Notes: generated by a model from the sequence alone, not told the origin. Shown: positions 1-64,000, numbered from the stretch's first letter. The stretch: 64,000 nt of DNA from Bacteroidetes bacterium 46-16 (GCA_001897835.1 MKUN01000028.1:248001-312000); one strand, 5' to 3'. Translations and numbers: made by a program.

Positions 1-639
1 AGGGAATTGTCTGCAGATGAAAAAAAATATTGCGAACAGAACAATATTGTACCGGTTACAGTTCCCCTTGCCAAAGATGCCGTGGCCATAGTGCTTAATC
101 CTTCGTCCGAAGACACGATACTTGATGTCAATTCCGTAAAGGGGATACTTACCGGCGTGTATAAAAAGAAATATACCGTGGTCTTTGACAACCCGGGCTC
201 CAGTACATTAAGGTATATACAGGATTCCCTTCTTGGCGGACAGAAGTTAGGTGCAAATGTATTTGCAGCCAAAGGCAATGAAGAGGTCATAGACTATGTA
301 GCAAAAAATCCTGATGCCATTGGCTTTGTAGGTTTGGGCTATGTGGGTACACACAGCGATAGTACCGGTGTTAACGAATTTATAAATAAAGTAAAGGTAG
401 CAGGCATATATAATGATAGTGCCCGCCGTGTTTATAAGCCCTACCAGGCCTACATTGCACTCAAATTATACCCTTTCACACGCAGGCTTTATTACATCAA
501 CCGCGAAACCTATCCCGGTCTCGGCACGGGATTTGCAAATTTCTTGTATGGAGGAAGAGGGCAACTTATTTTTGGGCACGCTCATTTATTCCCCTTACAG
601 ATGAATATGGTTATAAGGGATGCGGCTATAAACCAATGA
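1..639 (+). CDS. Phosphate ABC transporter substrate-binding (PstS-like) protein, 5'-truncated by window start
   Basis: ORF open to the window edge; VPLAKDAVAIVLNP...GNEEVIDYVAKNPDAIGFVGLGYVG is PstS/PBP-like. Confidence 0.7.
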   Translation, partial: RELSADEKKYCEQNNIVPVTVPLAKDAVAIVLNPSSEDTILDVNSVKGILTGVYKKKYTVVFDNPGSSTLRYIQDSLLGGQKLGANVFAAKGNEEVIDYVAKNPDAIGFVGLGYVGTHSDSTGVNEFINKVKVAGIYNDSARRVYKPYQAYIALKLYPFTRRLYYINRETYPGLGTGFANFLYGGRGQLIFGHAHLFPLQMNMVIRDAAINQ

Positions 640-729
640 TAATATCGTGACAGTTTGCTTGAAATAATTATTGGATAAAAACGTTTGGAATATATTAAAA
701 TAGCATTACGCTACAATTTTTAAGAAAAA

Positions 730-2313
730 ATGAAAAGAACCATTGCATTTATCGCAGCATTGTTATTTGCTGCAGGGCTTAAGGCACAGTCGCTTGATGA
801 AGGGATAAAGATGTACCGTTACGAACGCTACATGTCAGCTGAGAGAATTCTTACACCATTGGCAGCTTCCGATGCCAAAGCCAATTATTATCTTGGTCTT
901 GCCCAGCTCGATCATGGGAATACCGCTGCGGCACAGGCTACATTTGCCAAATATCCCGAAGATGTGGCCAATATAGCAGGCACTGCACGTGTTGCTTTTG
1001 AAAACAAAAATACCACCCAGGCTATGCAGATAGCCGAGGCAGTGGCCGGTAAAGCAAAAAGGAAAAACTGGGAACCGCTTTTTTATGCGGCCGATGCTAT
1101 CACTTATACCGAAGGTGGTAATTACCAGCAGGCTATTGACTGGTACAAAAAAGCATTGGAATCGATACAGAACGACCCTTACGTTTTTATATCGCTCGGT
1201 GATGCCTACCAAAAGATACAAGGTGGTGGTGGTGAAGCGATGAACAGTTACGAAAAAGCCGTTTCTATCGATCCTAAGAATTCGCTCGCTTATTCACGCA
1301 TCGGCAGGTTATGGTATGATGCGCGTAATTATCCGCTTGCCCTTGAAAATTTTGGTAAAGCAAAGGATGCAGACCCCGCTAACCCCCTGCCTTATCGCGA
1401 TCTCGCTAATGCATACTACCGTAGCGGTAAATATGAATTGGCCAAGCAAAACATTGAGAAATACAGGGAACTGTCTGATCCTTCATATGATGTGGAACGC
1501 TACTACCTCGATATCCTGTACCAGTCTAAATATTTTAAAGAAGCAATACAGAAAGCTGCCGAATTACTCGATTCTGGTAAAAAAGACTGTCTGATATATG
1601 GTGTTAAAGGCTTTAGTGAACAGCAAATTGGTGATACGGTAAATGCGCTGAAAGATATGAAGGTGTTTTTCAACTGCCCCGGTAAAAAAGTGTTCCCGTC
1701 CGACTATATCACATTTGGCAGTGCGTTCCTGATGAATAGTTTTCCCGATTCAGCAGACTTTTATTTTGGCAAAGCTATAAGTATAGATACAGCTAAGGAT
1801 AAGTCCGATACTTATCGCCAGATAGCTGAAGCATTTAAAGACAGGAAAGAATATAAGAAGTCGGCACAATGGTATGAGAAACTGGTTACTGAATATCCCG
1901 AAACACAGCCGGTTGATTACTTCTGGGCCGGTGCTATGTATTATTATTCGCAGGACTATACCAATGCCGACCGTCTCTTCGAGATGATGGAGAAAAAATA
2001 TCCCGATCAGCCTTCTGCCACATACTGGCGCGGCCGTGTAGGCGCAGCACAGGATCCCCAGGGCGATACCTGTAAAGCAGCCCCCTTCTTTTCAAAATGG
2101 CTCGATATGGTAGGCCCTAATTATGATAAGAAGAACGACCTTAAACTGGCATATGAATACCTGGTGCTTTGTGCCTACAAAAGCAAGAATAAAGACACCA
2201 TGCATAAGTATATGGACCTCCTCAGGGCACTGGAACCCGAAGATTCTTTGCTGAAGCAGATCGAAGAAGCCGAGAAAGCCGAAAAGGCAGCAGGCTCCAA
2301 AGGGAAAAAATAA
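730..2313 (+). CDS. TPR-repeat protein with signal peptide
   Basis: N-terminal signal sequence MKRTIAFIAALLFAAGLKAQ; repeated TPR-like helices. Confidence 0.85.
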   Translation: MKRTIAFIAALLFAAGLKAQSLDEGIKMYRYERYMSAERILTPLAASDAKANYYLGLAQLDHGNTAAAQATFAKYPEDVANIAGTARVAFENKNTTQAMQIAEAVAGKAKRKNWEPLFYAADAITYTEGGNYQQAIDWYKKALESIQNDPYVFISLGDAYQKIQGGGGEAMNSYEKAVSIDPKNSLAYSRIGRLWYDARNYPLALENFGKAKDADPANPLPYRDLANAYYRSGKYELAKQNIEKYRELSDPSYDVERYYLDILYQSKYFKEAIQKAAELLDSGKKDCLIYGVKGFSEQQIGDTVNALKDMKVFFNCPGKKVFPSDYITFGSAFLMNSFPDSADFYFGKAISIDTAKDKSDTYRQIAEAFKDRKEYKKSAQWYEKLVTEYPETQPVDYFWAGAMYYYSQDYTNADRLFEMMEKKYPDQPSATYWRGRVGAAQDPQGDTCKAAPFFSKWLDMVGPNYDKKNDLKLAYEYLVLCAYKSKNKDTMHKYMDLLRALEPEDSLLKQIEEAEKAEKAAGSKGKK

Positions 2314-2338
2314 TAAGTAACCTTAATTATTATATTAA

Positions 2339-2368
2339 ATGTGCCACACTCATTACAGTGTGGCACAT
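2339..2368 (+). terminator. Rho-independent terminator of the TPR gene
   Basis: atgtgccacact-cattac-agtgtggcacat followed by a T-run. Confidence 0.85.
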
Positions 2369-2685
2369 CTTTTTTTAGCAAAAAATGTGGATATCATTAT
2401 TTGGAAGCGCCTTATCAAATATCGTAACTTGCTGGGGCAGGTAGCCGTTTTTTGAGCTTAAAGCTATCGGCTGTCATATCAGGTATTTACCTGTAAAATG
2501 CCTGGGATCGGGCACGGTTCGGGCATGCTGATTTTGATTTAGATTATTCATTATCAGTAATTTGATTGTAAACAGATGCCCGGTTTTTATTTTTTTGTGT
2601 AAATCGGGCATTCGGGCATTTCTGTTATACGCTATTCGTAAATAGCTATGGTATCATTTCCCTAAAATCATGAAATTTGTAAACT

Positions 2686-4716
2686 ATGCGATTTAATATA
2701 GAACGGCCATATCCGCCTGCAGGTGACCAGCCCGAAGCCATAAAGCAATTGGTTGAAGGTATAAACGATGGCGAGAAGTTCCATGCGCTCCTTGGGGTTA
2801 CCGGCTCGGGTAAGACCTTTACCATGGCCAATGTGGTGCAGGAAGTCCAGAAGCCTACTCTGGTATTAACGCATAACAAAACCCTTGTAGCCCAGTTGTA
2901 TGGTGAGTTCAGGGCTTTCTTCCCCAACAATGCAGTGGAATATTTCGTTTCGTACTACGACTATTACCAGCCCGAGGCATACATGCCCACGAGCGATACC
3001 TATATCGAGAAAGATCTTTCTATAAATGAAGAACTGGAAAAACTGAGATTACGGGCAACCTCCAGTTTGCTGAGTGGCAGGCGCGATATTATCGTAGTGG
3101 CCTCCGTATCCTGTATTTATGGTATGGGTAACCCTACCGAATATGAGAACGGTATCATACGCTTCAACAGGGGCGATAATATAGGCCGCAATGCTTTTCT
3201 TCATAGCCTCGTCAATTCATTATACAATCGCAGCCAGGGCGATTTTACAAGAGGCACCTTCCGGGTAAAAGGCGATACGGTCGATATCAACCTGCCTTAT
3301 GTGGATTACGGTTACCGCATTACCTTTTTTGGCGATGAAGTGGAAGAGATAGAAAGCTTTGAGACAGATACGGGAAAGCGTATCGGTACAATGGAAAATG
3401 CGGCCATTTTTCCTGCCAATCTATACTTGGCACCCCGCAACCAGATCACGCAGATCATTTACGAGATACAGGACGAGATGAATGCACAGGTAGAGTATTT
3501 CAAAAGCATAGATAAGCCACTGGAAGCGCAGCGCATCAAGGAGCGGGTGAGCTATGATCTTGAGATGATACAGGAACTGGGCTATTGCAGCGGTATCGAG
3601 AACTACTCGCGCTTCCTCGACAGGCGCAGGCCCGGCACACGGCCCTTTTGCCTGCTCGATTATTTTCCCAAAGATTACCTGCTCATCATCGACGAAAGCC
3701 ATGTGACCATACCTCAGATCAGCGGCATGTATGGCGGCGACCGCTCCCGTAAACTGACCCTTGTCGATTTTGGTTTCCGCCTGCCTTCGGCACTTGATAA
3801 CCGCCCGCTCAACTTTCATGAGTTTGAGCAGCAGCTCAACCAGGTAGTATTTGTTAGTGCCACGCCCGGCAGGTATGAGCTGGAGCAGACAGGCGGCGTG
3901 GTAGTAGAACAGGTAGTGCGACCCACTGGCCTGCTTGACCCGCCAATTGAGATACGCCCCAGTATCAACCAGGTCGATGACCTGCTCGATGAGATAGATA
4001 AGCGGGTACAGAAAGGTCATCGCATACTGGTCACCACGCTTACCAAGCGCATGGCCGAGGAAATGGATAAATACCTCAAGCGTATAAACATTAAATCCCG
4101 ATACATACATTCCGAGGTTGACACGCTGGAACGGGTAGAGATACTGCGCGATCTGCGTCTGGGCAATATAGATGTATTGGTCGGTGTCAACCTTTTACGT
4201 GAGGGCCTCGATCTGCCCGAAGTTTCTTTAATGGCCATATTGGATGCAGATAAAGAAGGCTTCCTGCGCGATGAGCGCTCACTTACCCAGATGGCAGGCC
4301 GTGCTGCCCGTAATGTGGATGGTCTCGTCATCTTCTATGCCGACAGGATGACCGAAAGTATGCAGCGCACTATTGACGAGACCAATCGCCGCAGGGAAAA
4401 GCAATTGAGGTATAACAGCGAGAATGGCATCATGCCACAAACTGTTATAAAGTCTAAAGAGCAGATTTTCAGGCAAACATCTGTACTCGACATAAAAGGA
4501 TACGATGAGCAAAGCAAGTATGCAGTTAATGATGAAACCCTGACCATTGCTGCTGAGGACAATGTAGAATACAAGAATGTGGCTCAACTGGATAAACTGA
4601 TAGCGCAGGCAAAAAAAGCAATGGAAAAAGCCGCGAAAGACCTGGACTTTATGGAAGCTGCCCGTCTCAGGGATAAATTCCTGCTATTGCAAAAAGAAAG
4701 AGAAGCACTGAAATAA
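2686..4716 (+). CDS. uvrB: Excinuclease ABC subunit UvrB
   Basis: GVTGSGKTFTMANV, YYDYYQPEAYMPTSDTYIEKD, C-terminal UVR-like motif. Confidence 0.98.
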   Translation: MRFNIERPYPPAGDQPEAIKQLVEGINDGEKFHALLGVTGSGKTFTMANVVQEVQKPTLVLTHNKTLVAQLYGEFRAFFPNNAVEYFVSYYDYYQPEAYMPTSDTYIEKDLSINEELEKLRLRATSSLLSGRRDIIVVASVSCIYGMGNPTEYENGIIRFNRGDNIGRNAFLHSLVNSLYNRSQGDFTRGTFRVKGDTVDINLPYVDYGYRITFFGDEVEEIESFETDTGKRIGTMENAAIFPANLYLAPRNQITQIIYEIQDEMNAQVEYFKSIDKPLEAQRIKERVSYDLEMIQELGYCSGIENYSRFLDRRRPGTRPFCLLDYFPKDYLLIIDESHVTIPQISGMYGGDRSRKLTLVDFGFRLPSALDNRPLNFHEFEQQLNQVVFVSATPGRYELEQTGGVVVEQVVRPTGLLDPPIEIRPSINQVDDLLDEIDKRVQKGHRILVTTLTKRMAEEMDKYLKRINIKSRYIHSEVDTLERVEILRDLRLGNIDVLVGVNLLREGLDLPEVSLMAILDADKEGFLRDERSLTQMAGRAARNVDGLVIFYADRMTESMQRTIDETNRRREKQLRYNSENGIMPQTVIKSKEQIFRQTSVLDIKGYDEQSKYAVNDETLTIAAEDNVEYKNVAQLDKLIAQAKKAMEKAAKDLDFMEAARLRDKFLLLQKEREALK

Positions 4717-4900
4717 AATCAGCACCTTGCGTTTTCACTTCTGTCATTAAGCTTTATTAACTTTTGATGCAGGCGACTGCGGTAAAAAGTTATTGATCTG
4801 CTAAATATTTGTTACATTTATGAGACCTTTTTGCTCCTTGCCCCAAACTAAACAAGGAGTATGAGCAGTCTATATTAGTACCACTACTTCGAATTATGTT

Positions 4901-7663
4901 ATGAAAAACATACTTACACCAAAAGTTATAATTCTTATTTGCTTGCTGGCAGGCGCTTTACAGGTTGCTGCTCAACCTCTTCCCTGCCCTCCGGGCAATA
5001 CTACCGCTTCCGAATCATCGGGTGATACCACGATATGTAATGGCGGTTGTGCTACGATACATGCCACAGGTACTACAACGCTCAGGTCCACATCTGATTA
5101 TACCATTTCTACCATTCCATACCTGCCTACCAACTACGATACGGGTACCCAGATACTGGCTAACCAGGATGATATCTACAGTCCTGTTATCGATCTTCCT
5201 TTCCCCTTTTGTTACTTTGGCACTAAATACACGCAGTGCGTTATAGGCTCTAATGGCCAGATATGTTTCGACATAGCCAATGCCAATGGCTTTTGCCCCT
5301 GGAGTATACCCGGCCCTGCCCCGGTTAACAATGCGGCAATGAAGAACTGTATTATGGGTTGCTACTATGATATGCTCCCCGCTACAGGTATTCGCTGGGC
5401 TGTATACGGCCAGGCTCCTTGCCGAACTTTTGTCGTGTCCTGGTACAATATCCCGGAGTTTAGCTGTACCAATCTCATCGGTACGCACCAGATAGTGCTT
5501 TATGAAAGCACTTACGCGATCGATGTTTTTATAGAAACCAAGCCTATATGTGCTAACTGGAATGGCGGCAAAGCCATACAGGGTATAGAAGATCAGACAG
5601 CTACTACTGCACTCTGTGTTGCAGGCAGGAATGCTACACAATGGACCCCTGATGTAGGGGGCGATGGCAAAAGGTTTACACCTAATGGTTCACCCACCTG
5701 GACATTTACCTGGACCGATGAGAATAATGCTGTAATAGGAACTTATACAACTACTGGCGATACTGCAAATACAAGTGTTGTTGTTTGTCCTACGGTTCAA
5801 TCTGTATATTATGTAACGGCAGTAGCCAGTTCCAATTGCGATTCGCTTACCTATGTTGATAGTGTTATAGTTCGTCTTGGTTTAGGACCGGAAATTGACT
5901 CTACGGCCATAACCAACCCAACAGGCTGTGGCTACCATGATGGTACTATCTCGCTGCACGGGGTCAAACCGGGTGATTCATTTGTTGTCAATTATAACCT
6001 GAACAATGTGGCCCAGCCACCTGTCATATTAGTGGGCAATGCTTTTGGGGTTATTACGCTCACGGGCCTTGGTGCCGGTACTTACGACAATGTTATTGTA
6101 AGCACAATTACGGGTTGCCTGTCAGATCCCGTAGGTCCTTTTACGCTAGTGGACCCGGTAGTTACTATATCGGGTTCTTCAAAGATCGACCCTTCGATCT
6201 GCGGTGCTCACGATGCCTCGGTGACCTTACAGGGCCTTGTGCCGGATAGTACCTATGCCATTCATTATACTTTTAATAACGTGGCGCAGCCTACGATACA
6301 AAAGGCCACCGATGCTTCAGGCAATGTAACGATAGATAGCCTGGGTGGTGGTGCCTATGCATTTTATGTTACTTACCGGGGTTGTACATCCAATACAATT
6401 AATGTAAATATTGTTGATCCGCCGTTCCAGGCCGATTTCACTTACGTTACGCACCTTGGTTGCGATGCGGATACGGTTGTCTTCCAGAACAATTCCATTG
6501 GTGGGTTCTACTTTGGCTGGAATTATGGTGATAATTCACCGATAGATACAACGTTTAGCCCCGTACACATTTATAATGTACACCAGCTATACGATGTCAC
6601 CTTGTTTAGTACAAATAACCTGTGTAACGACAGCCTGACAAAGCAAATAGATCTCAATCACCCGCTCCAGGCTGATTATGCTGTTAGTGCCGATAGTATC
6701 TGCCAGCACGGTTCTGTTGATTTTACCAATAATTCTATTGGTACTGCACCGGTATCCTACTTCTGGAGTTTTGGTGATGGCGCGGTTGATAGCAGCATGA
6801 CACCACCGGCACACTTTTATGATAATGTGGGTATATATACCACTATGCTGGCTATAACCGATTTCCTCTCCTGCCACGATACTGCCTATCATACTATCGT
6901 GGTGGATACGATACCCTATGCATTTATACATGCTACTGATACCAGTATCTGCCAGGGAAAGAACGTATCCTTTGATGCCGACTTCTCAGACAGGGGCAGC
7001 ACAGGACTTAGCTGGGATTTTACAGACGGGCAATATAGCTACAACCAATGGCCTGTTACCCATTCCTTTGATGCACCGGGCATCTATAGTGTAAAGCTGA
7101 ACATTACTTACAGTTATTGTCCCGATACCTTTGCCATACAAAAAATAATAGTGAAGCCTTACCCGATCATAAATCTTGGCCCTGATACCACTATGTGTCC
7201 CAATGCGGGGGATATCCTGCTTGCCGATCATATTAACTCAGGCAACCCGCTTGCAACATGGTTATGGAACAATGGCGCAAAGACCAATTATATACATGTA
7301 ACCGAACCGGGTGAGTATTCTGCTACTGTGTCTATTGACGGCTGTAGTACTGCAGATACCGTATCTGTTAAGAAAGATTGTTACCTCGACATCCCCAATA
7401 CTTTCACACCTAACGGTGATGGTACTAACGATTACTTCTTCCCCCGCGGACTATTGTCTGCAGGCGTTACTACGTTTAAAATGAACATATTCAACCGTTG
7501 GGGACAGGAAATATTTAAAACTACAAATATTGAGGGCCGTGGCTGGGATGGTAAATTCAATGATGTACCACAGCCCGTTGGTGTATATGTATATGTGATC
7601 GATGTATCATTCAAAGACGGGCGCTCTGAGCACTACCAGGGCAATGTAACACTGCTTAAATAA
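4901..7663 (+). CDS. PKD-like secreted protein with CHU_C / T9SS type B sorting domain
   Basis: Signal peptide; PKD-like SFGDG repeats; C-terminal IPNTFTPNGDGTNDYF...FNRWGQEIF. Confidence 0.9.
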   Translation: MKNILTPKVIILICLLAGALQVAAQPLPCPPGNTTASESSGDTTICNGGCATIHATGTTTLRSTSDYTISTIPYLPTNYDTGTQILANQDDIYSPVIDLPFPFCYFGTKYTQCVIGSNGQICFDIANANGFCPWSIPGPAPVNNAAMKNCIMGCYYDMLPATGIRWAVYGQAPCRTFVVSWYNIPEFSCTNLIGTHQIVLYESTYAIDVFIETKPICANWNGGKAIQGIEDQTATTALCVAGRNATQWTPDVGGDGKRFTPNGSPTWTFTWTDENNAVIGTYTTTGDTANTSVVVCPTVQSVYYVTAVASSNCDSLTYVDSVIVRLGLGPEIDSTAITNPTGCGYHDGTISLHGVKPGDSFVVNYNLNNVAQPPVILVGNAFGVITLTGLGAGTYDNVIVSTITGCLSDPVGPFTLVDPVVTISGSSKIDPSICGAHDASVTLQGLVPDSTYAIHYTFNNVAQPTIQKATDASGNVTIDSLGGGAYAFYVTYRGCTSNTINVNIVDPPFQADFTYVTHLGCDADTVVFQNNSIGGFYFGWNYGDNSPIDTTFSPVHIYNVHQLYDVTLFSTNNLCNDSLTKQIDLNHPLQADYAVSADSICQHGSVDFTNNSIGTAPVSYFWSFGDGAVDSSMTPPAHFYDNVGIYTTMLAITDFLSCHDTAYHTIVVDTIPYAFIHATDTSICQGKNVSFDADFSDRGSTGLSWDFTDGQYSYNQWPVTHSFDAPGIYSVKLNITYSYCPDTFAIQKIIVKPYPIINLGPDTTMCPNAGDILLADHINSGNPLATWLWNNGAKTNYIHVTEPGEYSATVSIDGCSTADTVSVKKDCYLDIPNTFTPNGDGTNDYFFPRGLLSAGVTTFKMNIFNRWGQEIFKTTNIEGRGWDGKFNDVPQPVGVYVYVIDVSFKDGRSEHYQGNVTLLK

Positions 7664-7679
7664 TTAATTTTCAATTTAA

Positions 7680-7718
7680 TAGGCGTCTTGCGGATAAGCA
7701 AGGCGCCTGTTTTTTTGT
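7680..7718 (+). terminator. Rho-independent terminator
   Basis: aggcgtcttgc-ggataa-gcaaggcgcct followed by T7. Confidence 0.75.
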
Positions 7719-7860
7719 GTCAATCATATGCTCACGGTTTTGTTAATGACTTGTTGCAGATTTGGTAAGCATACGTTAACAGCCACCCGCGGTTATAAAA
7801 AACTGGAGTGGATGAGTACTTTTGTTTACATATAAGAGAACTATCATCATTTAAAAAAAT

Positions 7861-8838
7861 ATGGTCAAAAGGATACTTGTTACAGGGGGAGCCGGGTATA
7901 TTGGTTCAGTATTAACACGGCAATTGCTTGAGAAAGGCTATACCGTTCGTGTATTGGATAACCTGATGTACGGCGGTGAGCCAATTATTGATCTGCTTAA
8001 TTATCCCAGTTTTGAATTTGTAAAGGGCGATATAAGGCTTGAGGCCGATGTGCGCGAAGCTATGAAAGACGTGCAGGCCGTGGCCCATCTCGCGGCTATC
8101 GTAGGCGATCCTGCCTGTGCAAAGCATGCCGAGCTTGCATCATCTACCAATCTTGAGGGCAGTAAGTTATTATATACTATAGCTAATGAAATGGGCGTGG
8201 AAAAATTCGTATTTGCGTCAACCTGCAGTAACTATGGCAAAATGGATGACCCGGATGCTTATGTGAATGAAGACTCGAAACTGGCGCCGGTATCCTTATA
8301 TGCAGAGACGAAGGTAGCCGTGGAACAGTTCCTTTTGTCGCAGCCTAATGATAATACATGCAAGCCCACGTGCCTGCGCTTTTCTACCGTGTACGGTCTG
8401 TCATTAAGGCCTCGTTTTGACCTTACGGTCAATGAGTTTACCAAAGAGCTGGCTATGGGCAGGGAATTGCTGGTATTCGGCGAGCAGTTCTGGCGTCCGT
8501 ATTGCCACGTCTTCGACCTGGCAAGGTCGGTGGTAAGTGTGATAGAAGCTCCGGCAGAGCTGGTGGCTTTTGATGTATTTAATGTAGGCGATACATCAGA
8601 GAACTACCAGAAAAAAATGATCGTGGATGAAGTGATGAAAGTGCTCCCCGGTGCTAAAGTAAAATATGTATCGAAGAATGAGGACCCGCGGGATTACAGG
8701 GTCTCCTTTGAAAAAATAAATAACAAGCTTGGATTTAAGCTCATGTTCAAAGTACCTGACGGTATCAGGCAGATAGCTAAAGTGCTTGATGATGGCTTTA
8801 TTTTAAATCCGGACGATAGCAAGTACAAAAATGTATAA
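7861..8838 (+). CDS. NAD-dependent epimerase/dehydratase (extended SDR)
   Basis: VTGGAGYIGS; catalytic Y-x3-K in YAETKVA. Confidence 0.9.
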   Translation: MVKRILVTGGAGYIGSVLTRQLLEKGYTVRVLDNLMYGGEPIIDLLNYPSFEFVKGDIRLEADVREAMKDVQAVAHLAAIVGDPACAKHAELASSTNLEGSKLLYTIANEMGVEKFVFASTCSNYGKMDDPDAYVNEDSKLAPVSLYAETKVAVEQFLLSQPNDNTCKPTCLRFSTVYGLSLRPRFDLTVNEFTKELAMGRELLVFGEQFWRPYCHVFDLARSVVSVIEAPAELVAFDVFNVGDTSENYQKKMIVDEVMKVLPGAKVKYVSKNEDPRDYRVSFEKINNKLGFKLMFKVPDGIRQIAKVLDDGFILNPDDSKYKNV

Positions 8839-10033
8839 GGAGGTAATAGCACATATACGCACACTGTTTGGTACAGGGGACGAATTCGTTCCGCTGCATG
8901 CCCCATATTTTGGTGGCAATGAAAAGAAATATGTGCTTGATACCATCGATTCCACATTTGTTTCGTCGGTAGGCGCCTATGTGAACCGTTTCGAGGAAAT
9001 GATGGCTGAGATAACGGGGGCAAAGTATGCGGTGGCTACTACCAGTGGCACTACAGCCCTGCACCTGGCCCTTATAGTTGGTGGTGTGCAGCCGGGTGAA
9101 GAGGTGATCAGCCAGCCACTAACCTTTGTAGCAACGGCCAATGCGATAGCCCATGCCGGGGCTATACCGGTATTTGTTGATGTGGACCGCGATACTATGG
9201 GCATGTCGCCTGTGGCGCTTAAAGCCTTTTTGGCAGAGCATGTCACGATGCAGGATGGTATGGCTATAAACAAACACAGCGGCAGGCGTATTGCTGCCTG
9301 CGTGCCCATGCATACATTCGGTTTCCCGCTGCGTATCGATGAAGTGCAGGAAATATGTGCACAATACAATATTATGCTTATTGAGGATGCTGCCGAATCA
9401 TTGGGCAGCACTTACAAGGGCAAGCATACGGGTACCTTTGGCCAGGTCGGTATCTTCAGCTTCAATGGTAATAAAACAGTTACCTGTGGAGGTGGCGGTG
9501 CAATAGTGACCGATGATGAAACGATAGCCAAACATGCCAGGCACCTGTCAACCACAGCTAAAGTGGCCCATCCATGGGAGTTTGTACACGATGAGGTAGG
9601 TTATAATTACCGCATGCCAAATATAAATGCAGCCCTGGCCTGCGCACAATTGGAACAACTGCCGGCAATACTTGATAACAAAAGGATGCTGGCCGATGCA
9701 TATAATGAGTTTTTCAGAGAGCGAAATATCAGTTTTGTAAAGGGGATAGAAGAGAGTTCACCTAATCACTGGCTTAATACGATCATACTGGATAGTATAG
9801 AGGCCCGTGATGCTTTTTTGCAGGAAACCAATACGCAAAAAGTAATGACAAGGCCCATCTGGCAACTAATGAATAAGTTGCCGATGTATGCTGCATCAAT
9901 GTGCGGCAGTCTTAGCAATGCGGAATGGCTGGAAGCAAGAGCGGTGAATATACCCAGCAGCTACAGGCCCGGAACAAATAATATTGCGATCACCTCAAAA
10001 ACTTCAGATCTTGTACCTCAACAATTACCTTGA
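8831..10033 (+). CDS. LegC-like DegT/DnrJ/EryC1 PLP aminotransferase
   Basis: TSGTTALHLAL, EDAAESLGS, SFNGNKTVTCGGGG; overlaps the previous gene by 8 bp. Confidence 0.85.
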   Translation: MYKEVIAHIRTLFGTGDEFVPLHAPYFGGNEKKYVLDTIDSTFVSSVGAYVNRFEEMMAEITGAKYAVATTSGTTALHLALIVGGVQPGEEVISQPLTFVATANAIAHAGAIPVFVDVDRDTMGMSPVALKAFLAEHVTMQDGMAINKHSGRRIAACVPMHTFGFPLRIDEVQEICAQYNIMLIEDAAESLGSTYKGKHTGTFGQVGIFSFNGNKTVTCGGGGAIVTDDETIAKHARHLSTTAKVAHPWEFVHDEVGYNYRMPNINAALACAQLEQLPAILDNKRMLADAYNEFFRERNISFVKGIEESSPNHWLNTIILDSIEARDAFLQETNTQKVMTRPIWQLMNKLPMYAASMCGSLSNAEWLEARAVNIPSSYRPGTNNIAITSKTSDLVPQQLP

Positions 10034-10046
10034 TTACGACACTGTA

Positions 10047-11114
10047 ATGACAACGCCAATGCAGGCAAGAGAAACACAGAAGCATACGATCAATAAGCGC
10101 TTATCGGTGCGCGATGCATTGCTGAAGCTTAACGACCTGAGGGCCGATGCCATCTTATTTGTTGTAGATGATAATGACAGGTTGCTTGGCGCACTTACTG
10201 ATGGCGACCTTCGCCGCGGTTTCATCAAAGGCCTCACCTTCGATACGCCGATATTGGACTATATCCAGCCCGATCCGCTTTTCGTGTACCAGGACGAGGT
10301 GCACCTTGCAGATCTTAATGACCTGAGGAAGCGTAACTTTCTTATCATCCCCATAGTTGACAGGGACAAGATCGTAGTTAAGATACTTAACCTCCGTATC
10401 AACTATTCGGTGATACCCGCCGATGTGATCATCATGGCCGGCGGCAAAGGCCAGCGCCTGATGCCCCTTACGCGCGATACCCCAAAGCCTATGTTGCCGG
10501 TAGGTGACAAGCCTATACTGGAGCATACTATCGGGCATTTATCAAAATACGGTATCAAAAATATTTATATCAGCGTCAACTATCTGGCCGATAAGATCAT
10601 CAACTACTTCGGCGATGGCAGCGACAGGGGGCTAAGCATAAATTATATACATGAGGACAAACCATTGGGCACGCTAGGCTCTGTAAAGCTGGCTGAAGAC
10701 CTGGAGCATGAATATGTATTGGTGATGAACTCGGATGTATTGACCAATATCGATTTTGCCGGCTTCTTCCAGGCATTTATCAAGTCGGGTGCTGATATGG
10801 CCGTAGCGGCCAGTACCTACCATGTAGAAGTGCCATATGGTGTGCTTGAGGTGGATGGAAACAACCTCGTGAATTCATTAAGAGAAAAGCCGAGCTATAC
10901 GTATTACTCCAATGCAGGTATATATCTTGCTAAAAAAGAACTGGTGAACATCATCCCGGATGATGAGTTCTATAACGTTACCGACCTGATGAGCCACCTG
11001 ATCAATGAAGGTAAAAAGGTGATGTCTTTCCCGATATTAGGTTATTGGCTGGATATAGGCAAACATGAAGACTACCGTAAAGCGCAGGAAGATATAAAAT
11101 ATATAAGCCTGTAA
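10047..11114 (+). CDS. CBS-domain-containing sugar nucleotidyltransferase (PtmE-like architecture)
   Basis: N-terminal CBS pair (GALTDGDLRRGF) then MAGGKGQRLMPLTRDTPKPMLPVGDKP; ATG at 10047 preferred to the ORF-track start at 9984. Confidence 0.85.
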   Translation: MTTPMQARETQKHTINKRLSVRDALLKLNDLRADAILFVVDDNDRLLGALTDGDLRRGFIKGLTFDTPILDYIQPDPLFVYQDEVHLADLNDLRKRNFLIIPIVDRDKIVVKILNLRINYSVIPADVIIMAGGKGQRLMPLTRDTPKPMLPVGDKPILEHTIGHLSKYGIKNIYISVNYLADKIINYFGDGSDRGLSINYIHEDKPLGTLGSVKLAEDLEHEYVLVMNSDVLTNIDFAGFFQAFIKSGADMAVAASTYHVEVPYGVLEVDGNNLVNSLREKPSYTYYSNAGIYLAKKELVNIIPDDEFYNVTDLMSHLINEGKKVMSFPILGYWLDIGKHEDYRKAQEDIKYISL

Positions 11115-11202
11115 GATAAAGCGCTTAAGGCAAGCTTGCGGTTGCATATTTTCGCATTATAAATAAATCACCAGTTTTATTACTTTTGCGAAAAATAAGA
11201 GG

Positions 11203-12039
11203 ATGCTAAATTTAAAAGGACGAAGTGCCGAACTGCGTCTCTACCTGCTGATATCACTGTGTATCACCAGCCTTTTCACCGCCTGCAGTAGTAATAAAAA
11301 GATCACCTATTTTAAAAACGTCCCTGACTCTTTGTATCATGCAATGTCGATGCAACATGCACCGTATACCGACCCGCGTATACAGCCCAACGACATATTG
11401 CAGATCAATATCCAGACCATAGATACGAAGACCTCTTCGGAATTGCAGGGGGCTCCATCACCGGGTCTGCCGGGTGTGTCTGCGGCCAATTCGTCTATGG
11501 GGGCTTCTGCGCCAGTTATTACCGGTTTTCTTGTGGATAAGGACGGAAATGTAGCCATACCGCTTGTAGGCAAAATAAAGATAGGCGGGCTGAGCACTGC
11601 CGAAGCCCGCGACCTGATTACCCAAAAGGTATCGGTATACTATAAAGAACCGGTGGTGAATGTACGCTTTGCGAATTTCAGCATCACGGTACTTGGAGAA
11701 GTAACACGTCCCGGCACATATATCATCAGCAATGAAAAAGTGAGCCTGCTCGATGCGATCGGCATAGCCGGCGACCTTACTATATACGGCAAGCGTAATA
11801 ATGTGATGCTGATACGGGAGGAAAATAATAATAAAACTTTCGTGCGCTTTAACCTTAACTCCAACGAAATTTTCAAATCGCCCTATTATTACCTGAAACA
11901 AGGCGATGTGGTATATGTGGAGCCCAATAAGGCCCGCACAAAGTTAGGTACTACCGACCCAACCCGCGACCGCATATTGACGATAGGCATTACCGCATTA
12001 TCGCTGCTGGTAGCTATTTTTTCAGCAACAAGAAATTAA
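11203..12039 (+). CDS. Polysaccharide export lipoprotein (Wza/SLBB family)
   Basis: Lipobox LFTACSS; Poly_export motif QPNDILQINIQ; SLBB region; C-terminal TM. Confidence 0.88.
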   Translation: MLNLKGRSAELRLYLLISLCITSLFTACSSNKKITYFKNVPDSLYHAMSMQHAPYTDPRIQPNDILQINIQTIDTKTSSELQGAPSPGLPGVSAANSSMGASAPVITGFLVDKDGNVAIPLVGKIKIGGLSTAEARDLITQKVSVYYKEPVVNVRFANFSITVLGEVTRPGTYIISNEKVSLLDAIGIAGDLTIYGKRNNVMLIREENNNKTFVRFNLNSNEIFKSPYYYLKQGDVVYVEPNKARTKLGTTDPTRDRILTIGITALSLLVAIFSATRN

Positions 12040-12067
12040 TTCACGCAACATTTGAATTGAGTAAACC

Positions 12068-13357
12068 ATGGAACAAAAACCACACATTGCCGTTATTGGC
12101 CTTGGCTATGTAGGCCTGCCGCTTGCAGTTGAATTTGCGAAACATCATCCCGTTACCGGTTTTGATATCAATGGCCCGCGCATCAACGAATTGCGCAATG
12201 GCAATGACCATACCCTTGAAGTGGAAAGCGATAAGCTGAAAGAAGTGAATGTAGATAAGCCGGGTGGGAGCAAAGGCTTGTACTGTTCTGATAAGCTGGA
12301 AGACATAAAAGATTGCAATTTTTATATCGTAACGGTGCCCACGCCGGTAGATAAATATAACCGCCCCGACCTGACACCGCTCTATAAAGCGAGTGAAACA
12401 GTGGGTAAAGTGCTGAAGAAAGGCGATATAGTAGTATATGAATCGACCGTGTATCCCGGTGTGACAGAAGATGAGTGTGTACCGGTGCTGGAACATGTGT
12501 CGGGCATGAAGTATAATGTGGATTTTTATTGCGGCTACTCACCCGAAAGAATAAACCCCGGCGATAAGAACCATACGGTGACCAAGATAAAGAAAGTGAC
12601 CTCAGGCTCTACACCAGGGGTAGCTGAACAAGTAGATGCCCTGTACCGCTCTATAATTGTGGCGGGTACACACAAAGCCTCTTCAATAAAAGTTGCCGAA
12701 GCGGCTAAGGTGATCGAGAATGCCCAGCGCGATATCAATATCGCCTTTGTGAACGAACTGGCCAAGATATTCAACAGGCTGGAGATAGATACGCACGAGG
12801 TGCTGGCAGCATCGGGTACCAAATGGAATTTCCTGCCCTTCAAACCGGGCCTTGTAGGCGGCCACTGTATCGGTGTAGACCCTTACTACCTGGCGCAGAA
12901 AGCACAGGAGGCGGGTTACCACCCCGAAATAATACTGGCAGGACGCAGGCTGAACGATGGTATGGGTGAATACATAGCCAATGAAGTGGTGCGCCTGATG
13001 ATAAAGAACAATGTGGGGGTAAAGAATGCCGATATCCTGCTGCTGGGCATCACTTTTAAGGAGAACTGCCCCGATGTGCGCAATACGAAAGTAGTGGATA
13101 TAGTAAGGGGGCTAAGTACCTACGATATCAATGTAACGGTATATGACCCATGGGCCAACCCCGAAGAAGTAGCTCATGAATATGGCATACAAACCATAGA
13201 TAAACTGCCTGAAGGCAATAAGTATGATGCCGTAGTGCTGGCCGTGGCCCATAACGAATTCACCGGGAACGACTGGAAGAAATGGGTGAAAAAGGATGGC
13301 ATCATATATGATGTAAAGGGCTGCCTGGATAAAGAAACAGTGGATGCAAGGCTGTAA
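12068..13357 (+). CDS. Nucleotide-sugar dehydrogenase (UDP-N-acetylhexosamine dehydrogenase type)
   Basis: [46 protein letters not shown]. Confidence 0.93.
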
Positions 13358-13461
13358 AATTCAGGATCTTGAGGATGCATGACACAGGTCATATATCATA
13401 CAGGCCAAAGTTTCAGTATATTTACTATGCAATTTTTGCCTGTATCCTAAAATAGTGTCAT

Positions 13462-13863
13462 ATGCGATATCCCGGTTATTTTAAGTTGTTCCTGGTTTTC
13501 ACTGCATTGGTTGTTGGCTGCACCAAAGAGAAGGGCGATGACGGCCCCGGCAAAGGGGGGAGTGCCAACCTTACCATTTATCCGCAGCACCACCTTGTGG
13601 CTAAAAACCTGCGGAACATGATGGTATATATTAAGTACAATACGTCCGTTCCTCCTGCCAATGGTATTTATGATGATTCTATTGCCTGCACCCGGAATGA
13701 TACGGTTTCAGTAGCCATGTTCAATGGCCTGAAAAACGGTGCATATTATCTCTATGGTTACGGATATGATACCTCCATCTTCCAGAACGTGAAGGGTGGT
13801 ATACCTTATACTATTTCGCAACAAAATGATCAAAGCGTTTACCTGCCGGTAAGCGAAGATTGA
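13462..13863 (+). CDS. Hypothetical lipoprotein
   Basis: Lipobox-like ALVVGCTKEK. Confidence 0.55.
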   Translation: MRYPGYFKLFLVFTALVVGCTKEKGDDGPGKGGSANLTIYPQHHLVAKNLRNMMVYIKYNTSVPPANGIYDDSIACTRNDTVSVAMFNGLKNGAYYLYGYGYDTSIFQNVKGGIPYTISQQNDQSVYLPVSED

Positions 13864-13883
13864 CAGACTGTTTAAAGCAGATA

Positions 13884-13921
13884 AAAAGCTTTTAGTATTT
13901 TTACCGGTACTAAAAGCTTTT
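13884..13921 (+). terminator. Strong hairpin/terminator directly abutting the next start codon
   Basis: Perfect 14-bp inverted repeat aaaagcttttagta / tactaaaagctttt followed by T-run. Confidence 0.8.
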
Positions 13922-13924
13922 TTC

Positions 13925-15280
13925 ATGTTGTGTAAACGCTTACTGAGTATCGCGATCTTACTCTTTGGACCATATCTCTATGCACAGGCACAGGTAATTA
14001 ATACAATAGCAGGCAATGGCAATATTGGCTACAGTGGTGACGGCGGGCCTGCTATGATGGCGCAGCTTAATGCACTGGGTGTTACAGTGGCAGGTAACGG
14101 CGATATTTATATACCGGACGCTGCCAATAACCGGGTGCGTAAAATAGATGCGGACAGCATCATTAATACTATAGCAGGCACTGGTACTGCCGGCTATAAT
14201 GTGGACAGTGGAGCTGCATTGACCACCTTATTATACAATCCAAGCAGTGTGGCGATAGATACCGCAGGTAATATCTATATCGCCGATCAGCGTAACCAAC
14301 GCATACGTAAAGTAGATACGGGCGGTGTAATGACCGTTATTGCAGGCATTGGACTTACGGGCTATAGTGGCGATGACAGCGCAGCGATAAATGCAAAACT
14401 CAATAACCCGGTAGGTGTAGCGGCAGATACCTTTGGTAATATCTATATTGCAGATTATGGCAATAACCGTATTCGTAAGATCAATGCGGCAGGTATCATA
14501 AGTACCGTAGCTGGCACTGGCATAGCGGGCCATAGTGGTGATGGTGCAGCAGCAACTGCTGCCACGATCGATTCGCCTACCAGTGTAACAGTGGACCTAT
14601 CTGGTAACATCTACATAGCCGACCGGAATAATAACTGTATCCGTATGGTGGATACAGACGGGATTATGAACAATTTTGCAGGCGATGGTACGAATGGTTT
14701 TAGTGGTGATGGCAGTGCGGCAACGGCCGCCCAACTGGCTCATCCTTATGGTGTTGCCGTGGATAAGTGGGGCAATGTATATATAGCCGATGAAGAGAAC
14801 CAGCGCATACGTAAAGTGAATACTTCGGGTATCATCAGTACGATTGCAGGCTCGGGTACTTTATCTTTTTGCGGTGATGGGGGAGATCCCTTGCTGGCAT
14901 GCCTCAACCATCCTAAAGGTGTAGCCCTTGATAATGCGGGTAACATATACATAGCCGATGCCCTCAATAACCGCATCCGTAAGATCACGGTGCCGCTTGC
15001 GGTGAAAAATGTGGCAAATGATGCAAAGAATATAAAACTTTATCCCGACCCGAATAATGGCTTTTTCAGCATTGATGGGAATATAAACGCGAAGAATGGC
15101 ATAGCACGGGTGCAGGTATTGGACCTTGTGGGTCATGTCGTAGCCAGCCGGATACTGCCGGTGACCAATGGCAGGATAAACGGGGATATGCAAATGCCAC
15201 AAAATGTGCCGGGAGGAATATATCTCCTGAGGATCAATACAGACAGCGAAATGATACCGCTGCGTTTTGTACTTAATTAA
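13925..15280 (+). CDS. NHL-repeat secreted protein with C-terminal T9SS type A sorting domain
   Basis: Tandem NHL repeats (GNIYIADxxNNRIRKI); C-terminal GGIYLLRINTDSEMIPLRFVLN. Confidence 0.9.
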   Translation: MLCKRLLSIAILLFGPYLYAQAQVINTIAGNGNIGYSGDGGPAMMAQLNALGVTVAGNGDIYIPDAANNRVRKIDADSIINTIAGTGTAGYNVDSGAALTTLLYNPSSVAIDTAGNIYIADQRNQRIRKVDTGGVMTVIAGIGLTGYSGDDSAAINAKLNNPVGVAADTFGNIYIADYGNNRIRKINAAGIISTVAGTGIAGHSGDGAAATAATIDSPTSVTVDLSGNIYIADRNNNCIRMVDTDGIMNNFAGDGTNGFSGDGSAATAAQLAHPYGVAVDKWGNVYIADEENQRIRKVNTSGIISTIAGSGTLSFCGDGGDPLLACLNHPKGVALDNAGNIYIADALNNRIRKITVPLAVKNVANDAKNIKLYPDPNNGFFSIDGNINAKNGIARVQVLDLVGHVVASRILPVTNGRINGDMQMPQNVPGGIYLLRINTDSEMIPLRFVLN

Positions 15281-15292
15281 GTGCAGGCAGGA

Positions 15293-16204
15293 TCAATCAT
15301 CATCTATGTTCACCGGTTTTATTCGGTACCGGGCAGCATGTGCCAGGGGGTGTATGGGCCTTCCTGTATGCCTGCCCCAGGCTTTGGTAAAGGCAGCGCC
15401 AAAGTATAGAATGAGGGATGAGTAGAATACAAATAAAAGCAGGAAGACCATTGCCCCGGATGTGCCATAAAGACTGCCAAGATTCCCTTGTGACAAGAGC
15501 ATCCGCACCAGCAACTTACCTATAGTGAACAATATGCCGGTTACCAAAGCTCCCGCCAGTGCTACCTTAGGCGCAGGGCGCCCGTCGGGCAGGTACATGA
15601 ACAATACGAAGAACCAGAGTGTGACCACAATAATGGAAACCAACTGGCTGAAAACAGCATTGATATAATAGGTAGTGACAGGGGCTATTTTGATAAAATA
15701 TTCGCCGATGATAGACTGCAGGCCATCGGCCAGCAACACCCCGAGGAATAAAATGCCGGTGAATAAAATGATGACAATGGAGTTGATCCGGGAGCTGAAC
15801 CGCTGTTTGATATTTCTTTTCGCGGCAATCCTGATATCCCATATCTGGTTCAGCGAATTTTTGATAACCCGGAAAAGTGTGGTAGCGATGAACAGGAGAA
15901 AGATAAAGCTACCTGCTGTTATCAGCCAGTTGTGCTGCAGGGCCCTGAAGCTGCGTATAGTGGTTATTACCTGTTCAGCACTTTCCCGGCCTATTACTTC
16001 ATTCAACTTTTCAAATATCTGCCTGCCAAGGCTGCGCTTATTAAAAAAAATGCCTAAAGTGCGGATGATGATGATGATGATGGGTGGCAGGGCAAAAGTG
16101 GTAAAGAAGGAAGTGGCGCCTGCCATACGCAGGGGATCGTTCTCCAGCAATACTGCAAGTGTATTTTTAAGCAAGTGATAAACTGTTGAAAAGAATTTTT
16201 TCAT
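15293..16204 (-). CDS. YihY/BrkB family inner membrane protein
   Basis: Multi-TM; GATSFFTTFALPPI...GSLYGTSGAMVFLLLFVFYSSLILYFGAAFT. Confidence 0.9.
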   Translation of the reverse strand: MKKFFSTVYHLLKNTLAVLLENDPLRMAGATSFFTTFALPPIIIIIIRTLGIFFNKRSLGRQIFEKLNEVIGRESAEQVITTIRSFRALQHNWLITAGSFIFLLFIATTLFRVIKNSLNQIWDIRIAAKRNIKQRFSSRINSIVIILFTGILFLGVLLADGLQSIIGEYFIKIAPVTTYYINAVFSQLVSIIVVTLWFFVLFMYLPDGRPAPKVALAGALVTGILFTIGKLLVRMLLSQGNLGSLYGTSGAMVFLLLFVFYSSLILYFGAAFTKAWGRHTGRPIHPLAHAARYRIKPVNIDDD

Positions 16205-16371
16205 CGTTTTACAGTTTCATTCTTTTAGCCCCTAATTACCCACAAGTTAAAATGAATTTTGAAGCGCGGCCGGCAATTGGAATATTAATATCTAAATATC
16301 ATGCCAGTCAGCTATTTAAGTAATGTAGCAAAATCCGGAAGTTCTTTGTTACTTTAATACCACAATTCAAT

Positions 16372-17613
16372 ATGCAGTCATATTACATATTAACGGTTAT
16401 CATTACTATCTGTGCCGGGTTTGCCTATTTGAACCACAGGATCATAAAGCTGCCGCCTACTATAGGTATCATGGTGTTATCGCTCATAACCTCGCTGGCA
16501 GTAGTAGCTGCGGGCAAGGTCATGCCATCTATTTCGCAGCCCCTTACCGAAATGATATCCACCATTGACTTTCACGACCTGCTGATGAAGATCATGCTGA
16601 GCTTCCTGCTGTTTGCAGGGGCCATACATATAGATGCTGCCAAACTTAAAGCAGAGCGCCTGCCCGTTATCGTACTGGCTACTGTGGGTACGCTTATATC
16701 CACTTTTTTAGTTGGGGGGCTGATATACTTTTTATTTGGCTTCTTCGATGCGCATATCGATTTCATTTATTGTTTATTGTTTGGCGCCCTCATATCGCCT
16801 ACCGACCCGATAGCCGTGCTGGGCATATTGAAGCGCACTAAAATACCCGGTTCGCTGCAATTAAAGATAGCCGGGGAATCTTTATTCAATGACGGTGTGG
16901 CAGTGGTGATCTTTCTTACGATAATGGAAGTATCGGTAAAGGGAACGGATAATTTAACCTTCTCAGGGGTCAGTCTTCTTTTTTTGAGAGAAGCGGTAGG
17001 CGGATTGATCTATGGCGCCCTGTTAGGCTATGCCGGCTTTTTCCTGCTGCGCTCAATTGACAATTATAAAACCGAGGTGCTGATCACTATTGCCATGGTA
17101 ATGGGGGGCTATATGCTGGCCGATGAGCTGCATATCTCAGGCCCCATAGCTATGGTAGTGGCCGGGCTGATCACCGGCAATAAAGGAAAAGAACTGGCCA
17201 TGTCGGACACTACGAGGGATTATATAGGCAAGTTTTGGGAGTTAATAGATGAGATACTCAATGCAATATTGTTCCTTCTTGTAGGCTTTGAGATGCTGGT
17301 TGTCAAAGTGAATATTGGCATTATGATCATTGGTGTCATTACTATATTCGTGGTACTGCTGGCCAGGTGGATATCTGTAGCCTTACCTATTACCCTGCTA
17401 CGGCCCTTCGCCCGGTTCGAGAAGCATGCCATCAGTATACTTGCGTGGGGCGGCCTGCGCGGCGGCATATCCGTAGCACTGGCTTTATCATTGCCTGCAG
17501 AGATGTACCGCGACCAGTTTGTATCCATTACCTATTCTGTAGTGATATTCTCAATAATTGTCCAGGGCCTTACCATTGAGCGCGTGGCAAAAAAACTGGT
17601 CAATACCGACTGA
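16372..17613 (+). CDS. CPA1-family Na+/H+ antiporter
   Basis: LISPTDPIAVLGILK; ESLFNDGVAVVIF; WGGLRGGISVALALSLP. Confidence 0.93.
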   Translation: MQSYYILTVIITICAGFAYLNHRIIKLPPTIGIMVLSLITSLAVVAAGKVMPSISQPLTEMISTIDFHDLLMKIMLSFLLFAGAIHIDAAKLKAERLPVIVLATVGTLISTFLVGGLIYFLFGFFDAHIDFIYCLLFGALISPTDPIAVLGILKRTKIPGSLQLKIAGESLFNDGVAVVIFLTIMEVSVKGTDNLTFSGVSLLFLREAVGGLIYGALLGYAGFFLLRSIDNYKTEVLITIAMVMGGYMLADELHISGPIAMVVAGLITGNKGKELAMSDTTRDYIGKFWELIDEILNAILFLLVGFEMLVVKVNIGIMIIGVITIFVVLLARWISVALPITLLRPFARFEKHAISILAWGGLRGGISVALALSLPAEMYRDQFVSITYSVVIFSIIVQGLTIERVAKKLVNTD

Positions 17614-17614
17614 T

Positions 17615-18937
17615 ATGAAAAGGATAATGGTGATCATAAGGGCGGCTTTGCGCAACCTTTTCAACCTTCATTATGATAAGGATGATGATGCTACGATCAT
17701 AGAATCCATATCGCGGAATGTGAATTTTAAGGGTGCGAATATATGGGCGCTTATATTTGCCATATTCATAGCGTCGATAGGCCTGAATGTGAACTCTGCG
17801 GCTGTGGTGATAGGCGCTATGTTAATATCACCGCTTATGGGTCCTATAATGGGCATAGGCCTGGGTATAGGCATCAATAATTTCGACCTGGTAAAACGTG
17901 GTATTACCAATTTCCTTACAGCAATGGTGGTGAGTATCATCACATCCACCCTATACTTTTCACTAACACCGCTGCATGATGCCGGCTCTGAGTTGCTGGC
18001 ACGTACCACACCGTCGATATGGGACGTGTTTATAGCCTTCTTTGGCGGGCTGGCAGGTATCGTGGCCAGTACGCGAAAAGAAAAGACCAATGTGATTCCC
18101 GGTGTGGCGATAGCAACTGCGCTCATGCCACCGCTCTGCACGGCAGGATATGGCCTTGCCAATGGCCAGTTCTTTTACTTCCTTGGCGCCCTGTATCTCT
18201 TTTTTATCAACAGCGTATTCATTTGCCTGGCCACTTACCTGATCGTACGTTCACTGAAGCTGAACAAAACACAATTTGAGGATGAAGCGCGGGAGAAACG
18301 TGTTAAAAGGTATATACTCATTATTGTTACCATTACGGTACTGCCCAGTATCTATATGGCCTACCGTATAGTGGACAAAAGCATATTCGAGAGCAATGCG
18401 AATAATTTCATAACGCAGGAGTTCAATTATAAGAATACCCAGGTGGTGAACAGGTCTTTTAACTATGACAATGGTAAAAAGCAGATAGATGTGCTGCTGA
18501 TAGGCGAAGAACTGGATAAGGCGCAGATAGATTCGCTGAAGAAGAAAATGGATGCCTATAACATTGGTAAGGCGAAGCTGAATATCAAACAGGGACTTAA
18601 TGCCAAGCAGGAGATAGACTTTGCACAGGTAAAGGCAAGCATACTGGAAGATGTGTTCAATAAAGAACAAAAAGAAAAGGAGTTGCAGAAAGCTAAGGCC
18701 GATTCAGCAGGCCCTTATCCCGGTTTGCGGGAAGAACTGCGCTCACTGTACCCTGCATTACAGCGATATACAGTAACGAAGACAGTATTCAACTACACCG
18801 ACAGTATGCGCAGGGATACCGTGATATTATTTGTGGGAGATTTCTCAAAACCCTTTGCTAAGAAAGACAGGGAACTCTTGCAGAACTGGTTAAAGTTCCG
18901 CATACATGCCGATTCGGTAAAACTTGTAATAGAATGA
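17615..18937 (+). CDS. DUF389 (TIGR00341-like) membrane protein
   Basis: IASIGLNVNSAAVVIGAMLISPLMGPIMGIG; start at 17615 preferred. Confidence 0.88.
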   Translation: MKRIMVIIRAALRNLFNLHYDKDDDATIIESISRNVNFKGANIWALIFAIFIASIGLNVNSAAVVIGAMLISPLMGPIMGIGLGIGINNFDLVKRGITNFLTAMVVSIITSTLYFSLTPLHDAGSELLARTTPSIWDVFIAFFGGLAGIVASTRKEKTNVIPGVAIATALMPPLCTAGYGLANGQFFYFLGALYLFFINSVFICLATYLIVRSLKLNKTQFEDEAREKRVKRYILIIVTITVLPSIYMAYRIVDKSIFESNANNFITQEFNYKNTQVVNRSFNYDNGKKQIDVLLIGEELDKAQIDSLKKKMDAYNIGKAKLNIKQGLNAKQEIDFAQVKASILEDVFNKEQKEKELQKAKADSAGPYPGLREELRSLYPALQRYTVTKTVFNYTDSMRRDTVILFVGDFSKPFAKKDRELLQNWLKFRIHADSVKLVIE

Positions 18938-19182
18938 TAACATTGCCTTACTCTTTGCGTTTTGGGATGAAGTGATATAAATTGTACCTTTACCGTATTA
19001 CTATCCCGCAACACAGGTATCATTCGTTATTGCCCGGCTCCATACCTGCAGCAATTGTGTTCCGGAATCTTCTGAAGCAATTGCTTCTCTATTTTTACAG
19101 ACTTAATGAAAGGCCCGGCATAGGCAGCGAAGCATTGCATTTGTGTTGCTGATAATGATTAAGTCGTTACCATGGACGATCT

Positions 19183-21447
19183 ATGACGAAAAAAAGGCTT
19201 TTTATCGTATCGAACCGCTTACCTGTTAACGTAGAAGTAGTTAACGACAAGACAGAAATACATCCGTCTTCAGGTGGCCTTGTTTCGGCTATAAGCAGTT
19301 TCCTCGACGATGAGAAGGAGAAGAAGTTGAATAAGTATTCGGATACTTATTGGGTTGGCGTACCCGGGTGCACTGCGCCTGTATGGTCGGCTGCGGGGCA
19401 AGATCTTAACGATGATAATTATAAATTCCTGCCCGTATTCATCAGCAAAAAGGTTTATGATGCTTATTACAATGGCCTTTCCAATTCTATGCTCTGGCCC
19501 TTGTTCCATTATTTTCCTTCTTATGCCGAATTTAACAGCGATGCATATACCAGCTATAAAAAAGCCAATGAAGAGTTTCTCGAAGTGTTGCTGAAGCACC
19601 TTGGTCCCGGTGACGTGGTGTGGATACACGACTACCATTTGCTGCCTCTTGCAGGGATGATAAGAAATGAATTGCCGGAGATAACTATCGGTTTTTTCCT
19701 GCATATACCTTTCCCATCGCACGAGATATTTAAGATAATGCCCAAAGAATGGCAGGAGCATATACTGGAAGGGATGCTGGGCGCCGATCTTATTGGCTTT
19801 CATACGATTGACTATGCTGCACATTTTCTCAAAACCGTGCAAATGGTCTTTGGGCTGCAGAATGAGAAGAATATCATAGAATATAAGAACCGGCTGGTAA
19901 AAGCTGAAGTATTCCCGATAAGCATCGACTACGACAAGTTTCATGATGCATGGGACGATCCAGCTGTGCGTGAAAAACGGCATGCTTTAAAAAAACAGTT
20001 CAATGAGCGGAAAATTATTTTTTCTGTTGACCGGCTTGATTATACCAAGGGGGTATACAATCGCCTTAAAGCCTATGAATATTTTTTAAGTAATTATCCC
20101 GAATACCATGGTAAGGTGGTGTTCATTATGAATGTAGTGCCCTCGAGAGACAGTATATCAAAATATGCAGAGCGTAAGAAGATAATAGACGAATATGTAG
20201 GCAACCTGCTTAGCACAGTGGGCACGGTTACATGGCAGCCTATAATTTACCAATATGCCAACCTGGATTTTGATGAACTTGTGGCCATGTACACCAGTTG
20301 CGACCTGGCACTGATAACACCAATAAGAGATGGTATGAACCTTGTGGCCAAGGAATTTGTTGCCAGCAGGAGGGACGAGCGGGGTGTACTGGTGCTCAGC
20401 GAAATGGCCGGTGCCGCACGCGAGCTTACTTATGCGCTTGTGATTAACCCCATAGATACAGAAGAGATAGCGCTCAAGATAAAAGAAGGTCTTGAGATGA
20501 CCGGGGCAGAGCAGGCTATGCGTATGAAAGCCATGCAGAAGGCAGTGCAACGATATAGTGTGAATACATGGGCTGCAGACTTTTTTAAAAAACTGGAAGG
20601 GATCAGGAAAAAACAAAAAGAATTCGAAGTGAGATTTTTAGACAACGACTCAAGAATAGAACTGTTAGGTAGTTTTAACAATGCAAAGAGCAGGTTGCTG
20701 CTGCTCGATTATGATGGCACCTTAAAGCCCTTTGTTTCACATCCTGCACTGGCAAAGCCTGATGATAACCTTTTGGAGATATTGCGCGCGCTTGCTGAAG
20801 ACAAGCGTAATCATATATACATCATTAGTGGCCGCGATAGTACTACCTTAGGCAGTTGGATAGGGCATTTGCCGATCAATATAGTGGCTGAGCACGGGGC
20901 GAAATTCAGGGATGCAGGACAGGACTGGCAAAATGAGCCATCGATAAACACAGAATGGCTGCCGGTGGTGGAAGAGATCATGATGAACCATGCCAGGCAA
21001 TGCGAAAGGTCGTTTGTGGAGAAAAAGGAATTCTCCATTGCATGGCATTACCGCAATGCAGAAACAGCCCCCGGCAAGCTGGTAGCCGATGAACTGTATA
21101 ATGAATTGCAACAATACACCAGTAGCCTGAAGATAAAAGTGGTGAAAGGCAATAAGATAATAGAGGTGCGGAATAAAGGCATCAATAAAGGTGTAGCCGT
21201 GAACCGGATATTGAAAACAGGCAAATATGATTTTACCTTAGCCTGCGGCGACGATACCACAGATGAAGATATGTTCCGCCAGTTAGCAGATATTAAAAGT
21301 GCTTATACTATAAAGATCGGCCCGGAAGCCTCCTATGCAAAATATAACCTGTACACTCCCCAAATGGTAACATCCTTGCTGAATACTCTCAAGGATATCG
21401 TGGAGCACTCCGGTAAGCCGGCCCAGCTAAAGGCTACAGGTGATTAG
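19183..21447 (+). CDS. Bifunctional trehalose-6-phosphate synthase/phosphatase (OtsA-OtsB fusion)
   Basis: [29 protein letters not shown] (GT20) plus [13 protein letters not shown] (HAD TPP). Confidence 0.95.
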
Positions 21448-21557
21448 CCAATTTATACACTATGGTTTAATGTTTTATATGACAGGCAATATAAACAGGC
21501 ACCCTGCGTTTAAACTTCTTCATTAAAACGTACTTTTGTAACCTAAAAATTGATAAA

Positions 21558-22766
21558 ATGCCGGGAACAGAACTGTTTGGAAGCGAAGAACGCAAGGAGA
21601 TACTGGATGTGGTGGATAATGGTGTCCTTTTCAGGTATGGGCACGACCAGCAACGTAACGGGATATGGAAGACCCGTGAGTTTGAAGCCGAAGTGTGTAA
21701 AATAACAGGGGCTAAATATGCCCATGCCCTCTCAAGTGGCTCTGCCGCTGTGGCAGTAGCACTTGCAGCATCGGGTATAGGTACAGGCGACGAGGTCATT
21801 GTCCCTCCTTTTACCTTCATTGCCACCATTGAGGCGGTATTGTTCCTTGGTGCTATCCCGGTATTTGCCGAGATCGATGAGTCCCTCTGTCTTAGTGCCG
21901 AAGGGATAAAGAAGGCCCTCACAAGCAAAACAAAAGCCATTTGCCTGGTGCACATGTGTGGTGCTATGGCTGATATGGATGCCGTTATGCAGGTAGTGAA
22001 TGAGCACGACCTGGTACTGGTGGAAGACGCGGGACAGGCCTTTGCTGCTTCATATAAGGGCAAGGCTGCGGGCCTTTTTGGTAAAGCAGGTAGTTTCTCT
22101 TTCGATTTTTTTAAAATAGCAACCGCAGGAGAGGGTGGTGTATTTGTGACCAATGATGAGGCCACCTATAAAATTGCCGATGCTTATTCCGACCATGGCC
22201 ATAATCATGAAGGCAATAACCGGGGTATGGAACAACACCCCGTTCTGGGCTTTAATTACCGTATTAGCGAACTGCATGCTGCGGTGGGCCTGGCCCAAAC
22301 CCGTAAAGTACCGCAAATACTTAAAGCGAACAGGGAACATAAAAAGCTGCTGTGTGAGATACTTTTAGAAACAGACGGTATCTCATTTGCGCGCGTTGCT
22401 GATCCGGAAGGTGATTCGGCCACATTCCTCAATTTATTGCTGCCCGATACCGAAACGGCAAAGCGCACTGTAGAACATTTGAATAAGGCAGGTATCGGCG
22501 GTTTTAATTATTGGTACACCAATATGTACCATTTCATTAATCAATGGGACCATTTGAAAGAAATGCGGACAGCGTCAAAACTGCCCGTTGAGTTATTGGG
22601 CAGCCCGCAGGATTATGCAAAACTGGAATTACCCAAATCGCAGGAGGTAATGGGCAGGCTTATATCATTTGGCATCCGTTGCACATGGACAGATGTGGAT
22701 GTGAGGATGCTTGCGGCAGGCATTTCAGGCTGTGTGAAACTGGCAATGGGCGTGCCTGCCCTTTAA
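21558..22766 (+). CDS. kdnA: DegT-family aminotransferase, KdnA-like (Kdo8N pathway)
   Basis: SSGSAAVAVALAASGIGTGDEVIVPPFTF; EDAGQAFAASYKGKAAGLFGKAGSFSFDFFK; adjacent to kdnB and kdsA. Confidence 0.85.
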   Translation: MPGTELFGSEERKEILDVVDNGVLFRYGHDQQRNGIWKTREFEAEVCKITGAKYAHALSSGSAAVAVALAASGIGTGDEVIVPPFTFIATIEAVLFLGAIPVFAEIDESLCLSAEGIKKALTSKTKAICLVHMCGAMADMDAVMQVVNEHDLVLVEDAGQAFAASYKGKAAGLFGKAGSFSFDFFKIATAGEGGVFVTNDEATYKIADAYSDHGHNHEGNNRGMEQHPVLGFNYRISELHAAVGLAQTRKVPQILKANREHKKLLCEILLETDGISFARVADPEGDSATFLNLLLPDTETAKRTVEHLNKAGIGGFNYWYTNMYHFINQWDHLKEMRTASKLPVELLGSPQDYAKLELPKSQEVMGRLISFGIRCTWTDVDVRMLAAGISGCVKLAMGVPAL

Positions 22767-22780
22767 TACAATAGATATAA

Positions 22781-23860
22781 ATGCACAAGAACTTTAAGAA
22801 TATTGAGAAAGTAGTATTCGGACGCGGCAGCTTCGATATGATGGATAGCATCCTCTCGGAGCGCAGGACGGATAATGCAAGATTTATACTGTTTATCGTT
22901 GATGATTTCTTCCGCAGCAAGGAGCTGGAGCGCCGCCTGCCGGTAAGAGATGAAGATGTTGTCCGCTTTATTGATGTGGACCCGCAGGAGCCCACAACCG
23001 AGCAAATAGATACCCTGCGCGATGAAGTGCTTGTATCCAGGGGCATACCTGCCGGTGTAGTGGGCATTGGCGGGGGTAGCATCATGGATATTGCCAAGGC
23101 AGTATCGCTTATGTTCACCAATGAAGGCTCTTCTACATTATACCAGGGCCTTAATCTTATAAAAAATCCCGGTATCTATCATTTGGGTGTGCCTACTATT
23201 TCGGGCACAGGGGCCGAGGTATCTATGACCGCGGTGCTTACAGGGCCAGAGAAGAAACTGGGCCTTAAGTGCGACTGGACGGTATTTAACCAGGTGATAC
23301 TGGACCCTGAATTGATAGCTACCGTCCCCACCGATAAGTGGTTCTATACCGGTATGGATACTTACATCCATTGTATTGAATCGGAAAATGGCATCCTGAA
23401 TAATGCATACAGCCATGCCTATGCCGAACAATCGCTGAAGTTGTGCCGCGAAATATACCTGGGTGATAGTGCAGGACAAACGCCGGAAAATAATGATAAG
23501 CTCATGGTGGCGTCTATGATGGGCGGGCTTAGCCTCACTTATTCCGAAGTTGGGGTATGCCATGCCTTGTCGTATGGTTTATCCAAGATACATGGTGAAA
23601 AGCATTGCTATGCCAATTGTCTTGCTTTCCAGCATCTTGAGGACTATTATCCCGAAGGTGTAAAAGAGTTTAAACAAATGCTGGCTAAGCATAAGGTAAG
23701 CCTGCCCCAGGGTCTTAGCAAAGAGTGGAGCGACGATGAGATAACAGCAATGGCACAGGTGGCCTACAACCTGCATCATATGTGGAACCACGCTATTGGC
23801 ACCGATTGGCAGGAGAAAATAAGCCTCGATACCATCAAAAAGCTTTACGAAAGAATGTAA
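22781..23860 (+). CDS. kdnB: Iron-dependent alcohol dehydrogenase family, 3-deoxy-manno-octulosonate-8-oxidase-like (KdnB)
   Basis: GIGGGSIMDIAKAVS; HALSYGLSKIHGEKHCYANCLAF; gene context. Confidence 0.88.
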   Translation: MHKNFKNIEKVVFGRGSFDMMDSILSERRTDNARFILFIVDDFFRSKELERRLPVRDEDVVRFIDVDPQEPTTEQIDTLRDEVLVSRGIPAGVVGIGGGSIMDIAKAVSLMFTNEGSSTLYQGLNLIKNPGIYHLGVPTISGTGAEVSMTAVLTGPEKKLGLKCDWTVFNQVILDPELIATVPTDKWFYTGMDTYIHCIESENGILNNAYSHAYAEQSLKLCREIYLGDSAGQTPENNDKLMVASMMGGLSLTYSEVGVCHALSYGLSKIHGEKHCYANCLAFQHLEDYYPEGVKEFKQMLAKHKVSLPQGLSKEWSDDEITAMAQVAYNLHHMWNHAIGTDWQEKISLDTIKKLYERM

Positions 23861-23862
23861 TT

Positions 23863-24696
23863 ATGAGCGACAAAAAAATTAGGGTCGGCAATATAGAATG
23901 TGGTGCAAATGAGTTATTTCTCATTTCAGGCCCTTGTGTGATAGAGGATGAGACCACGATGATGAAAACGGCTGAAACGCTGAAAGAAGTTAGCGAACGG
24001 ATGAACATCCCCATCATCTATAAGTCGTCGTTCACAAAGGATAACCGCAGCAGCCTTAAATATTATGACGGCCCGGGCCTTGAAAAGGGCGTAAAAATAC
24101 TGGCTAAAATAAAAGAGCAGTTCGGTTTCCCGGTATTGACCGATATACATTACCCGGAGCAGGCAGCACCTGCCGCCGAAGTATGCGATGTGTTACAGAT
24201 CCCGGCATATCTCTGTATGCAATCTGGCCTCTTGGTAGCGGCCGCTAAAACAGGGGCCGTCATTAATATAAAGCACGGCCAGTTCCTTGCACCGGAGAAT
24301 ATGAAACACCCTGTTGGCAAATGCATAGATGCCGGTAATGACAAGATCATCCTCACTGAGCGGGGCTATACCATGGGGTATAACGACCTTGTTGTCGATC
24401 CCCGAAGCTTTTATCACCTGGGGCAATTAGGCTACCCGGTAGTATTTGATATTACACATTCCATACGTAAGTATGGCATACCGAGTGCTGATGCAAAAGG
24501 TGGTGCCCGTGAATTTTTGCCTGTTTTGAGCAGGGCTGGGGTAGCGGCCGGTGTGGATGGTGTGTTCATTGAAACGCACCCGGAGCCGGAAAAAGCACTT
24601 TGCGATGCTGCCAGCCAGTTATGTGTTTATGACCTTGAGGAGTTTTTGAAACCATTGCTGGAGCTGCATGCGCTTGAAGTAAAGTACAGGAAATAA
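23863..24696 (+). CDS. kdsA: 3-deoxy-8-phosphooctulonate synthase-like (KdsA family, atypical motif)
   Basis: ISGPCVIE, KSSFTKDNRSS, AKTGAVINIKHGQFLAP, VFIETHPEPEKALCDAASQL; ATG at 23863 preferred. Confidence 0.88.
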   Translation: MSDKKIRVGNIECGANELFLISGPCVIEDETTMMKTAETLKEVSERMNIPIIYKSSFTKDNRSSLKYYDGPGLEKGVKILAKIKEQFGFPVLTDIHYPEQAAPAAEVCDVLQIPAYLCMQSGLLVAAAKTGAVINIKHGQFLAPENMKHPVGKCIDAGNDKIILTERGYTMGYNDLVVDPRSFYHLGQLGYPVVFDITHSIRKYGIPSADAKGGAREFLPVLSRAGVAAGVDGVFIETHPEPEKALCDAASQLCVYDLEEFLKPLLELHALEVKYRK

Positions 24697-24753
24697 TGAG
24701 TTTTGTTTTGTACGTATAGTTTTTATAATTTTGTCGTATAAACGGGCTTAGCG

Positions 24754-25011
24754 ATGGATGCCAAGATAACGATGAGTTTTGATGCTGCAGTAATAAACAA
24801 GGCCAAGGAGTATGCCGAAAGTCACGGCATGAGCCTGAGCCGCCTTACCGAGGTTTTACTTCGTAAGGTAGTGGCTGGTGATTACCGCAATATAGAAGAT
24901 ATGCCGGTAGCTGATTGGGTATCAATGGTGTCTGAAGGGGAAGTCGAGTATCATACCCGCTCCCGCAGCCGTAAAAAACTGAAAAACGAATATTACAATA
25001 ATAAGAAATGA
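24754..25011 (+). CDS. DUF6364-like ribbon-helix-helix antitoxin
   Basis: MDAKITMSFDAAVINKAKEYAESHGMSLSRLTEVLL; overlaps the PIN gene by 4 bp. Confidence 0.8.
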   Translation: MDAKITMSFDAAVINKAKEYAESHGMSLSRLTEVLLRKVVAGDYRNIEDMPVADWVSMVSEGEVEYHTRSRSRKKLKNEYYNNKK

Positions 25012-25424
25012 GGCTTTTCCTCGACGCTAACATTCTCGTTTCGGTACTGAATAAGGAATACCCCGTATATCCATACACGGCAAGAATATTGAGCCTTGCC
25101 GATAATAAAAGATACACCTTGGTAACCTCATCTATTTGCCTTGCCATAGCATATTACTTTGCTGAAAAGAAGCATGGCGATGTAAGTGCAAAACAGAAGA
25201 TAAGTATACTGCTACAGCATATGGATATAGCGGATTGTGGAAAAAAAGAAGCAGTGCTTGCTGCGCAGGATAAAAAAGTGCATGATTTTGAGGACGGCTT
25301 GCAGTATTATGCCGCAAGAAATTCAAAGTGTAGTTGTATCATTACAAGCGATATGGATGATTTTTATTTTTCTGAGCTGGATGTTTTTGAACCTGAAGTA
25401 TTTTTAAGGAAACATATAAAATAA
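25008..25424 (+). CDS. PIN-domain toxin (VapC-like)
   Basis: MRLFLDANILVSVL; DFEDGLQYYAA; IITSDMDDF. Confidence 0.88.
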   Translation: MRLFLDANILVSVLNKEYPVYPYTARILSLADNKRYTLVTSSICLAIAYYFAEKKHGDVSAKQKISILLQHMDIADCGKKEAVLAAQDKKVHDFEDGLQYYAARNSKCSCIITSDMDDFYFSELDVFEPEVFLRKHIK

Positions 25425-25442
25425 CAAAGCAATACACAATAC

Positions 25443-26456
25443 ATGGAATTATATCTTGATTCTGCCAACCTGAAGGAAATAGAAGAAGGCTTTAAGCTGG
25501 GTTTCCTCAATGGTCTCACTACCACGCCTACGTTCATGCAGCGGGAGGGTATCACCGATATTGACGCTACGATTGTAAAGCTCTCGCAGATGGTGCCTGT
25601 GCTGCAAATAGAGGCTTTGGGTAATTCTGCAGAGGATATACTCAGGGAGGCCCGCCGCCAGCTCGATCTTGGGCTTGATCCCAAGCGTACCGTATTCAAG
25701 ATACCTGTATCGCTCGAAGGGGTGCGGGCTTGCCACATGCTGCGTCGCGAAGGCCTGCTGGTCAATGTGCACCTGGTATATACCCTGCAGCAGGCATATA
25801 TGGCCATGCATGCAGGGGCTACGTATGTATGTCCCCTCGTTGGCCGCCTGCAAGACCAGGGTCATGATGCACTGGCGCTGGTGGAGCAGTGTGTAAATGC
25901 TGTTTACCAATACGGTTATGATACCAAAATAATGTTCAGTTCGGTGCGCAATGTAGAGCATGTGCGCAATGCCATCAATATTGGTGTGCATACCATCACC
26001 GTTCCGCTCAAGATATTGAAACTGCTTACGGAGAATAATTTCACAACACTCGGTACGGAGCAGTTCATCAGTGATACGCGACTAATGACCGTAAGGGTAA
26101 AGGATGCCCTGAATGGCCTAAACCCATTGGTGCAGGCTGATGCCAGCATGAAAGATGCTATCGTAAAGATGACCGGCTACGGCTTTGGCGCTATAACGGT
26201 TGTGGATAGTGAGGGCAACCTGGAAGGAGTTTTTACAGATGGCGACCTGAGGCGTTTATTGCAAAATGAAGGAGAACATATCCTTGATAAAAAGCTGGGC
26301 GATATGGACTACAAAACCCCGGTAAGCATAGATGCCGGTGCCCTCCTGAATGATGCCGCAGCCTTATTTAAGAAAACGAACGTAGATACCATATTGGTTA
26401 CGGATAATGGCAAACCATATGGTATGCTGGATATACAAGACCTTAAGAACGACTGA
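25443..26456 (+). CDS. Transaldolase/FSA-like domain fused to a C-terminal CBS pair resembling KdsD CBS domains
   Basis: MELYLDSANLKEI, TVFKIPVSLEG (Schiff-base Lys region); GFGAITVVDSEGNLEGVFTDGDLRRLL. Confidence 0.88.
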   Translation: MELYLDSANLKEIEEGFKLGFLNGLTTTPTFMQREGITDIDATIVKLSQMVPVLQIEALGNSAEDILREARRQLDLGLDPKRTVFKIPVSLEGVRACHMLRREGLLVNVHLVYTLQQAYMAMHAGATYVCPLVGRLQDQGHDALALVEQCVNAVYQYGYDTKIMFSSVRNVEHVRNAINIGVHTITVPLKILKLLTENNFTTLGTEQFISDTRLMTVRVKDALNGLNPLVQADASMKDAIVKMTGYGFGAITVVDSEGNLEGVFTDGDLRRLLQNEGEHILDKKLGDMDYKTPVSIDAGALLNDAAALFKKTNVDTILVTDNGKPYGMLDIQDLKND

Positions 26457-26473
26457 TTTTTGATAAGCCCCTA

Positions 26474-27181
26474 ATGGATAAACTCAGCGAGATAAAAAAG
26501 AAATTCACAGGTAGTTTTCTTGCAGAACCCGCAGTGCTGCAGGAAAAGCTATCGCATATAAAAGCTTTTATCTTCGACTGGGATGGTGTGTTTAATGATG
26601 GTCGTAAAGATGAGCATGGTTCCAGTCCCTTCAGCGAGGTAGATTCAATGGGGGTCAATATGCTGCGTTTCAATCATTACCTGCATATGGCTACGCTGCC
26701 TTCAGCGGCCATCATATCGGGTGAGCGAAACAAGGCATCGTTTACATTTGGCGCCCGCGAGCATTTTCACTCGGTTTATTATAAAGTGTTGAGTAAGGTT
26801 GATGCATTAGGGCATGTTTGTAACAAGCATGGTATATTACCCCATGAGATAGCATACTTTTTTGATGATGTGCTCGACCTGGCCTTTGCTGAGCAATGCG
26901 GGCTGCGCATTATGGTTGGCAGGTCCTGTAATCCATTTCTTATTGAATATGCAGACAGGAAGGGCCTGGCTGACTATATAACTGCAGCAGATGGAGGAAA
27001 CCATGCTGTTAGAGAGGCTTCAGAGCTTATTATGGGCCTGCGTGGACTATATGACGATACTATAGAGCAGCGCACTTATTTTTCCGATAAGTATAAAGAA
27101 TACCTCAGGCTGCGTAATATGGTAGAACCTGTATTTTATTCTACCGTGCATTCCGAAATAAAAGAACAAGTACCCCAATGA
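26474..27181 (+). CDS. KdsC-like HAD-family phosphatase (divergent)
   Basis: AFIFDWDGVFNDG; YFFDDVLDLAFAEQCGLRIMVG. Confidence 0.75.
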   Translation: MDKLSEIKKKFTGSFLAEPAVLQEKLSHIKAFIFDWDGVFNDGRKDEHGSSPFSEVDSMGVNMLRFNHYLHMATLPSAAIISGERNKASFTFGAREHFHSVYYKVLSKVDALGHVCNKHGILPHEIAYFFDDVLDLAFAEQCGLRIMVGRSCNPFLIEYADRKGLADYITAADGGNHAVREASELIMGLRGLYDDTIEQRTYFSDKYKEYLRLRNMVEPVFYSTVHSEIKEQVPQ

Positions 27182-27921
27182 TAGTTGGCATCATCCCCGC
27201 ACGTTATGCATCTACCCGTTTCCCGGGTAAGCCGCTTATCGAAATAGAAGGGCGGAGTATGATACAGCGCGTATATGAGCAGGCTGCAAAGAGTTCATTC
27301 CTAAGGAAAGTAGTGGTAGCCACCGATGATGAAAGGATATTGCAGCACGTAAGGGCTTTTGGCGGAGAGGCGGTGATGACGGCAATGCACCATCCCAGCG
27401 GTACCGACCGTTGTTGGGATGCCTTGCAGCAGTTGCAGGAAGATTACAGTTATGTGATAAACATACAGGGAGATGAACCTTTCATATCACCTGGACAGGT
27501 AGACGAGCTGGCGATAGCATTACAGGATGGCAGTACAGAGCTGGCTACGCAGATGATCGCTGTTGGCAGCCATGAATTGCTATTTGATAAAGGGGAAGTG
27601 AAAATAGTGTTGAATGACAGGAACGAGGCGCTGTATTTCAGCCGTTCGGTCATCCCTTTTCTCAAGGGTATTGATGAAAAAGAATGGCACCTCCATCATA
27701 TTTACTACCGGCATGTAGGTATGTATGCATACAGGAGGGATGTACTGGAAGCAATAACCAAACTACCGGTATCCGCTCTTGAAAAAGCAGAATCGCTGGA
27801 GCAACTGCGCTGGCTGGAGCATGGGTTTAAGATAAAATGCGTGCCTACCAAATACGATAGCCATTGTATAGATACCCCGGAGGACATAGACAAAGTATTG
27901 GCCATGATAAGAAAAAAATAA
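27178..27921 (+). CDS. kdsB: CMP-Kdo synthetase (3-deoxy-manno-octulosonate cytidylyltransferase)
   Basis: IIPARYASTRFPGKPL; VINIQGDEPFI; 4-bp overlap with upstream gene. Confidence 0.95.
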   Translation: MIVGIIPARYASTRFPGKPLIEIEGRSMIQRVYEQAAKSSFLRKVVVATDDERILQHVRAFGGEAVMTAMHHPSGTDRCWDALQQLQEDYSYVINIQGDEPFISPGQVDELAIALQDGSTELATQMIAVGSHELLFDKGEVKIVLNDRNEALYFSRSVIPFLKGIDEKEWHLHHIYYRHVGMYAYRRDVLEAITKLPVSALEKAESLEQLRWLEHGFKIKCVPTKYDSHCIDTPEDIDKVLAMIRKK

Positions 27922-27948
27922 AAAATGCCCCGGTACCGGGGCATTTTT
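27921..27948. terminator. Bidirectional terminator between convergent genes
   Basis: aaaaatgccccggtaccggggcattttt palindrome. Confidence 0.9.
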
Positions 27949-27970
27949 TATTAGATATTATTTACGCTGT

Positions 27971-28903
27971 TTAGTTCTTTACAAATTTCAGTTTGTTGCT
28001 GCTAATGCCCTTGTCATCGGTCACTGTTACATAATAGATACCGGCGTTCAGCGATGCGATATTGATATGCGCATTTTTGTCTTCACAGTTTGTTATGTAC
28101 ACTTTCTGGCCGCTTATGTTGTAGATGGCTATAGTTTTCATACCCTCTACTTGACCGGCTATAGTGATAACACTGCCGGCAGGGTTAGGATATAATGAGT
28201 ACTGTCCATGCTTTGAAACAACTTCAGCTGTGCTGGTCGGGATGACTATGCTGTCACCGTCCACCGTTACATTATCAAACCTGTTGTTGCCGCTAGTGCC
28301 AGTGTTGGGTGTACCTAATTTTATACGCAATACCAGTTTAGCATTATTTTTTATCATGGTATCGGCAGCAGAGGACAGGTGCAGTGTTACCAGTTCCCAG
28401 TCATTTGATTGCGCAAAAGTGAAAGAAGTACTGTCGAGGCCGGTAGTCACCCATGTAGCACCGCTATCTACGCTGTAGTCATACATTTGACTTCCCGGGC
28501 CGTTGCTCGATTTCTGGGTGGCAAACTTGATCACGATATTTTCAAAACCATTGGTAGGCATGTATATAAGGCACTCCATGCTATCGTTAGGATTACGCAG
28601 CCTGATGCCCTCATGTATACCGCCGGGCGTATCGGCACCCATTCTCACGTTCAGCGTGGTATCTCCCGGATCAAAGTTGTCCACATAGCCGGTATCGGCA
28701 CCGGCACCGGGCACAGCCTGGTTAACGATCATAGCACCGGCAACAATAGAATAGTCAGGTACCAGGTTGTTAAGATGGTCGCCGCTCACGGTGTCATTAT
28801 TAAAGTGCCAGTAATGGACCAAAGTTTGTCCCTTCACATTTTGGGTCAGGCAAATTGCGATAGCAATAAAGGATAATAATAATTGTACATTTTTTTTCAT
28901 CAT
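27971..28903 (-). CDS. Secreted protein with T9SS type A sorting domain
   Basis: Signal peptide; C-terminal YSLYPNPAGSVITIAGQVEGMKTIAIYNISGQKVY. Confidence 0.85.
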   Translation of the reverse strand: MMKKNVQLLLSFIAIAICLTQNVKGQTLVHYWHFNNDTVSGDHLNNLVPDYSIVAGAMIVNQAVPGAGADTGYVDNFDPGDTTLNVRMGADTPGGIHEGIRLRNPNDSMECLIYMPTNGFENIVIKFATQKSSNGPGSQMYDYSVDSGATWVTTGLDSTSFTFAQSNDWELVTLHLSSAADTMIKNNAKLVLRIKLGTPNTGTSGNNRFDNVTVDGDSIVIPTSTAEVVSKHGQYSLYPNPAGSVITIAGQVEGMKTIAIYNISGQKVYITNCEDKNAHINIASLNAGIYYVTVTDDKGISSNKLKFVKN

Positions 28904-29154
28904 GTATTTTTTTTATTCACTGCAAAGGAACGCCGCTACAGTATTAACCACAGTATTGGCTACATTATTTTAATGTTAATTGTTAGCTGTTGGACTGATA
29001 GCCATTTTTTTATGCAAGTGTATATATTGTAATTTAAAAACAAGGTCGTTGATGTAAAATATATACGCCAGGCGAAGAAGCTGTATGATTGTAGCGTCTA
29101 AAATGCATTGATACTTTCCCGTTTCACTTTATTATTGAGAAGGAGTACTTTTAT

Positions 29155-30228
29155 ATGGTAGCGTATTCAGCAAGTAAATCTGACACCATCATGAATGAAG
29201 TATTGATCAAAGCCGTATTTACCAAAATGGCTGAGTATAAACCTGCCCTGCAAAAGTACCTCATAACAGACGATGATGAGGAGGAAGAAATAGATACAAG
29301 AATACTCGGCGACCTGGTCATTAAGAATCTCCCCTGGCCCATAGGGGTGGAACTGAGGCGGCTTTTGTCAGGTTCCATGCGCCAGCTCGACCGGGCCCGC
29401 CTCGACCAGTTGTTCAAGACCATAGAGCGTACCATGCAATTCCTCTCCTTTGTACTGGTAGCCCAGCTTTGGGAAGAGTGCATAAAAAAGCAAATAACCC
29501 TTTCCGATGATTTTGTCAACCAGTTCCGCAACAGGTTTACCGTGCTTACGATGGGTAACTATACCTGGCTGATAAGGGGTATCTGCAAAGTCTTCTCTGA
29601 GAACAATACCGACCATTTTATTATAGAAAAGAAAGATATTTTCAATAAAAAGTTTTTCGATATGCTCGATTTCTGGGTGCCCGAACGCAATGATATCGGG
29701 CATTACCAGATAAACCTCACCCAGGACGAGATAGAGCGACGCTGCGTGGAGTACGAAGAAAAATTGAAACTGATACTGGAGGCCATAGCATTTTTTGCCC
29801 GCTATAAACTGGTGACTGTGCGCCAGATAAGCGTGATGAAGCAGAAACACCGTGAGGCTACTTTCAATCACTTTTTCGACCTGCTCAACAGCTCCGATTC
29901 AGATTTTAAAAGCACAGAGATACAGCACGATGTATATGTGGACAGTAATGCCGTGCTGGTGATGAAGGATTTTAAAAGCCCCAACGAATTTCTTAATCTT
30001 TCACCGCTTGTGATAGATACACGAACCGAGATCATTGACAGTAAAGATAAATTCAGCATAAAGAAAGATATATTCCTGTTCACCAAATTCCAGAACGATA
30101 AGATATTTTATGTAGGGACAGAGGTGACCAGCAAATGCGACCTCTCGTACCTCAGCAGTTACAAAGACCTTGTTGAGCAGTATAAAGAGCTGGCCACCAC
30201 TATTGAACAATCACGTAACCCCGCATGA
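29155..30228 (+). CDS. Hypothetical protein with HEPN-like RNxxxH motif
   Basis: All-helical N-terminal half with PERNDIGHY (RNDIGH at 29686-29703); adjacent to nSTAND gene. Confidence 0.55.
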   Translation: MVAYSASKSDTIMNEVLIKAVFTKMAEYKPALQKYLITDDDEEEEIDTRILGDLVIKNLPWPIGVELRRLLSGSMRQLDRARLDQLFKTIERTMQFLSFVLVAQLWEECIKKQITLSDDFVNQFRNRFTVLTMGNYTWLIRGICKVFSENNTDHFIIEKKDIFNKKFFDMLDFWVPERNDIGHYQINLTQDEIERRCVEYEEKLKLILEAIAFFARYKLVTVRQISVMKQKHREATFNHFFDLLNSSDSDFKSTEIQHDVYVDSNAVLVMKDFKSPNEFLNLSPLVIDTRTEIIDSKDKFSIKKDIFLFTKFQNDKIFYVGTEVTSKCDLSYLSSYKDLVEQYKELATTIEQSRNPA

Positions 30229-30238
30229 GACCAGGCTT

Positions 30239-33082
30239 ATGTTAAAGACACCTTTTAAATTTCTTGATTCTTACACCAGCGATGATAAGGACATCTTTTT
30301 CGGGCGCGAGAAGGAAGTGGAGGAGTTGTATTATAAGATATTCGATGGCGACCTGCTTATTGTTTACGGTTCCAGCGGCACCGGCAAAACCTCGCTGATA
30401 CAATGCGGCCTTGCCGGCAAGTTTGAGGATGCCGACTGGATGCCCGTTATTATACGCAGGGCCGGCAATATTAATGAGTCGATTAGGAAAACACTCCGTA
30501 ATATTGCGATTACCCCCCTTAAAGAAAAGAATACGCTTGCACAGGATGTACAGTCCATATACCTCGATTACTTCAAGCCGGTATTCCTGCTGTTCGACCA
30601 GTTTGAAGAACTCTTCATTTTTGGTAGCGATGAGGAAATAGAACAGTTTGTTGACTCTTTAAAGGAGTGCCTTGAGGCAAAGCAGAGCTGCAAATTCATT
30701 TTCGTCATTCGCGGTGAGTACCTGGAGCATATATCCCGATTTGAGGATAAGATACCGGAGTTCTTCAATAACCGTATGCGTATAGAACGCATGACCCGCC
30801 GCAATGCCGAAAGAGTGATCACCGAGCCTTGTAAACTGTTCAATATAGAGGTTGCCGATGGGTTCCCGTCTAAAGTGCTCGAGCGTCTCGGCCATGATAA
30901 AACTGCCTCTATAGAGCTTACCTATTTGCAGGTGTACCTCGATAAGTTATACAAGAAGGCAGCCACAAAAGACCCTGGTCATATTGTTTTTGACGATTCT
31001 TTATTGGAAGAGTCAGGACGGATAGATGATGTGCTTTCGGAATTTCTTGATGAGCAGATAGCCCGCACGGAGAACCCTGAAGATGCCCTCACGATCCTGA
31101 AATCATTTGTGTCCAATGAGGGTACGAAGAAACAAATGTCGGCCGGTGATGTATCGGATTTTATTAAAACGCTGGGCAAAAAGCTGCCTGGTGAGACCAT
31201 TGAAAAATACCTGCGCCAGTTCGTAGATCTGCGCATCCTTAAAGATAAAGACGACAACAATAAGTATGAGCTGCGCCACGATTCGCTGGCAGCAAAGATA
31301 TTTGAGCAGATAAGCTATTCAGAAAAGGAAATGCTGGAGGTGCGCCAGTTCATCATCAATCGTTATAACGATTATGAAAAACGTGGCACTCATTTACAGG
31401 AATCGGATATACAATATATACTGCCCTATGAGAACAAAATGTTCCTCAACGAGGAGCAAAAGGCTTTTGTGGAAGAGAGTATCCGCAGTGCAAAAGCGAA
31501 GAAGAACCGCAGGCGTAATGTATTTATAGTGGGTGCCACCCTTTTGCTGGTCACCCTTACAGGTTTCTCCATATTTGCCATGAAGCAGCGCGATGCGGCC
31601 CTTGCGCAAAAACGTATCGCAGAGCAAAAAACGAGAGAGGCCCTTAACCAGAAGGAACTGGCTGAAAAAGCCAAAGACCTGTCCCTAAAGGCCTCCCAAC
31701 AGGCGCTCGATGCCAAATCTTATGCAGAACTACAGTCTAATATAGCGGTAGAGCAGAAAAAACTCGCCCAGCAACAGGCCATGAAGGCGCAGGAACAATC
31801 GGAAATCGCCAACCAGCAAAAGAGCATTGCAGAAGAACAAACTGCAATGGCCACACAGGAAAAGAATAAAGCTGACGAAGAAAAAGAAAAAGCGGAAAAG
31901 GCCCAGACCGAGGCCAACCGCCTTCGCCTGCTGGCGCTCAGCCAGAATGTAGCTTTTAAATCCTTGCAATTGAAGAATGAGCCGCAGTTGGCTGCGTTGC
32001 TCAGTACCGAAGCCTACAACCTTGCACAGGAGAACGGCGGCAATATACAGGATGCACAGCTTTACGCATCATTATACCAGTCGCTAAAGAATTTTGATCC
32101 TGCCAATTATCCCAATACGATACAGGGCCCCGCCGAAATACTGGCAATGAATACATCGCCCGATGGCAACACTATGGTACTATATGCCAATGGCAGCATA
32201 GCATATTATACCGGCGATGGTGCAGCACCTGTAAAAACGGTCCCGGTAAAAGGTCCCGTCATTAACACGGGTTACATAAGCAGCAATGGCAAGTATGTAT
32301 TGACCGCCTATGAAGACAATTCGGCCAAAGTGTGGAATATGGCTGATGGTGGGGCTGGTTCTCCGCTGATGAAAGGTCACACCGGGCTGATACGGGCCGC
32401 AGCGTTTAGTGCTGATGGCAGTACCCTGGTAACAGGTGGCCGCGATAGCCTGGTGCTTGTGTGGGACGACTATAAAATGACCAAAAAAATAAAATATCCC
32501 TCGCGGGTTCGCTCGGTAGCTATAAGTAATAATAAAAAGAAGATACTTGTAGGCTGCGAGGATGGTATTGTATATGAGAATGAACTGGGCAGCAACGACA
32601 GGGGTATTCTTACCTCCTATACAGGGGCCCGTGTTCAAAACGTTATGTACAGCAGCAATGGTAAATATATGATCACTGCTGCGTCCAATGGCGAGATGAG
32701 CATTTTCTCTTCGGCAGGTAAATTGCTGAAGAACATAGCCGGTAGCAGCAGTGCCGATCATATTGTGGCTGATGATGCTACAGGCCTGCTAGTTGAAGCT
32801 GCTGCCAACCGCAGGGTACATATTTACGATCTCAACGAGCTGTCTGCCAAGCCCATCGAGCTTGCTGACATCAATAGCTTTATCAGGGATATTGCCCTGT
32901 CGCCTGCCGGTATAGTTTCAGTAGGCATGGCGAACAACAACATCAGGCAATATTCGGTCAAGACTCCTGTTATACAAAAGAAACTTGCCGGGCACATCCG
33001 GCGCAATATGTCGGCTGACGAATGGAATACCTATGTAGGAAAGGACGTGCCTTACCGCAAGATCAATACAAGTTTACCTTAA
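30239..33082 (+). CDS. nSTAND NTPase with TM helix, coiled coil and C-terminal WD40-like repeats
   Basis: FFGREKEVEELY...VYGSSGTGKTSLIQCGL, LLFDQFEELF; TM VFIVGATLLLVTLTGFSIFAM; Ala/Gln/Lys coiled coil; WD40-like blades. Confidence 0.88.
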   Translation: MLKTPFKFLDSYTSDDKDIFFGREKEVEELYYKIFDGDLLIVYGSSGTGKTSLIQCGLAGKFEDADWMPVIIRRAGNINESIRKTLRNIAITPLKEKNTLAQDVQSIYLDYFKPVFLLFDQFEELFIFGSDEEIEQFVDSLKECLEAKQSCKFIFVIRGEYLEHISRFEDKIPEFFNNRMRIERMTRRNAERVITEPCKLFNIEVADGFPSKVLERLGHDKTASIELTYLQVYLDKLYKKAATKDPGHIVFDDSLLEESGRIDDVLSEFLDEQIARTENPEDALTILKSFVSNEGTKKQMSAGDVSDFIKTLGKKLPGETIEKYLRQFVDLRILKDKDDNNKYELRHDSLAAKIFEQISYSEKEMLEVRQFIINRYNDYEKRGTHLQESDIQYILPYENKMFLNEEQKAFVEESIRSAKAKKNRRRNVFIVGATLLLVTLTGFSIFAMKQRDAALAQKRIAEQKTREALNQKELAEKAKDLSLKASQQALDAKSYAELQSNIAVEQKKLAQQQAMKAQEQSEIANQQKSIAEEQTAMATQEKNKADEEKEKAEKAQTEANRLRLLALSQNVAFKSLQLKNEPQLAALLSTEAYNLAQENGGNIQDAQLYASLYQSLKNFDPANYPNTIQGPAEILAMNTSPDGNTMVLYANGSIAYYTGDGAAPVKTVPVKGPVINTGYISSNGKYVLTAYEDNSAKVWNMADGGAGSPLMKGHTGLIRAAAFSADGSTLVTGGRDSLVLVWDDYKMTKKIKYPSRVRSVAISNNKKKILVGCEDGIVYENELGSNDRGILTSYTGARVQNVMYSSNGKYMITAASNGEMSIFSSAGKLLKNIAGSSSADHIVADDATGLLVEAAANRRVHIYDLNELSAKPIELADINSFIRDIALSPAGIVSVGMANNNIRQYSVKTPVIQKKLAGHIRRNMSADEWNTYVGKDVPYRKINTSLP

Positions 33083-33094
33083 TTAAGCATTAGC

Positions 33095-34132
33095 ATGAGA
33101 TATACCAGCTCATTTATTATTGGCCTTTTGTTCTGTATGTGCAGCAATACATCCAGTGCACAGACAGATACCTGTATCCTGCACCTTAAGGATGCAGGTA
33201 ACAAATATGAACAGGGTAATTTTGATGATGCTATTACGCTGCTTAAAAGCACTATAGAACATTGCCAGTTGGCTAAAGATGATGAGATACAGGCCAGCAA
33301 GATCCTCATACTTTGTTATCAAAATATAGATAACCTTGAAGCCGCAGATAGAACAGCAAGGGCAGTACTTAAGCTCGACCCCAATTACCGTCCCGATAAA
33401 TTTAAAGATGATGCATCGCTCATAAAGCTATTTGATAAATACCAGCCGCAACCAACTTTTTCAATCGGCCTCAGTGGTGGTATCAATATGCCATTCGTTA
33501 AAACAATAAATAAGTATTCCATTGTTCATCCTGATGCCGATCCGCAGACAAATTATAAGAACAGGTATAACCTCCAGCTTGGTTTGCAAATGGAGAAAAG
33601 GATCTACAAGGGCTTTTGGCTGCAACTGGGTTATCGTTACCGGGTAACAAAATATGAGCATGAGTTATTGGACGTGAACAATACTACTGTTGATTACGTT
33701 GAAAAACTGACCTATTCAGATATACCGCTTTCACTTAAGTATTACTTCGGCTCCGCTGCTATAGTGCCTTACGTGCAGGCAGGTGCTGAAGCGGCGCTCT
33801 TAGCCGGTGCACTTAGCACCACTACCCGCGACGATCAGAAGGATATCATCAACCGTACAGCCCTTCGCAACAAGTTTTCTGTAGGCTTCTCAGCTGGGGC
33901 AGGGGCTGCTTACAGGCTCAGGGCATTGCTCCTGTTTGCCGATCTCCGCTATACCTATTTTTCCCGCAGGGTAAATAAAAACGGTACTCGTTATGATGAT
34001 CCTGTTAACCTCTATAAGTATTATTATATCGATGACGATTTCAGGATGGATAACCTGCAGCTTAATGTAGGCGTATCGCTTATACTTTCTTATAAGAATA
34101 TGAAGGTAGGTAAAGACAAACGACACAACTGA
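33095..34132 (+). CDS. Outer-membrane beta-barrel protein with N-terminal TPR-like region (PorT-like)
   Basis: Signal peptide; TPR-like N terminus; amphipathic strands FSIGLSGGINMPF...GFSAGAGAAYRL. Confidence 0.7.
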   Translation: MRYTSSFIIGLLFCMCSNTSSAQTDTCILHLKDAGNKYEQGNFDDAITLLKSTIEHCQLAKDDEIQASKILILCYQNIDNLEAADRTARAVLKLDPNYRPDKFKDDASLIKLFDKYQPQPTFSIGLSGGINMPFVKTINKYSIVHPDADPQTNYKNRYNLQLGLQMEKRIYKGFWLQLGYRYRVTKYEHELLDVNNTTVDYVEKLTYSDIPLSLKYYFGSAAIVPYVQAGAEAALLAGALSTTTRDDQKDIINRTALRNKFSVGFSAGAGAAYRLRALLLFADLRYTYFSRRVNKNGTRYDDPVNLYKYYYIDDDFRMDNLQLNVGVSLILSYKNMKVGKDKRHN

Positions 34133-35484
34133 TGAGTTTTTTGAAGAACATAGTATTACTTGTATGCGTTGCGGCCACGGTCTGTTCCTGTAAAAAGAGC
34201 AATACCACACCGCAGGGCAATACGTTTATAAAAGTTTTCGAGGAGCCTACTTTGGCCTTTAATGCCGGGCCTAATTCTTTCCAGTCCAATACCGGGGATG
34301 TAGTAAGCGATGATGCGGGAAATTATTATTGCTGGTATTACGAGCAAAATACGGCAGCGGGCGGATGGGCTACAAAGCTGGCCATACTTAAAACAGACCC
34401 TAATGGCAATAAGCTCTGGAGCCGGGTTTATTTCAGTTTTCACGTAGCTGCTTATTCCTGGAACAGGAGAGCGATCATGTATAACAACTTCATTTGCGAC
34501 GGACAATCGCTTTATATCGCCGGTACCAATACCGATGGTGCACCTTATATGCTTAAGTTTAATTCCGATGGTGATGTGATTGCCCAAATGCCTTTGGATA
34601 TCATACCGCAGGGTCGAACATTGCATGCTTTATACAATTTATGGCCCTTGAGCAATGGTAACTTTATGATCAATGGCACTTACTCCATAGCTACAGGGCC
34701 AACCAAGGGCGATGATGGGGGAACAATACCCTTCGTTGCTATGATATCTCCTTCCGGCGGCATATTATGGCAAAATAATGAACTTCCTTTTCCGCTGCAG
34801 GATACCAATGCTGATAATGCTACTATCGAAGGTATGGCCGAAATGCCCGATGGAGGCTATATCTTCTCAGGTACAGGTGCCTACTCTACAGATAACACTA
34901 CTTTGTCTGGCAAAAAGACCACTTTCATCAATGTATATAAATTGAACTCAGGTGGGCAACTGGAATATAACAAGACCTTGTATGGCGGGCAATATATCGA
35001 GACCCGTGGTTCATCAACTACTTTCGCTTTGCTTACCGATCATGATCTGCAATTCTCACAGGTGTTAATGATGCCTTCGGGTGATCCCCTGCTTATCATG
35101 GCTATCCTGCAAAACAATTCCGGCGATTTTTCGATACGGCTCATGAAGCTGGATGCTTCTTCCGGTTCACCGGTCGATTCTTCCGATATCAATGGAGGCG
35201 ATGCCCTGTATTTGCGCAAAGCCATCAACAGGTCCGATGGCAACATATTGATCAATGCCTGCACAAGGTTTAATACTACCACGCAGTCTAAGCTATATAC
35301 AGTGGGTTCAGATCTGCATATTATGAATACAGCAACGTTTTCTTTCCCTAATGAATCTATTTATACATCCGGGCTTTGCGAGGTGGGAGGCGATCACTAC
35401 CTGCTCCCGGGTACGATACAGACGTTCGGAAATGATTCCAGCAGTTTAATGATGATCAAAACGAATGGCAATGGGCAATATTAA
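34132..35484 (+). CDS. Hypothetical lipoprotein
   Basis: Lipobox VCSCKKSNT; overlaps the neighbouring genes. Confidence 0.7.
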   Translation: MSFLKNIVLLVCVAATVCSCKKSNTTPQGNTFIKVFEEPTLAFNAGPNSFQSNTGDVVSDDAGNYYCWYYEQNTAAGGWATKLAILKTDPNGNKLWSRVYFSFHVAAYSWNRRAIMYNNFICDGQSLYIAGTNTDGAPYMLKFNSDGDVIAQMPLDIIPQGRTLHALYNLWPLSNGNFMINGTYSIATGPTKGDDGGTIPFVAMISPSGGILWQNNELPFPLQDTNADNATIEGMAEMPDGGYIFSGTGAYSTDNTTLSGKKTTFINVYKLNSGGQLEYNKTLYGGQYIETRGSSTTFALLTDHDLQFSQVLMMPSGDPLLIMAILQNNSGDFSIRLMKLDASSGSPVDSSDINGGDALYLRKAINRSDGNILINACTRFNTTTQSKLYTVGSDLHIMNTATFSFPNESIYTSGLCEVGGDHYLLPGTIQTFGNDSSSLMMIKTNGNGQY

Positions 35485-36742
35485 AGGGGCTATATGTTTG
35501 GTATGCCTGTTATGTTTCTTTTCCTGCAAAAAGAGCACGCCGGACACTTATACCAAATTCAAAAGTTACCGTATAGGTTACGAGCTTGCTTCAGCTATAC
35601 CATCTATACAGCTAAGCGATGGAAGTTTTATAACGGCTACACTTGATGAACATGGTGCCTGCTTGATCATCAGGCTTGATGCAAAAGGTAATAAGGTATG
35701 GGAAAGGAATATTTCAGAATCCTCGCTGCATCCTACCTGCCTTACAGCTACCACAGATGGTAATTTTGTACTTTCTGGTTATAACACGGTGAGCCGTAGC
35801 AGCCTTTTTGCTACCATGTACAGCCCGGGTAATGATAGCCTTTGGCATGTCGACTACGATTTTCAGCCGGGTAATGCAAATAATATGGCGGCTTGCAATG
35901 CCGCTGATGGCAATATCCTTTTCAGCATTGGTGCCAGCAGCAACGATATGGCCAACCCGGCTACTTTTATATTGAAAGTGAACCGTGCCGATGGCAGCCT
36001 GCAGTATATGAAGCCATTACAGGGTATTCCGGATAGCGTCAGGTTTCAGCCCCTGAGTATGGTTGCCCGCAATAATGCGGTCTATATTACAGGCTCCTAT
36101 TTTGTGGCACAACAAATGGGGCCGCTGCTCAATGGCAGCTCATGCACTGTGGCTACTAACGAAAATGGCGACTCGCTATGGCAGGTCACGAAACCACCGG
36201 TTTTGAATGATGTAGTTGCGGGTATTTACAATATTGGGGAATCCATAGCATGTTCCGCAGATGCGGGGTCAGTTGTTGCAGGTTATGTTTCCGGTCCCTT
36301 TGGCTACCGGGCACTCAATATTCTGCCCAATTCCATCAATCAGGTGTGCGGCGCTGATATAGTCCTTGAAGCATACGATGCGGCAACAGGTTACCGCTCC
36401 GATACGGCCTCTTTTACTTTCGAAGATCAGTCATCCCTGACCATAATAAAAAATGCAACGGATGGTGGCTATATCCTTGCCGCCACCGATAACTTTTTCC
36501 TTGCCAATGAGAATTCCACTACCCATATTGCACTAGCCAAAACCGATGCACATTTTAATGTCAACTGGCAAAGGACCATCAACCTGCCCGATGCGTCTAC
36601 CATGCCATTAGGCATATTCCCGGTCGACAATGGTTATGTGATCATTGCTTATGTTATTTCCGACCCTAAGAACGATGGCAGTTATTCCGATCTGGTATTC
36701 CTGAAGACCGATATGAACGGCAACCTTGTTGATGGCAACTAA
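35465..36742 (+). CDS. Hypothetical lipoprotein, related in layout to the preceding gene
   Basis: Lipobox CFFSCKKSTPD; similar beta-rich layout (I-L-K-T-D-x-N-G-N motifs); overlaps the upstream ORF by 20 bp. Confidence 0.65.
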   Translation: MAMGNIKGAICLVCLLCFFSCKKSTPDTYTKFKSYRIGYELASAIPSIQLSDGSFITATLDEHGACLIIRLDAKGNKVWERNISESSLHPTCLTATTDGNFVLSGYNTVSRSSLFATMYSPGNDSLWHVDYDFQPGNANNMAACNAADGNILFSIGASSNDMANPATFILKVNRADGSLQYMKPLQGIPDSVRFQPLSMVARNNAVYITGSYFVAQQMGPLLNGSSCTVATNENGDSLWQVTKPPVLNDVVAGIYNIGESIACSADAGSVVAGYVSGPFGYRALNILPNSINQVCGADIVLEAYDAATGYRSDTASFTFEDQSSLTIIKNATDGGYILAATDNFFLANENSTTHIALAKTDAHFNVNWQRTINLPDASTMPLGIFPVDNGYVIIAYVISDPKNDGSYSDLVFLKTDMNGNLVDGN

Positions 36743-36791
36743 AAAGAGGGCTTTATGCCCCCTTTACTTCTTTTGATATTTATTTATCAAC

Positions 36792-38348
36792 TTACCATCC
36801 GGCTTTATCAACCCCGCCCTTTTTGAATCCTGCATCATGGGGCAGGTCTTCTTTTTTCAGGTAAGAGCGTGCTGCCAGGTAATATTCCTTGTATATACGT
36901 ATGGCAAATGGTATCAGTGTGATCATCAGCAGGGATGAGAACACGAACAGCCCGTAAGTCAGAATAGTATGATGTTCTAATGGGAAATTTATTTCAAATA
37001 CATGCGCCAGCATGCTCAGGAACTCGAACACTATTTCAGGTATCAGCAGCATAGCGATCATCACTTCCAGTATCCTGTCTTTTTTCTCACGTTTCTTTTC
37101 TCTTTCCTTCTCTTCTTCCTCCATATGTTCCTGCAGTATCCGGCTTATATCGGCAAGCTTATCTTTTATGTTGCTGAACATTTCGCCCAGTTTCAGGTTG
37201 TTCCTGCAAAAATCAAAGAAGTCATTGTGCTGGCTGAAGTAAGATACCTGCATAAAGAAGGTGCGCAGCTCTATTTTCGATAAGTTAGATGATGCTTTTA
37301 ACAGCTTTTCTTTCTTAGGTTGGCCTTCATCATAGAGGTAAGATAGCTGCTCGTCCATTTCTATGAGTGCAAGCCTTTGGTAATAGGCAAGGAAGTAGGT
37401 CCATATATAGCGGTTCTTCACCACAAGGTCATAGTCTTTCAGGAAAGCCGGTAATTTGTCGGCATCCTCGTTCACGATAACGGCACAGCCCTCTATCGAG
37501 GCGCCGAAGTGTATCTGCTCGAACATTTGTTCCGATTCTATGGCTTTATTGATATAAGCCCTGCCCGGTGTATAATTCAGGTTATATACATGCCTCAGCC
37601 TGAAGGAGGCTATTTGCAGTTCTTCCTCATCCAGCTTTTGCTCCAGTTGGGCGTAAGTGAACGCCTGCAGGCGGTTGGGCGATAAAATATTCACCTTGCC
37701 GGTTGGTATTTCCTGCATGAGGATATTCACCAGGGTATTCACATTCCAGTTGTGTTCTGTGCCTGCTTCGTTTTTGCCCCCGGTATAGAACTGGCTAAGC
37801 TTTTCGGCCAGCTTGTTTTCCTGCTCCTGCGCAGCAGGGTGTTCATTCCTTGCTATACTAAAGTCGCCGGAGTCGCCCCTGCCGAATACACGCAGCTTAT
37901 AATTCAGGTTGATCAGGTTCTCGAGCGTGTTGTCTTCCTTCATCAGCACAAAGCCGAATGATAATATACCTATCCCCGTCAGCGGGTTGTATAATATCCT
38001 CGGGCTCAGTATCGATTTATCTGTGCATAATTTGAACTGTATCGGCTTTTCTTTTTTATCATAGGTTTGCGATGGGCGGGATAATAATTGGGTAATGAGC
38101 CCCAACTTATCTTTTTGCGCATCACTTAGCTTGTTGCTGTCAAGTTCATAGCCCAGGCAGCACGATTCATCGGTTATCGCTGTATCGTCACCATTATTCT
38201 TAATGAAGAAATCCTGTACGTGGCGGAAGTAGAAATTCTTTTCAGGTTCCAGCCCCGACCGTTTCCACATAGAATCAGCCTTGTTCAGTTCTGTAGCTTC
38301 AGTTTTGAATGCATATAGGAAGAGTGAGAAAGAATCTGCCAGTTTCAT
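36792..38348 (-). CDS. Hypothetical membrane protein: large soluble region, charged coiled coil and two C-terminal TM helices
   Basis: HMEEEEKEREKKREKKDR then two hydrophobic segments near the C terminus. Confidence 0.65.
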   Translation of the reverse strand: MKLADSFSLFLYAFKTEATELNKADSMWKRSGLEPEKNFYFRHVQDFFIKNNGDDTAITDESCCLGYELDSNKLSDAQKDKLGLITQLLSRPSQTYDKKEKPIQFKLCTDKSILSPRILYNPLTGIGILSFGFVLMKEDNTLENLINLNYKLRVFGRGDSGDFSIARNEHPAAQEQENKLAEKLSQFYTGGKNEAGTEHNWNVNTLVNILMQEIPTGKVNILSPNRLQAFTYAQLEQKLDEEELQIASFRLRHVYNLNYTPGRAYINKAIESEQMFEQIHFGASIEGCAVIVNEDADKLPAFLKDYDLVVKNRYIWTYFLAYYQRLALIEMDEQLSYLYDEGQPKKEKLLKASSNLSKIELRTFFMQVSYFSQHNDFFDFCRNNLKLGEMFSNIKDKLADISRILQEHMEEEEKEREKKREKKDRILEVMIAMLLIPEIVFEFLSMLAHVFEINFPLEHHTILTYGLFVFSSLLMITLIPFAIRIYKEYYLAARSYLKKEDLPHDAGFKKGGVDKAGW

Positions 38349-38431
38349 TTAATATAATGCTGTAGTACAGGGGCTAATATAAGGCATATTGCCGATAACC
38401 CCGCCTTTACAGGCCATTGCTTACACACATT

Positions 38432-38462
38432 AAAAAAGCATGGTTTCAAACCATGCTTTTTT
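38432..38462. terminator. Hairpin terminator downstream of porV
   Basis: aaaaaagcatgg-tttcaaa-ccatgctttttt. Confidence 0.85.
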
Positions 38463-38487
38463 ATATCGTTATATTACCTGTTCTGTA

Positions 38488-39678
38488 TTATTGGTCGCCG
38501 CCTTCGCTCTTGTTTATTTTATCAAATTCAAACATCAGCGAGAAACGAAGTGTGTTCGATAATGGGTTGCGGTTGATACCCGATCCTGAGGGTACAAGGT
38601 AAGCAACATTCAGTGCAAAGACATTGTAGCGCACACCCAGGCCACAGGTGAAGTATTTGCGGTCACCCTTTGTTTTAGGCTCGTAGAAATAACCCGCACG
38701 TACGGCAAACTGGTTTTGATACCAGTATTCAAGGCCTGCAGATATGTCTATTTCTTTCAGCTCTTCGTTAAAACCGCCCGGTGCATCACCAAATGAGCCC
38801 AGCATACCTGCTACCACACCTTTGTCAGGATAATATTGATTGCCTGCGACATCAAATTGTGGGCTTGGTACCAGCAGCTTGTTAAAGTCAAGTGCAGCAG
38901 TGATCTTATTATAGGCATCGGCCTGGTACGTATAGGCAGCGCCTATGCCCAGGTTGATCGGTATAAAATCTTTGTGTGTTGAGTTGTAAGATATTTTTGA
39001 ACCCGCATTGGTAAGGGCAGCGCCTATGCTGATATTGGTCTTGCGGTCTTCTTCAAGCTCGGTGGTCTTGTTGAAATATACACCTATGTCAGCGCCAAAT
39101 GCATTCCCCGGTTTGTAATCGGTGCCTGCAGTAACGCTAAGACCGGTAATAATGGCTGAGTGTATATAACGCAGGCTTACCCCGGTTGACAAATATGGAG
39201 AAAGACGGCGGGAGTAACCTAAGTCGAAGGAATATTCGCGTGGCTTACCCGTACCAAGCGATTGTGCAAACTGGTCGGTATAATTGATATCACCAAGTGA
39301 AAAGTAGCGCATCGACATGCTGATGGCCTGGTTGTCATCCTGGCCGAATTTAGCATAGCCGGCAAGGTAAGCAAGGAATATATCCGGTACCAGGTCTTTC
39401 AGCCATGGGGTATAAGTAACAGATATACCATACTTTTTCTCTGCAAATGGTATTTTGCCCACATTCCAGTATTGCGCATTCGCGTCTGCTGTTGTGGCAA
39501 GTCCTACATCTCCCATCGCTCCTGCCCTTGCATCAGGCGATATTCTTAAAAAAGGTACTGCTGTGGTAATAGTATTCGTTGTGCCGTTCAGGTTCACATT
39601 CGAGCCTTGTGCATAACTTTTGCTGCACAATAGCCCCGTTATTATACTTATCCCAATAAAAGCAAAGCGTTTCGCCAT
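38488..39678 (-). CDS. porV: T9SS outer membrane protein PorV
   Basis: FLRISPDARAGAMGDVGLATTADANAQYWNVGKIPFA. Confidence 0.93.
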   Translation of the reverse strand: MAKRFAFIGISIITGLLCSKSYAQGSNVNLNGTTNTITTAVPFLRISPDARAGAMGDVGLATTADANAQYWNVGKIPFAEKKYGISVTYTPWLKDLVPDIFLAYLAGYAKFGQDDNQAISMSMRYFSLGDINYTDQFAQSLGTGKPREYSFDLGYSRRLSPYLSTGVSLRYIHSAIITGLSVTAGTDYKPGNAFGADIGVYFNKTTELEEDRKTNISIGAALTNAGSKISYNSTHKDFIPINLGIGAAYTYQADAYNKITAALDFNKLLVPSPQFDVAGNQYYPDKGVVAGMLGSFGDAPGGFNEELKEIDISAGLEYWYQNQFAVRAGYFYEPKTKGDRKYFTCGLGVRYNVFALNVAYLVPSGSGINRNPLSNTLRFSLMFEFDKINKSEGGDQ

Positions 39679-39776
39679 TATTATATTTATTTTAAAACTA
39701 TTTAAGGTCCCTGTTTTCGGTTTGCAATATTACGCCTTAATTCTCTAAAAATCAGGAACAACATTGCTTATTTATA

Positions 39777-42700
39777 TTAACGTAGCAATACCAGCTTTTG
39801 GTATGCACTGCTTTGTGCACCTGTTGCGGTAGCTATGTTCACGCGATACACATATACGCCCGCAGGCAGCTTGGCACCGCGGTCACTCGTTCCGTCCCAT
39901 GTTATTTCATTACTCCGGCTGTTAGTGGGGGTAAAGCTCTGCCTGATCTTCCGCACGGCCACACCTGCTGTGCTGTATATATTTATTTCCACATCCAGCG
40001 CCTCTCCGGGATGATTGTGCTCAAAGAAGAAATGAGTGACATCCTTAAAGGGGTTAGGGTAGTTGATAAGGTCCTGCACTTTTACAATAGCGCCGTCCAC
40101 CACTTCAAAGTTCACCACGCCCTCTCCCGAATTGTTGTTCACGTCCCATGCTTTTACTACTATGGTATGCTTGCCCACGCTCAGTCCGTTGAGCGGGAAG
40201 TACACATGCCCGCGTTGGTACGTATTAGGCTCTGTTTCATAATAGTCGTTCAGTATATAAGGCACTTCAATATCTCCGTCCATCACTGCCGTAAGGTCAT
40301 GGCCCACTGCATTGCCTGAAACATTGATGCCTATTTCGTCTTCCAGGCTCACATACAGCAGGGTATTAGGCCCGGTTATACCCCCGTCTTTGAACAGGCT
40401 GTCCCCTATGTAAGGCTTTACTATAGGTGCTACATTATCTGTCACAGGGTTGTCAGAATAACCGCCTATAGAAAAAGTAGTGTCTGCACCCGCAGCATCG
40501 GTGATGCCGTTTTCGGCATATGAGCTTAATTTGCCTTTGCCAAATTCATAGTTAATGTCCTTAGGCACGATAAAAGCATAGGAAAATTGCCCGTTCGTTA
40601 CAGTAGCCTTCCCCTTGTATATGATGTTATTCTGTGTTTGGAATGATTTATTACCATAGTAAGTGGTCACATTAGTGGTCCTGGGCTTGTCATAAAACGA
40701 CACATATAGCTTACCGTTAAAATCCGTCAGCACCTCGCCATTATCACCCCTTACGCTACCATAAACCATATAGGACCCAAGGGCGCTCAGGGTATCAACA
40801 ACTGATGATGAACTGCTGTTCTTTATAGAATCGGTAACCACAGTATATTGGGGGAAATCGGGTAGTAGTGCCGGGTCGCCTAAAAGAGCAAATTTCCTGA
40901 AGTTGATCAGTGTGCCCGCATCCTGTACCGTATGGTAGGTCTCATTCTTGCCAATACGGAATGCATCCCCGAAGCGGTACCATTTATTGTTGGGCAGGTG
41001 CGTGAATTGCGACCTCAGGAATGCTTCGTTCAATATCCTGTTTGAGTACTGGTACACTAATTGCGTAGTGGTGAGCCCTGCTATTGCACCGCCATTATGT
41101 TTTAATACCAGTGCCTCTCCCGCCGATACATACGATGGCTGGTCAAAGCGGCCAAAATCACATGTCGCGGTCACCATAAAGGGCAGATGATCGTAGTTGG
41201 TCCAGGCATTGTAATCATCAGAGGTTAATATTCGTTTCCCCGACCATACTGAAGTATTGCCATGACCGCTGTAATTCACAAAAAAGCAGCCTTTGTATAT
41301 CTGGTCGTTGATGATCTTATTCGCCTGCGGGCACCTGGCACCTCCCGGGCTCGATACCGTTGGCAGTGCATCGAGGAACACCTTCGTATGGTTATAAATG
41401 ATACTGCCGTTGGTTACCGTTTGGCACATAAGTTTACCATCATCCATATGGGGGCCTGCAGGGTCTTCATTATCAGCTACAACAAGGTCTTGCAGCCGCC
41501 AGGGGCCAAGCGATGCGGGGCTTTTATAATGTTTGATCTTTTCCACCATCGCCATCGCATCCGCTTCGCTGTTAACAGGGAAGCGTCCCATTCCCAGGTC
41601 CAGAGTATTGGCAATGCTGGTATTGCTGATATTTTCATTGTCGTCCAGGAAACCAAAAAAGTCATCATTGCAGAAACTGCTGATCAGGTAATGTGATTCT
41701 TCCGACTCGTATATCGGCACATAATCATTGTTGTTGGTCACCCTGTTTTTAGGGTCATAAGAGGCATCTCCTATCAGCAGCAGGTAGCGGGGCATTTGAG
41801 TAGTGTCATTGCCTGCCCGCACATAGAACATACGTGCAAAATCCCTTATGGCGCTTATGTCCTTTGAGCCTGATGAGAACTCATTATATACCTGTGGGGT
41901 CGTGGCTACAGCTACCCGCATATTATCCTGCGTGCGGTGAAAATCGGCTATTGCATTGGCCGCATCAAGGAAATCGGGATGCGTAACGATGATCAGGTCC
42001 ACCTGTCCCGCTCCGTGCAGGTTTTGATTGGCCACACCGCCTACATATTCCGGTACATTTAATTGGCTGCTGTTCAGGGCCGCGAATTCATGCAATGTAT
42101 CCGCATATTGCGAAAAGCTGTAAGTACTGCCCGATAGCGTACCGCTCATGCGTACAGGTTCCAGCGGGTTGGTCACATCCCACACTTGTGTATTGCTGCT
42201 GGCATTGGCTATCTGGTAACTGGCTTTGTTGCCTGCACCCGTACTGTTAAGATCGCGGAAGGTGAATTGTGAGGCATTAAAACTTAAACCGCGTCGTGTA
42301 TTGATTTCTATATAGTCAAGATACCCTTTGTCATCGCTGGAGTACGGCTGGTACGTAAGCGCTACTGTAGCAGTACCGCTAAGCGCCATATTGAAATCGG
42401 CATTTTTTTCCAGTATGGTATTCATTTCATCGGTCTGCCCGGCTTGCGAATCAAATACAATGGTACTTTTTAGATTGCCGTTCACAGTAACCTTAAAGGT
42501 ATTACTAAGTGCTGCAGAGCGTGAGCCCAGTACGATGTGGAATTTCGCGGAGTCAACCGTATTGCCCAGGTCAAAAGTAAAAGAGCCAGTGGTCGTAAAT
42601 CCAGGGCCGCTGCTATAGGCTTCGCCCCACCATTGTTTGCCGAAACCGCCCATATTCACAAGGTCCTGCTCATGCAGGGCATAGTCATTATAGCTGTTTA

Positions 42701-43535
42701 CGGTTACGTTGCTTTGCGGTATATCGCTTTGGTTCGCCACACGCTCCCCGGGGGCATCGAAATTGATGAAATAATAGGCCTTGTCGTCATACAGGTTGCC
42801 CTTATGACGAAAAACGGGATAGAAGGGGTCTTTGGTCCATGCCACAGGTCCCTGGGCGTAGAACACTACATAATCTCCCTGGTTAAAAGCATTGTCACCA
42901 CCGTCATTTACCCATATGGCATTTTCTGTCAGGCCATCGGGCCTGGCTATGGCATTGTTTTCCGGCAGCATATGGCCGCCATTCCCGAATACACGGATGT
43001 TGGCCGGGTTAATGTTGGCGGGGTTCACACCCATCTGGCTCAGCAGGTTGTAATCAATTTTATAAAAGCCGGTCTCGGAAACAGATATTTTATACCAGGT
43101 ACCACTTGCCAGCGGCGAGTTGGTGGCAGTGCCTTTGGCTGCTGTTTTGCTGTAGCTGAAAGGAGCTTCACCACCGGCATCCTCTTTGACAACAGCAGTA
43201 AAACTGCTGAGCTGCTTTACCTCCTGGCTACCGGTAGCTGCACTGTATGCAGGTACCGATATGAGGGCAAAGGGGCGTTTGCGGTCCTTACCCAGCGTTA
43301 CATTAAATTTTGAGGGGTCGGCAGGGATAGCATCCACAGGCAAAGCCACACCGCCGGTATAGCTTACATCCTCCAGGCTGATCTTGGGCATCCTGTAATG
43401 GTCAAGCCATATTTTTTTGGTTACATAGCCATCATGTATCTCGTCTTTTGATACGCCGAATGCATGGTCAGGTCCGGCCTTCGCTGAAAAGAAGGCTATG
43501 GATGATACCGCAATTGTTATTGCAACTTTTCTCAT
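39777..43535 (-). CDS. porU: T9SS sortase PorU (C25 peptidase family)
   Basis: VNYSGHGNTSVW, ATCDFGRFD; 1252 aa; adjacent porV and gldJ. Confidence 0.93.
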   Translation of the reverse strand: MRKVAITIAVSSIAFFSAKAGPDHAFGVSKDEIHDGYVTKKIWLDHYRMPKISLEDVSYTGGVALPVDAIPADPSKFNVTLGKDRKRPFALISVPAYSAATGSQEVKQLSSFTAVVKEDAGGEAPFSYSKTAAKGTATNSPLASGTWYKISVSETGFYKIDYNLLSQMGVNPANINPANIRVFGNGGHMLPENNAIARPDGLTENAIWVNDGGDNAFNQGDYVVFYAQGPVAWTKDPFYPVFRHKGNLYDDKAYYFINFDAPGERVANQSDIPQSNVTVNSYNDYALHEQDLVNMGGFGKQWWGEAYSSGPGFTTTGSFTFDLGNTVDSAKFHIVLGSRSAALSNTFKVTVNGNLKSTIVFDSQAGQTDEMNTILEKNADFNMALSGTATVALTYQPYSSDDKGYLDYIEINTRRGLSFNASQFTFRDLNSTGAGNKASYQIANASSNTQVWDVTNPLEPVRMSGTLSGSTYSFSQYADTLHEFAALNSSQLNVPEYVGGVANQNLHGAGQVDLIIVTHPDFLDAANAIADFHRTQDNMRVAVATTPQVYNEFSSGSKDISAIRDFARMFYVRAGNDTTQMPRYLLLIGDASYDPKNRVTNNNDYVPIYESEESHYLISSFCNDDFFGFLDDNENISNTSIANTLDLGMGRFPVNSEADAMAMVEKIKHYKSPASLGPWRLQDLVVADNEDPAGPHMDDGKLMCQTVTNGSIIYNHTKVFLDALPTVSSPGGARCPQANKIINDQIYKGCFFVNYSGHGNTSVWSGKRILTSDDYNAWTNYDHLPFMVTATCDFGRFDQPSYVSAGEALVLKHNGGAIAGLTTTQLVYQYSNRILNEAFLRSQFTHLPNNKWYRFGDAFRIGKNETYHTVQDAGTLINFRKFALLGDPALLPDFPQYTVVTDSIKNSSSSSVVDTLSALGSYMVYGSVRGDNGEVLTDFNGKLYVSFYDKPRTTNVTTYYGNKSFQTQNNIIYKGKATVTNGQFSYAFIVPKDINYEFGKGKLSSYAENGITDAAGADTTFSIGGYSDNPVTDNVAPIVKPYIGDSLFKDGGITGPNTLLYVSLEDEIGINVSGNAVGHDLTAVMDGDIEVPYILNDYYETEPNTYQRGHVYFPLNGLSVGKHTIVVKAWDVNNNSGEGVVNFEVVDGAIVKVQDLINYPNPFKDVTHFFFEHNHPGEALDVEINIYSTAGVAVRKIRQSFTPTNSRSNEITWDGTSDRGAKLPAGVYVYRVNIATATGAQSSAYQKLVLLR

Positions 43536-43789
43536 TTTTTATAACTTAGCCGGGTTAAGGGATATATTTTCAAAATTAAGCAATAAAAATAAGCCGTAGA
43601 TATTGCTGTCTACGGTAATATATTAACGCCGGATTTGAAAAAATAGTATAAATACAGGTAAAATGCCTTAAAAACTGCTTTTTTTTTATTCAAAACCTGG
43701 AAAGCTTGACATTTTGAAAAGAATGCTCTAACATTGTAACACTTTTAGGAGTTATCAACAAATTTGTAGCAAAATATTTTTCTCTGATT

Positions 43790-45325
43790 ATGAAAAAATC
43801 TGTTATCGGCCTGAGCTTGCTGTATTTAGGAGCAGCTACTCTTTTCTCAGCTTGCTCTTCGAACAAATCCAGTCACCCGTCCAATGTTTCTACTGCGACA
43901 GGGTGGGATTATAACGATAAGCGCTTAGGTGGCTTCCCCCTTGCAGATTATCCCGGGCAGCAAACTGGTCCAGGCCTGACATTTGTAATGGGTGGCCGTT
44001 TTACTATGGGCCAGACTCAGGATGACCTCCCTACTTATGAGCACAATAATATACCTCGTACCGTGTCGGTATCGTCTTTTTACATGGACGAAACTGAAGT
44101 TGCGAACGTTCACTATCGTGAATATATATATTGGCTAAGGCGTACCTATGGTTCGGATTATCCCGAATTAATAGCTAAAGCCTATCCCGATACTACTTGC
44201 TGGCGCCAGGCCCTTTCTTACAACGAGCCACTGGTAAAATATTATTTCAGCCACGCTGCATATAACTTTTATCCGGTTGTAGGTGTTAACTGGAACCAGG
44301 CACAGGAGTTTTGTAACTGGCGTACTGACCGCGTTAATGAAATGATCCTCATTAAAGAAGGTAAGCTGAAAAGAAATCCTAACCAGGTGAACGAAGACGT
44401 GTTCAATACAGAAACATATGCTTATGGCCAGTACGAAGGTACTGTTGGTAAAAAACGTATGAGGGATCTCGATCCAAGCGGTTCAGGCACACGTAACGTA
44501 AACTTCGGTGATGGTTACCTCCTTCCTGCTTACCGCCTCCCTACAGAAGCTGAATGGGAATATGCAGCTATCGGGCAGTTAGGCAATAACCCCGAGCCGG
44601 CTACTAAACGCCGTCGTGGTGAAGAAGTTTATACAAACCGTAATATATACGCTTGGGGCGATGCAGGCAATACTCGTTATGAAGTACGTAACGAATATCA
44701 GGGTCAGTTCTTCGGCAACTTTAAGCGTGGCCGTGGTGACGTAATGGGTATAGCCGGTGGTCTTAATGATAACGCCGATATCCCTGCTCCTGTTTATTCA
44801 TTCAATCCTAACGTTTATGGCTTGTACAACATGTCGGGTAACGTGAGCGAATGGACATTGGATACTTACCGTCCTACTTACGACGATCTTAACGATTTCC
44901 GTCCCTTCCGTGGTAATGTTTATGAAACATACAAGCGTATTGCTGAAGATAATTCACTGGAAGATAAAGATAGCATTGGTCATATCCCTACACGTCCTAT
45001 GACAAGGGATGAGATCACTGCTACTAATAACTATGACTCCAGGGATGCAGATGCACGCGACTACAGGGATGGCGATACACTGTCTCAGTTTGTGTACAGC
45101 TTCGGTACCAATACCCTCGTGAGCAATGAAGCTAAAGTGATCAAAGGTGGTTCATGGGCCGATCGCGCTTACTGGATGTCACCCGGCACACGTCGTTTCA
45201 TGCAGGCTAACCAGTCTAGCCCAACAGTTGGTTTCCGTTGCGTAATGGATCGCCTCGGTAGCCCCGACAAAGACGATGATCCGCTGAAAGGTGGTAACCG
45301 CTTTGGCAAACAAAAGAGGAAATAG
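43790..45325 (+). CDS. gldJ: Gliding motility lipoprotein GldJ (FGE-sulfatase-like)
   Basis: Lipobox FSACSSN; MGGRFTMGQTQDD, DETEVANVHYREY, GGSWADRAYW, VGFRCVMD. Confidence 0.9.
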   Translation: MKKSVIGLSLLYLGAATLFSACSSNKSSHPSNVSTATGWDYNDKRLGGFPLADYPGQQTGPGLTFVMGGRFTMGQTQDDLPTYEHNNIPRTVSVSSFYMDETEVANVHYREYIYWLRRTYGSDYPELIAKAYPDTTCWRQALSYNEPLVKYYFSHAAYNFYPVVGVNWNQAQEFCNWRTDRVNEMILIKEGKLKRNPNQVNEDVFNTETYAYGQYEGTVGKKRMRDLDPSGSGTRNVNFGDGYLLPAYRLPTEAEWEYAAIGQLGNNPEPATKRRRGEEVYTNRNIYAWGDAGNTRYEVRNEYQGQFFGNFKRGRGDVMGIAGGLNDNADIPAPVYSFNPNVYGLYNMSGNVSEWTLDTYRPTYDDLNDFRPFRGNVYETYKRIAEDNSLEDKDSIGHIPTRPMTRDEITATNNYDSRDADARDYRDGDTLSQFVYSFGTNTLVSNEAKVIKGGSWADRAYWMSPGTRRFMQANQSSPTVGFRCVMDRLGSPDKDDDPLKGGNRFGKQKRK

Positions 45326-45341
45326 ATAATTGCTGAAAGAT

Positions 45342-45381
45342 AAAAAGAGAAGTCCCCGCATATTGCGGGGCTTCTCTTTTT
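45342..45381 (+). terminator. Terminator of gldJ
   Basis: aaaaagagaag-tccccgcatattgcgggg-cttctcttttt. Confidence 0.9.
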
Positions 45382-45442
45382 ATAATAATGTTTTACTTAT
45401 TTGCGCTTATTGTCTAATGAAATAAATGCAGGAGAAGCGTAC

Positions 45443-45733
45443 TTATTCTTTATCCAATACGCTGTCGATCTTCTGTGCCAGTTCTTTGAGGTTTTCCTGC
45501 AAAATCGGGTCCATTACTGCATCTAAGGCATGGTCGGCGGCATAAGACAGCAGGCACATCGCGATAAAGTCCTGGTCATCTTTTCCAGCATAGCTGTTAC
45601 GCATTTCCTGTACCTTCAGGTCGGCCAGCTTCACCGCTTTACGCACGGCTTCTTCCTCCTCCTGTTTGATACGGATGCGGTAGCTGCGGCCAGACAGCCA
45701 TACATTTATCGATATGTAACCTTCGTCACTCAT
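45443..45733 (-). CDS. zapA: Cell division protein ZapA
   Basis: ISINVWLSGRSYRIRIKQEEEEAVRKAVKLADLKV; ZapA size and layout. Confidence 0.85.
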   Translation of the reverse strand: MSDEGYISINVWLSGRSYRIRIKQEEEEAVRKAVKLADLKVQEMRNSYAGKDDQDFIAMCLLSYAADHALDAVMDPILQENLKELAQKIDSVLDKE

Positions 45734-45736
45734 ATA

Positions 45737-46366
45737 TTATTGTGTTACGGTAGCAGGGGTAGCTTTTTTATGTACAAGCCTCTTTTGAAAGAATACTAAA
45801 GTTAACACGCCAATGGAAATAGCCGCATCGGCTATATTGAATACCGGTTCAAAGAATTCAAATTTTTCTCCCCCTGCAAATGGTACCCATGAGGGAAGAT
45901 GTACCGTAAATAAAGGGAAATAAAGCATGTCAACAACCCGGCCATGCAAAAATTTACCATAACCATGCCCCATTGCGGTCAGGTGGGCAAGGTCAAAAGT
46001 GCTTTCGGTAAATATAAGCCCGTAGAACATACTGTCTATCAGGTTGCCCATAGCACCAGCAAGGATCAGCGCACCGCATATGATGGTACCCCTGCTGTAT
46101 TTTTTTATAACGAGTTTCTTTAGCAGGAAAAAACCAAATATCACAGCCCCAAGCCTGAAGAGGGTAAGCACTACTTTCCCAATATCGGCCTGGCTTAGCT
46201 TCATGCCGAAGGCCATACCTTCATTCTCTATAAAATGCAGCCGGAACCAGTGTCCCATCACATTTACTTCCTGCCCATAGTAGAAATGAGTCTTAATATA
46301 AAACTTCAATAACTGGTCAAAAAATATGACGAGCAATACTATGATTATGGCGTGCCGGTACTTCAC
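45737..46366 (-). CDS. lspA: Lipoprotein signal peptidase
   Basis: IIFDQLLKFYIKTH-type N terminus; GNLIDSMFYG; FNIADAAISIGV. Confidence 0.92.
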   Translation of the reverse strand: MKYRHAIIIVLLVIFFDQLLKFYIKTHFYYGQEVNVMGHWFRLHFIENEGMAFGMKLSQADIGKVVLTLFRLGAVIFGFFLLKKLVIKKYSRGTIICGALILAGAMGNLIDSMFYGLIFTESTFDLAHLTAMGHGYGKFLHGRVVDMLYFPLFTVHLPSWVPFAGGEKFEFFEPVFNIADAAISIGVLTLVFFQKRLVHKKATPATVTQ

Positions 46367-46432
46367 TGTTTTTACTTTATTGCGCCAAAGATAACCATTG
46401 GCAATTTATGATTACTGATTTTTGTGCTTAAA

Positions 46433-47437
46433 TTAACTTACTGCTGCGGCCCGCTCAAAGATCACCTGTAGTAATGTTTGCCCCACAGCTTTCAGCGTGT
46501 TTTTATCAATAATGCTCATGTTGTCATTGTGTGTGTGCCAGTGGGCAGCAAAAGGGCTTTCCGTCATCAGCGAAAGGTTTATAATGTCGATAGTGGGTAT
46601 ATGTGCCAGCTCATTTACATATTCATGGTCGTCTGTAATGGCAGCACCCTTTGCATAGGTGAAGTAAGAGGAATAACCGGCCCTGCCGGCAGCAGCCCAT
46701 ACCTGTTGCTGCACATCATGCGCATACCTTCCCGATAGCTCTTCCATCGGGAATTGTGCATTCTTAGCCCCTGCCATATCCAGTAATATCCCGAAGTCTG
46801 CATGATACCCCGGCACATGCGGATGCAAAGCCCAGTATTGGGTACCCAGGCAATAGGAGTCATCCCCCCATTCAGTTTTACCGTAGTCTTCCACGTCGGT
46901 AAAGAGTATATCTATACCTGTTTCCGGCGATAAATTGTTGATTTTCAATTGTCGGGCCACTTCAAGCAATATGCCGACCCCGCTGCCTGCATCATCGGCG
47001 GCATCTATAGGCTTATCCTTGTCTTTGGTATCCATGTCGGCCCACATGCGGCTATCCCAGTGGGTCAGCAGCAATATCCTTTTGCTGGCTTTGGGATTAA
47101 TGACCCCTATAAGATTGATACATGGCAGTATTTTACCATCACCGCCCCTTACGCTCGTCTCCTGCCGGTAAACGGTATCACAATAGGCCTTCAGTCTATC
47201 TTCCATCCAGGCTGCACATTTTTGCTGGGCCTGCGATCCCGGGGTTCTCGGCCCGAAGGCCACTTGCGTGGCTACGCTTTGGTAAGCACTGTCTGCATTG
47301 AAGGGAGGCACATTAATAACCGGGGTGTTTTTTTCACTTGCAGTATTACCGGGGGCTTGCTGCTCGCCACTATTACATCCTGCGGTCATAAGCAGGCTGC
47401 AGGCCATGAGCGGCAGCATATAATATCGTATTTGCAT
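46433..47437 (-). CDS. M28-family / glutaminyl-peptide cyclotransferase-like lipoprotein
   Basis: Lipobox MTAGCNSG; LLTHWDSRMWAD, DAADDAGSGVGILLEVAR, DVEDYG. Confidence 0.85.
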   Translation of the reverse strand: MQIRYYMLPLMACSLLMTAGCNSGEQQAPGNTASEKNTPVINVPPFNADSAYQSVATQVAFGPRTPGSQAQQKCAAWMEDRLKAYCDTVYRQETSVRGGDGKILPCINLIGVINPKASKRILLLTHWDSRMWADMDTKDKDKPIDAADDAGSGVGILLEVARQLKINNLSPETGIDILFTDVEDYGKTEWGDDSYCLGTQYWALHPHVPGYHADFGILLDMAGAKNAQFPMEELSGRYAHDVQQQVWAAAGRAGYSSYFTYAKGAAITDDHEYVNELAHIPTIDIINLSLMTESPFAAHWHTHNDNMSIIDKNTLKAVGQTLLQVIFERAAAVS

Positions 47438-47507
47438 CTTTCCTTAAAAATATTTGCCTCATCCGTTAAGACAAGGCAAATATCATTTTTTTTATAAAAA
47501 GCTTTTG

Positions 47508-48395
47508 TTATTGTTTCAACTCAGTTTCTGCTGCCTGCAGCACGCGCTTATCGTTCGTTTCTGCATTCGAGATAAAGGCTACTACCTTGCAGTGCTCCGC
47601 TTTCCATTCCGGGTTTACCTTATACAGGTAGCTGCGGGTGAATACCCTCCCGGCGGTTTTAGTATTCAGGCTGTCCAGTACCGGTGATCCCAGTGTGGCC
47701 GATACAAAGCCACGTAATACAGCCTTGAAATTATAGCTCGAGTCTATCGGGTCGGGGGCAGCTGCAGGGTCCTCCTGGTAGTCGATCAGGTCGCTCTCCG
47801 TTATGGCCACAGATAGCGTATTTTTTGTGCTCACATCTTGGGTATAAGCCGCTTTTACAACAATATAGGCAGTGTCACCTGCTGTGTTCAGTGAGCTGCT
47901 TATAGTAAGGTTTACAGAAGGTACACTATCCAGGTATTTATTGATAATACCTGACCATTGGGTACTGAAAAACAGTTCGGGTGTGCTCGACGTCACAGCC
48001 AGGCGGTTGATGCCCGCAACAGGCATACCGCTTATTCCATTATACACGCTGTTACCAAGGTCGGTTCCCTCCTGTGTCCGGAAGTCATACTTTGCTCCTT
48101 CCCATGGTTCCGATTGCGTAAAGTTGAAAATATGCAGCCCAAGGCTCGCTATCCTGTTGGGATGTTGTGTTTCCAGCGAGCTCAAAATTTCTCTTGCTGC
48201 CGGGCAGTTAGAGCAGCTTGCACCGGTAAACTCTTCTACCAGTACCACGCGTTGCTGTGGTGCTTCGGTAGCCGCAGTATAAGTTGAATCTTTTGCTGTG
48301 TGGCCGCCAAGGTCTATGATCGGGCCTTTTTCTTTACACGAACTTAATATTGCTAATGCAATGATGAAGCTGGCATATGATATTTTCTTCGTCAC
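47508..48395 (-). CDS. Omp28-related lipoprotein with thioredoxin-like motif
   Basis: Lipobox AILSSCKEK; VLVEEFTGASCSNCPAAREIL. Confidence 0.85.
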   Translation of the reverse strand: MTKKISYASFIIALAILSSCKEKGPIIDLGGHTAKDSTYTAATEAPQQRVVLVEEFTGASCSNCPAAREILSSLETQHPNRIASLGLHIFNFTQSEPWEGAKYDFRTQEGTDLGNSVYNGISGMPVAGINRLAVTSSTPELFFSTQWSGIINKYLDSVPSVNLTISSSLNTAGDTAYIVVKAAYTQDVSTKNTLSVAITESDLIDYQEDPAAAPDPIDSSYNFKAVLRGFVSATLGSPVLDSLNTKTAGRVFTRSYLYKVNPEWKAEHCKVVAFISNAETNDKRVLQAAETELKQ

Positions 48396-48515
48396 TTATA
48401 TATATTTTGTGGCTACGAATTTACTAAACATAATACAATTACTCAGACGGTAAGCGTAAAAATCCTGTCATAAAGCTGCATTTAGTTAACTTTACCTTTC
48501 GGTAAACAGCTAATC

Positions 48516-48902
48516 ATGGAAGAAAGTAAGCGGCAAAAGCAGGTGGCACAGGTGGTGCTCGAAGAAATGAGCGATATTTTTCAGCGCGAAGGTATGAATA
48601 TAGTTGATGGTGGTATGGTGTCTATATCAAAGGTCATGGTCACCCCCGACCTGCTTGAGGCCCGTATCTACATCAGCTTTTTCCAGGTAGGCGACCAGGC
48701 TAAATTATTGCAGGAGATAAAGGACCGTAGTGGTGAATGGCGTAACCTGCTGGGCCGCAGGGTTAGGAACCAACTGCGCCGTGTGCCCGAATTGCATTTC
48801 TTCACCGACGATACATTGGACCACGTCTTCCGGATGGAAGAACTCTTTAAAAAGATCAATGAAGAGCGCGCCGGGCGTGGTCAGGATACAGATAATCAGT
48901 AA
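48516..48902 (+). CDS. rbfA: Ribosome-binding factor A
   Basis: Small protein; ISKVMVTPDLLEARIYISF; LRRVPELHFFTDDTLDH. Confidence 0.93.
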   Translation: MEESKRQKQVAQVVLEEMSDIFQREGMNIVDGGMVSISKVMVTPDLLEARIYISFFQVGDQAKLLQEIKDRSGEWRNLLGRRVRNQLRRVPELHFFTDDTLDHVFRMEELFKKINEERAGRGQDTDNQ

Positions 48903-50140
48903 TGAACAATACCTTGGTATGGCAGCTCGCCTTCAGGTACCTGCGGGGTAAGCGCACGGCAAATGCAGTGCCTGTCTTGTCACGCATAAGTATGGTGGCC
49001 ATAGCCGTAGGCAGTTGTGCCATGATCGTGCTCTTCTCCGTTTTCAATGGCTTCGAATACCTGGTTAAAGATCTCTACAAAGCCTTCTACCCCGATATAA
49101 AGATCAGCCCGGCTAAAGGCAAGTTTTTTAAACTTGAAGATACGAAGCTGGCTAGCATAAAAGCATTGCCGGGTGTAGCCGCATTAAGCTATGTGCTCGA
49201 AGATAAGGTCTACGTGATCACCGACAATAACGATCAGAACGTAGCCACCATTAAGGGTATCGACAACAATTATTTCAAGGTCAATAATGTAGGCCCGTAC
49301 ATTACTGATGGGCGCGATTCGGTTGTCGCCGGCGATATACCCACCGCCATCATTGGCGAGCAAATGGCCAATAGGTTAGGCCTCGATCCTAATAGCGCCT
49401 TTAGTAAACTAATTGCCTATTATCCCAATGCACACGCTACTAATATCGCACTCGATCCCGCAGCGGCATTCCGCTCCTTACAGTTAAAGGCCGATGGCGT
49501 TTTCCGGGTGCAGGACGAGTTCGACAGCAAGTATATACTTGCCCCCCTCACCCTTGTGCAGTATCTCCTGCAGCAGGATGGCAGCTATTCTTCCATTGAG
49601 ATAAAACTGGCCGAAGGGGCCGATAAAGATGCATTGAAAAAGCAGGTACAGCAGATTACAGGCCCTTCATTGCATACACAGACACGCTTTGAGCAGAATA
49701 AGACCCTTTACCTGGTAATGCGTACCGAAAAATGGGCTGTGTATGCGATACTGCTCCTTGTCCTGCTTATTGCATCCTTCAATATGATCGGTGCATTGTC
49801 ACTCCTCGTGCTTGAAAAAAGGAAAGATATGGCCATACTCAGGGCCATTGGTGCCCAGCCAGCCGATGTGCGCAGGATATTTATTGCCGAAGGTGTTTTA
49901 TGGTCGCTTACTGGTGGCCTTACTGGCTTGCTATTTGGCTTGCTGCTCTGCCTCGGTCAAAAACAGTTTGGCTGGATAAAATTGCAGGGGTCATTTATTA
50001 TAGAGTCATATCCCGTACGCGTGCAGCCATTCGATCTGTTGCTTATCATAGCCACCATATTGCTGGTCGGGCTGATAGCTGCCTGGTTCCCTGCCATGCG
50101 TGCCATGAAGGGCACCGATATGCCCGGCTTAAAAAGCTAA
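48902..50140 (+). CDS. LolC/LolE-type FtsX-family ABC permease
   Basis: LAFRYLRGKR; FNMIGALSLLVLEKRKDMAILRAIGAQPADVRRIF. Confidence 0.92.
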   Translation: MNNTLVWQLAFRYLRGKRTANAVPVLSRISMVAIAVGSCAMIVLFSVFNGFEYLVKDLYKAFYPDIKISPAKGKFFKLEDTKLASIKALPGVAALSYVLEDKVYVITDNNDQNVATIKGIDNNYFKVNNVGPYITDGRDSVVAGDIPTAIIGEQMANRLGLDPNSAFSKLIAYYPNAHATNIALDPAAAFRSLQLKADGVFRVQDEFDSKYILAPLTLVQYLLQQDGSYSSIEIKLAEGADKDALKKQVQQITGPSLHTQTRFEQNKTLYLVMRTEKWAVYAILLLVLLIASFNMIGALSLLVLEKRKDMAILRAIGAQPADVRRIFIAEGVLWSLTGGLTGLLFGLLLCLGQKQFGWIKLQGSFIIESYPVRVQPFDLLLIIATILLVGLIAAWFPAMRAMKGTDMPGLKS

Positions 50141-50191
50141 TGACCGCCACCCCTCCCTAAGTATGCCACTGCTCTAAGTGTACCCCTCCCC

Positions 50192-50239
50192 AAAGTGTGC
50201 CACACCTCTATAGGCTACCACGTTGGTGTGGCACACTTT
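50192..50239 (+). terminator. Perfect 15-bp inverted repeat downstream of the FtsX-family permease
   Basis: aaagtgtgccacacc (50192-50206) / ggtgtggcacacttt (50225-50239). Confidence 0.55.
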
Positions 50240-50343
50240 ATTTCACTTCACGCTCCATCATATTTGGTGTGGCACACTTTATTTCACTTCATGCTCCATC
50301 ATATTGGTGTGGCACACTTTACTTCGCTTCATTCCCTTTCATT
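50223..50343 (+). repeat. Three tandem ~40-41 bp repeats
   Basis: Units begin TTGGTGTGGCACACTTTA at 50223, 50264 and 50304, followed by TTTCACTTCAYGCTCCATCATA (third unit degenerate). Confidence 0.9.
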
Positions 50344-50385
50344 TTATTAATACCTGATAATCACTTCTTTAATAGCTAAAATAGC

Positions 50386-50438
50386 GGTATGATACCCCTG
50401 GAAACAGGGTATCATACCCTCAAAATCGGGGTATCATA
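50386..50438. repeat. Three copies of a near-palindromic GGTATGATACCC motif in alternating orientation
   Basis: ggtatgataccc (50386-50397), gggtatcatacc (50407-50418), ggggtatcata (50428-50438); the first two form a perfect 12-bp inverted repeat. Confidence 0.85.
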
Positions 50439-50754
50439 AAAATTCGATTTTCCCATTCCCCATCCCCGCCCGAACTTTGTTAGCTTATTAAGCTCCCCTC
50501 GGGTTGCTTTGCCCTTTTCCATGCTGGACAAGTGTGTTGTAAAGCCTTGTAAATCAAATAAAATGGAGTGCACGTTAAATTAAAGTACATTCTTTAACCT
50601 GAACTTGAATCCAATCCAAACTCATACCTTCGTTGCTTTTTTGCATGTGCGGATTGGGGTTGATTCGGAGAATATCATCAACTGGAAATTTCTACGTTTG
50701 TAGTCTCGCATTACGTTTTATCCCAAGATAATTGCATTCCTCGGATATAACCCT

Positions 50755-50949
50755 GTGCAGCACGAGCACAATGGAGGGCAAATACGAAATACCGGATTGA
50801 ACCATAGTTTGTCTCAGCAGGTCTTCGCAAATCTTAGCGGCCTCGATGAAAGCAGTATCTGCTTGTGCGAGAAAAATAATAAACAGCCGTTGCCGAGTAA
50901 GCGAAAAATCCTTGACGACCTATTGAAATCCAAAGAACTCTCAAAATGA
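50755..50949 (+). pseudogene. Possible XRE-type HTH remnant or small HTH protein
   Basis: LSQQVFANLSGLDESSICLCEKNNKQPLPSKRKILDDLL resembles an HTH_3 fragment. Confidence 0.4.
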
Positions 50950-51214
50950 GGGCCATTTATCTGAATAGTTAATCTTGTGCGAGACACTCGTTTTACCATG
51001 TGTTGCCTTTTACCGAGCACGAGGCCCGGATAAAAAGGCAAAAAAGAAAGACTATAAATGCTTATAAATCAAAAGCAACATAAAGGAAACGACGCTATGA
51101 CAAAAATATAGACAGGTATAAACGTTAGCTAGTCATGTAAAACACGTAGTACTAAGAATGTAAAATGAATTGACAAAGGGACTATCATTACTACTCCACA
51201 GTCAATAGCAAATT

Positions 51215-51241
51215 AAAAATGGCCTTTGAGAGGCCATTTTT
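51215..51241 (-). terminator. Terminator downstream of 51262..52194
   Basis: aaaaatggcct-ttgag-aggccattttt. Confidence 0.8.
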
Positions 51242-51261
51242 TTAACTGTCACTTAGTGGAT

Positions 51262-52194
51262 TTAGAGTGAATTCCAGAAATCTTCAAATAAGTTATCTGA
51301 AAGGTTGCCATCACCGTCTACTGCCATGTCGCTTGGGATTTTAGTAAGATACTGTTTCAGTACTTTCTTCTCCCGTGGATTGAATGGCTGCAAAATGCTA
51401 TTTATGTCAACTGTCTTAGCAGCTTGTTCGGTTTGCAAAATAAGCATCGATAATCGACCAATATCGCTAACTAAGATTGCTTTTACACTCCTAGCCTCTT
51501 CATTAATGCGTGCCTTCTCATCTTCGTCCGCTTTCCTTGTCTTTTCCGCTACAAGTTTCGTAGGTAATTGATGCTCAATTTCATCCCTTTTAGATAATGC
51601 ATATTCGCGTACTACCGCTGCAACGATCAGGGTTAACGCAGCGGTTATTGCAACAACTATGGCGTATTCTATAGGACTGATAAGACCTGCATCCTTATTT
51701 CCGATCATGTCCTTATGAAATACATCTAACTTCCGAAATAAGACTAATGCCGTAGCAGGGGGGAAAACAAACAAAGGTAAGAAGCTCAGGCCAGCAGAAG
51801 AGAAGACATCTATAAAATTTAATGATGGTGTTTTTTTGCGCTTAACATACCCCTCAACCAAGAACGTTGTAAGGGTTATGACAACTGATGACAGCACAAA
51901 GCCAGCAGCGTAAATAACTAAGGTATTTCCAGTAAAATTCAGGGGCATTAATGCAATGTACCTGATGTAAAAAAATGCTAACGCTGATCCAAAGGCACCA
52001 TCAAGAAAAATAATAAGCCTAAAGCTTATTTTAGTCTGTCGGTGCAAATTCTTATCTTCCTCGGTTAATGTGGGAGAAATAATGGGTGCTATGCTGAGGC
52101 GGTCAATAATTTCTTTAACCCTCTTCCACAACTTACCCAATTTATCGAAACCATCTCTGATTTTATTTACCTGTGCAAATATATGTGAGTCCAT
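51262..52194 (-). CDS. Hypothetical multi-TM membrane protein with C-terminal cytosolic domain
   Basis: Several hydrophobic segments (LIIFLDGAFGSALAFFYI; LVIYAAGFVLSSVVITLTTFLV; IEYAIVVAITAALTLIVAAVV). Confidence 0.6.
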   Translation of the reverse strand: MDSHIFAQVNKIRDGFDKLGKLWKRVKEIIDRLSIAPIISPTLTEEDKNLHRQTKISFRLIIFLDGAFGSALAFFYIRYIALMPLNFTGNTLVIYAAGFVLSSVVITLTTFLVEGYVKRKKTPSLNFIDVFSSAGLSFLPLFVFPPATALVLFRKLDVFHKDMIGNKDAGLISPIEYAIVVAITAALTLIVAAVVREYALSKRDEIEHQLPTKLVAEKTRKADEDEKARINEEARSVKAILVSDIGRLSMLILQTEQAAKTVDINSILQPFNPREKKVLKQYLTKIPSDMAVDGDGNLSDNLFEDFWNSL

Positions 52195-52239
52195 TTTGAA
52201 CCTGTTTTTAAAAATGTGTGAATAAATGTTTGATTGGTA

Positions 52240-53085
52240 CTACTGGAGCATTTCGCACACCGAATGCGAGTCTAAAGCATCCTTTTGGCTGCATAGAATT
52301 TCTACATTGTCGGTGCTACTGTTAGGGGTCACCTGATACAGTTTTACATCCGTTGAAAAGACTGGTTTCGGTGGATCGTAGTTATATGTACCAGGCAAAT
52401 CATGCTGTAGATCGCTAGCAGCTATTAGGGCTTTGACATCTGCCGATGACGCCTCTAGGTATCGTTTAATATTCAACAGTGCCCCTCTTATATCTGAAGC
52501 ATGGTGTGGCCGACTATAATAATTTTGTAAGTAATCAGAAATAGGTTGGGCCACACTGTCAACAAATTGATTGATTGAATGTGCAACTTCGGAACTGTCA
52601 TATAGGTACTGCTCAAGAGACGAATTATACAAGTCTACTTCCTTATAAAAGTCTTGATCCCCATATTTATTTACTGGAGAAAGTGGTCTTACCGGAATTG
52701 GAATATCTGGTAGTTGCAAAATAAATGGTTGAACCTTTCTTGCATCTTCAACCACAGGTTCAATGCGAAAACTCCGACCATGTCCGTAGAGAAGTTGTCG
52801 AATCATTAGTTGGACCTGATCGGTTTGCACCGAGGGTACTGCATGGCCTTTTTCTGCAGAGGGAGTGTTGTCTATCATGAGCGCTGCAGCATGAGTTGGC
52901 ATGGTGCCATTGTTGCGCACTGATGAACTATCAACCTGCATATCTTGAGTACAAGATACCAGACTGGTAGTGAGTAAAATCGTACACGAGATTGTGTACT
53001 GACATGCCACCTTTAAGCACCGATTAGAAAACAAAGCCAAGGGCACACCGGCCCCTGGCTTTGTTGTAATGTTTGGACGCATCAC
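52240..53085 (-). CDS. Hypothetical lipoprotein
   Basis: Hydrophobic segment ending in lipobox-like TTSLVSCTQD; start region in an inverted repeat. Confidence 0.55.
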   Translation of the reverse strand: MMRPNITTKPGAGVPLALFSNRCLKVACQYTISCTILLTTSLVSCTQDMQVDSSSVRNNGTMPTHAAALMIDNTPSAEKGHAVPSVQTDQVQLMIRQLLYGHGRSFRIEPVVEDARKVQPFILQLPDIPIPVRPLSPVNKYGDQDFYKEVDLYNSSLEQYLYDSSEVAHSINQFVDSVAQPISDYLQNYYSRPHHASDIRGALLNIKRYLEASSADVKALIAASDLQHDLPGTYNYDPPKPVFSTDVKLYQVTPNSSTDNVEILCSQKDALDSHSVCEMLQ

Positions 53086-53206
53086 TTACAATTTTAGACG
53101 TTAAAAAATATTGAGAAATTGCCATAATTATTTTTCCTACAAACTTTGAAATTGCAACATAAAATTAATGAAGAAATGTATTCACCCAAAATATATTTTA
53201 AAAACG

Positions 53207-53232
53207 AGAGCCTTAGCTAAGGCTAAGGCTCT
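53207..53232 (-). terminator. Rho-independent terminator on the minus strand, downstream of the CBASS operon
   Basis: agagccttagc-taag-gctaaggctct; minus-strand read continues CGTTTTTAAAA. Confidence 0.85.
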
Positions 53233-53572
53233 TTGCAATTTCCCAATTTGTGATGCGTCCAAACATCCTAACCGGAAACTCTGACTTGACTTTATGTCAA
53301 GAATATTGTAGATTAAGAGGGCCTGCAACTGTCCGTCAGGCCCACTTAAATTAAATGAATGTTTTATTTATTATATATAAGTAGCTGACACTGCGCAAGT
53401 AAGAGTGCATTGAGGATGTTTTAGTTCGTGCCGATTTTTTTTGATACACTACTCCCTAAGTTCGACTGCAAAGATAAACGAATTTTTAAGCAAATTTCCA
53501 AAGAATTTTGCTAAAATTTTCCATTTTGGGGCTTTGGAACCACAAAAATCGTTAGAAATGGCTGAAACTAAC

Positions 53573-54538
53573 TTAATTAAACCACTTACCTAATAGCCAT
53601 TTCCATGCTTCGATACATTGTTCTTTGGAATTGGATTCGAAAATTTTCACCGAAGACTGTATGAGTTCATCTAAGGCATATTTGAAATTTTTTCTCTGAT
53701 CCCAACTTAATTTTTGAATAACATTATCTTTGGGGACAACAGGCATAGCACAATCCCATTCATCTGTCTCGGTCCTCTTTAAGTATTTTAATAGCTTGTA
53801 AGCTGTTTTAATAAAGGAAATATCATCGCGTTTATCCTCACAATAAAATGTGTTAACCCAAAGTGTAAACGATAGGCCATTTGGCATTTTTTGCTGATTT
53901 CTTCCTTTTACAACATCTGCCCAGGCTTTAAAATACATAACCAATCGTTGTTGCTGCGTACCTATGACTTCGGTTTTGAGCCAGTCAGTAAATTGCTTGG
54001 GATCGGAGGGATGCCATTCCTTGCCTATACCTAAATAGATAGTACCTGTTTTGATGTCTATGTAGTAAACCGGCAAGTCTATATGGAAAAGATTTGCGTA
54101 GTACACTCTTACGCACTTTTGTCGGATTGATGCTTTTTCATTCGTATGATTTCCTATAGCCTTAACGATATTTGCTTGTATTGTTGCAGGTTTAATCCGA
54201 GGCTTTCCTTTAAAATATACTCCCACATCAATATCACAAGTGTCGTCTTGTTTTCGGATGACGGTGCCATGTTTTACCGATCCCTGTATGTAAAATAAAG
54301 GTGTAGTTGTATTCGTCTTTTCAGAAAAGTATTTTTTTATCTTGGTTTGTAGTACTGTGCGAGCTTTATTGAGCTGTCGCGCTTTTGTTGGACTAAGGTT
54401 GAGACGTTCAGCGAATGCCATAAATTCATCATGACAATCAGAGTCAGAAGATACTCTAAAATTAGACTCTCCAGATTGAGAAAACAGTAATCTTAGTCCG
54501 CTATAAACTACAATACCGGCTAATAATATTGGAACCAT
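53573..54538 (-). CDS. CD-NTase-family nucleotidyltransferase 2 with possible N-terminal TM anchor
   Basis: FYIQGSVKHGTVIRKQDDTCDIDVGVYF (GS...D-x-D); YLGIGKEWHPSDPKQFTDWL; RLVMYFKAWADV; N-terminal VPILLAGIVVYSGLRLLF. Confidence 0.85.
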   Translation of the reverse strand: MVPILLAGIVVYSGLRLLFSQSGESNFRVSSDSDCHDEFMAFAERLNLSPTKARQLNKARTVLQTKIKKYFSEKTNTTTPLFYIQGSVKHGTVIRKQDDTCDIDVGVYFKGKPRIKPATIQANIVKAIGNHTNEKASIRQKCVRVYYANLFHIDLPVYYIDIKTGTIYLGIGKEWHPSDPKQFTDWLKTEVIGTQQQRLVMYFKAWADVVKGRNQQKMPNGLSFTLWVNTFYCEDKRDDISFIKTAYKLLKYLKRTETDEWDCAMPVVPKDNVIQKLSWDQRKNFKYALDELIQSSVKIFESNSKEQCIEAWKWLLGKWFN

Positions 54539-55550
54539 GGTTTTGGAACTCTATGTGAGCTTTTTCGGAGAGCTTTTCCAGCCTGCCCTTGTCGGTATCG
54601 TCCATTTCTATTAAGCACGTTTCATCCAAATCCGTATCAATACGGTTATAGATAAAGTTCTCCTTTTCTTGTTTGTCAATTCCTCGTAGTAATAGGCTTA
54701 TTAAATTTTGCACCTGTTGTGACTGGCCCTGCATGAATAACTCTATTATGCGCTTTTTATTATTCTGAGTGACCCAGTAATGAAGTCCCCACTTTTTCCG
54801 ACTACAGGCATCTGCAAACCGTTGGTGACCGGTTCCTAAAGACAAAACCTGTAAGTCAGCTAAATCGACACCAAAGGCCTTTTGCGCTTCAACTATACCC
54901 AACAAAGTTGGATTGTTGGCAAACACGCCGCCGTCAACTTTGTTACTAAAGGTCTGAACGACCCCTTTTAAATCTGTATACCTAGTGGAATACGGATCAA
55001 AATAAGTAGGTGCAGCTGACGTAGCTAGTGCTGCCTGATATGCGGGAATATGATAGTCGCGTATAAAGTTCGTATGATAGTTATTTTTCAGTACTGCCGG
55101 CTTTCCCTGCATAAGGTCATAGATTGGAACGCAGATATTGGTTTTGCAGTCTTTCAGAATGGGGTCTTCACCGTCTTTGGTTTCTTGAAACTTTGCACGT
55201 ATCAGAATTTCGAGAGCTGATCGATCATAAGCAGAATATAAGAACCGTCCCCAAAAGCCCCTCTTCGATCCGAAAATCTTTCGAGCATTCTCCATATACA
55301 GCTTATAGATATCAATCGCAGGTATGCCCAATGCCAATGCAATAGCTATAATCCCGCCCGTTGACGTACCACAAATGAGATCAAAATGCTGAAATATTTG
55401 AAATTTACTTGTACCTCTAGCTTCAAGTTCCTTTTCGAGATTGGCAAGAAACATCGCAGGAAATATTCCCCGTATACCTCCGCCGTCTATTGATAGTATT
55501 TTAAATAGCTTCTTCTCCATAGTATTAGTTGTGTTTTTTCCCGCCTCCAC
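54501..55550 (-). CDS. Patatin-like phospholipase, candidate CBASS effector (CapV-like)
   Basis: ILSIDGGGIRGIFPAMFL, CGTSTGG, KVDGGVFANNP (DGG). Confidence 0.93.
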   Translation of the reverse strand: MEAGKNTTNTMEKKLFKILSIDGGGIRGIFPAMFLANLEKELEARGTSKFQIFQHFDLICGTSTGGIIAIALALGIPAIDIYKLYMENARKIFGSKRGFWGRFLYSAYDRSALEILIRAKFQETKDGEDPILKDCKTNICVPIYDLMQGKPAVLKNNYHTNFIRDYHIPAYQAALATSAAPTYFDPYSTRYTDLKGVVQTFSNKVDGGVFANNPTLLGIVEAQKAFGVDLADLQVLSLGTGHQRFADACSRKKWGLHYWVTQNNKKRIIELFMQGQSQQVQNLISLLLRGIDKQEKENFIYNRIDTDLDETCLIEMDDTDKGRLEKLSEKAHIEFQNHGSNIISRYCSL

Positions 55551-55944
55551 TCCAAATACCGGAACCCACCCAAAGCTCGTAATGAAACAACCATTCGTGC
55601 GCCCAGGGAATTACTGTTTTTGTCAATAGTAAGCCTGGATTCCACTCCGTACCATCCGGGTAATACAAGCACAACTTTTGTTCTTCTGTTGAATACACAT
55701 GTGGTAGTTCGGCATGGCCATTAGCCAACTGCAATGGCTTAGGCTCTATTACATAAAAACTTAAACTCTTATTTTTTATGTAATGGAGTTTCACTTTATA
55801 CCAAGCGCCCAAAGGAGATGGCGTAATGGTATGCGTCCAGGTAAGATAAATTTCACGAAGTCTCTTTACCTCACTGTCGGGGTAGTCCTGCTTTAAGTGA
55901 ATAGTTTGTGTTGCTAGCGATAGCCATTTATTCTCCTGCCCCAT
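55525..55944 (-). CDS. E2-like protein of short type II CBASS
   Basis: Small protein; LPHVYSTEEQKLCLYYPDGTEW...TVIPWAHEWLFHYELWVGSGIWSGGGKKH, candidate catalytic Cys in KLCLYYP; between cyclase and effector. Confidence 0.8.
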   Translation of the reverse strand: MGQENKWLSLATQTIHLKQDYPDSEVKRLREIYLTWTHTITPSPLGAWYKVKLHYIKNKSLSFYVIEPKPLQLANGHAELPHVYSTEEQKLCLYYPDGTEWNPGLLLTKTVIPWAHEWLFHYELWVGSGIWSGGGKKHN

Positions 55945-57163
55945 AAAAGTTATGATTCTTAATTAAAGTACCAGCGCTGTTTACGATACCGGTTTTAGGT
56001 GTAATGAACTGTTTGCCACTTTCTCTCAGTTCGCGTGTGTGCTCTGCATAGTTTGAAAATGCCTTGATAACTTCTGATCTGCCAAAAGGTGTTTGCATAG
56101 CCTCCCTGATGTAATGAACACCATTATCAATCTGCCCAAGAATGTTATATATATCATGGCGTAATTGTTTTACCCACATATAGAAGTTACGTTCCTTCTC
56201 AGGGTATTCTGCCCATTTATCCGCAAAGTTCTCTAAAGGATTCACCGGATTGGGAATCCATTTTACATATCGTCCCAAACGCTCATCGTAGCGTTCTTCT
56301 ATTGTCGTGTCTAACTCTCCTACTACATTTACTAATGCTGAGATAACATCAGTTTCTTTACTGTATATTCTAGCCGCCAGTGTAGTAATAATAATAGAGA
56401 TCGGTTTGTGCTGGTCACCATTGAACATCATGTCTCGATGCCGTTTCAGTATCTGTACAGCGCGTTGCAATGGGAGTTTATTCAACTGATATTTGGGTAC
56501 TGGTTTAACCGCTTCCGTTAAGGAGAATGATTTCATCAGGTCAAGAGAGGCACGTTGAAAAAACCACCTACCAAAGCCAAAAGGATTACACAAAAGCCAT
56601 TCATTTGGATTGATCGATGTGTCATAGTCAAGGCGTAACTTATCAGTTATTCTGATGGCCAGACTATCATAGTCACTACTATCAACTGCTGAAAAGGACT
56701 TCTCTAACGTATAATAACCCTGACTGATTAATGCAGGCAGGATGTCCAAATGGTAATTTGAATCCTCTGCATACATCAACGTCCAACACCTGCGACCATC
56801 AGGACTTAGGAGCATTTTCTTATACTGTTCATGTTCCTTTATTCTATTCCCGACAATCTGTTTTAGTTCCTTTTGAGTCCAGGTAGAATCCTTGCCTGTC
56901 AGCTGGCACACTAAATCAATATCCAAGTCATCGTTCTCATTAATCGGGCGTATCATCGTCCCGAGAAGAAATGAGCCCTGCGGTCGAATTAACGGCTGAT
57001 AAGGTGAAAGCAATGAATCTTCCTTTGATAACCATGCTCCAACTGCCTGATAACTTCGAACCGCAGCATCAAATTGTGCTTCCGTAATATCCAGCGTCTT
57101 ACCTAATTCTTCTAAAATATCGCTGAATTGTTCCCGTTGTTCTTTGGTAAGTTTTCTTTCCAT
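55928..57163 (-). CDS. CD-NTase-family nucleotidyltransferase 1 (CBASS)
   Basis: RPQGSFLLGTMIRPINENDDLDIDLVCQL; YHLDILPALI third acidic residue; 17-bp overlap with the E2 gene. Confidence 0.87.
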   Translation of the reverse strand: MERKLTKEQREQFSDILEELGKTLDITEAQFDAAVRSYQAVGAWLSKEDSLLSPYQPLIRPQGSFLLGTMIRPINENDDLDIDLVCQLTGKDSTWTQKELKQIVGNRIKEHEQYKKMLLSPDGRRCWTLMYAEDSNYHLDILPALISQGYYTLEKSFSAVDSSDYDSLAIRITDKLRLDYDTSINPNEWLLCNPFGFGRWFFQRASLDLMKSFSLTEAVKPVPKYQLNKLPLQRAVQILKRHRDMMFNGDQHKPISIIITTLAARIYSKETDVISALVNVVGELDTTIEERYDERLGRYVKWIPNPVNPLENFADKWAEYPEKERNFYMWVKQLRHDIYNILGQIDNGVHYIREAMQTPFGRSEVIKAFSNYAEHTRELRESGKQFITPKTGIVNSAGTLIKNHNFYGAGE

Positions 57164-57203
57164 TTATCTCTATATTTTACTTGATGCATAAATGCTCAAC
57201 GCA

Positions 57204-57446
57204 TTAATGCTTGGTATCTTTCGAAGTTTTGGGGTCATTACCCGGTTTTACAGTGTCACTATCCCGAATCTTTCCATCCAGGCCATGAATTCTGACCTCT
57301 CCACCCCCGTTATTGCCGGAGAAGTGCTTAGCCATTTTTTCTGCTTCCTTTTGGGTGTCAGCTGATCCGCTCGACTTCTGTCCACCTTCTTTTTGGATAT
57401 TCCATTTTCCTGTTTCTTTGTCTTTCGACACATGATAGTTTGCCAT
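57204..57446 (-). CDS. DUF2188-like small protein
   Basis: NYHVSKDKETGKWNIQKEGGQKSSGSADTQKEAEKMAK. Confidence 0.7.
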   Translation of the reverse strand: MANYHVSKDKETGKWNIQKEGGQKSSGSADTQKEAEKMAKHFSGNNGGGEVRIHGLDGKIRDSDTVKPGNDPKTSKDTKH

Positions 57447-57574
57447 ATTCGTGCTTTTTAGTTACGCAGATTTGTTTTCAAGCGTAAATTTCGTTTAGTT
57501 TTAACAAAAAAGATGAATATTTTTATCCACAGGTTGGGTATTAAATGTTAATTTCGCTTATTTTAAAGCCTGGG

Positions 57575-58885
57575 ATGATTGTAAGCTTCACTTTAGAAAA
57601 TTTCCTATCTTTCGGATCGGTAAATACTTTATCCTTTATTGCTACCCCAATAAAAGATAAGGCAGATAAGACATTTACACCCCCAAGTTATCAGTGGGAT
57701 TATCGATTACTACGGTCTGTAGGAGTATTAGGGTTTAATTCGTCTGGGAAAAGTAATTTTCTTAAAGCGATAGCAGCGATGAAGTATGCAGTTCTTTACT
57801 CTGCAGCTAGCTCTACAAATGTCTTTTCTTCCAGCATTATACCCTTTTTATTAAAAAAAGAAAATCTCGATCCTACCCATCTTGAAATTGTATTCTTTCT
57901 TGGGAACCGAAAGTATAGGTATGGGTTTAAAATACTAAACGGCGTAGTTAGTGAAGAATGGCTCTACTATGCCGAGCCAAAAGTGCGGGAAAACAATCTT
58001 TTTTATAGACGTAATAAAGCAGTAAGTCATAATAAAAACTGGAATAAAGAGGTTGATAATAGTCTAGATACCCTGTTTAAAAGGGCCCAAGACAATACCT
58101 TATTCCTTTCTGTCCTTGGCGTTTTGAATGTTCAACCAGCAGTAGACATACTCAATTGGTTTAAGCGGATAACAGTTATAGAATCGTTTGATGTAGATAC
58201 CTTTATTGATTTTACGTCCGAGAGACTTCAGGATGATATTTTCAGATTGAACTTTTTAGGAATACTACGTGAAGCCTCTTTAGGGTTTAACGCAATAATC
58301 GAGACAAAAGCATTACAGCCCTCGCAAAATGTAAAAGTTGGGGCTGACTTCATGCAGTTTATGATACAAAACGAATTGCTGCCGAAAGCTCACTATATTG
58401 TACATACCGTACACTCTATGTATGACAATGATGGGGCAGAAGTTGGAACTGTGAGGTTTGATCTCCGAGAACAAGAATCTGCTGGCACTAAAAAATTCTT
58501 TGGCTTAATTGGCTTGCTTCTTGACTCGATGCTAAAAGGCAGCATATTGTTGTTTGATGAACTTGATGCCCAGTTTCATTTTGCAATGTACGAAACCCTT
58601 GTAGCCTTTTTCAACAATCCGAGAATCAACCCTAAAGGTGCTCAACTCATTTTCACGAGCCATAATACAACTTTACTTAAGAAGAGTAAGATTCGAAGAG
58701 ATCAACTTTACACAATCGTAAAAAATGCTAAGGCAGAATCAGAGCTACGTAGAATCCATGAGAAAGGCAACACAGTACGAACAGATGTATCAATCGAAAA
58801 AGAATTTACAGAAGGGAGCCTTAGAACACATCCTAATATTGATTTCAATTTATTTACTGGGATTTTAGATTTCCCTGACTATTAA
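57575..58885 (+). CDS. AAA_15/AAA_21-type ATP-binding protein (OLD/RloA-like)
   Basis: MIVSFTLENFLSFG, GFNSSGKSNFLKAI (Walker A), ILLFDELDAQFH (Walker B), IFTSHNTTLL; start at 57575 preferred. Confidence 0.85.
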   Translation: MIVSFTLENFLSFGSVNTLSFIATPIKDKADKTFTPPSYQWDYRLLRSVGVLGFNSSGKSNFLKAIAAMKYAVLYSAASSTNVFSSSIIPFLLKKENLDPTHLEIVFFLGNRKYRYGFKILNGVVSEEWLYYAEPKVRENNLFYRRNKAVSHNKNWNKEVDNSLDTLFKRAQDNTLFLSVLGVLNVQPAVDILNWFKRITVIESFDVDTFIDFTSERLQDDIFRLNFLGILREASLGFNAIIETKALQPSQNVKVGADFMQFMIQNELLPKAHYIVHTVHSMYDNDGAEVGTVRFDLREQESAGTKKFFGLIGLLLDSMLKGSILLFDELDAQFHFAMYETLVAFFNNPRINPKGAQLIFTSHNTTLLKKSKIRRDQLYTIVKNAKAESELRRIHEKGNTVRTDVSIEKEFTEGSLRTHPNIDFNLFTGILDFPDY

Positions 58886-59097
58886 TTGGAATGCGTGGGA
58901 AGATAACTAGGCGTTTCTGACTCCTTGGCATTTTCTAAAAATAAAAGAAACTTATCTCAATATGAGTTGTTTTATAATTTGAGTACCTTCCGGTTACTTG
59001 TAATTACTGACAATTTTTTTCTGAATACTTAAATATTTTCCTACTTTAGATATATAAGCAGCAGAGATGCTGAAACTGGCTAAAATAAACCTTCGTT

Positions 59098-60561
59098 ATG
59101 AATCAAAAAAGTGAAAATAAATTTACTGATACAAATATTCGGAAAATATTCGGCTCTTATGACGGAGAAGGCGAAAATATTACTCGATTAACAGAGTACT
59201 TTCTAAAAACGGATGTATTTGATTCTATCACATCCGATTTACCTGTTCGAATATTGGTTGGAAGTAAAGGGGTCGGCAAATCAGCATTATTTCGAGTAGC
59301 AATCAAAGAAGCCAAAGAAGCCAAGACAACTGCCATACTAATAAAACCTGATGATATTGCTGAAATTGGGGAAACTCATGAAAGTCTAGTGCTCAGCATT
59401 CGAAAATGGAAATATGGATTGATAAGAATTATTGTGCGAAAATTCTTAGATGAATTTGATTTTTTTGATGCGAGTATTGTTGATACTCTTGCTGTTGATT
59501 CGGTAAGGGTTGGAGGAAAAGTTCGTTCAGCAATAAGGAATTTCATTTCTCAATATGAAGTAAGCCAAGCTATACCTGACGATATTAAAGCTAAAATTGA
59601 AGACGTTCTTCAACATCAGAAAATTGAAATTTATTTAGATGACTTAGATCGAGGATGGCAGAACAGGAAGGAAGGACTTATCATGATTTCAGCCTTAATC
59701 AATAGCATTAGAGATTTATCTAGCGAAAATGAAGATTTATTTTTTAAAGTAGCACTGAGAACCGATGTCTATTATGCAGTTAGAACTGCAGACGAATCAT
59801 CTGACAAGTTCGAGGGAGAAGTCGTTTATTATACATTTACCCTGCATGAAATTTTCGTGTTATTAATTAAACGAATTTTAACTTTCGAGGGTAAGCAAGT
59901 AAATGATGAAACCCTACTTCGAACAGAACAAAGGCATCTTGCTTTTCACATGGATTCAATTTTTGAAAAAAAATTCGCTGGGAAAGGTGCCTGGGAAAAC
60001 GCATACATGTCCAAAGTACTTCTTTCATTAATTCGAAATCGCCCAAGAGATTTGGTCAAATTATGCACTTTAGCCGCAAAAGAAGCCTATAGAAATAGAG
60101 ATTCACTTATTGGAGCCAAACACATACTTACAATTTTGCCCGATTATTCTAGAAATTTAATTGCCGATACAATTGCTGAATATAAATCTGAACTTCCCAC
60201 TATAGAGAGGCTTATTTATGGGATGAAGCCAGATAAAATCAAGAAAAGTGCTGCGGAAATTTACCTTTATACTACCCCTGATTTGCGAACTAAGCTTTTC
60301 AAACTAAAACAACATGGTGATTTTAAATTTGCATCTAATGATGTCGCAACTCCTCAAGAGCTAATTTCATTCCTCTATAAAATCGGGTTTCTAACAGCTC
60401 GGAAGAGAAACGATGATAACATTATTATCAGGAAGAGCTATGAGGAATACTATAGCCTAGCCATGACGACAGTAGATTTTGGATACGATTGGGAAGTTCA
60501 TATGGGATATAGATGGGCGATTCAACCCGAGACTTTAAATGATCTGTTTTCTAGATTATAG
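59098..60561 (+). CDS. P-loop ATPase, Sll1717 family-like
   Basis: IRKIFGSYDGEGE; VGSKGVGKSALFRVA (Walker A); IEIYLDDLDRGW (Walker B). Confidence 0.75.
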   Translation: MNQKSENKFTDTNIRKIFGSYDGEGENITRLTEYFLKTDVFDSITSDLPVRILVGSKGVGKSALFRVAIKEAKEAKTTAILIKPDDIAEIGETHESLVLSIRKWKYGLIRIIVRKFLDEFDFFDASIVDTLAVDSVRVGGKVRSAIRNFISQYEVSQAIPDDIKAKIEDVLQHQKIEIYLDDLDRGWQNRKEGLIMISALINSIRDLSSENEDLFFKVALRTDVYYAVRTADESSDKFEGEVVYYTFTLHEIFVLLIKRILTFEGKQVNDETLLRTEQRHLAFHMDSIFEKKFAGKGAWENAYMSKVLLSLIRNRPRDLVKLCTLAAKEAYRNRDSLIGAKHILTILPDYSRNLIADTIAEYKSELPTIERLIYGMKPDKIKKSAAEIYLYTTPDLRTKLFKLKQHGDFKFASNDVATPQELISFLYKIGFLTARKRNDDNIIIRKSYEEYYSLAMTTVDFGYDWEVHMGYRWAIQPETLNDLFSRL

Positions 60562-60577
60562 GCCCAAAAGCTTAATT

Positions 60578-61276
60578 ATGAGGTCATACTTATCATGGCG
60601 CACAATCATTATTTGTTGTTTAATGTCTATTTTTTTCTCAGAGATGACATTAGCCCGCCCTTCCCACAATAATGATACAATTGTAGTTGACGCGAAAATA
60701 TATAGTGTTAAACCTTTGCACGCTAACGTTCCTAATTCCGGGTTTGATATCGGAAAAAACATGCCTTGGATTACAGTATTATTAATTGGTATTTTTACTG
60801 TATTTACGAATCTATATATCGGTCGCAAATCGAGAATTTCAAATTTATCAATTATTGAAAAGCAAATAACGAATGCTCAAGCTATTGCCTTAGATCAAAT
60901 AGAACAATCGCGGCTGAATAGCGAGAGGGATTTTAATAAAACTGTAATTACTGGGTCTAGACAAGTTTGGATAAACAATTTACGGGATTTCATTTCCAAT
61001 ATATTGGCATTGAACAGTAAATTCTTAATGTACCAGACTATTTCTAACGAGGATGCAAATGAACTATGGTTACAAGTTGCCAAGGTAGAACTCTTGCTAA
61101 TTGCATCGGATTACAGAAGTTTGTTAGGAATTGTGAAAGAGCTAGAACATTGTTGCAAGGAGGTGCAAACGGGAAATCAGTCCTACGAATGTATAGACGA
61201 CATACTGGCTAGACTAAAAGCACAAGCGTCCATCGTGCTTAGGGAAGAATGGCAGAAAATTAAAAGTGGCTTTTAA
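60578..61276 (+). CDS. Hypothetical membrane protein (signal/TM, second TM, cytosolic helical region)
   Basis: IIICCLMSIFFSEMTLA; MPWITVLLIGIFTVFTNLYIG; TGSRQVWINNLRDFISNIL; in-frame ATG at 60578. Confidence 0.6.
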   Translation: MRSYLSWRTIIICCLMSIFFSEMTLARPSHNNDTIVVDAKIYSVKPLHANVPNSGFDIGKNMPWITVLLIGIFTVFTNLYIGRKSRISNLSIIEKQITNAQAIALDQIEQSRLNSERDFNKTVITGSRQVWINNLRDFISNILALNSKFLMYQTISNEDANELWLQVAKVELLLIASDYRSLLGIVKELEHCCKEVQTGNQSYECIDDILARLKAQASIVLREEWQKIKSGF

Positions 61277-61821
61277 AGGACTACTGAAATGCATTGATCA
61301 ATTTCCAGTTATGCACTAAAATTCATCGGTATGCTATGTATAAGTTTTATGATGTCCATTCCGCTATCGCTCTACAGACACTTAGGTAAAAAGGAATTTG
61401 GCTTCCCTGCTCAGCCAATATGCCGCCATGCCAGGCTGGCCCTTGCCAAGCAAGCACCAGCCTGCCCGAACTAAACGGCTGCTATCGCATACCCTTTAGA
61501 TCGGGTTCGCCTGTCACCATATTTGCAGCTCACAGGTAAGCCTCATGACAGCTCCCCGCGTCCTTACAAACGCTGTTCCAGCCTATATAAGTCCGCCCGC
61601 TGTCCCGCGTCAGTGCTCGCCTGCGAAGCCACCGGCTGCGTTACAGATTTTGCTACACCGCACCCCGCATATTTACATGCCATCGCAAAATCCTGCACTG
61701 TGCGACCTGGCACTACGTGACAAAGCAGGTCGCGCCAGCCTGTGGCGCTCGCACCTTCATTCACTCATTATAATCGTTCATTTCGGTTTTTACGGCGAGC
61801 TGGTTGGAATTGATCAAAAAT

Positions 61822-61850
61822 AAAAAGCCAGCCTGAGATCAGGCCAGCCC
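61822..61850 (-). terminator. Minus-strand terminator
   Basis: gcctgagatcaggc stem (61831-61844); minus-strand T-rich TTTTTATTTTT. Confidence 0.55.
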
Positions 61851-61902
61851 CTATAAACCCTATCACTATGAAGCTACAAATTTAATTCAAAACGGACACT
61901 TA

Positions 61903-62139
61903 TCAAACCTCATAGCTTATTGTGCAACGAACCACTTTAAAAAGCTTTTGCTCTTTCGGAGGATATTTAAACGCCTTGAACTCGTTGTTCATTACGGATA
62001 TTGCCTTCTTCCTGGATTCATAAATCTCTATCGACCGATTCCATGAAGCTATTCCGGGGGCTTGTCTTTTCCCGGCTCCCCCTTTTTGCGCTTTGTTACC
62101 CTTGTAATAGATAGCCCAGGCCTTTTGTGTTGTGGTCAT
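61903..62139 (-). CDS. Small hypothetical protein
   Basis: 78-aa ORF, KAWAIYYKGNKAQKGG...; followed by terminator. Confidence 0.45.
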   Translation of the reverse strand: MTTTQKAWAIYYKGNKAQKGGAGKRQAPGIASWNRSIEIYESRKKAISVMNNEFKAFKYPPKEQKLFKVVRCTISYEV

Positions 62140-62393
62140 GCAGGTATTTTACCATTATGCCTGTGCCGCCGCGAAGGTCTGCACGCAGTCAAGCCCAGAA
62201 AGGTCAAGCGTTGTTTAGCTGCGACAATCTCCAGTCTCCGCTACGGTGTTTCGTAAAATAACCTTCGCTTTCAACTTGTATTCTCTTAGCCAAAACCTTT
62301 CCAGTCTTTCCTTTTGTGCAAATGGATTGCTTACCACAGGCAATAAGGCTTTTTAAGCCGCATTCTTTTTTGTAACAGTTAAAATCCACAAGC

Positions 62394-62606
62394 ATGGCAA
62401 CAAGAGTAGAAAGACTATCCCGCCTGATGACCATAAGTTGGGCCATCCAGAGGCGGCAACACAGTACACGCTCCAAAGCATTGTCCCAGGCATGGGGCAT
62501 TATCCAAAACGAGGATATTACCATTACCTATCTCGTACAGCGACTGAACCACAACAAACCAGTAAAGCCCGGAGTGCGCGGACAGTTCAGCTTATTTCAA
62601 CGGTAA
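62394..62606 (+). CDS. Small hypothetical protein upstream of ssb
   Basis: MATRVERLSRLMTISWAIQRRQHSTRSKALSQAW; co-directional with ssb in mobile-element context. Confidence 0.5.
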   Translation: MATRVERLSRLMTISWAIQRRQHSTRSKALSQAWGIIQNEDITITYLVQRLNHNKPVKPGVRGQFSLFQR

Positions 62607-62633
62607 AGCATTTATTCACTAAAACTACACAGC

Positions 62634-63008
62634 ATGGAGATCATCGGAAGAGTAACCAAAGACGCACAGGTACGGAAATTAAAGGATGGCAGAGAACTGG
62701 TAGCGTTCTCTATTGCCATAAACGACCATTACAAGACAAAATCGGGAGAGAAACGCGAGGAGACCACCTATATTAATTGCAGCTATTGGGTCAATGTCAA
62801 AGCCGCCGAACTGATACGCAAAGGTGGTATTGTTTCCCTATTCGGGCGCATTGGCCTGAATGCCTATAAGAGCATGGATGGCGACTTTCATGCACACCTG
62901 ACCTTTCATGTGAACGCCTTTAAAGTCATCGCACAGCAAAAGAAAGGTACGGCAAAAGAGTATCAGCCAGTTAGTGCGGGAGCTGATAATGACGACCTGC
63001 CGTTTTAA
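62634..63008 (+). CDS. ssb: Single-stranded DNA-binding protein
   Basis: MEIIGRVTKDAQVRKLKDGRELVAFSIAIND; C-terminal DNDDLPF acidic tip. Confidence 0.93.
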   Translation: MEIIGRVTKDAQVRKLKDGRELVAFSIAINDHYKTKSGEKREETTYINCSYWVNVKAAELIRKGGIVSLFGRIGLNAYKSMDGDFHAHLTFHVNAFKVIAQQKKGTAKEYQPVSAGADNDDLPF

Positions 63009-63143
63009 GGCATCAAAGCCCAGGAGCGCTCCATCCGAATGGATGGAGCGCTGTATTCTAGATATTATAGGGTATGAATAAGAAAATAGCCCTGGCATTG
63101 GATAATGCAGGGCTTGGGTTTATCATGGTTATATCAGAACTAA

Positions 63144-64000
63144 TTACGCTTCCGTTTGCTCCTCTTCTTCTGTCTCCTGTTTCAGGTTCAGGATAAAGTC
63201 CACAGCAGCTTGGGCCTGCGCCGCGGTGATATAGATGAAGCGTTTGTCTCCCTTTAGCTTCCCTAACCAACCGGCGATATAGGCGGCACTTTGCTCATAT
63301 TCCTCGGTGATACCCGCATAGGACTGCAGGTAGCAGGCACCGATCTCCGCAGTAAGTTCTTCCTGGGAATAGGCATCTCCTCCGAATTCGGACATCTCAA
63401 TGATGTTCTTCCGGGCAAGGCGGCTATGGTGGCCGGTACTGTGGACCAGTTCATGGAAGAGGGTGAGGTAATAGCTCTCGGCAGTACCAAAGCTGCTTTT
63501 CTTTGGCATGTTGATGTAATCCATCAAGGGGTTATAGAACGCCTTTTGTTCCTTGTGCCTTATTGATGGACATTGGGGCATACCGGCTATTATGTCCTCA
63601 CAGGCCTGTATAGAGCCGATAACCTTTGTTGCGGCCGGAATATATCCATCCGGTATGTCCTCGCATTGGGAAACGTTGAAGACGGTGTAGTAGCGCAGGA
63701 TGGCCTTCTTTTTGGGTTCCTGTTCTTCCCCGTCTTCCGGCTTATCCTGTTTTTGGTCTACATAGTTCCAGTACACGACCGGGCAGCCCTTTTCTCCCTG
63801 TTTTACCTTACCGCCGATCTCTTTGAGCTGCTTAAAAGTGATGAACAGGTTTTGCTCGTACCCGAGCGCAGAGAGCAAGAGGAGGTTAATACCCCGGTAG
63901 TACTTCTTGGAAAATAGGTTGCGGGGCAGTCCTGCTTCTGTCCAGGGCCTTTGCCAGGGCACGGTCCCCTTTTCCAGTTGTTCGATGATACGCTCGGTGA
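63144..64000 (-). CDS. ArdC-like antirestriction protein / zincin-like metallopeptidase, 5'-truncated by window end
   Basis: TERIIEQLEKGTVPWQRPW read through to the window edge; LFHELVHSTGHHSRL (HExxH); FGGDAYSQEELTAEIGACYL. Confidence 0.9.
   Translation of the reverse strand, partial: TERIIEQLEKGTVPWQRPWTEAGLPRNLFSKKYYRGINLLLLSALGYEQNLFITFKQLKEIGGKVKQGEKGCPVVYWNYVDQKQDKPEDGEEQEPKKKAILRYYTVFNVSQCEDIPDGYIPAATKVIGSIQACEDIIAGMPQCPSIRHKEQKAFYNPLMDYINMPKKSSFGTAESYYLTLFHELVHSTGHHSRLARKNIIEMSEFGGDAYSQEELTAEIGACYLQSYAGITEEYEQSAAYIAGWLGKLKGDKRFIYITAAQAQAAVDFILNLKQETEEEEQTEA

What the first reader, a model, noticed from the sequence alone, without database searches (positions are those of the whole stretch)
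29155..36742. HEPN-like protein / nSTAND-TM-WD40 / outer membrane protein / two-lipoprotein operon
Five tightly spaced plus-strand genes. Gene 1 has a HEPN-type RNxxxH motif (RNDIGH). Gene 2 is a cytoplasmic nSTAND NTPase, then TM, long coiled coil and WD40 blades probably on the periplasmic side. Gene 3 is a TPR/beta-barrel protein and genes 4-5 are lipoproteins. Inference: an envelope-spanning sensor coupling surface events to a cytoplasmic RNase-like effector, possibly for defence or envelope stress. I do not recognise it as a named system.
Basis: partly seen in the sequence, partly recalled or inferred. Interest (0 to 1): 0.7.

Follow-up and report, generated by a model that had tools for sequence, protein, structure and literature searches.

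The report
Trans-envelope STAND signalling operon lacking effector
This is a five-gene bacterial operon that looks like a bacterial version of an animal or plant immune receptor stretched across the whole cell envelope: relatives pair the same two core genes with cell-death enzymes inside and receptors outside, but this copy has lost or never had the usual death enzyme.

Summary
The five-gene operon is real, and gene 2 is an intact nSTAND1-TM-coiled coil-WD40 protein. The HEPN reading of gene 1 is not supported. No library model matches it; RNxxxH occurs in 1 of 51 aligned copies; a profile comparison with HepT fails (probability 0.4%); and a confident AlphaFold model (pLDDT 89) has no significant fold match.

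Gene 1 is instead a lone copy of an undescribed ~330-residue "constant" domain. I found 50 relatives. In 49 it is joined to, or directly follows, a known cell-death or recruitment module: CHAT caspase-like protease (39), DUF4062 TIR-like (3), TIR (1) or EAD11 (6). Its next gene is this nSTAND1 family in every assessable locus. The window copy has no such module, and its genome has no CHAT or EAD11.

The surface-coupling idea gains support. Gene 3 begins with a secreted TPR head shared with eight proteins encoded after nSTAND1-TM or TM-coiled-coil genes. In four of them the head is fused to a TonB-dependent receptor. Other relatives have secreted WD40, LRR or FGE partners.

Best reading: an envelope-spanning STAND (NLR-like) receptor, as predicted for conflict systems, in an effector-less version at a variable chromosomal slot. 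Function is inferred; nothing was tested in cells.

The parts
29155..30228 (+). Gene 1: lone copy of an undescribed ~330-residue constant domain (helical residues 15-216, beta-rich 218-329, C-terminal helix); no N-terminal effector
   Evidence: No Pfam/NCBIfam/PADLOC match; 50 relatives; AlphaFold pLDDT 89.1, pTM 0.91
29680..29697 (+). Codons for RNDIGH (residues 176-181), the supposed HEPN motif; private to this copy
   Evidence: Alignment of 51 copies; HepT profile does not align here
30239..33082 (+). Gene 2: nSTAND1 NTPase, one TM helix (~428-446), coiled coil, WD40; N-terminus predicted in cytoplasm, WD40 in periplasm
   Evidence: Pfam nSTAND1 3.4e-38 and WD40 1.2e-17; Walker motifs and positive-inside charge; start codon by alignment
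33095..34132 (+). Gene 3: signal peptide + TPR-like head (~residues 1-109) + outer-membrane beta-barrel (~120-330)
   Evidence: OMP_b-brl_2 1e-14; head shared with proteins after nSTAND1-TM genes, leave-one-out E=2.3e-14
34132..35484 (+). Gene 4: probable lipoprotein (LLVCVAATVCSC signal), no known family
   Evidence: Sequence; Pfam nothing significant; weak partial hits only in family genomes
35465..36742 (+). Gene 5: probable lipoprotein, diverged paralogue of gene 4, weakly like SBBP beta-propeller lipoproteins
   Evidence: NCBIfam 3e-5, below cut-off; blastp with gene 4 5e-5

Best explanation
The operon encodes an envelope-spanning STAND (NLR-like) signalling device of the predicted conflict-system type. 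An outer-membrane/periplasmic receptor (gene 3, with genes 4-5 as possible surface accessories) meets the periplasmic coiled coil and WD40 of gene 2 through its TPR head. This releases or oligomerises the cytoplasmic nSTAND1 NTPase, which then acts on gene 1. In relatives the gene-1 domain is the constant adaptor that links the NTPase to a death enzyme (CHAT, TIR, DUF4062) or to a recruitment domain (EAD11). In this genome that module is missing, so gene 1 is either an adaptor whose effector is supplied in trans by an unrecognised protein, or a diverged copy with its own activity. Shown here by sequence: domain make-up, genes 1-2 linkage across loci, recurrence of the gene-3 head after nSTAND1-TM genes, absence of effector modules, variable chromosomal slot. 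Inferred: topology, physical contact, NTP-driven switching, defence function.
For: Every assessable copy of the gene-1 domain is immediately followed by this nSTAND1 family (50 of 50 counting the window). N-terminal or adjacent modules of the 50 relatives are CHAT 39, DUF4062-type 3, TIR 1, EAD11 6, unassigned 1. CHAT His and Cys motifs are kept in 37 of 38 fused copies; the exception lacks the CHAT N-terminus in the stretch fetched. Walker A is kept in 49/50 nSTAND1. The N side of the TM is more positive in 30/36. Gene 3's TPR head is found in 8 other proteins following nSTAND1-TM or TM-coiled-coil genes, with no non-member at E<=10; leave-one-out E is 1e-14 to 1e-30, and CHAT-type versus TonB-type heads align at 97% probability. 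Four of these heads carry a TonB plug and barrel. Where WD40 is not fused, a secreted WD40 follows in the next gene (L084, L121; L102), which places the WD40 in the periplasm. The gene after a TM-nSTAND1 has a signal peptide in 22/39 against 69/299 background pairs, p=3e-5, crude predictor. Own genome: no CHAT, no EAD11, one nSTAND1 over cut-off. In two congeners other genes fill the same slot. DUF4062 is an NADase in an abortive antiphage system (PMC13174449).
Against: No experiment. The window copy is a long, weakly placed branch with at most 26% identity to any relative, and no close relative was found, so selection on it could not be measured. Genes 4 and 5 have no syntenic relatives. The signal-peptide enrichment used a crude predictor, and one locus (L148) was chosen by gene-3 similarity. 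TPR heads are short. No PADLOC model matches genes 1 and 3-5, and gene 2 matches only weakly. A role in envelope homeostasis rather than defence is not excluded.
Confidence: 0.58

Rival explanations
1. One reading: gene 1 is a HEPN RNase switched on by the nSTAND1 sensor.
For: RNDIGH lies in a predicted helical bundle, followed by another helix. HepT toxins appear among the Foldseek matches with about the best target-normalised TM-scores (0.40-0.42), but E=0.8-1.8, not significant. R/K is kept at the R column in 36 of 51. This is the one copy without another effector.
Against: N in 1/51 and H in 2/51 copies; no HEPN model in Pfam matches any of 51 members and one PADLOC CARF_HEPN hit at E=0.02 stands alone; hhalign against 24 HepT proteins gives 0.4% probability and does not align the motif; Foldseek finds nothing at E<=0.001.
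Confidence: 0.1
2. The device reports envelope or nutrient state and controls physiology rather than defence, like FecA-FecR surface signalling, with gene 1 as a non-lethal output adaptor.
For: TonB-dependent receptor with an N-terminal periplasmic head next to a single-pass inner-membrane partner is the FecA-FecR plan (established knowledge); no death module in this copy.
Against: Nearly all relatives carry CHAT, TIR, DUF4062 or EAD11, typical of conflict systems; patchy distribution, 7 of 296 family genomes by single-sequence search.
Confidence: 0.2
3. The window copy is a decaying remnant of a CHAT-type system that lost its effector and is no longer functional.
For: The only one of 51 cores with neither a recognised nor a possible module attached or adjacent; long branch; no CHAT remnant upstream.
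Against: All five reading frames are intact and tightly coupled; Walker motifs and the domain's most conserved residues (E201, Y217, P284, D288) are kept.
Confidence: 0.12

Closest known systems
EAD/STAND conflict systems and the EACC1-caspase two-gene system (Kaur et al. 2020, PMC7159879; 2021, PMC8195603)
   Same: Constant component joined to variable effectors or EADs; caspase-like peptidase, STAND NTPase, membrane association; nSTAND1 was named there
   Different: EACC1 is a short TM domain; the constant domain here is a ~330-residue soluble fold with no Pfam match, followed by nSTAND1-TM with secreted/outer-membrane partners
DGR-diversified STAND sensors of multicellular bacteria (PMC10907252)
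   Same: nSTAND1/NACHT with variable C-terminal sensor domains, some predicted on the periplasmic side; FGE-type lectin folds
   Different: No diversity-generating retroelement was looked for or noticed here; outer-membrane receptor genes and the new constant domain are not described there in the passages read
Swarozyc (DUF4062 NADase antiphage system, PMC13174449)
   Same: DUF4062-type domains (weak or below-threshold Pfam matches) sit before the gene-1 domain in L009, L011, L047
   Different: Swarozyc senses the phage portal in the cytoplasm; the window copy has no DUF4062
FecA-FecR cell-surface signalling (established knowledge)
   Same: Outer-membrane receptor with periplasmic N-terminal signalling domain next to a single-pass inner-membrane protein
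   Different: Output would be a STAND NTPase and death module rather than a sigma factor; head is TPR-like, not an STN domain
Apaf-1 / TEP1-type STAND proteins with WD40 sensors
   Same: STAND NTPase plus WD40, caspase-like or TIR-like effector in relatives
   Different: A TM helix separates NTPase from WD40, so sensing is predicted in the periplasm

Membership tests
HEPN RNase | Recognisable HEPN profile or fold | tested here: not met
   No Pfam HEPN family in 51 members; hhalign to HepT 0.4%; Foldseek HepT E about 0.8-1.8
HEPN RNase | Conserved R-x4-6-H motif across the family | tested here: not met
   RNxxxH in 1/51 aligned copies
HEPN RNase | RNase activity | not testable with these tools
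   Needs biochemistry
nSTAND1 STAND NTPase (gene 2) | Pfam nSTAND1 over cut-off, Walker A and B | tested here: met
   132.7 bits against cut-off 27.1; GSSGTGKT and VFLLFDQFEE
EAD-type conflict system | Constant core with exchangeable effector/EAD in relatives | tested here: met
   CHAT 39, DUF4062 3, TIR 1, EAD11 6, unassigned 1 of 50 relatives
EAD-type conflict system | Effector or EAD in this copy | tested here: not met
   None in gene 1, none upstream, no CHAT or EAD11 in the genome
EACC1-caspase system | EACC1: single TM helix with short alpha+beta flanks, fused to or followed by caspase gene | tested here: not met
   Gene 1 has no TM segment and is a 357-residue soluble fold
Catalogued antiphage system | PADLOC model match and phage protection | tested here: not met
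   No strong match for any of the five genes; relatives give weak hits only, except a DUF4062 part at 8.6e-9 and an L042 nSTAND1 C-terminus at 1e-14; phage protection not testable
Gene 3 head family (SP-TPR head after nSTAND1-TM) | Profile match built without the window | tested here: met
   Leave-one-out E=2.3e-14, no outside ORF at E<=10

The most novel reading that the evidence does not exclude
Bacteroidota encode trans-envelope immune receptors: outer-membrane barrels or TonB receptors with a TPR signalling head pass a surface event (such as phage or toxin binding) through an inner-membrane nSTAND1 protein to a cytoplasmic CHAT, TIR or DUF4062 death effector held by a new constant domain. 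The window is a version whose effector is new or supplied in trans.
Probability: 0.4. Interest if true: 0.87.

Novelty: new variant of a known kind. Interest (0 to 1): 0.66.

Why it matters
Known bacterial STAND immune proteins such as Avs are understood as cytoplasmic sensors of phage proteins. A STAND protein wired through the inner membrane to an outer-membrane receptor would let a Gram-negative cell start a death response from its surface, and would define an unannotated adaptor domain shared by CHAT, TIR, DUF4062 and EAD11 systems. The claim can be tested directly with two or three genes in a laboratory strain.

Tried and rejected
HEPN: Pfam, PADLOC, PDB sequence search (only 3gwh, BglG-family antiterminator, E=0.004, taken as chance), two AlphaFold models with Foldseek against PDB and one model against BFVD, and hhalign to HepT; all negative or insignificant. 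Genome-contig scans with gene 1 and with gene 2 found no relatives; an alignment query had no usable conserved stretch. No gene-1 homologue in phage or plasmid collections. CHAT or DUF4062 remnant upstream of gene 1: none. Gene 4 homologues: only weak partial hits. Literature: no paper found that describes this gene-1 domain or a STAND/outer-membrane-receptor pair; the library lacks most subscription papers, so priority is not proven.

Full report
Observation. The window holds the five genes as described. The likely start of gene 2 is the ATG at 30239, because the conserved N-terminus PFKFLDxYxxxDxxFFGRxxE follows it. Spacings are +10, +12, ATGA overlap and -20, as expected of one operon. Gene 2 is nSTAND1 (3.4e-38) with WD40 repeats, one TM helix preceded by KKNRRR, a long coiled coil, and intact Walker motifs. 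Gene 3 is a signal peptide, a TPR-like head and a barrel (OMP_b-brl_2 1e-14). Genes 4 and 5 look like lipoproteins and are diverged paralogues.

HEPN test. Gene 1 matches no model in Pfam, NCBIfam or PADLOC. Fifty relatives were collected from family, phylum and order searches. In the alignment of 51 copies the N of RNxxxH is kept in 1 and the H in 2, while the R column is R or K in 36. No HEPN family matches any of the 51 in Pfam, and a single weak CARF_HEPN hit in PADLOC stands alone. hhalign against 24 HepT proteins gives 0.4% probability and does not pair the motifs. AlphaFold with 51 rows gives a confident model, pLDDT 89.1 and pTM 0.91: helices over 15-216, a beta-rich part and a C-terminal helix. 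Foldseek finds nothing at E<=0.001 in the PDB or among viral models. HepT entries appear at E about 0.8-1.8 with target TM-scores of 0.40-0.42, which is not significant but is the one hint left. The motif itself is in 3 of 43 window ORFs of 200 aa or more, gene 1 included, and in 1 of 118 ORFs of 300-420 aa in the loci searched together with this region. I regard HEPN as unlikely but not excluded.

What gene 1 is. The relatives show a ~330-residue domain that is almost always the C-terminal part of a larger protein or lies right behind a partner. CHAT is fused in 38 and separate in 1. A DUF4062-type domain is present in 3 (L047 fused; L009 and L011 in the gene before). TIR in the gene before occurs in 1 (L120). 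EAD11 is present in 6, separate in L101. One is unassigned (L119). The DUF4062 label rests on a weak Pfam hit for L009 and mutual similarity of the three, plus a PADLOC hit of L047 to PDC-S60. CHAT His and Cys motifs are kept in 37 of 38; the pattern used was simple and in a few rows the His match may be a different glycine-histidine. In every assessable locus the next gene is this nSTAND1 family (50 of 50 counting the window); the fifty-first copy ends at the edge of the stretch fetched. In several relatives (L083, L091, L097-L099, L112, L114, L115) the nSTAND1 protein is split into an NTPase and a separate HDxLA-TM(-WD40) protein, sometimes in two copies, as if one switch served several sensors. 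The window copy alone has no effector or EAD; its genome has no CHAT and no EAD11, and one nSTAND1 over the cut-off. No CHAT remnant lies upstream. On the tree it sits on the CHAT-bearing side with weak support and a long branch.

Envelope side. TM-containing nSTAND1 proteins of this set have the more positive side before the TM in 30 of 36, so the part after the TM is predicted periplasmic. Relatives without fused WD40 have a secreted WD40 protein in the next gene (L084, L121; L102), which supports a periplasmic WD40. With a crude signal-peptide predictor, the gene after a TM-nSTAND1 is exported in 22 of 39 cases against 69 of 299 background pairs (p=3e-5), and in 0 of 10 after nSTAND1 without TM; L148 was chosen by similarity to gene 3, so the figure is slightly biased. 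Gene 3's head is shared with eight proteins. Seven follow nSTAND1 or nSTAND1-type TM genes (in L149 with a broken reading in between) and one (L150) follows a TM-coiled-coil protein. Each head is found by a profile of the others at E 1e-14 to 1e-30 and no other ORF appears. In L042, L148, L149 and L150 the head is followed by TonB plug and TonB receptor barrel. Other exported partners carry LRR (L107), FGE-sulfatase (L101), PD40 (L094) or WD40. By eye many start with a TPR-like stretch between two cysteines. More distant nSTAND1-TM genes in the family are preceded by TIR genes (L039 TIR_2 9.4e-14; L038, L040, L042 by eye) or, by eye only, SIR2-like genes.

Genomic setting. In two congeners (G199, G248) the same flanks (kdsB-type gene and porV/porU) enclose three unrelated genes instead, so the operon, together with the CorA-like gene at 36792-38348, lies in a variable slot. 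Related systems are patchy: 7 of 296 family genomes by single-sequence search and 41 of 398 order genomes by profile, with up to five copies in one genome.

Mechanism. Most likely a surface or periplasmic event is passed by gene 3 (and perhaps genes 4-5) to the periplasmic part of gene 2, the nSTAND1 NTPase changes state and oligomerises, and the gene-1 domain passes this to an output. In relatives the output is protease or NADase type. Here the output is unknown: in trans, intrinsic to gene 1, or lost. Domain content, linkage and head homology are shown; topology, contacts, switching and defence are inferred.

Comparison. It follows the EAD principle of Kaur et al. (PMC7159879, PMC8195603) but is not EACC1, whose defining short TM domain is absent. 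It works like FecA-FecR surface signalling in layout. DUF4062 is a proven antiphage NADase (PMC13174449), which supports the death-effector reading of relatives. No paper found describes this constant domain or the STAND/outer-membrane pairing; the library is partial.

Noticed in passing
window 36792-38348 (-): Convergent neighbour with a weak PADLOC match to CorA-like proteins (5.7e-07), lying in the same variable slot as the operon.
   Followed up: partly
window 27921-38488 against L128 and L129: Variable chromosomal slot: in two congeners other genes (about 211, 410 and 182 aa) fill the site between kdsB-type gene and porV.
   Followed up: partly
L042, L149 (and L148 without TIR, L150 without STAND): nSTAND1-TM genes, in L042 and L149 after TIR-like genes, followed by a TPR-head TonB-dependent receptor; in L150 only a TM-coiled-coil gene precedes it. 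Possibly the clearest form of the trans-envelope design.
   Followed up: partly
L112, L114, L115 and L083/L091/L097/L098/L099: nSTAND1 split into a soluble NTPase and separate HDxLA-TM modules, sometimes two in a row: one switch with exchangeable membrane sensors.
   Followed up: no
window 25008-25424 (+): Small PIN-like (VapC-type, by eye) gene, probably a toxin-antitoxin pair, conserved in congeners.
   Followed up: no
window 38488-43535 (-): porV- and porU-like genes of type IX secretion next to the variable slot (identified by eye).
   Followed up: no
G000 (own genome): C43, C25, C19: Several HepT-like genes over the family cut-off in the same genome, a true HEPN set unrelated to gene 1.
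   Followed up: no
window 50000-62000: Stretch of lower G+C (0.35-0.41 against about 0.45), possibly acquired DNA.
   Followed up: no
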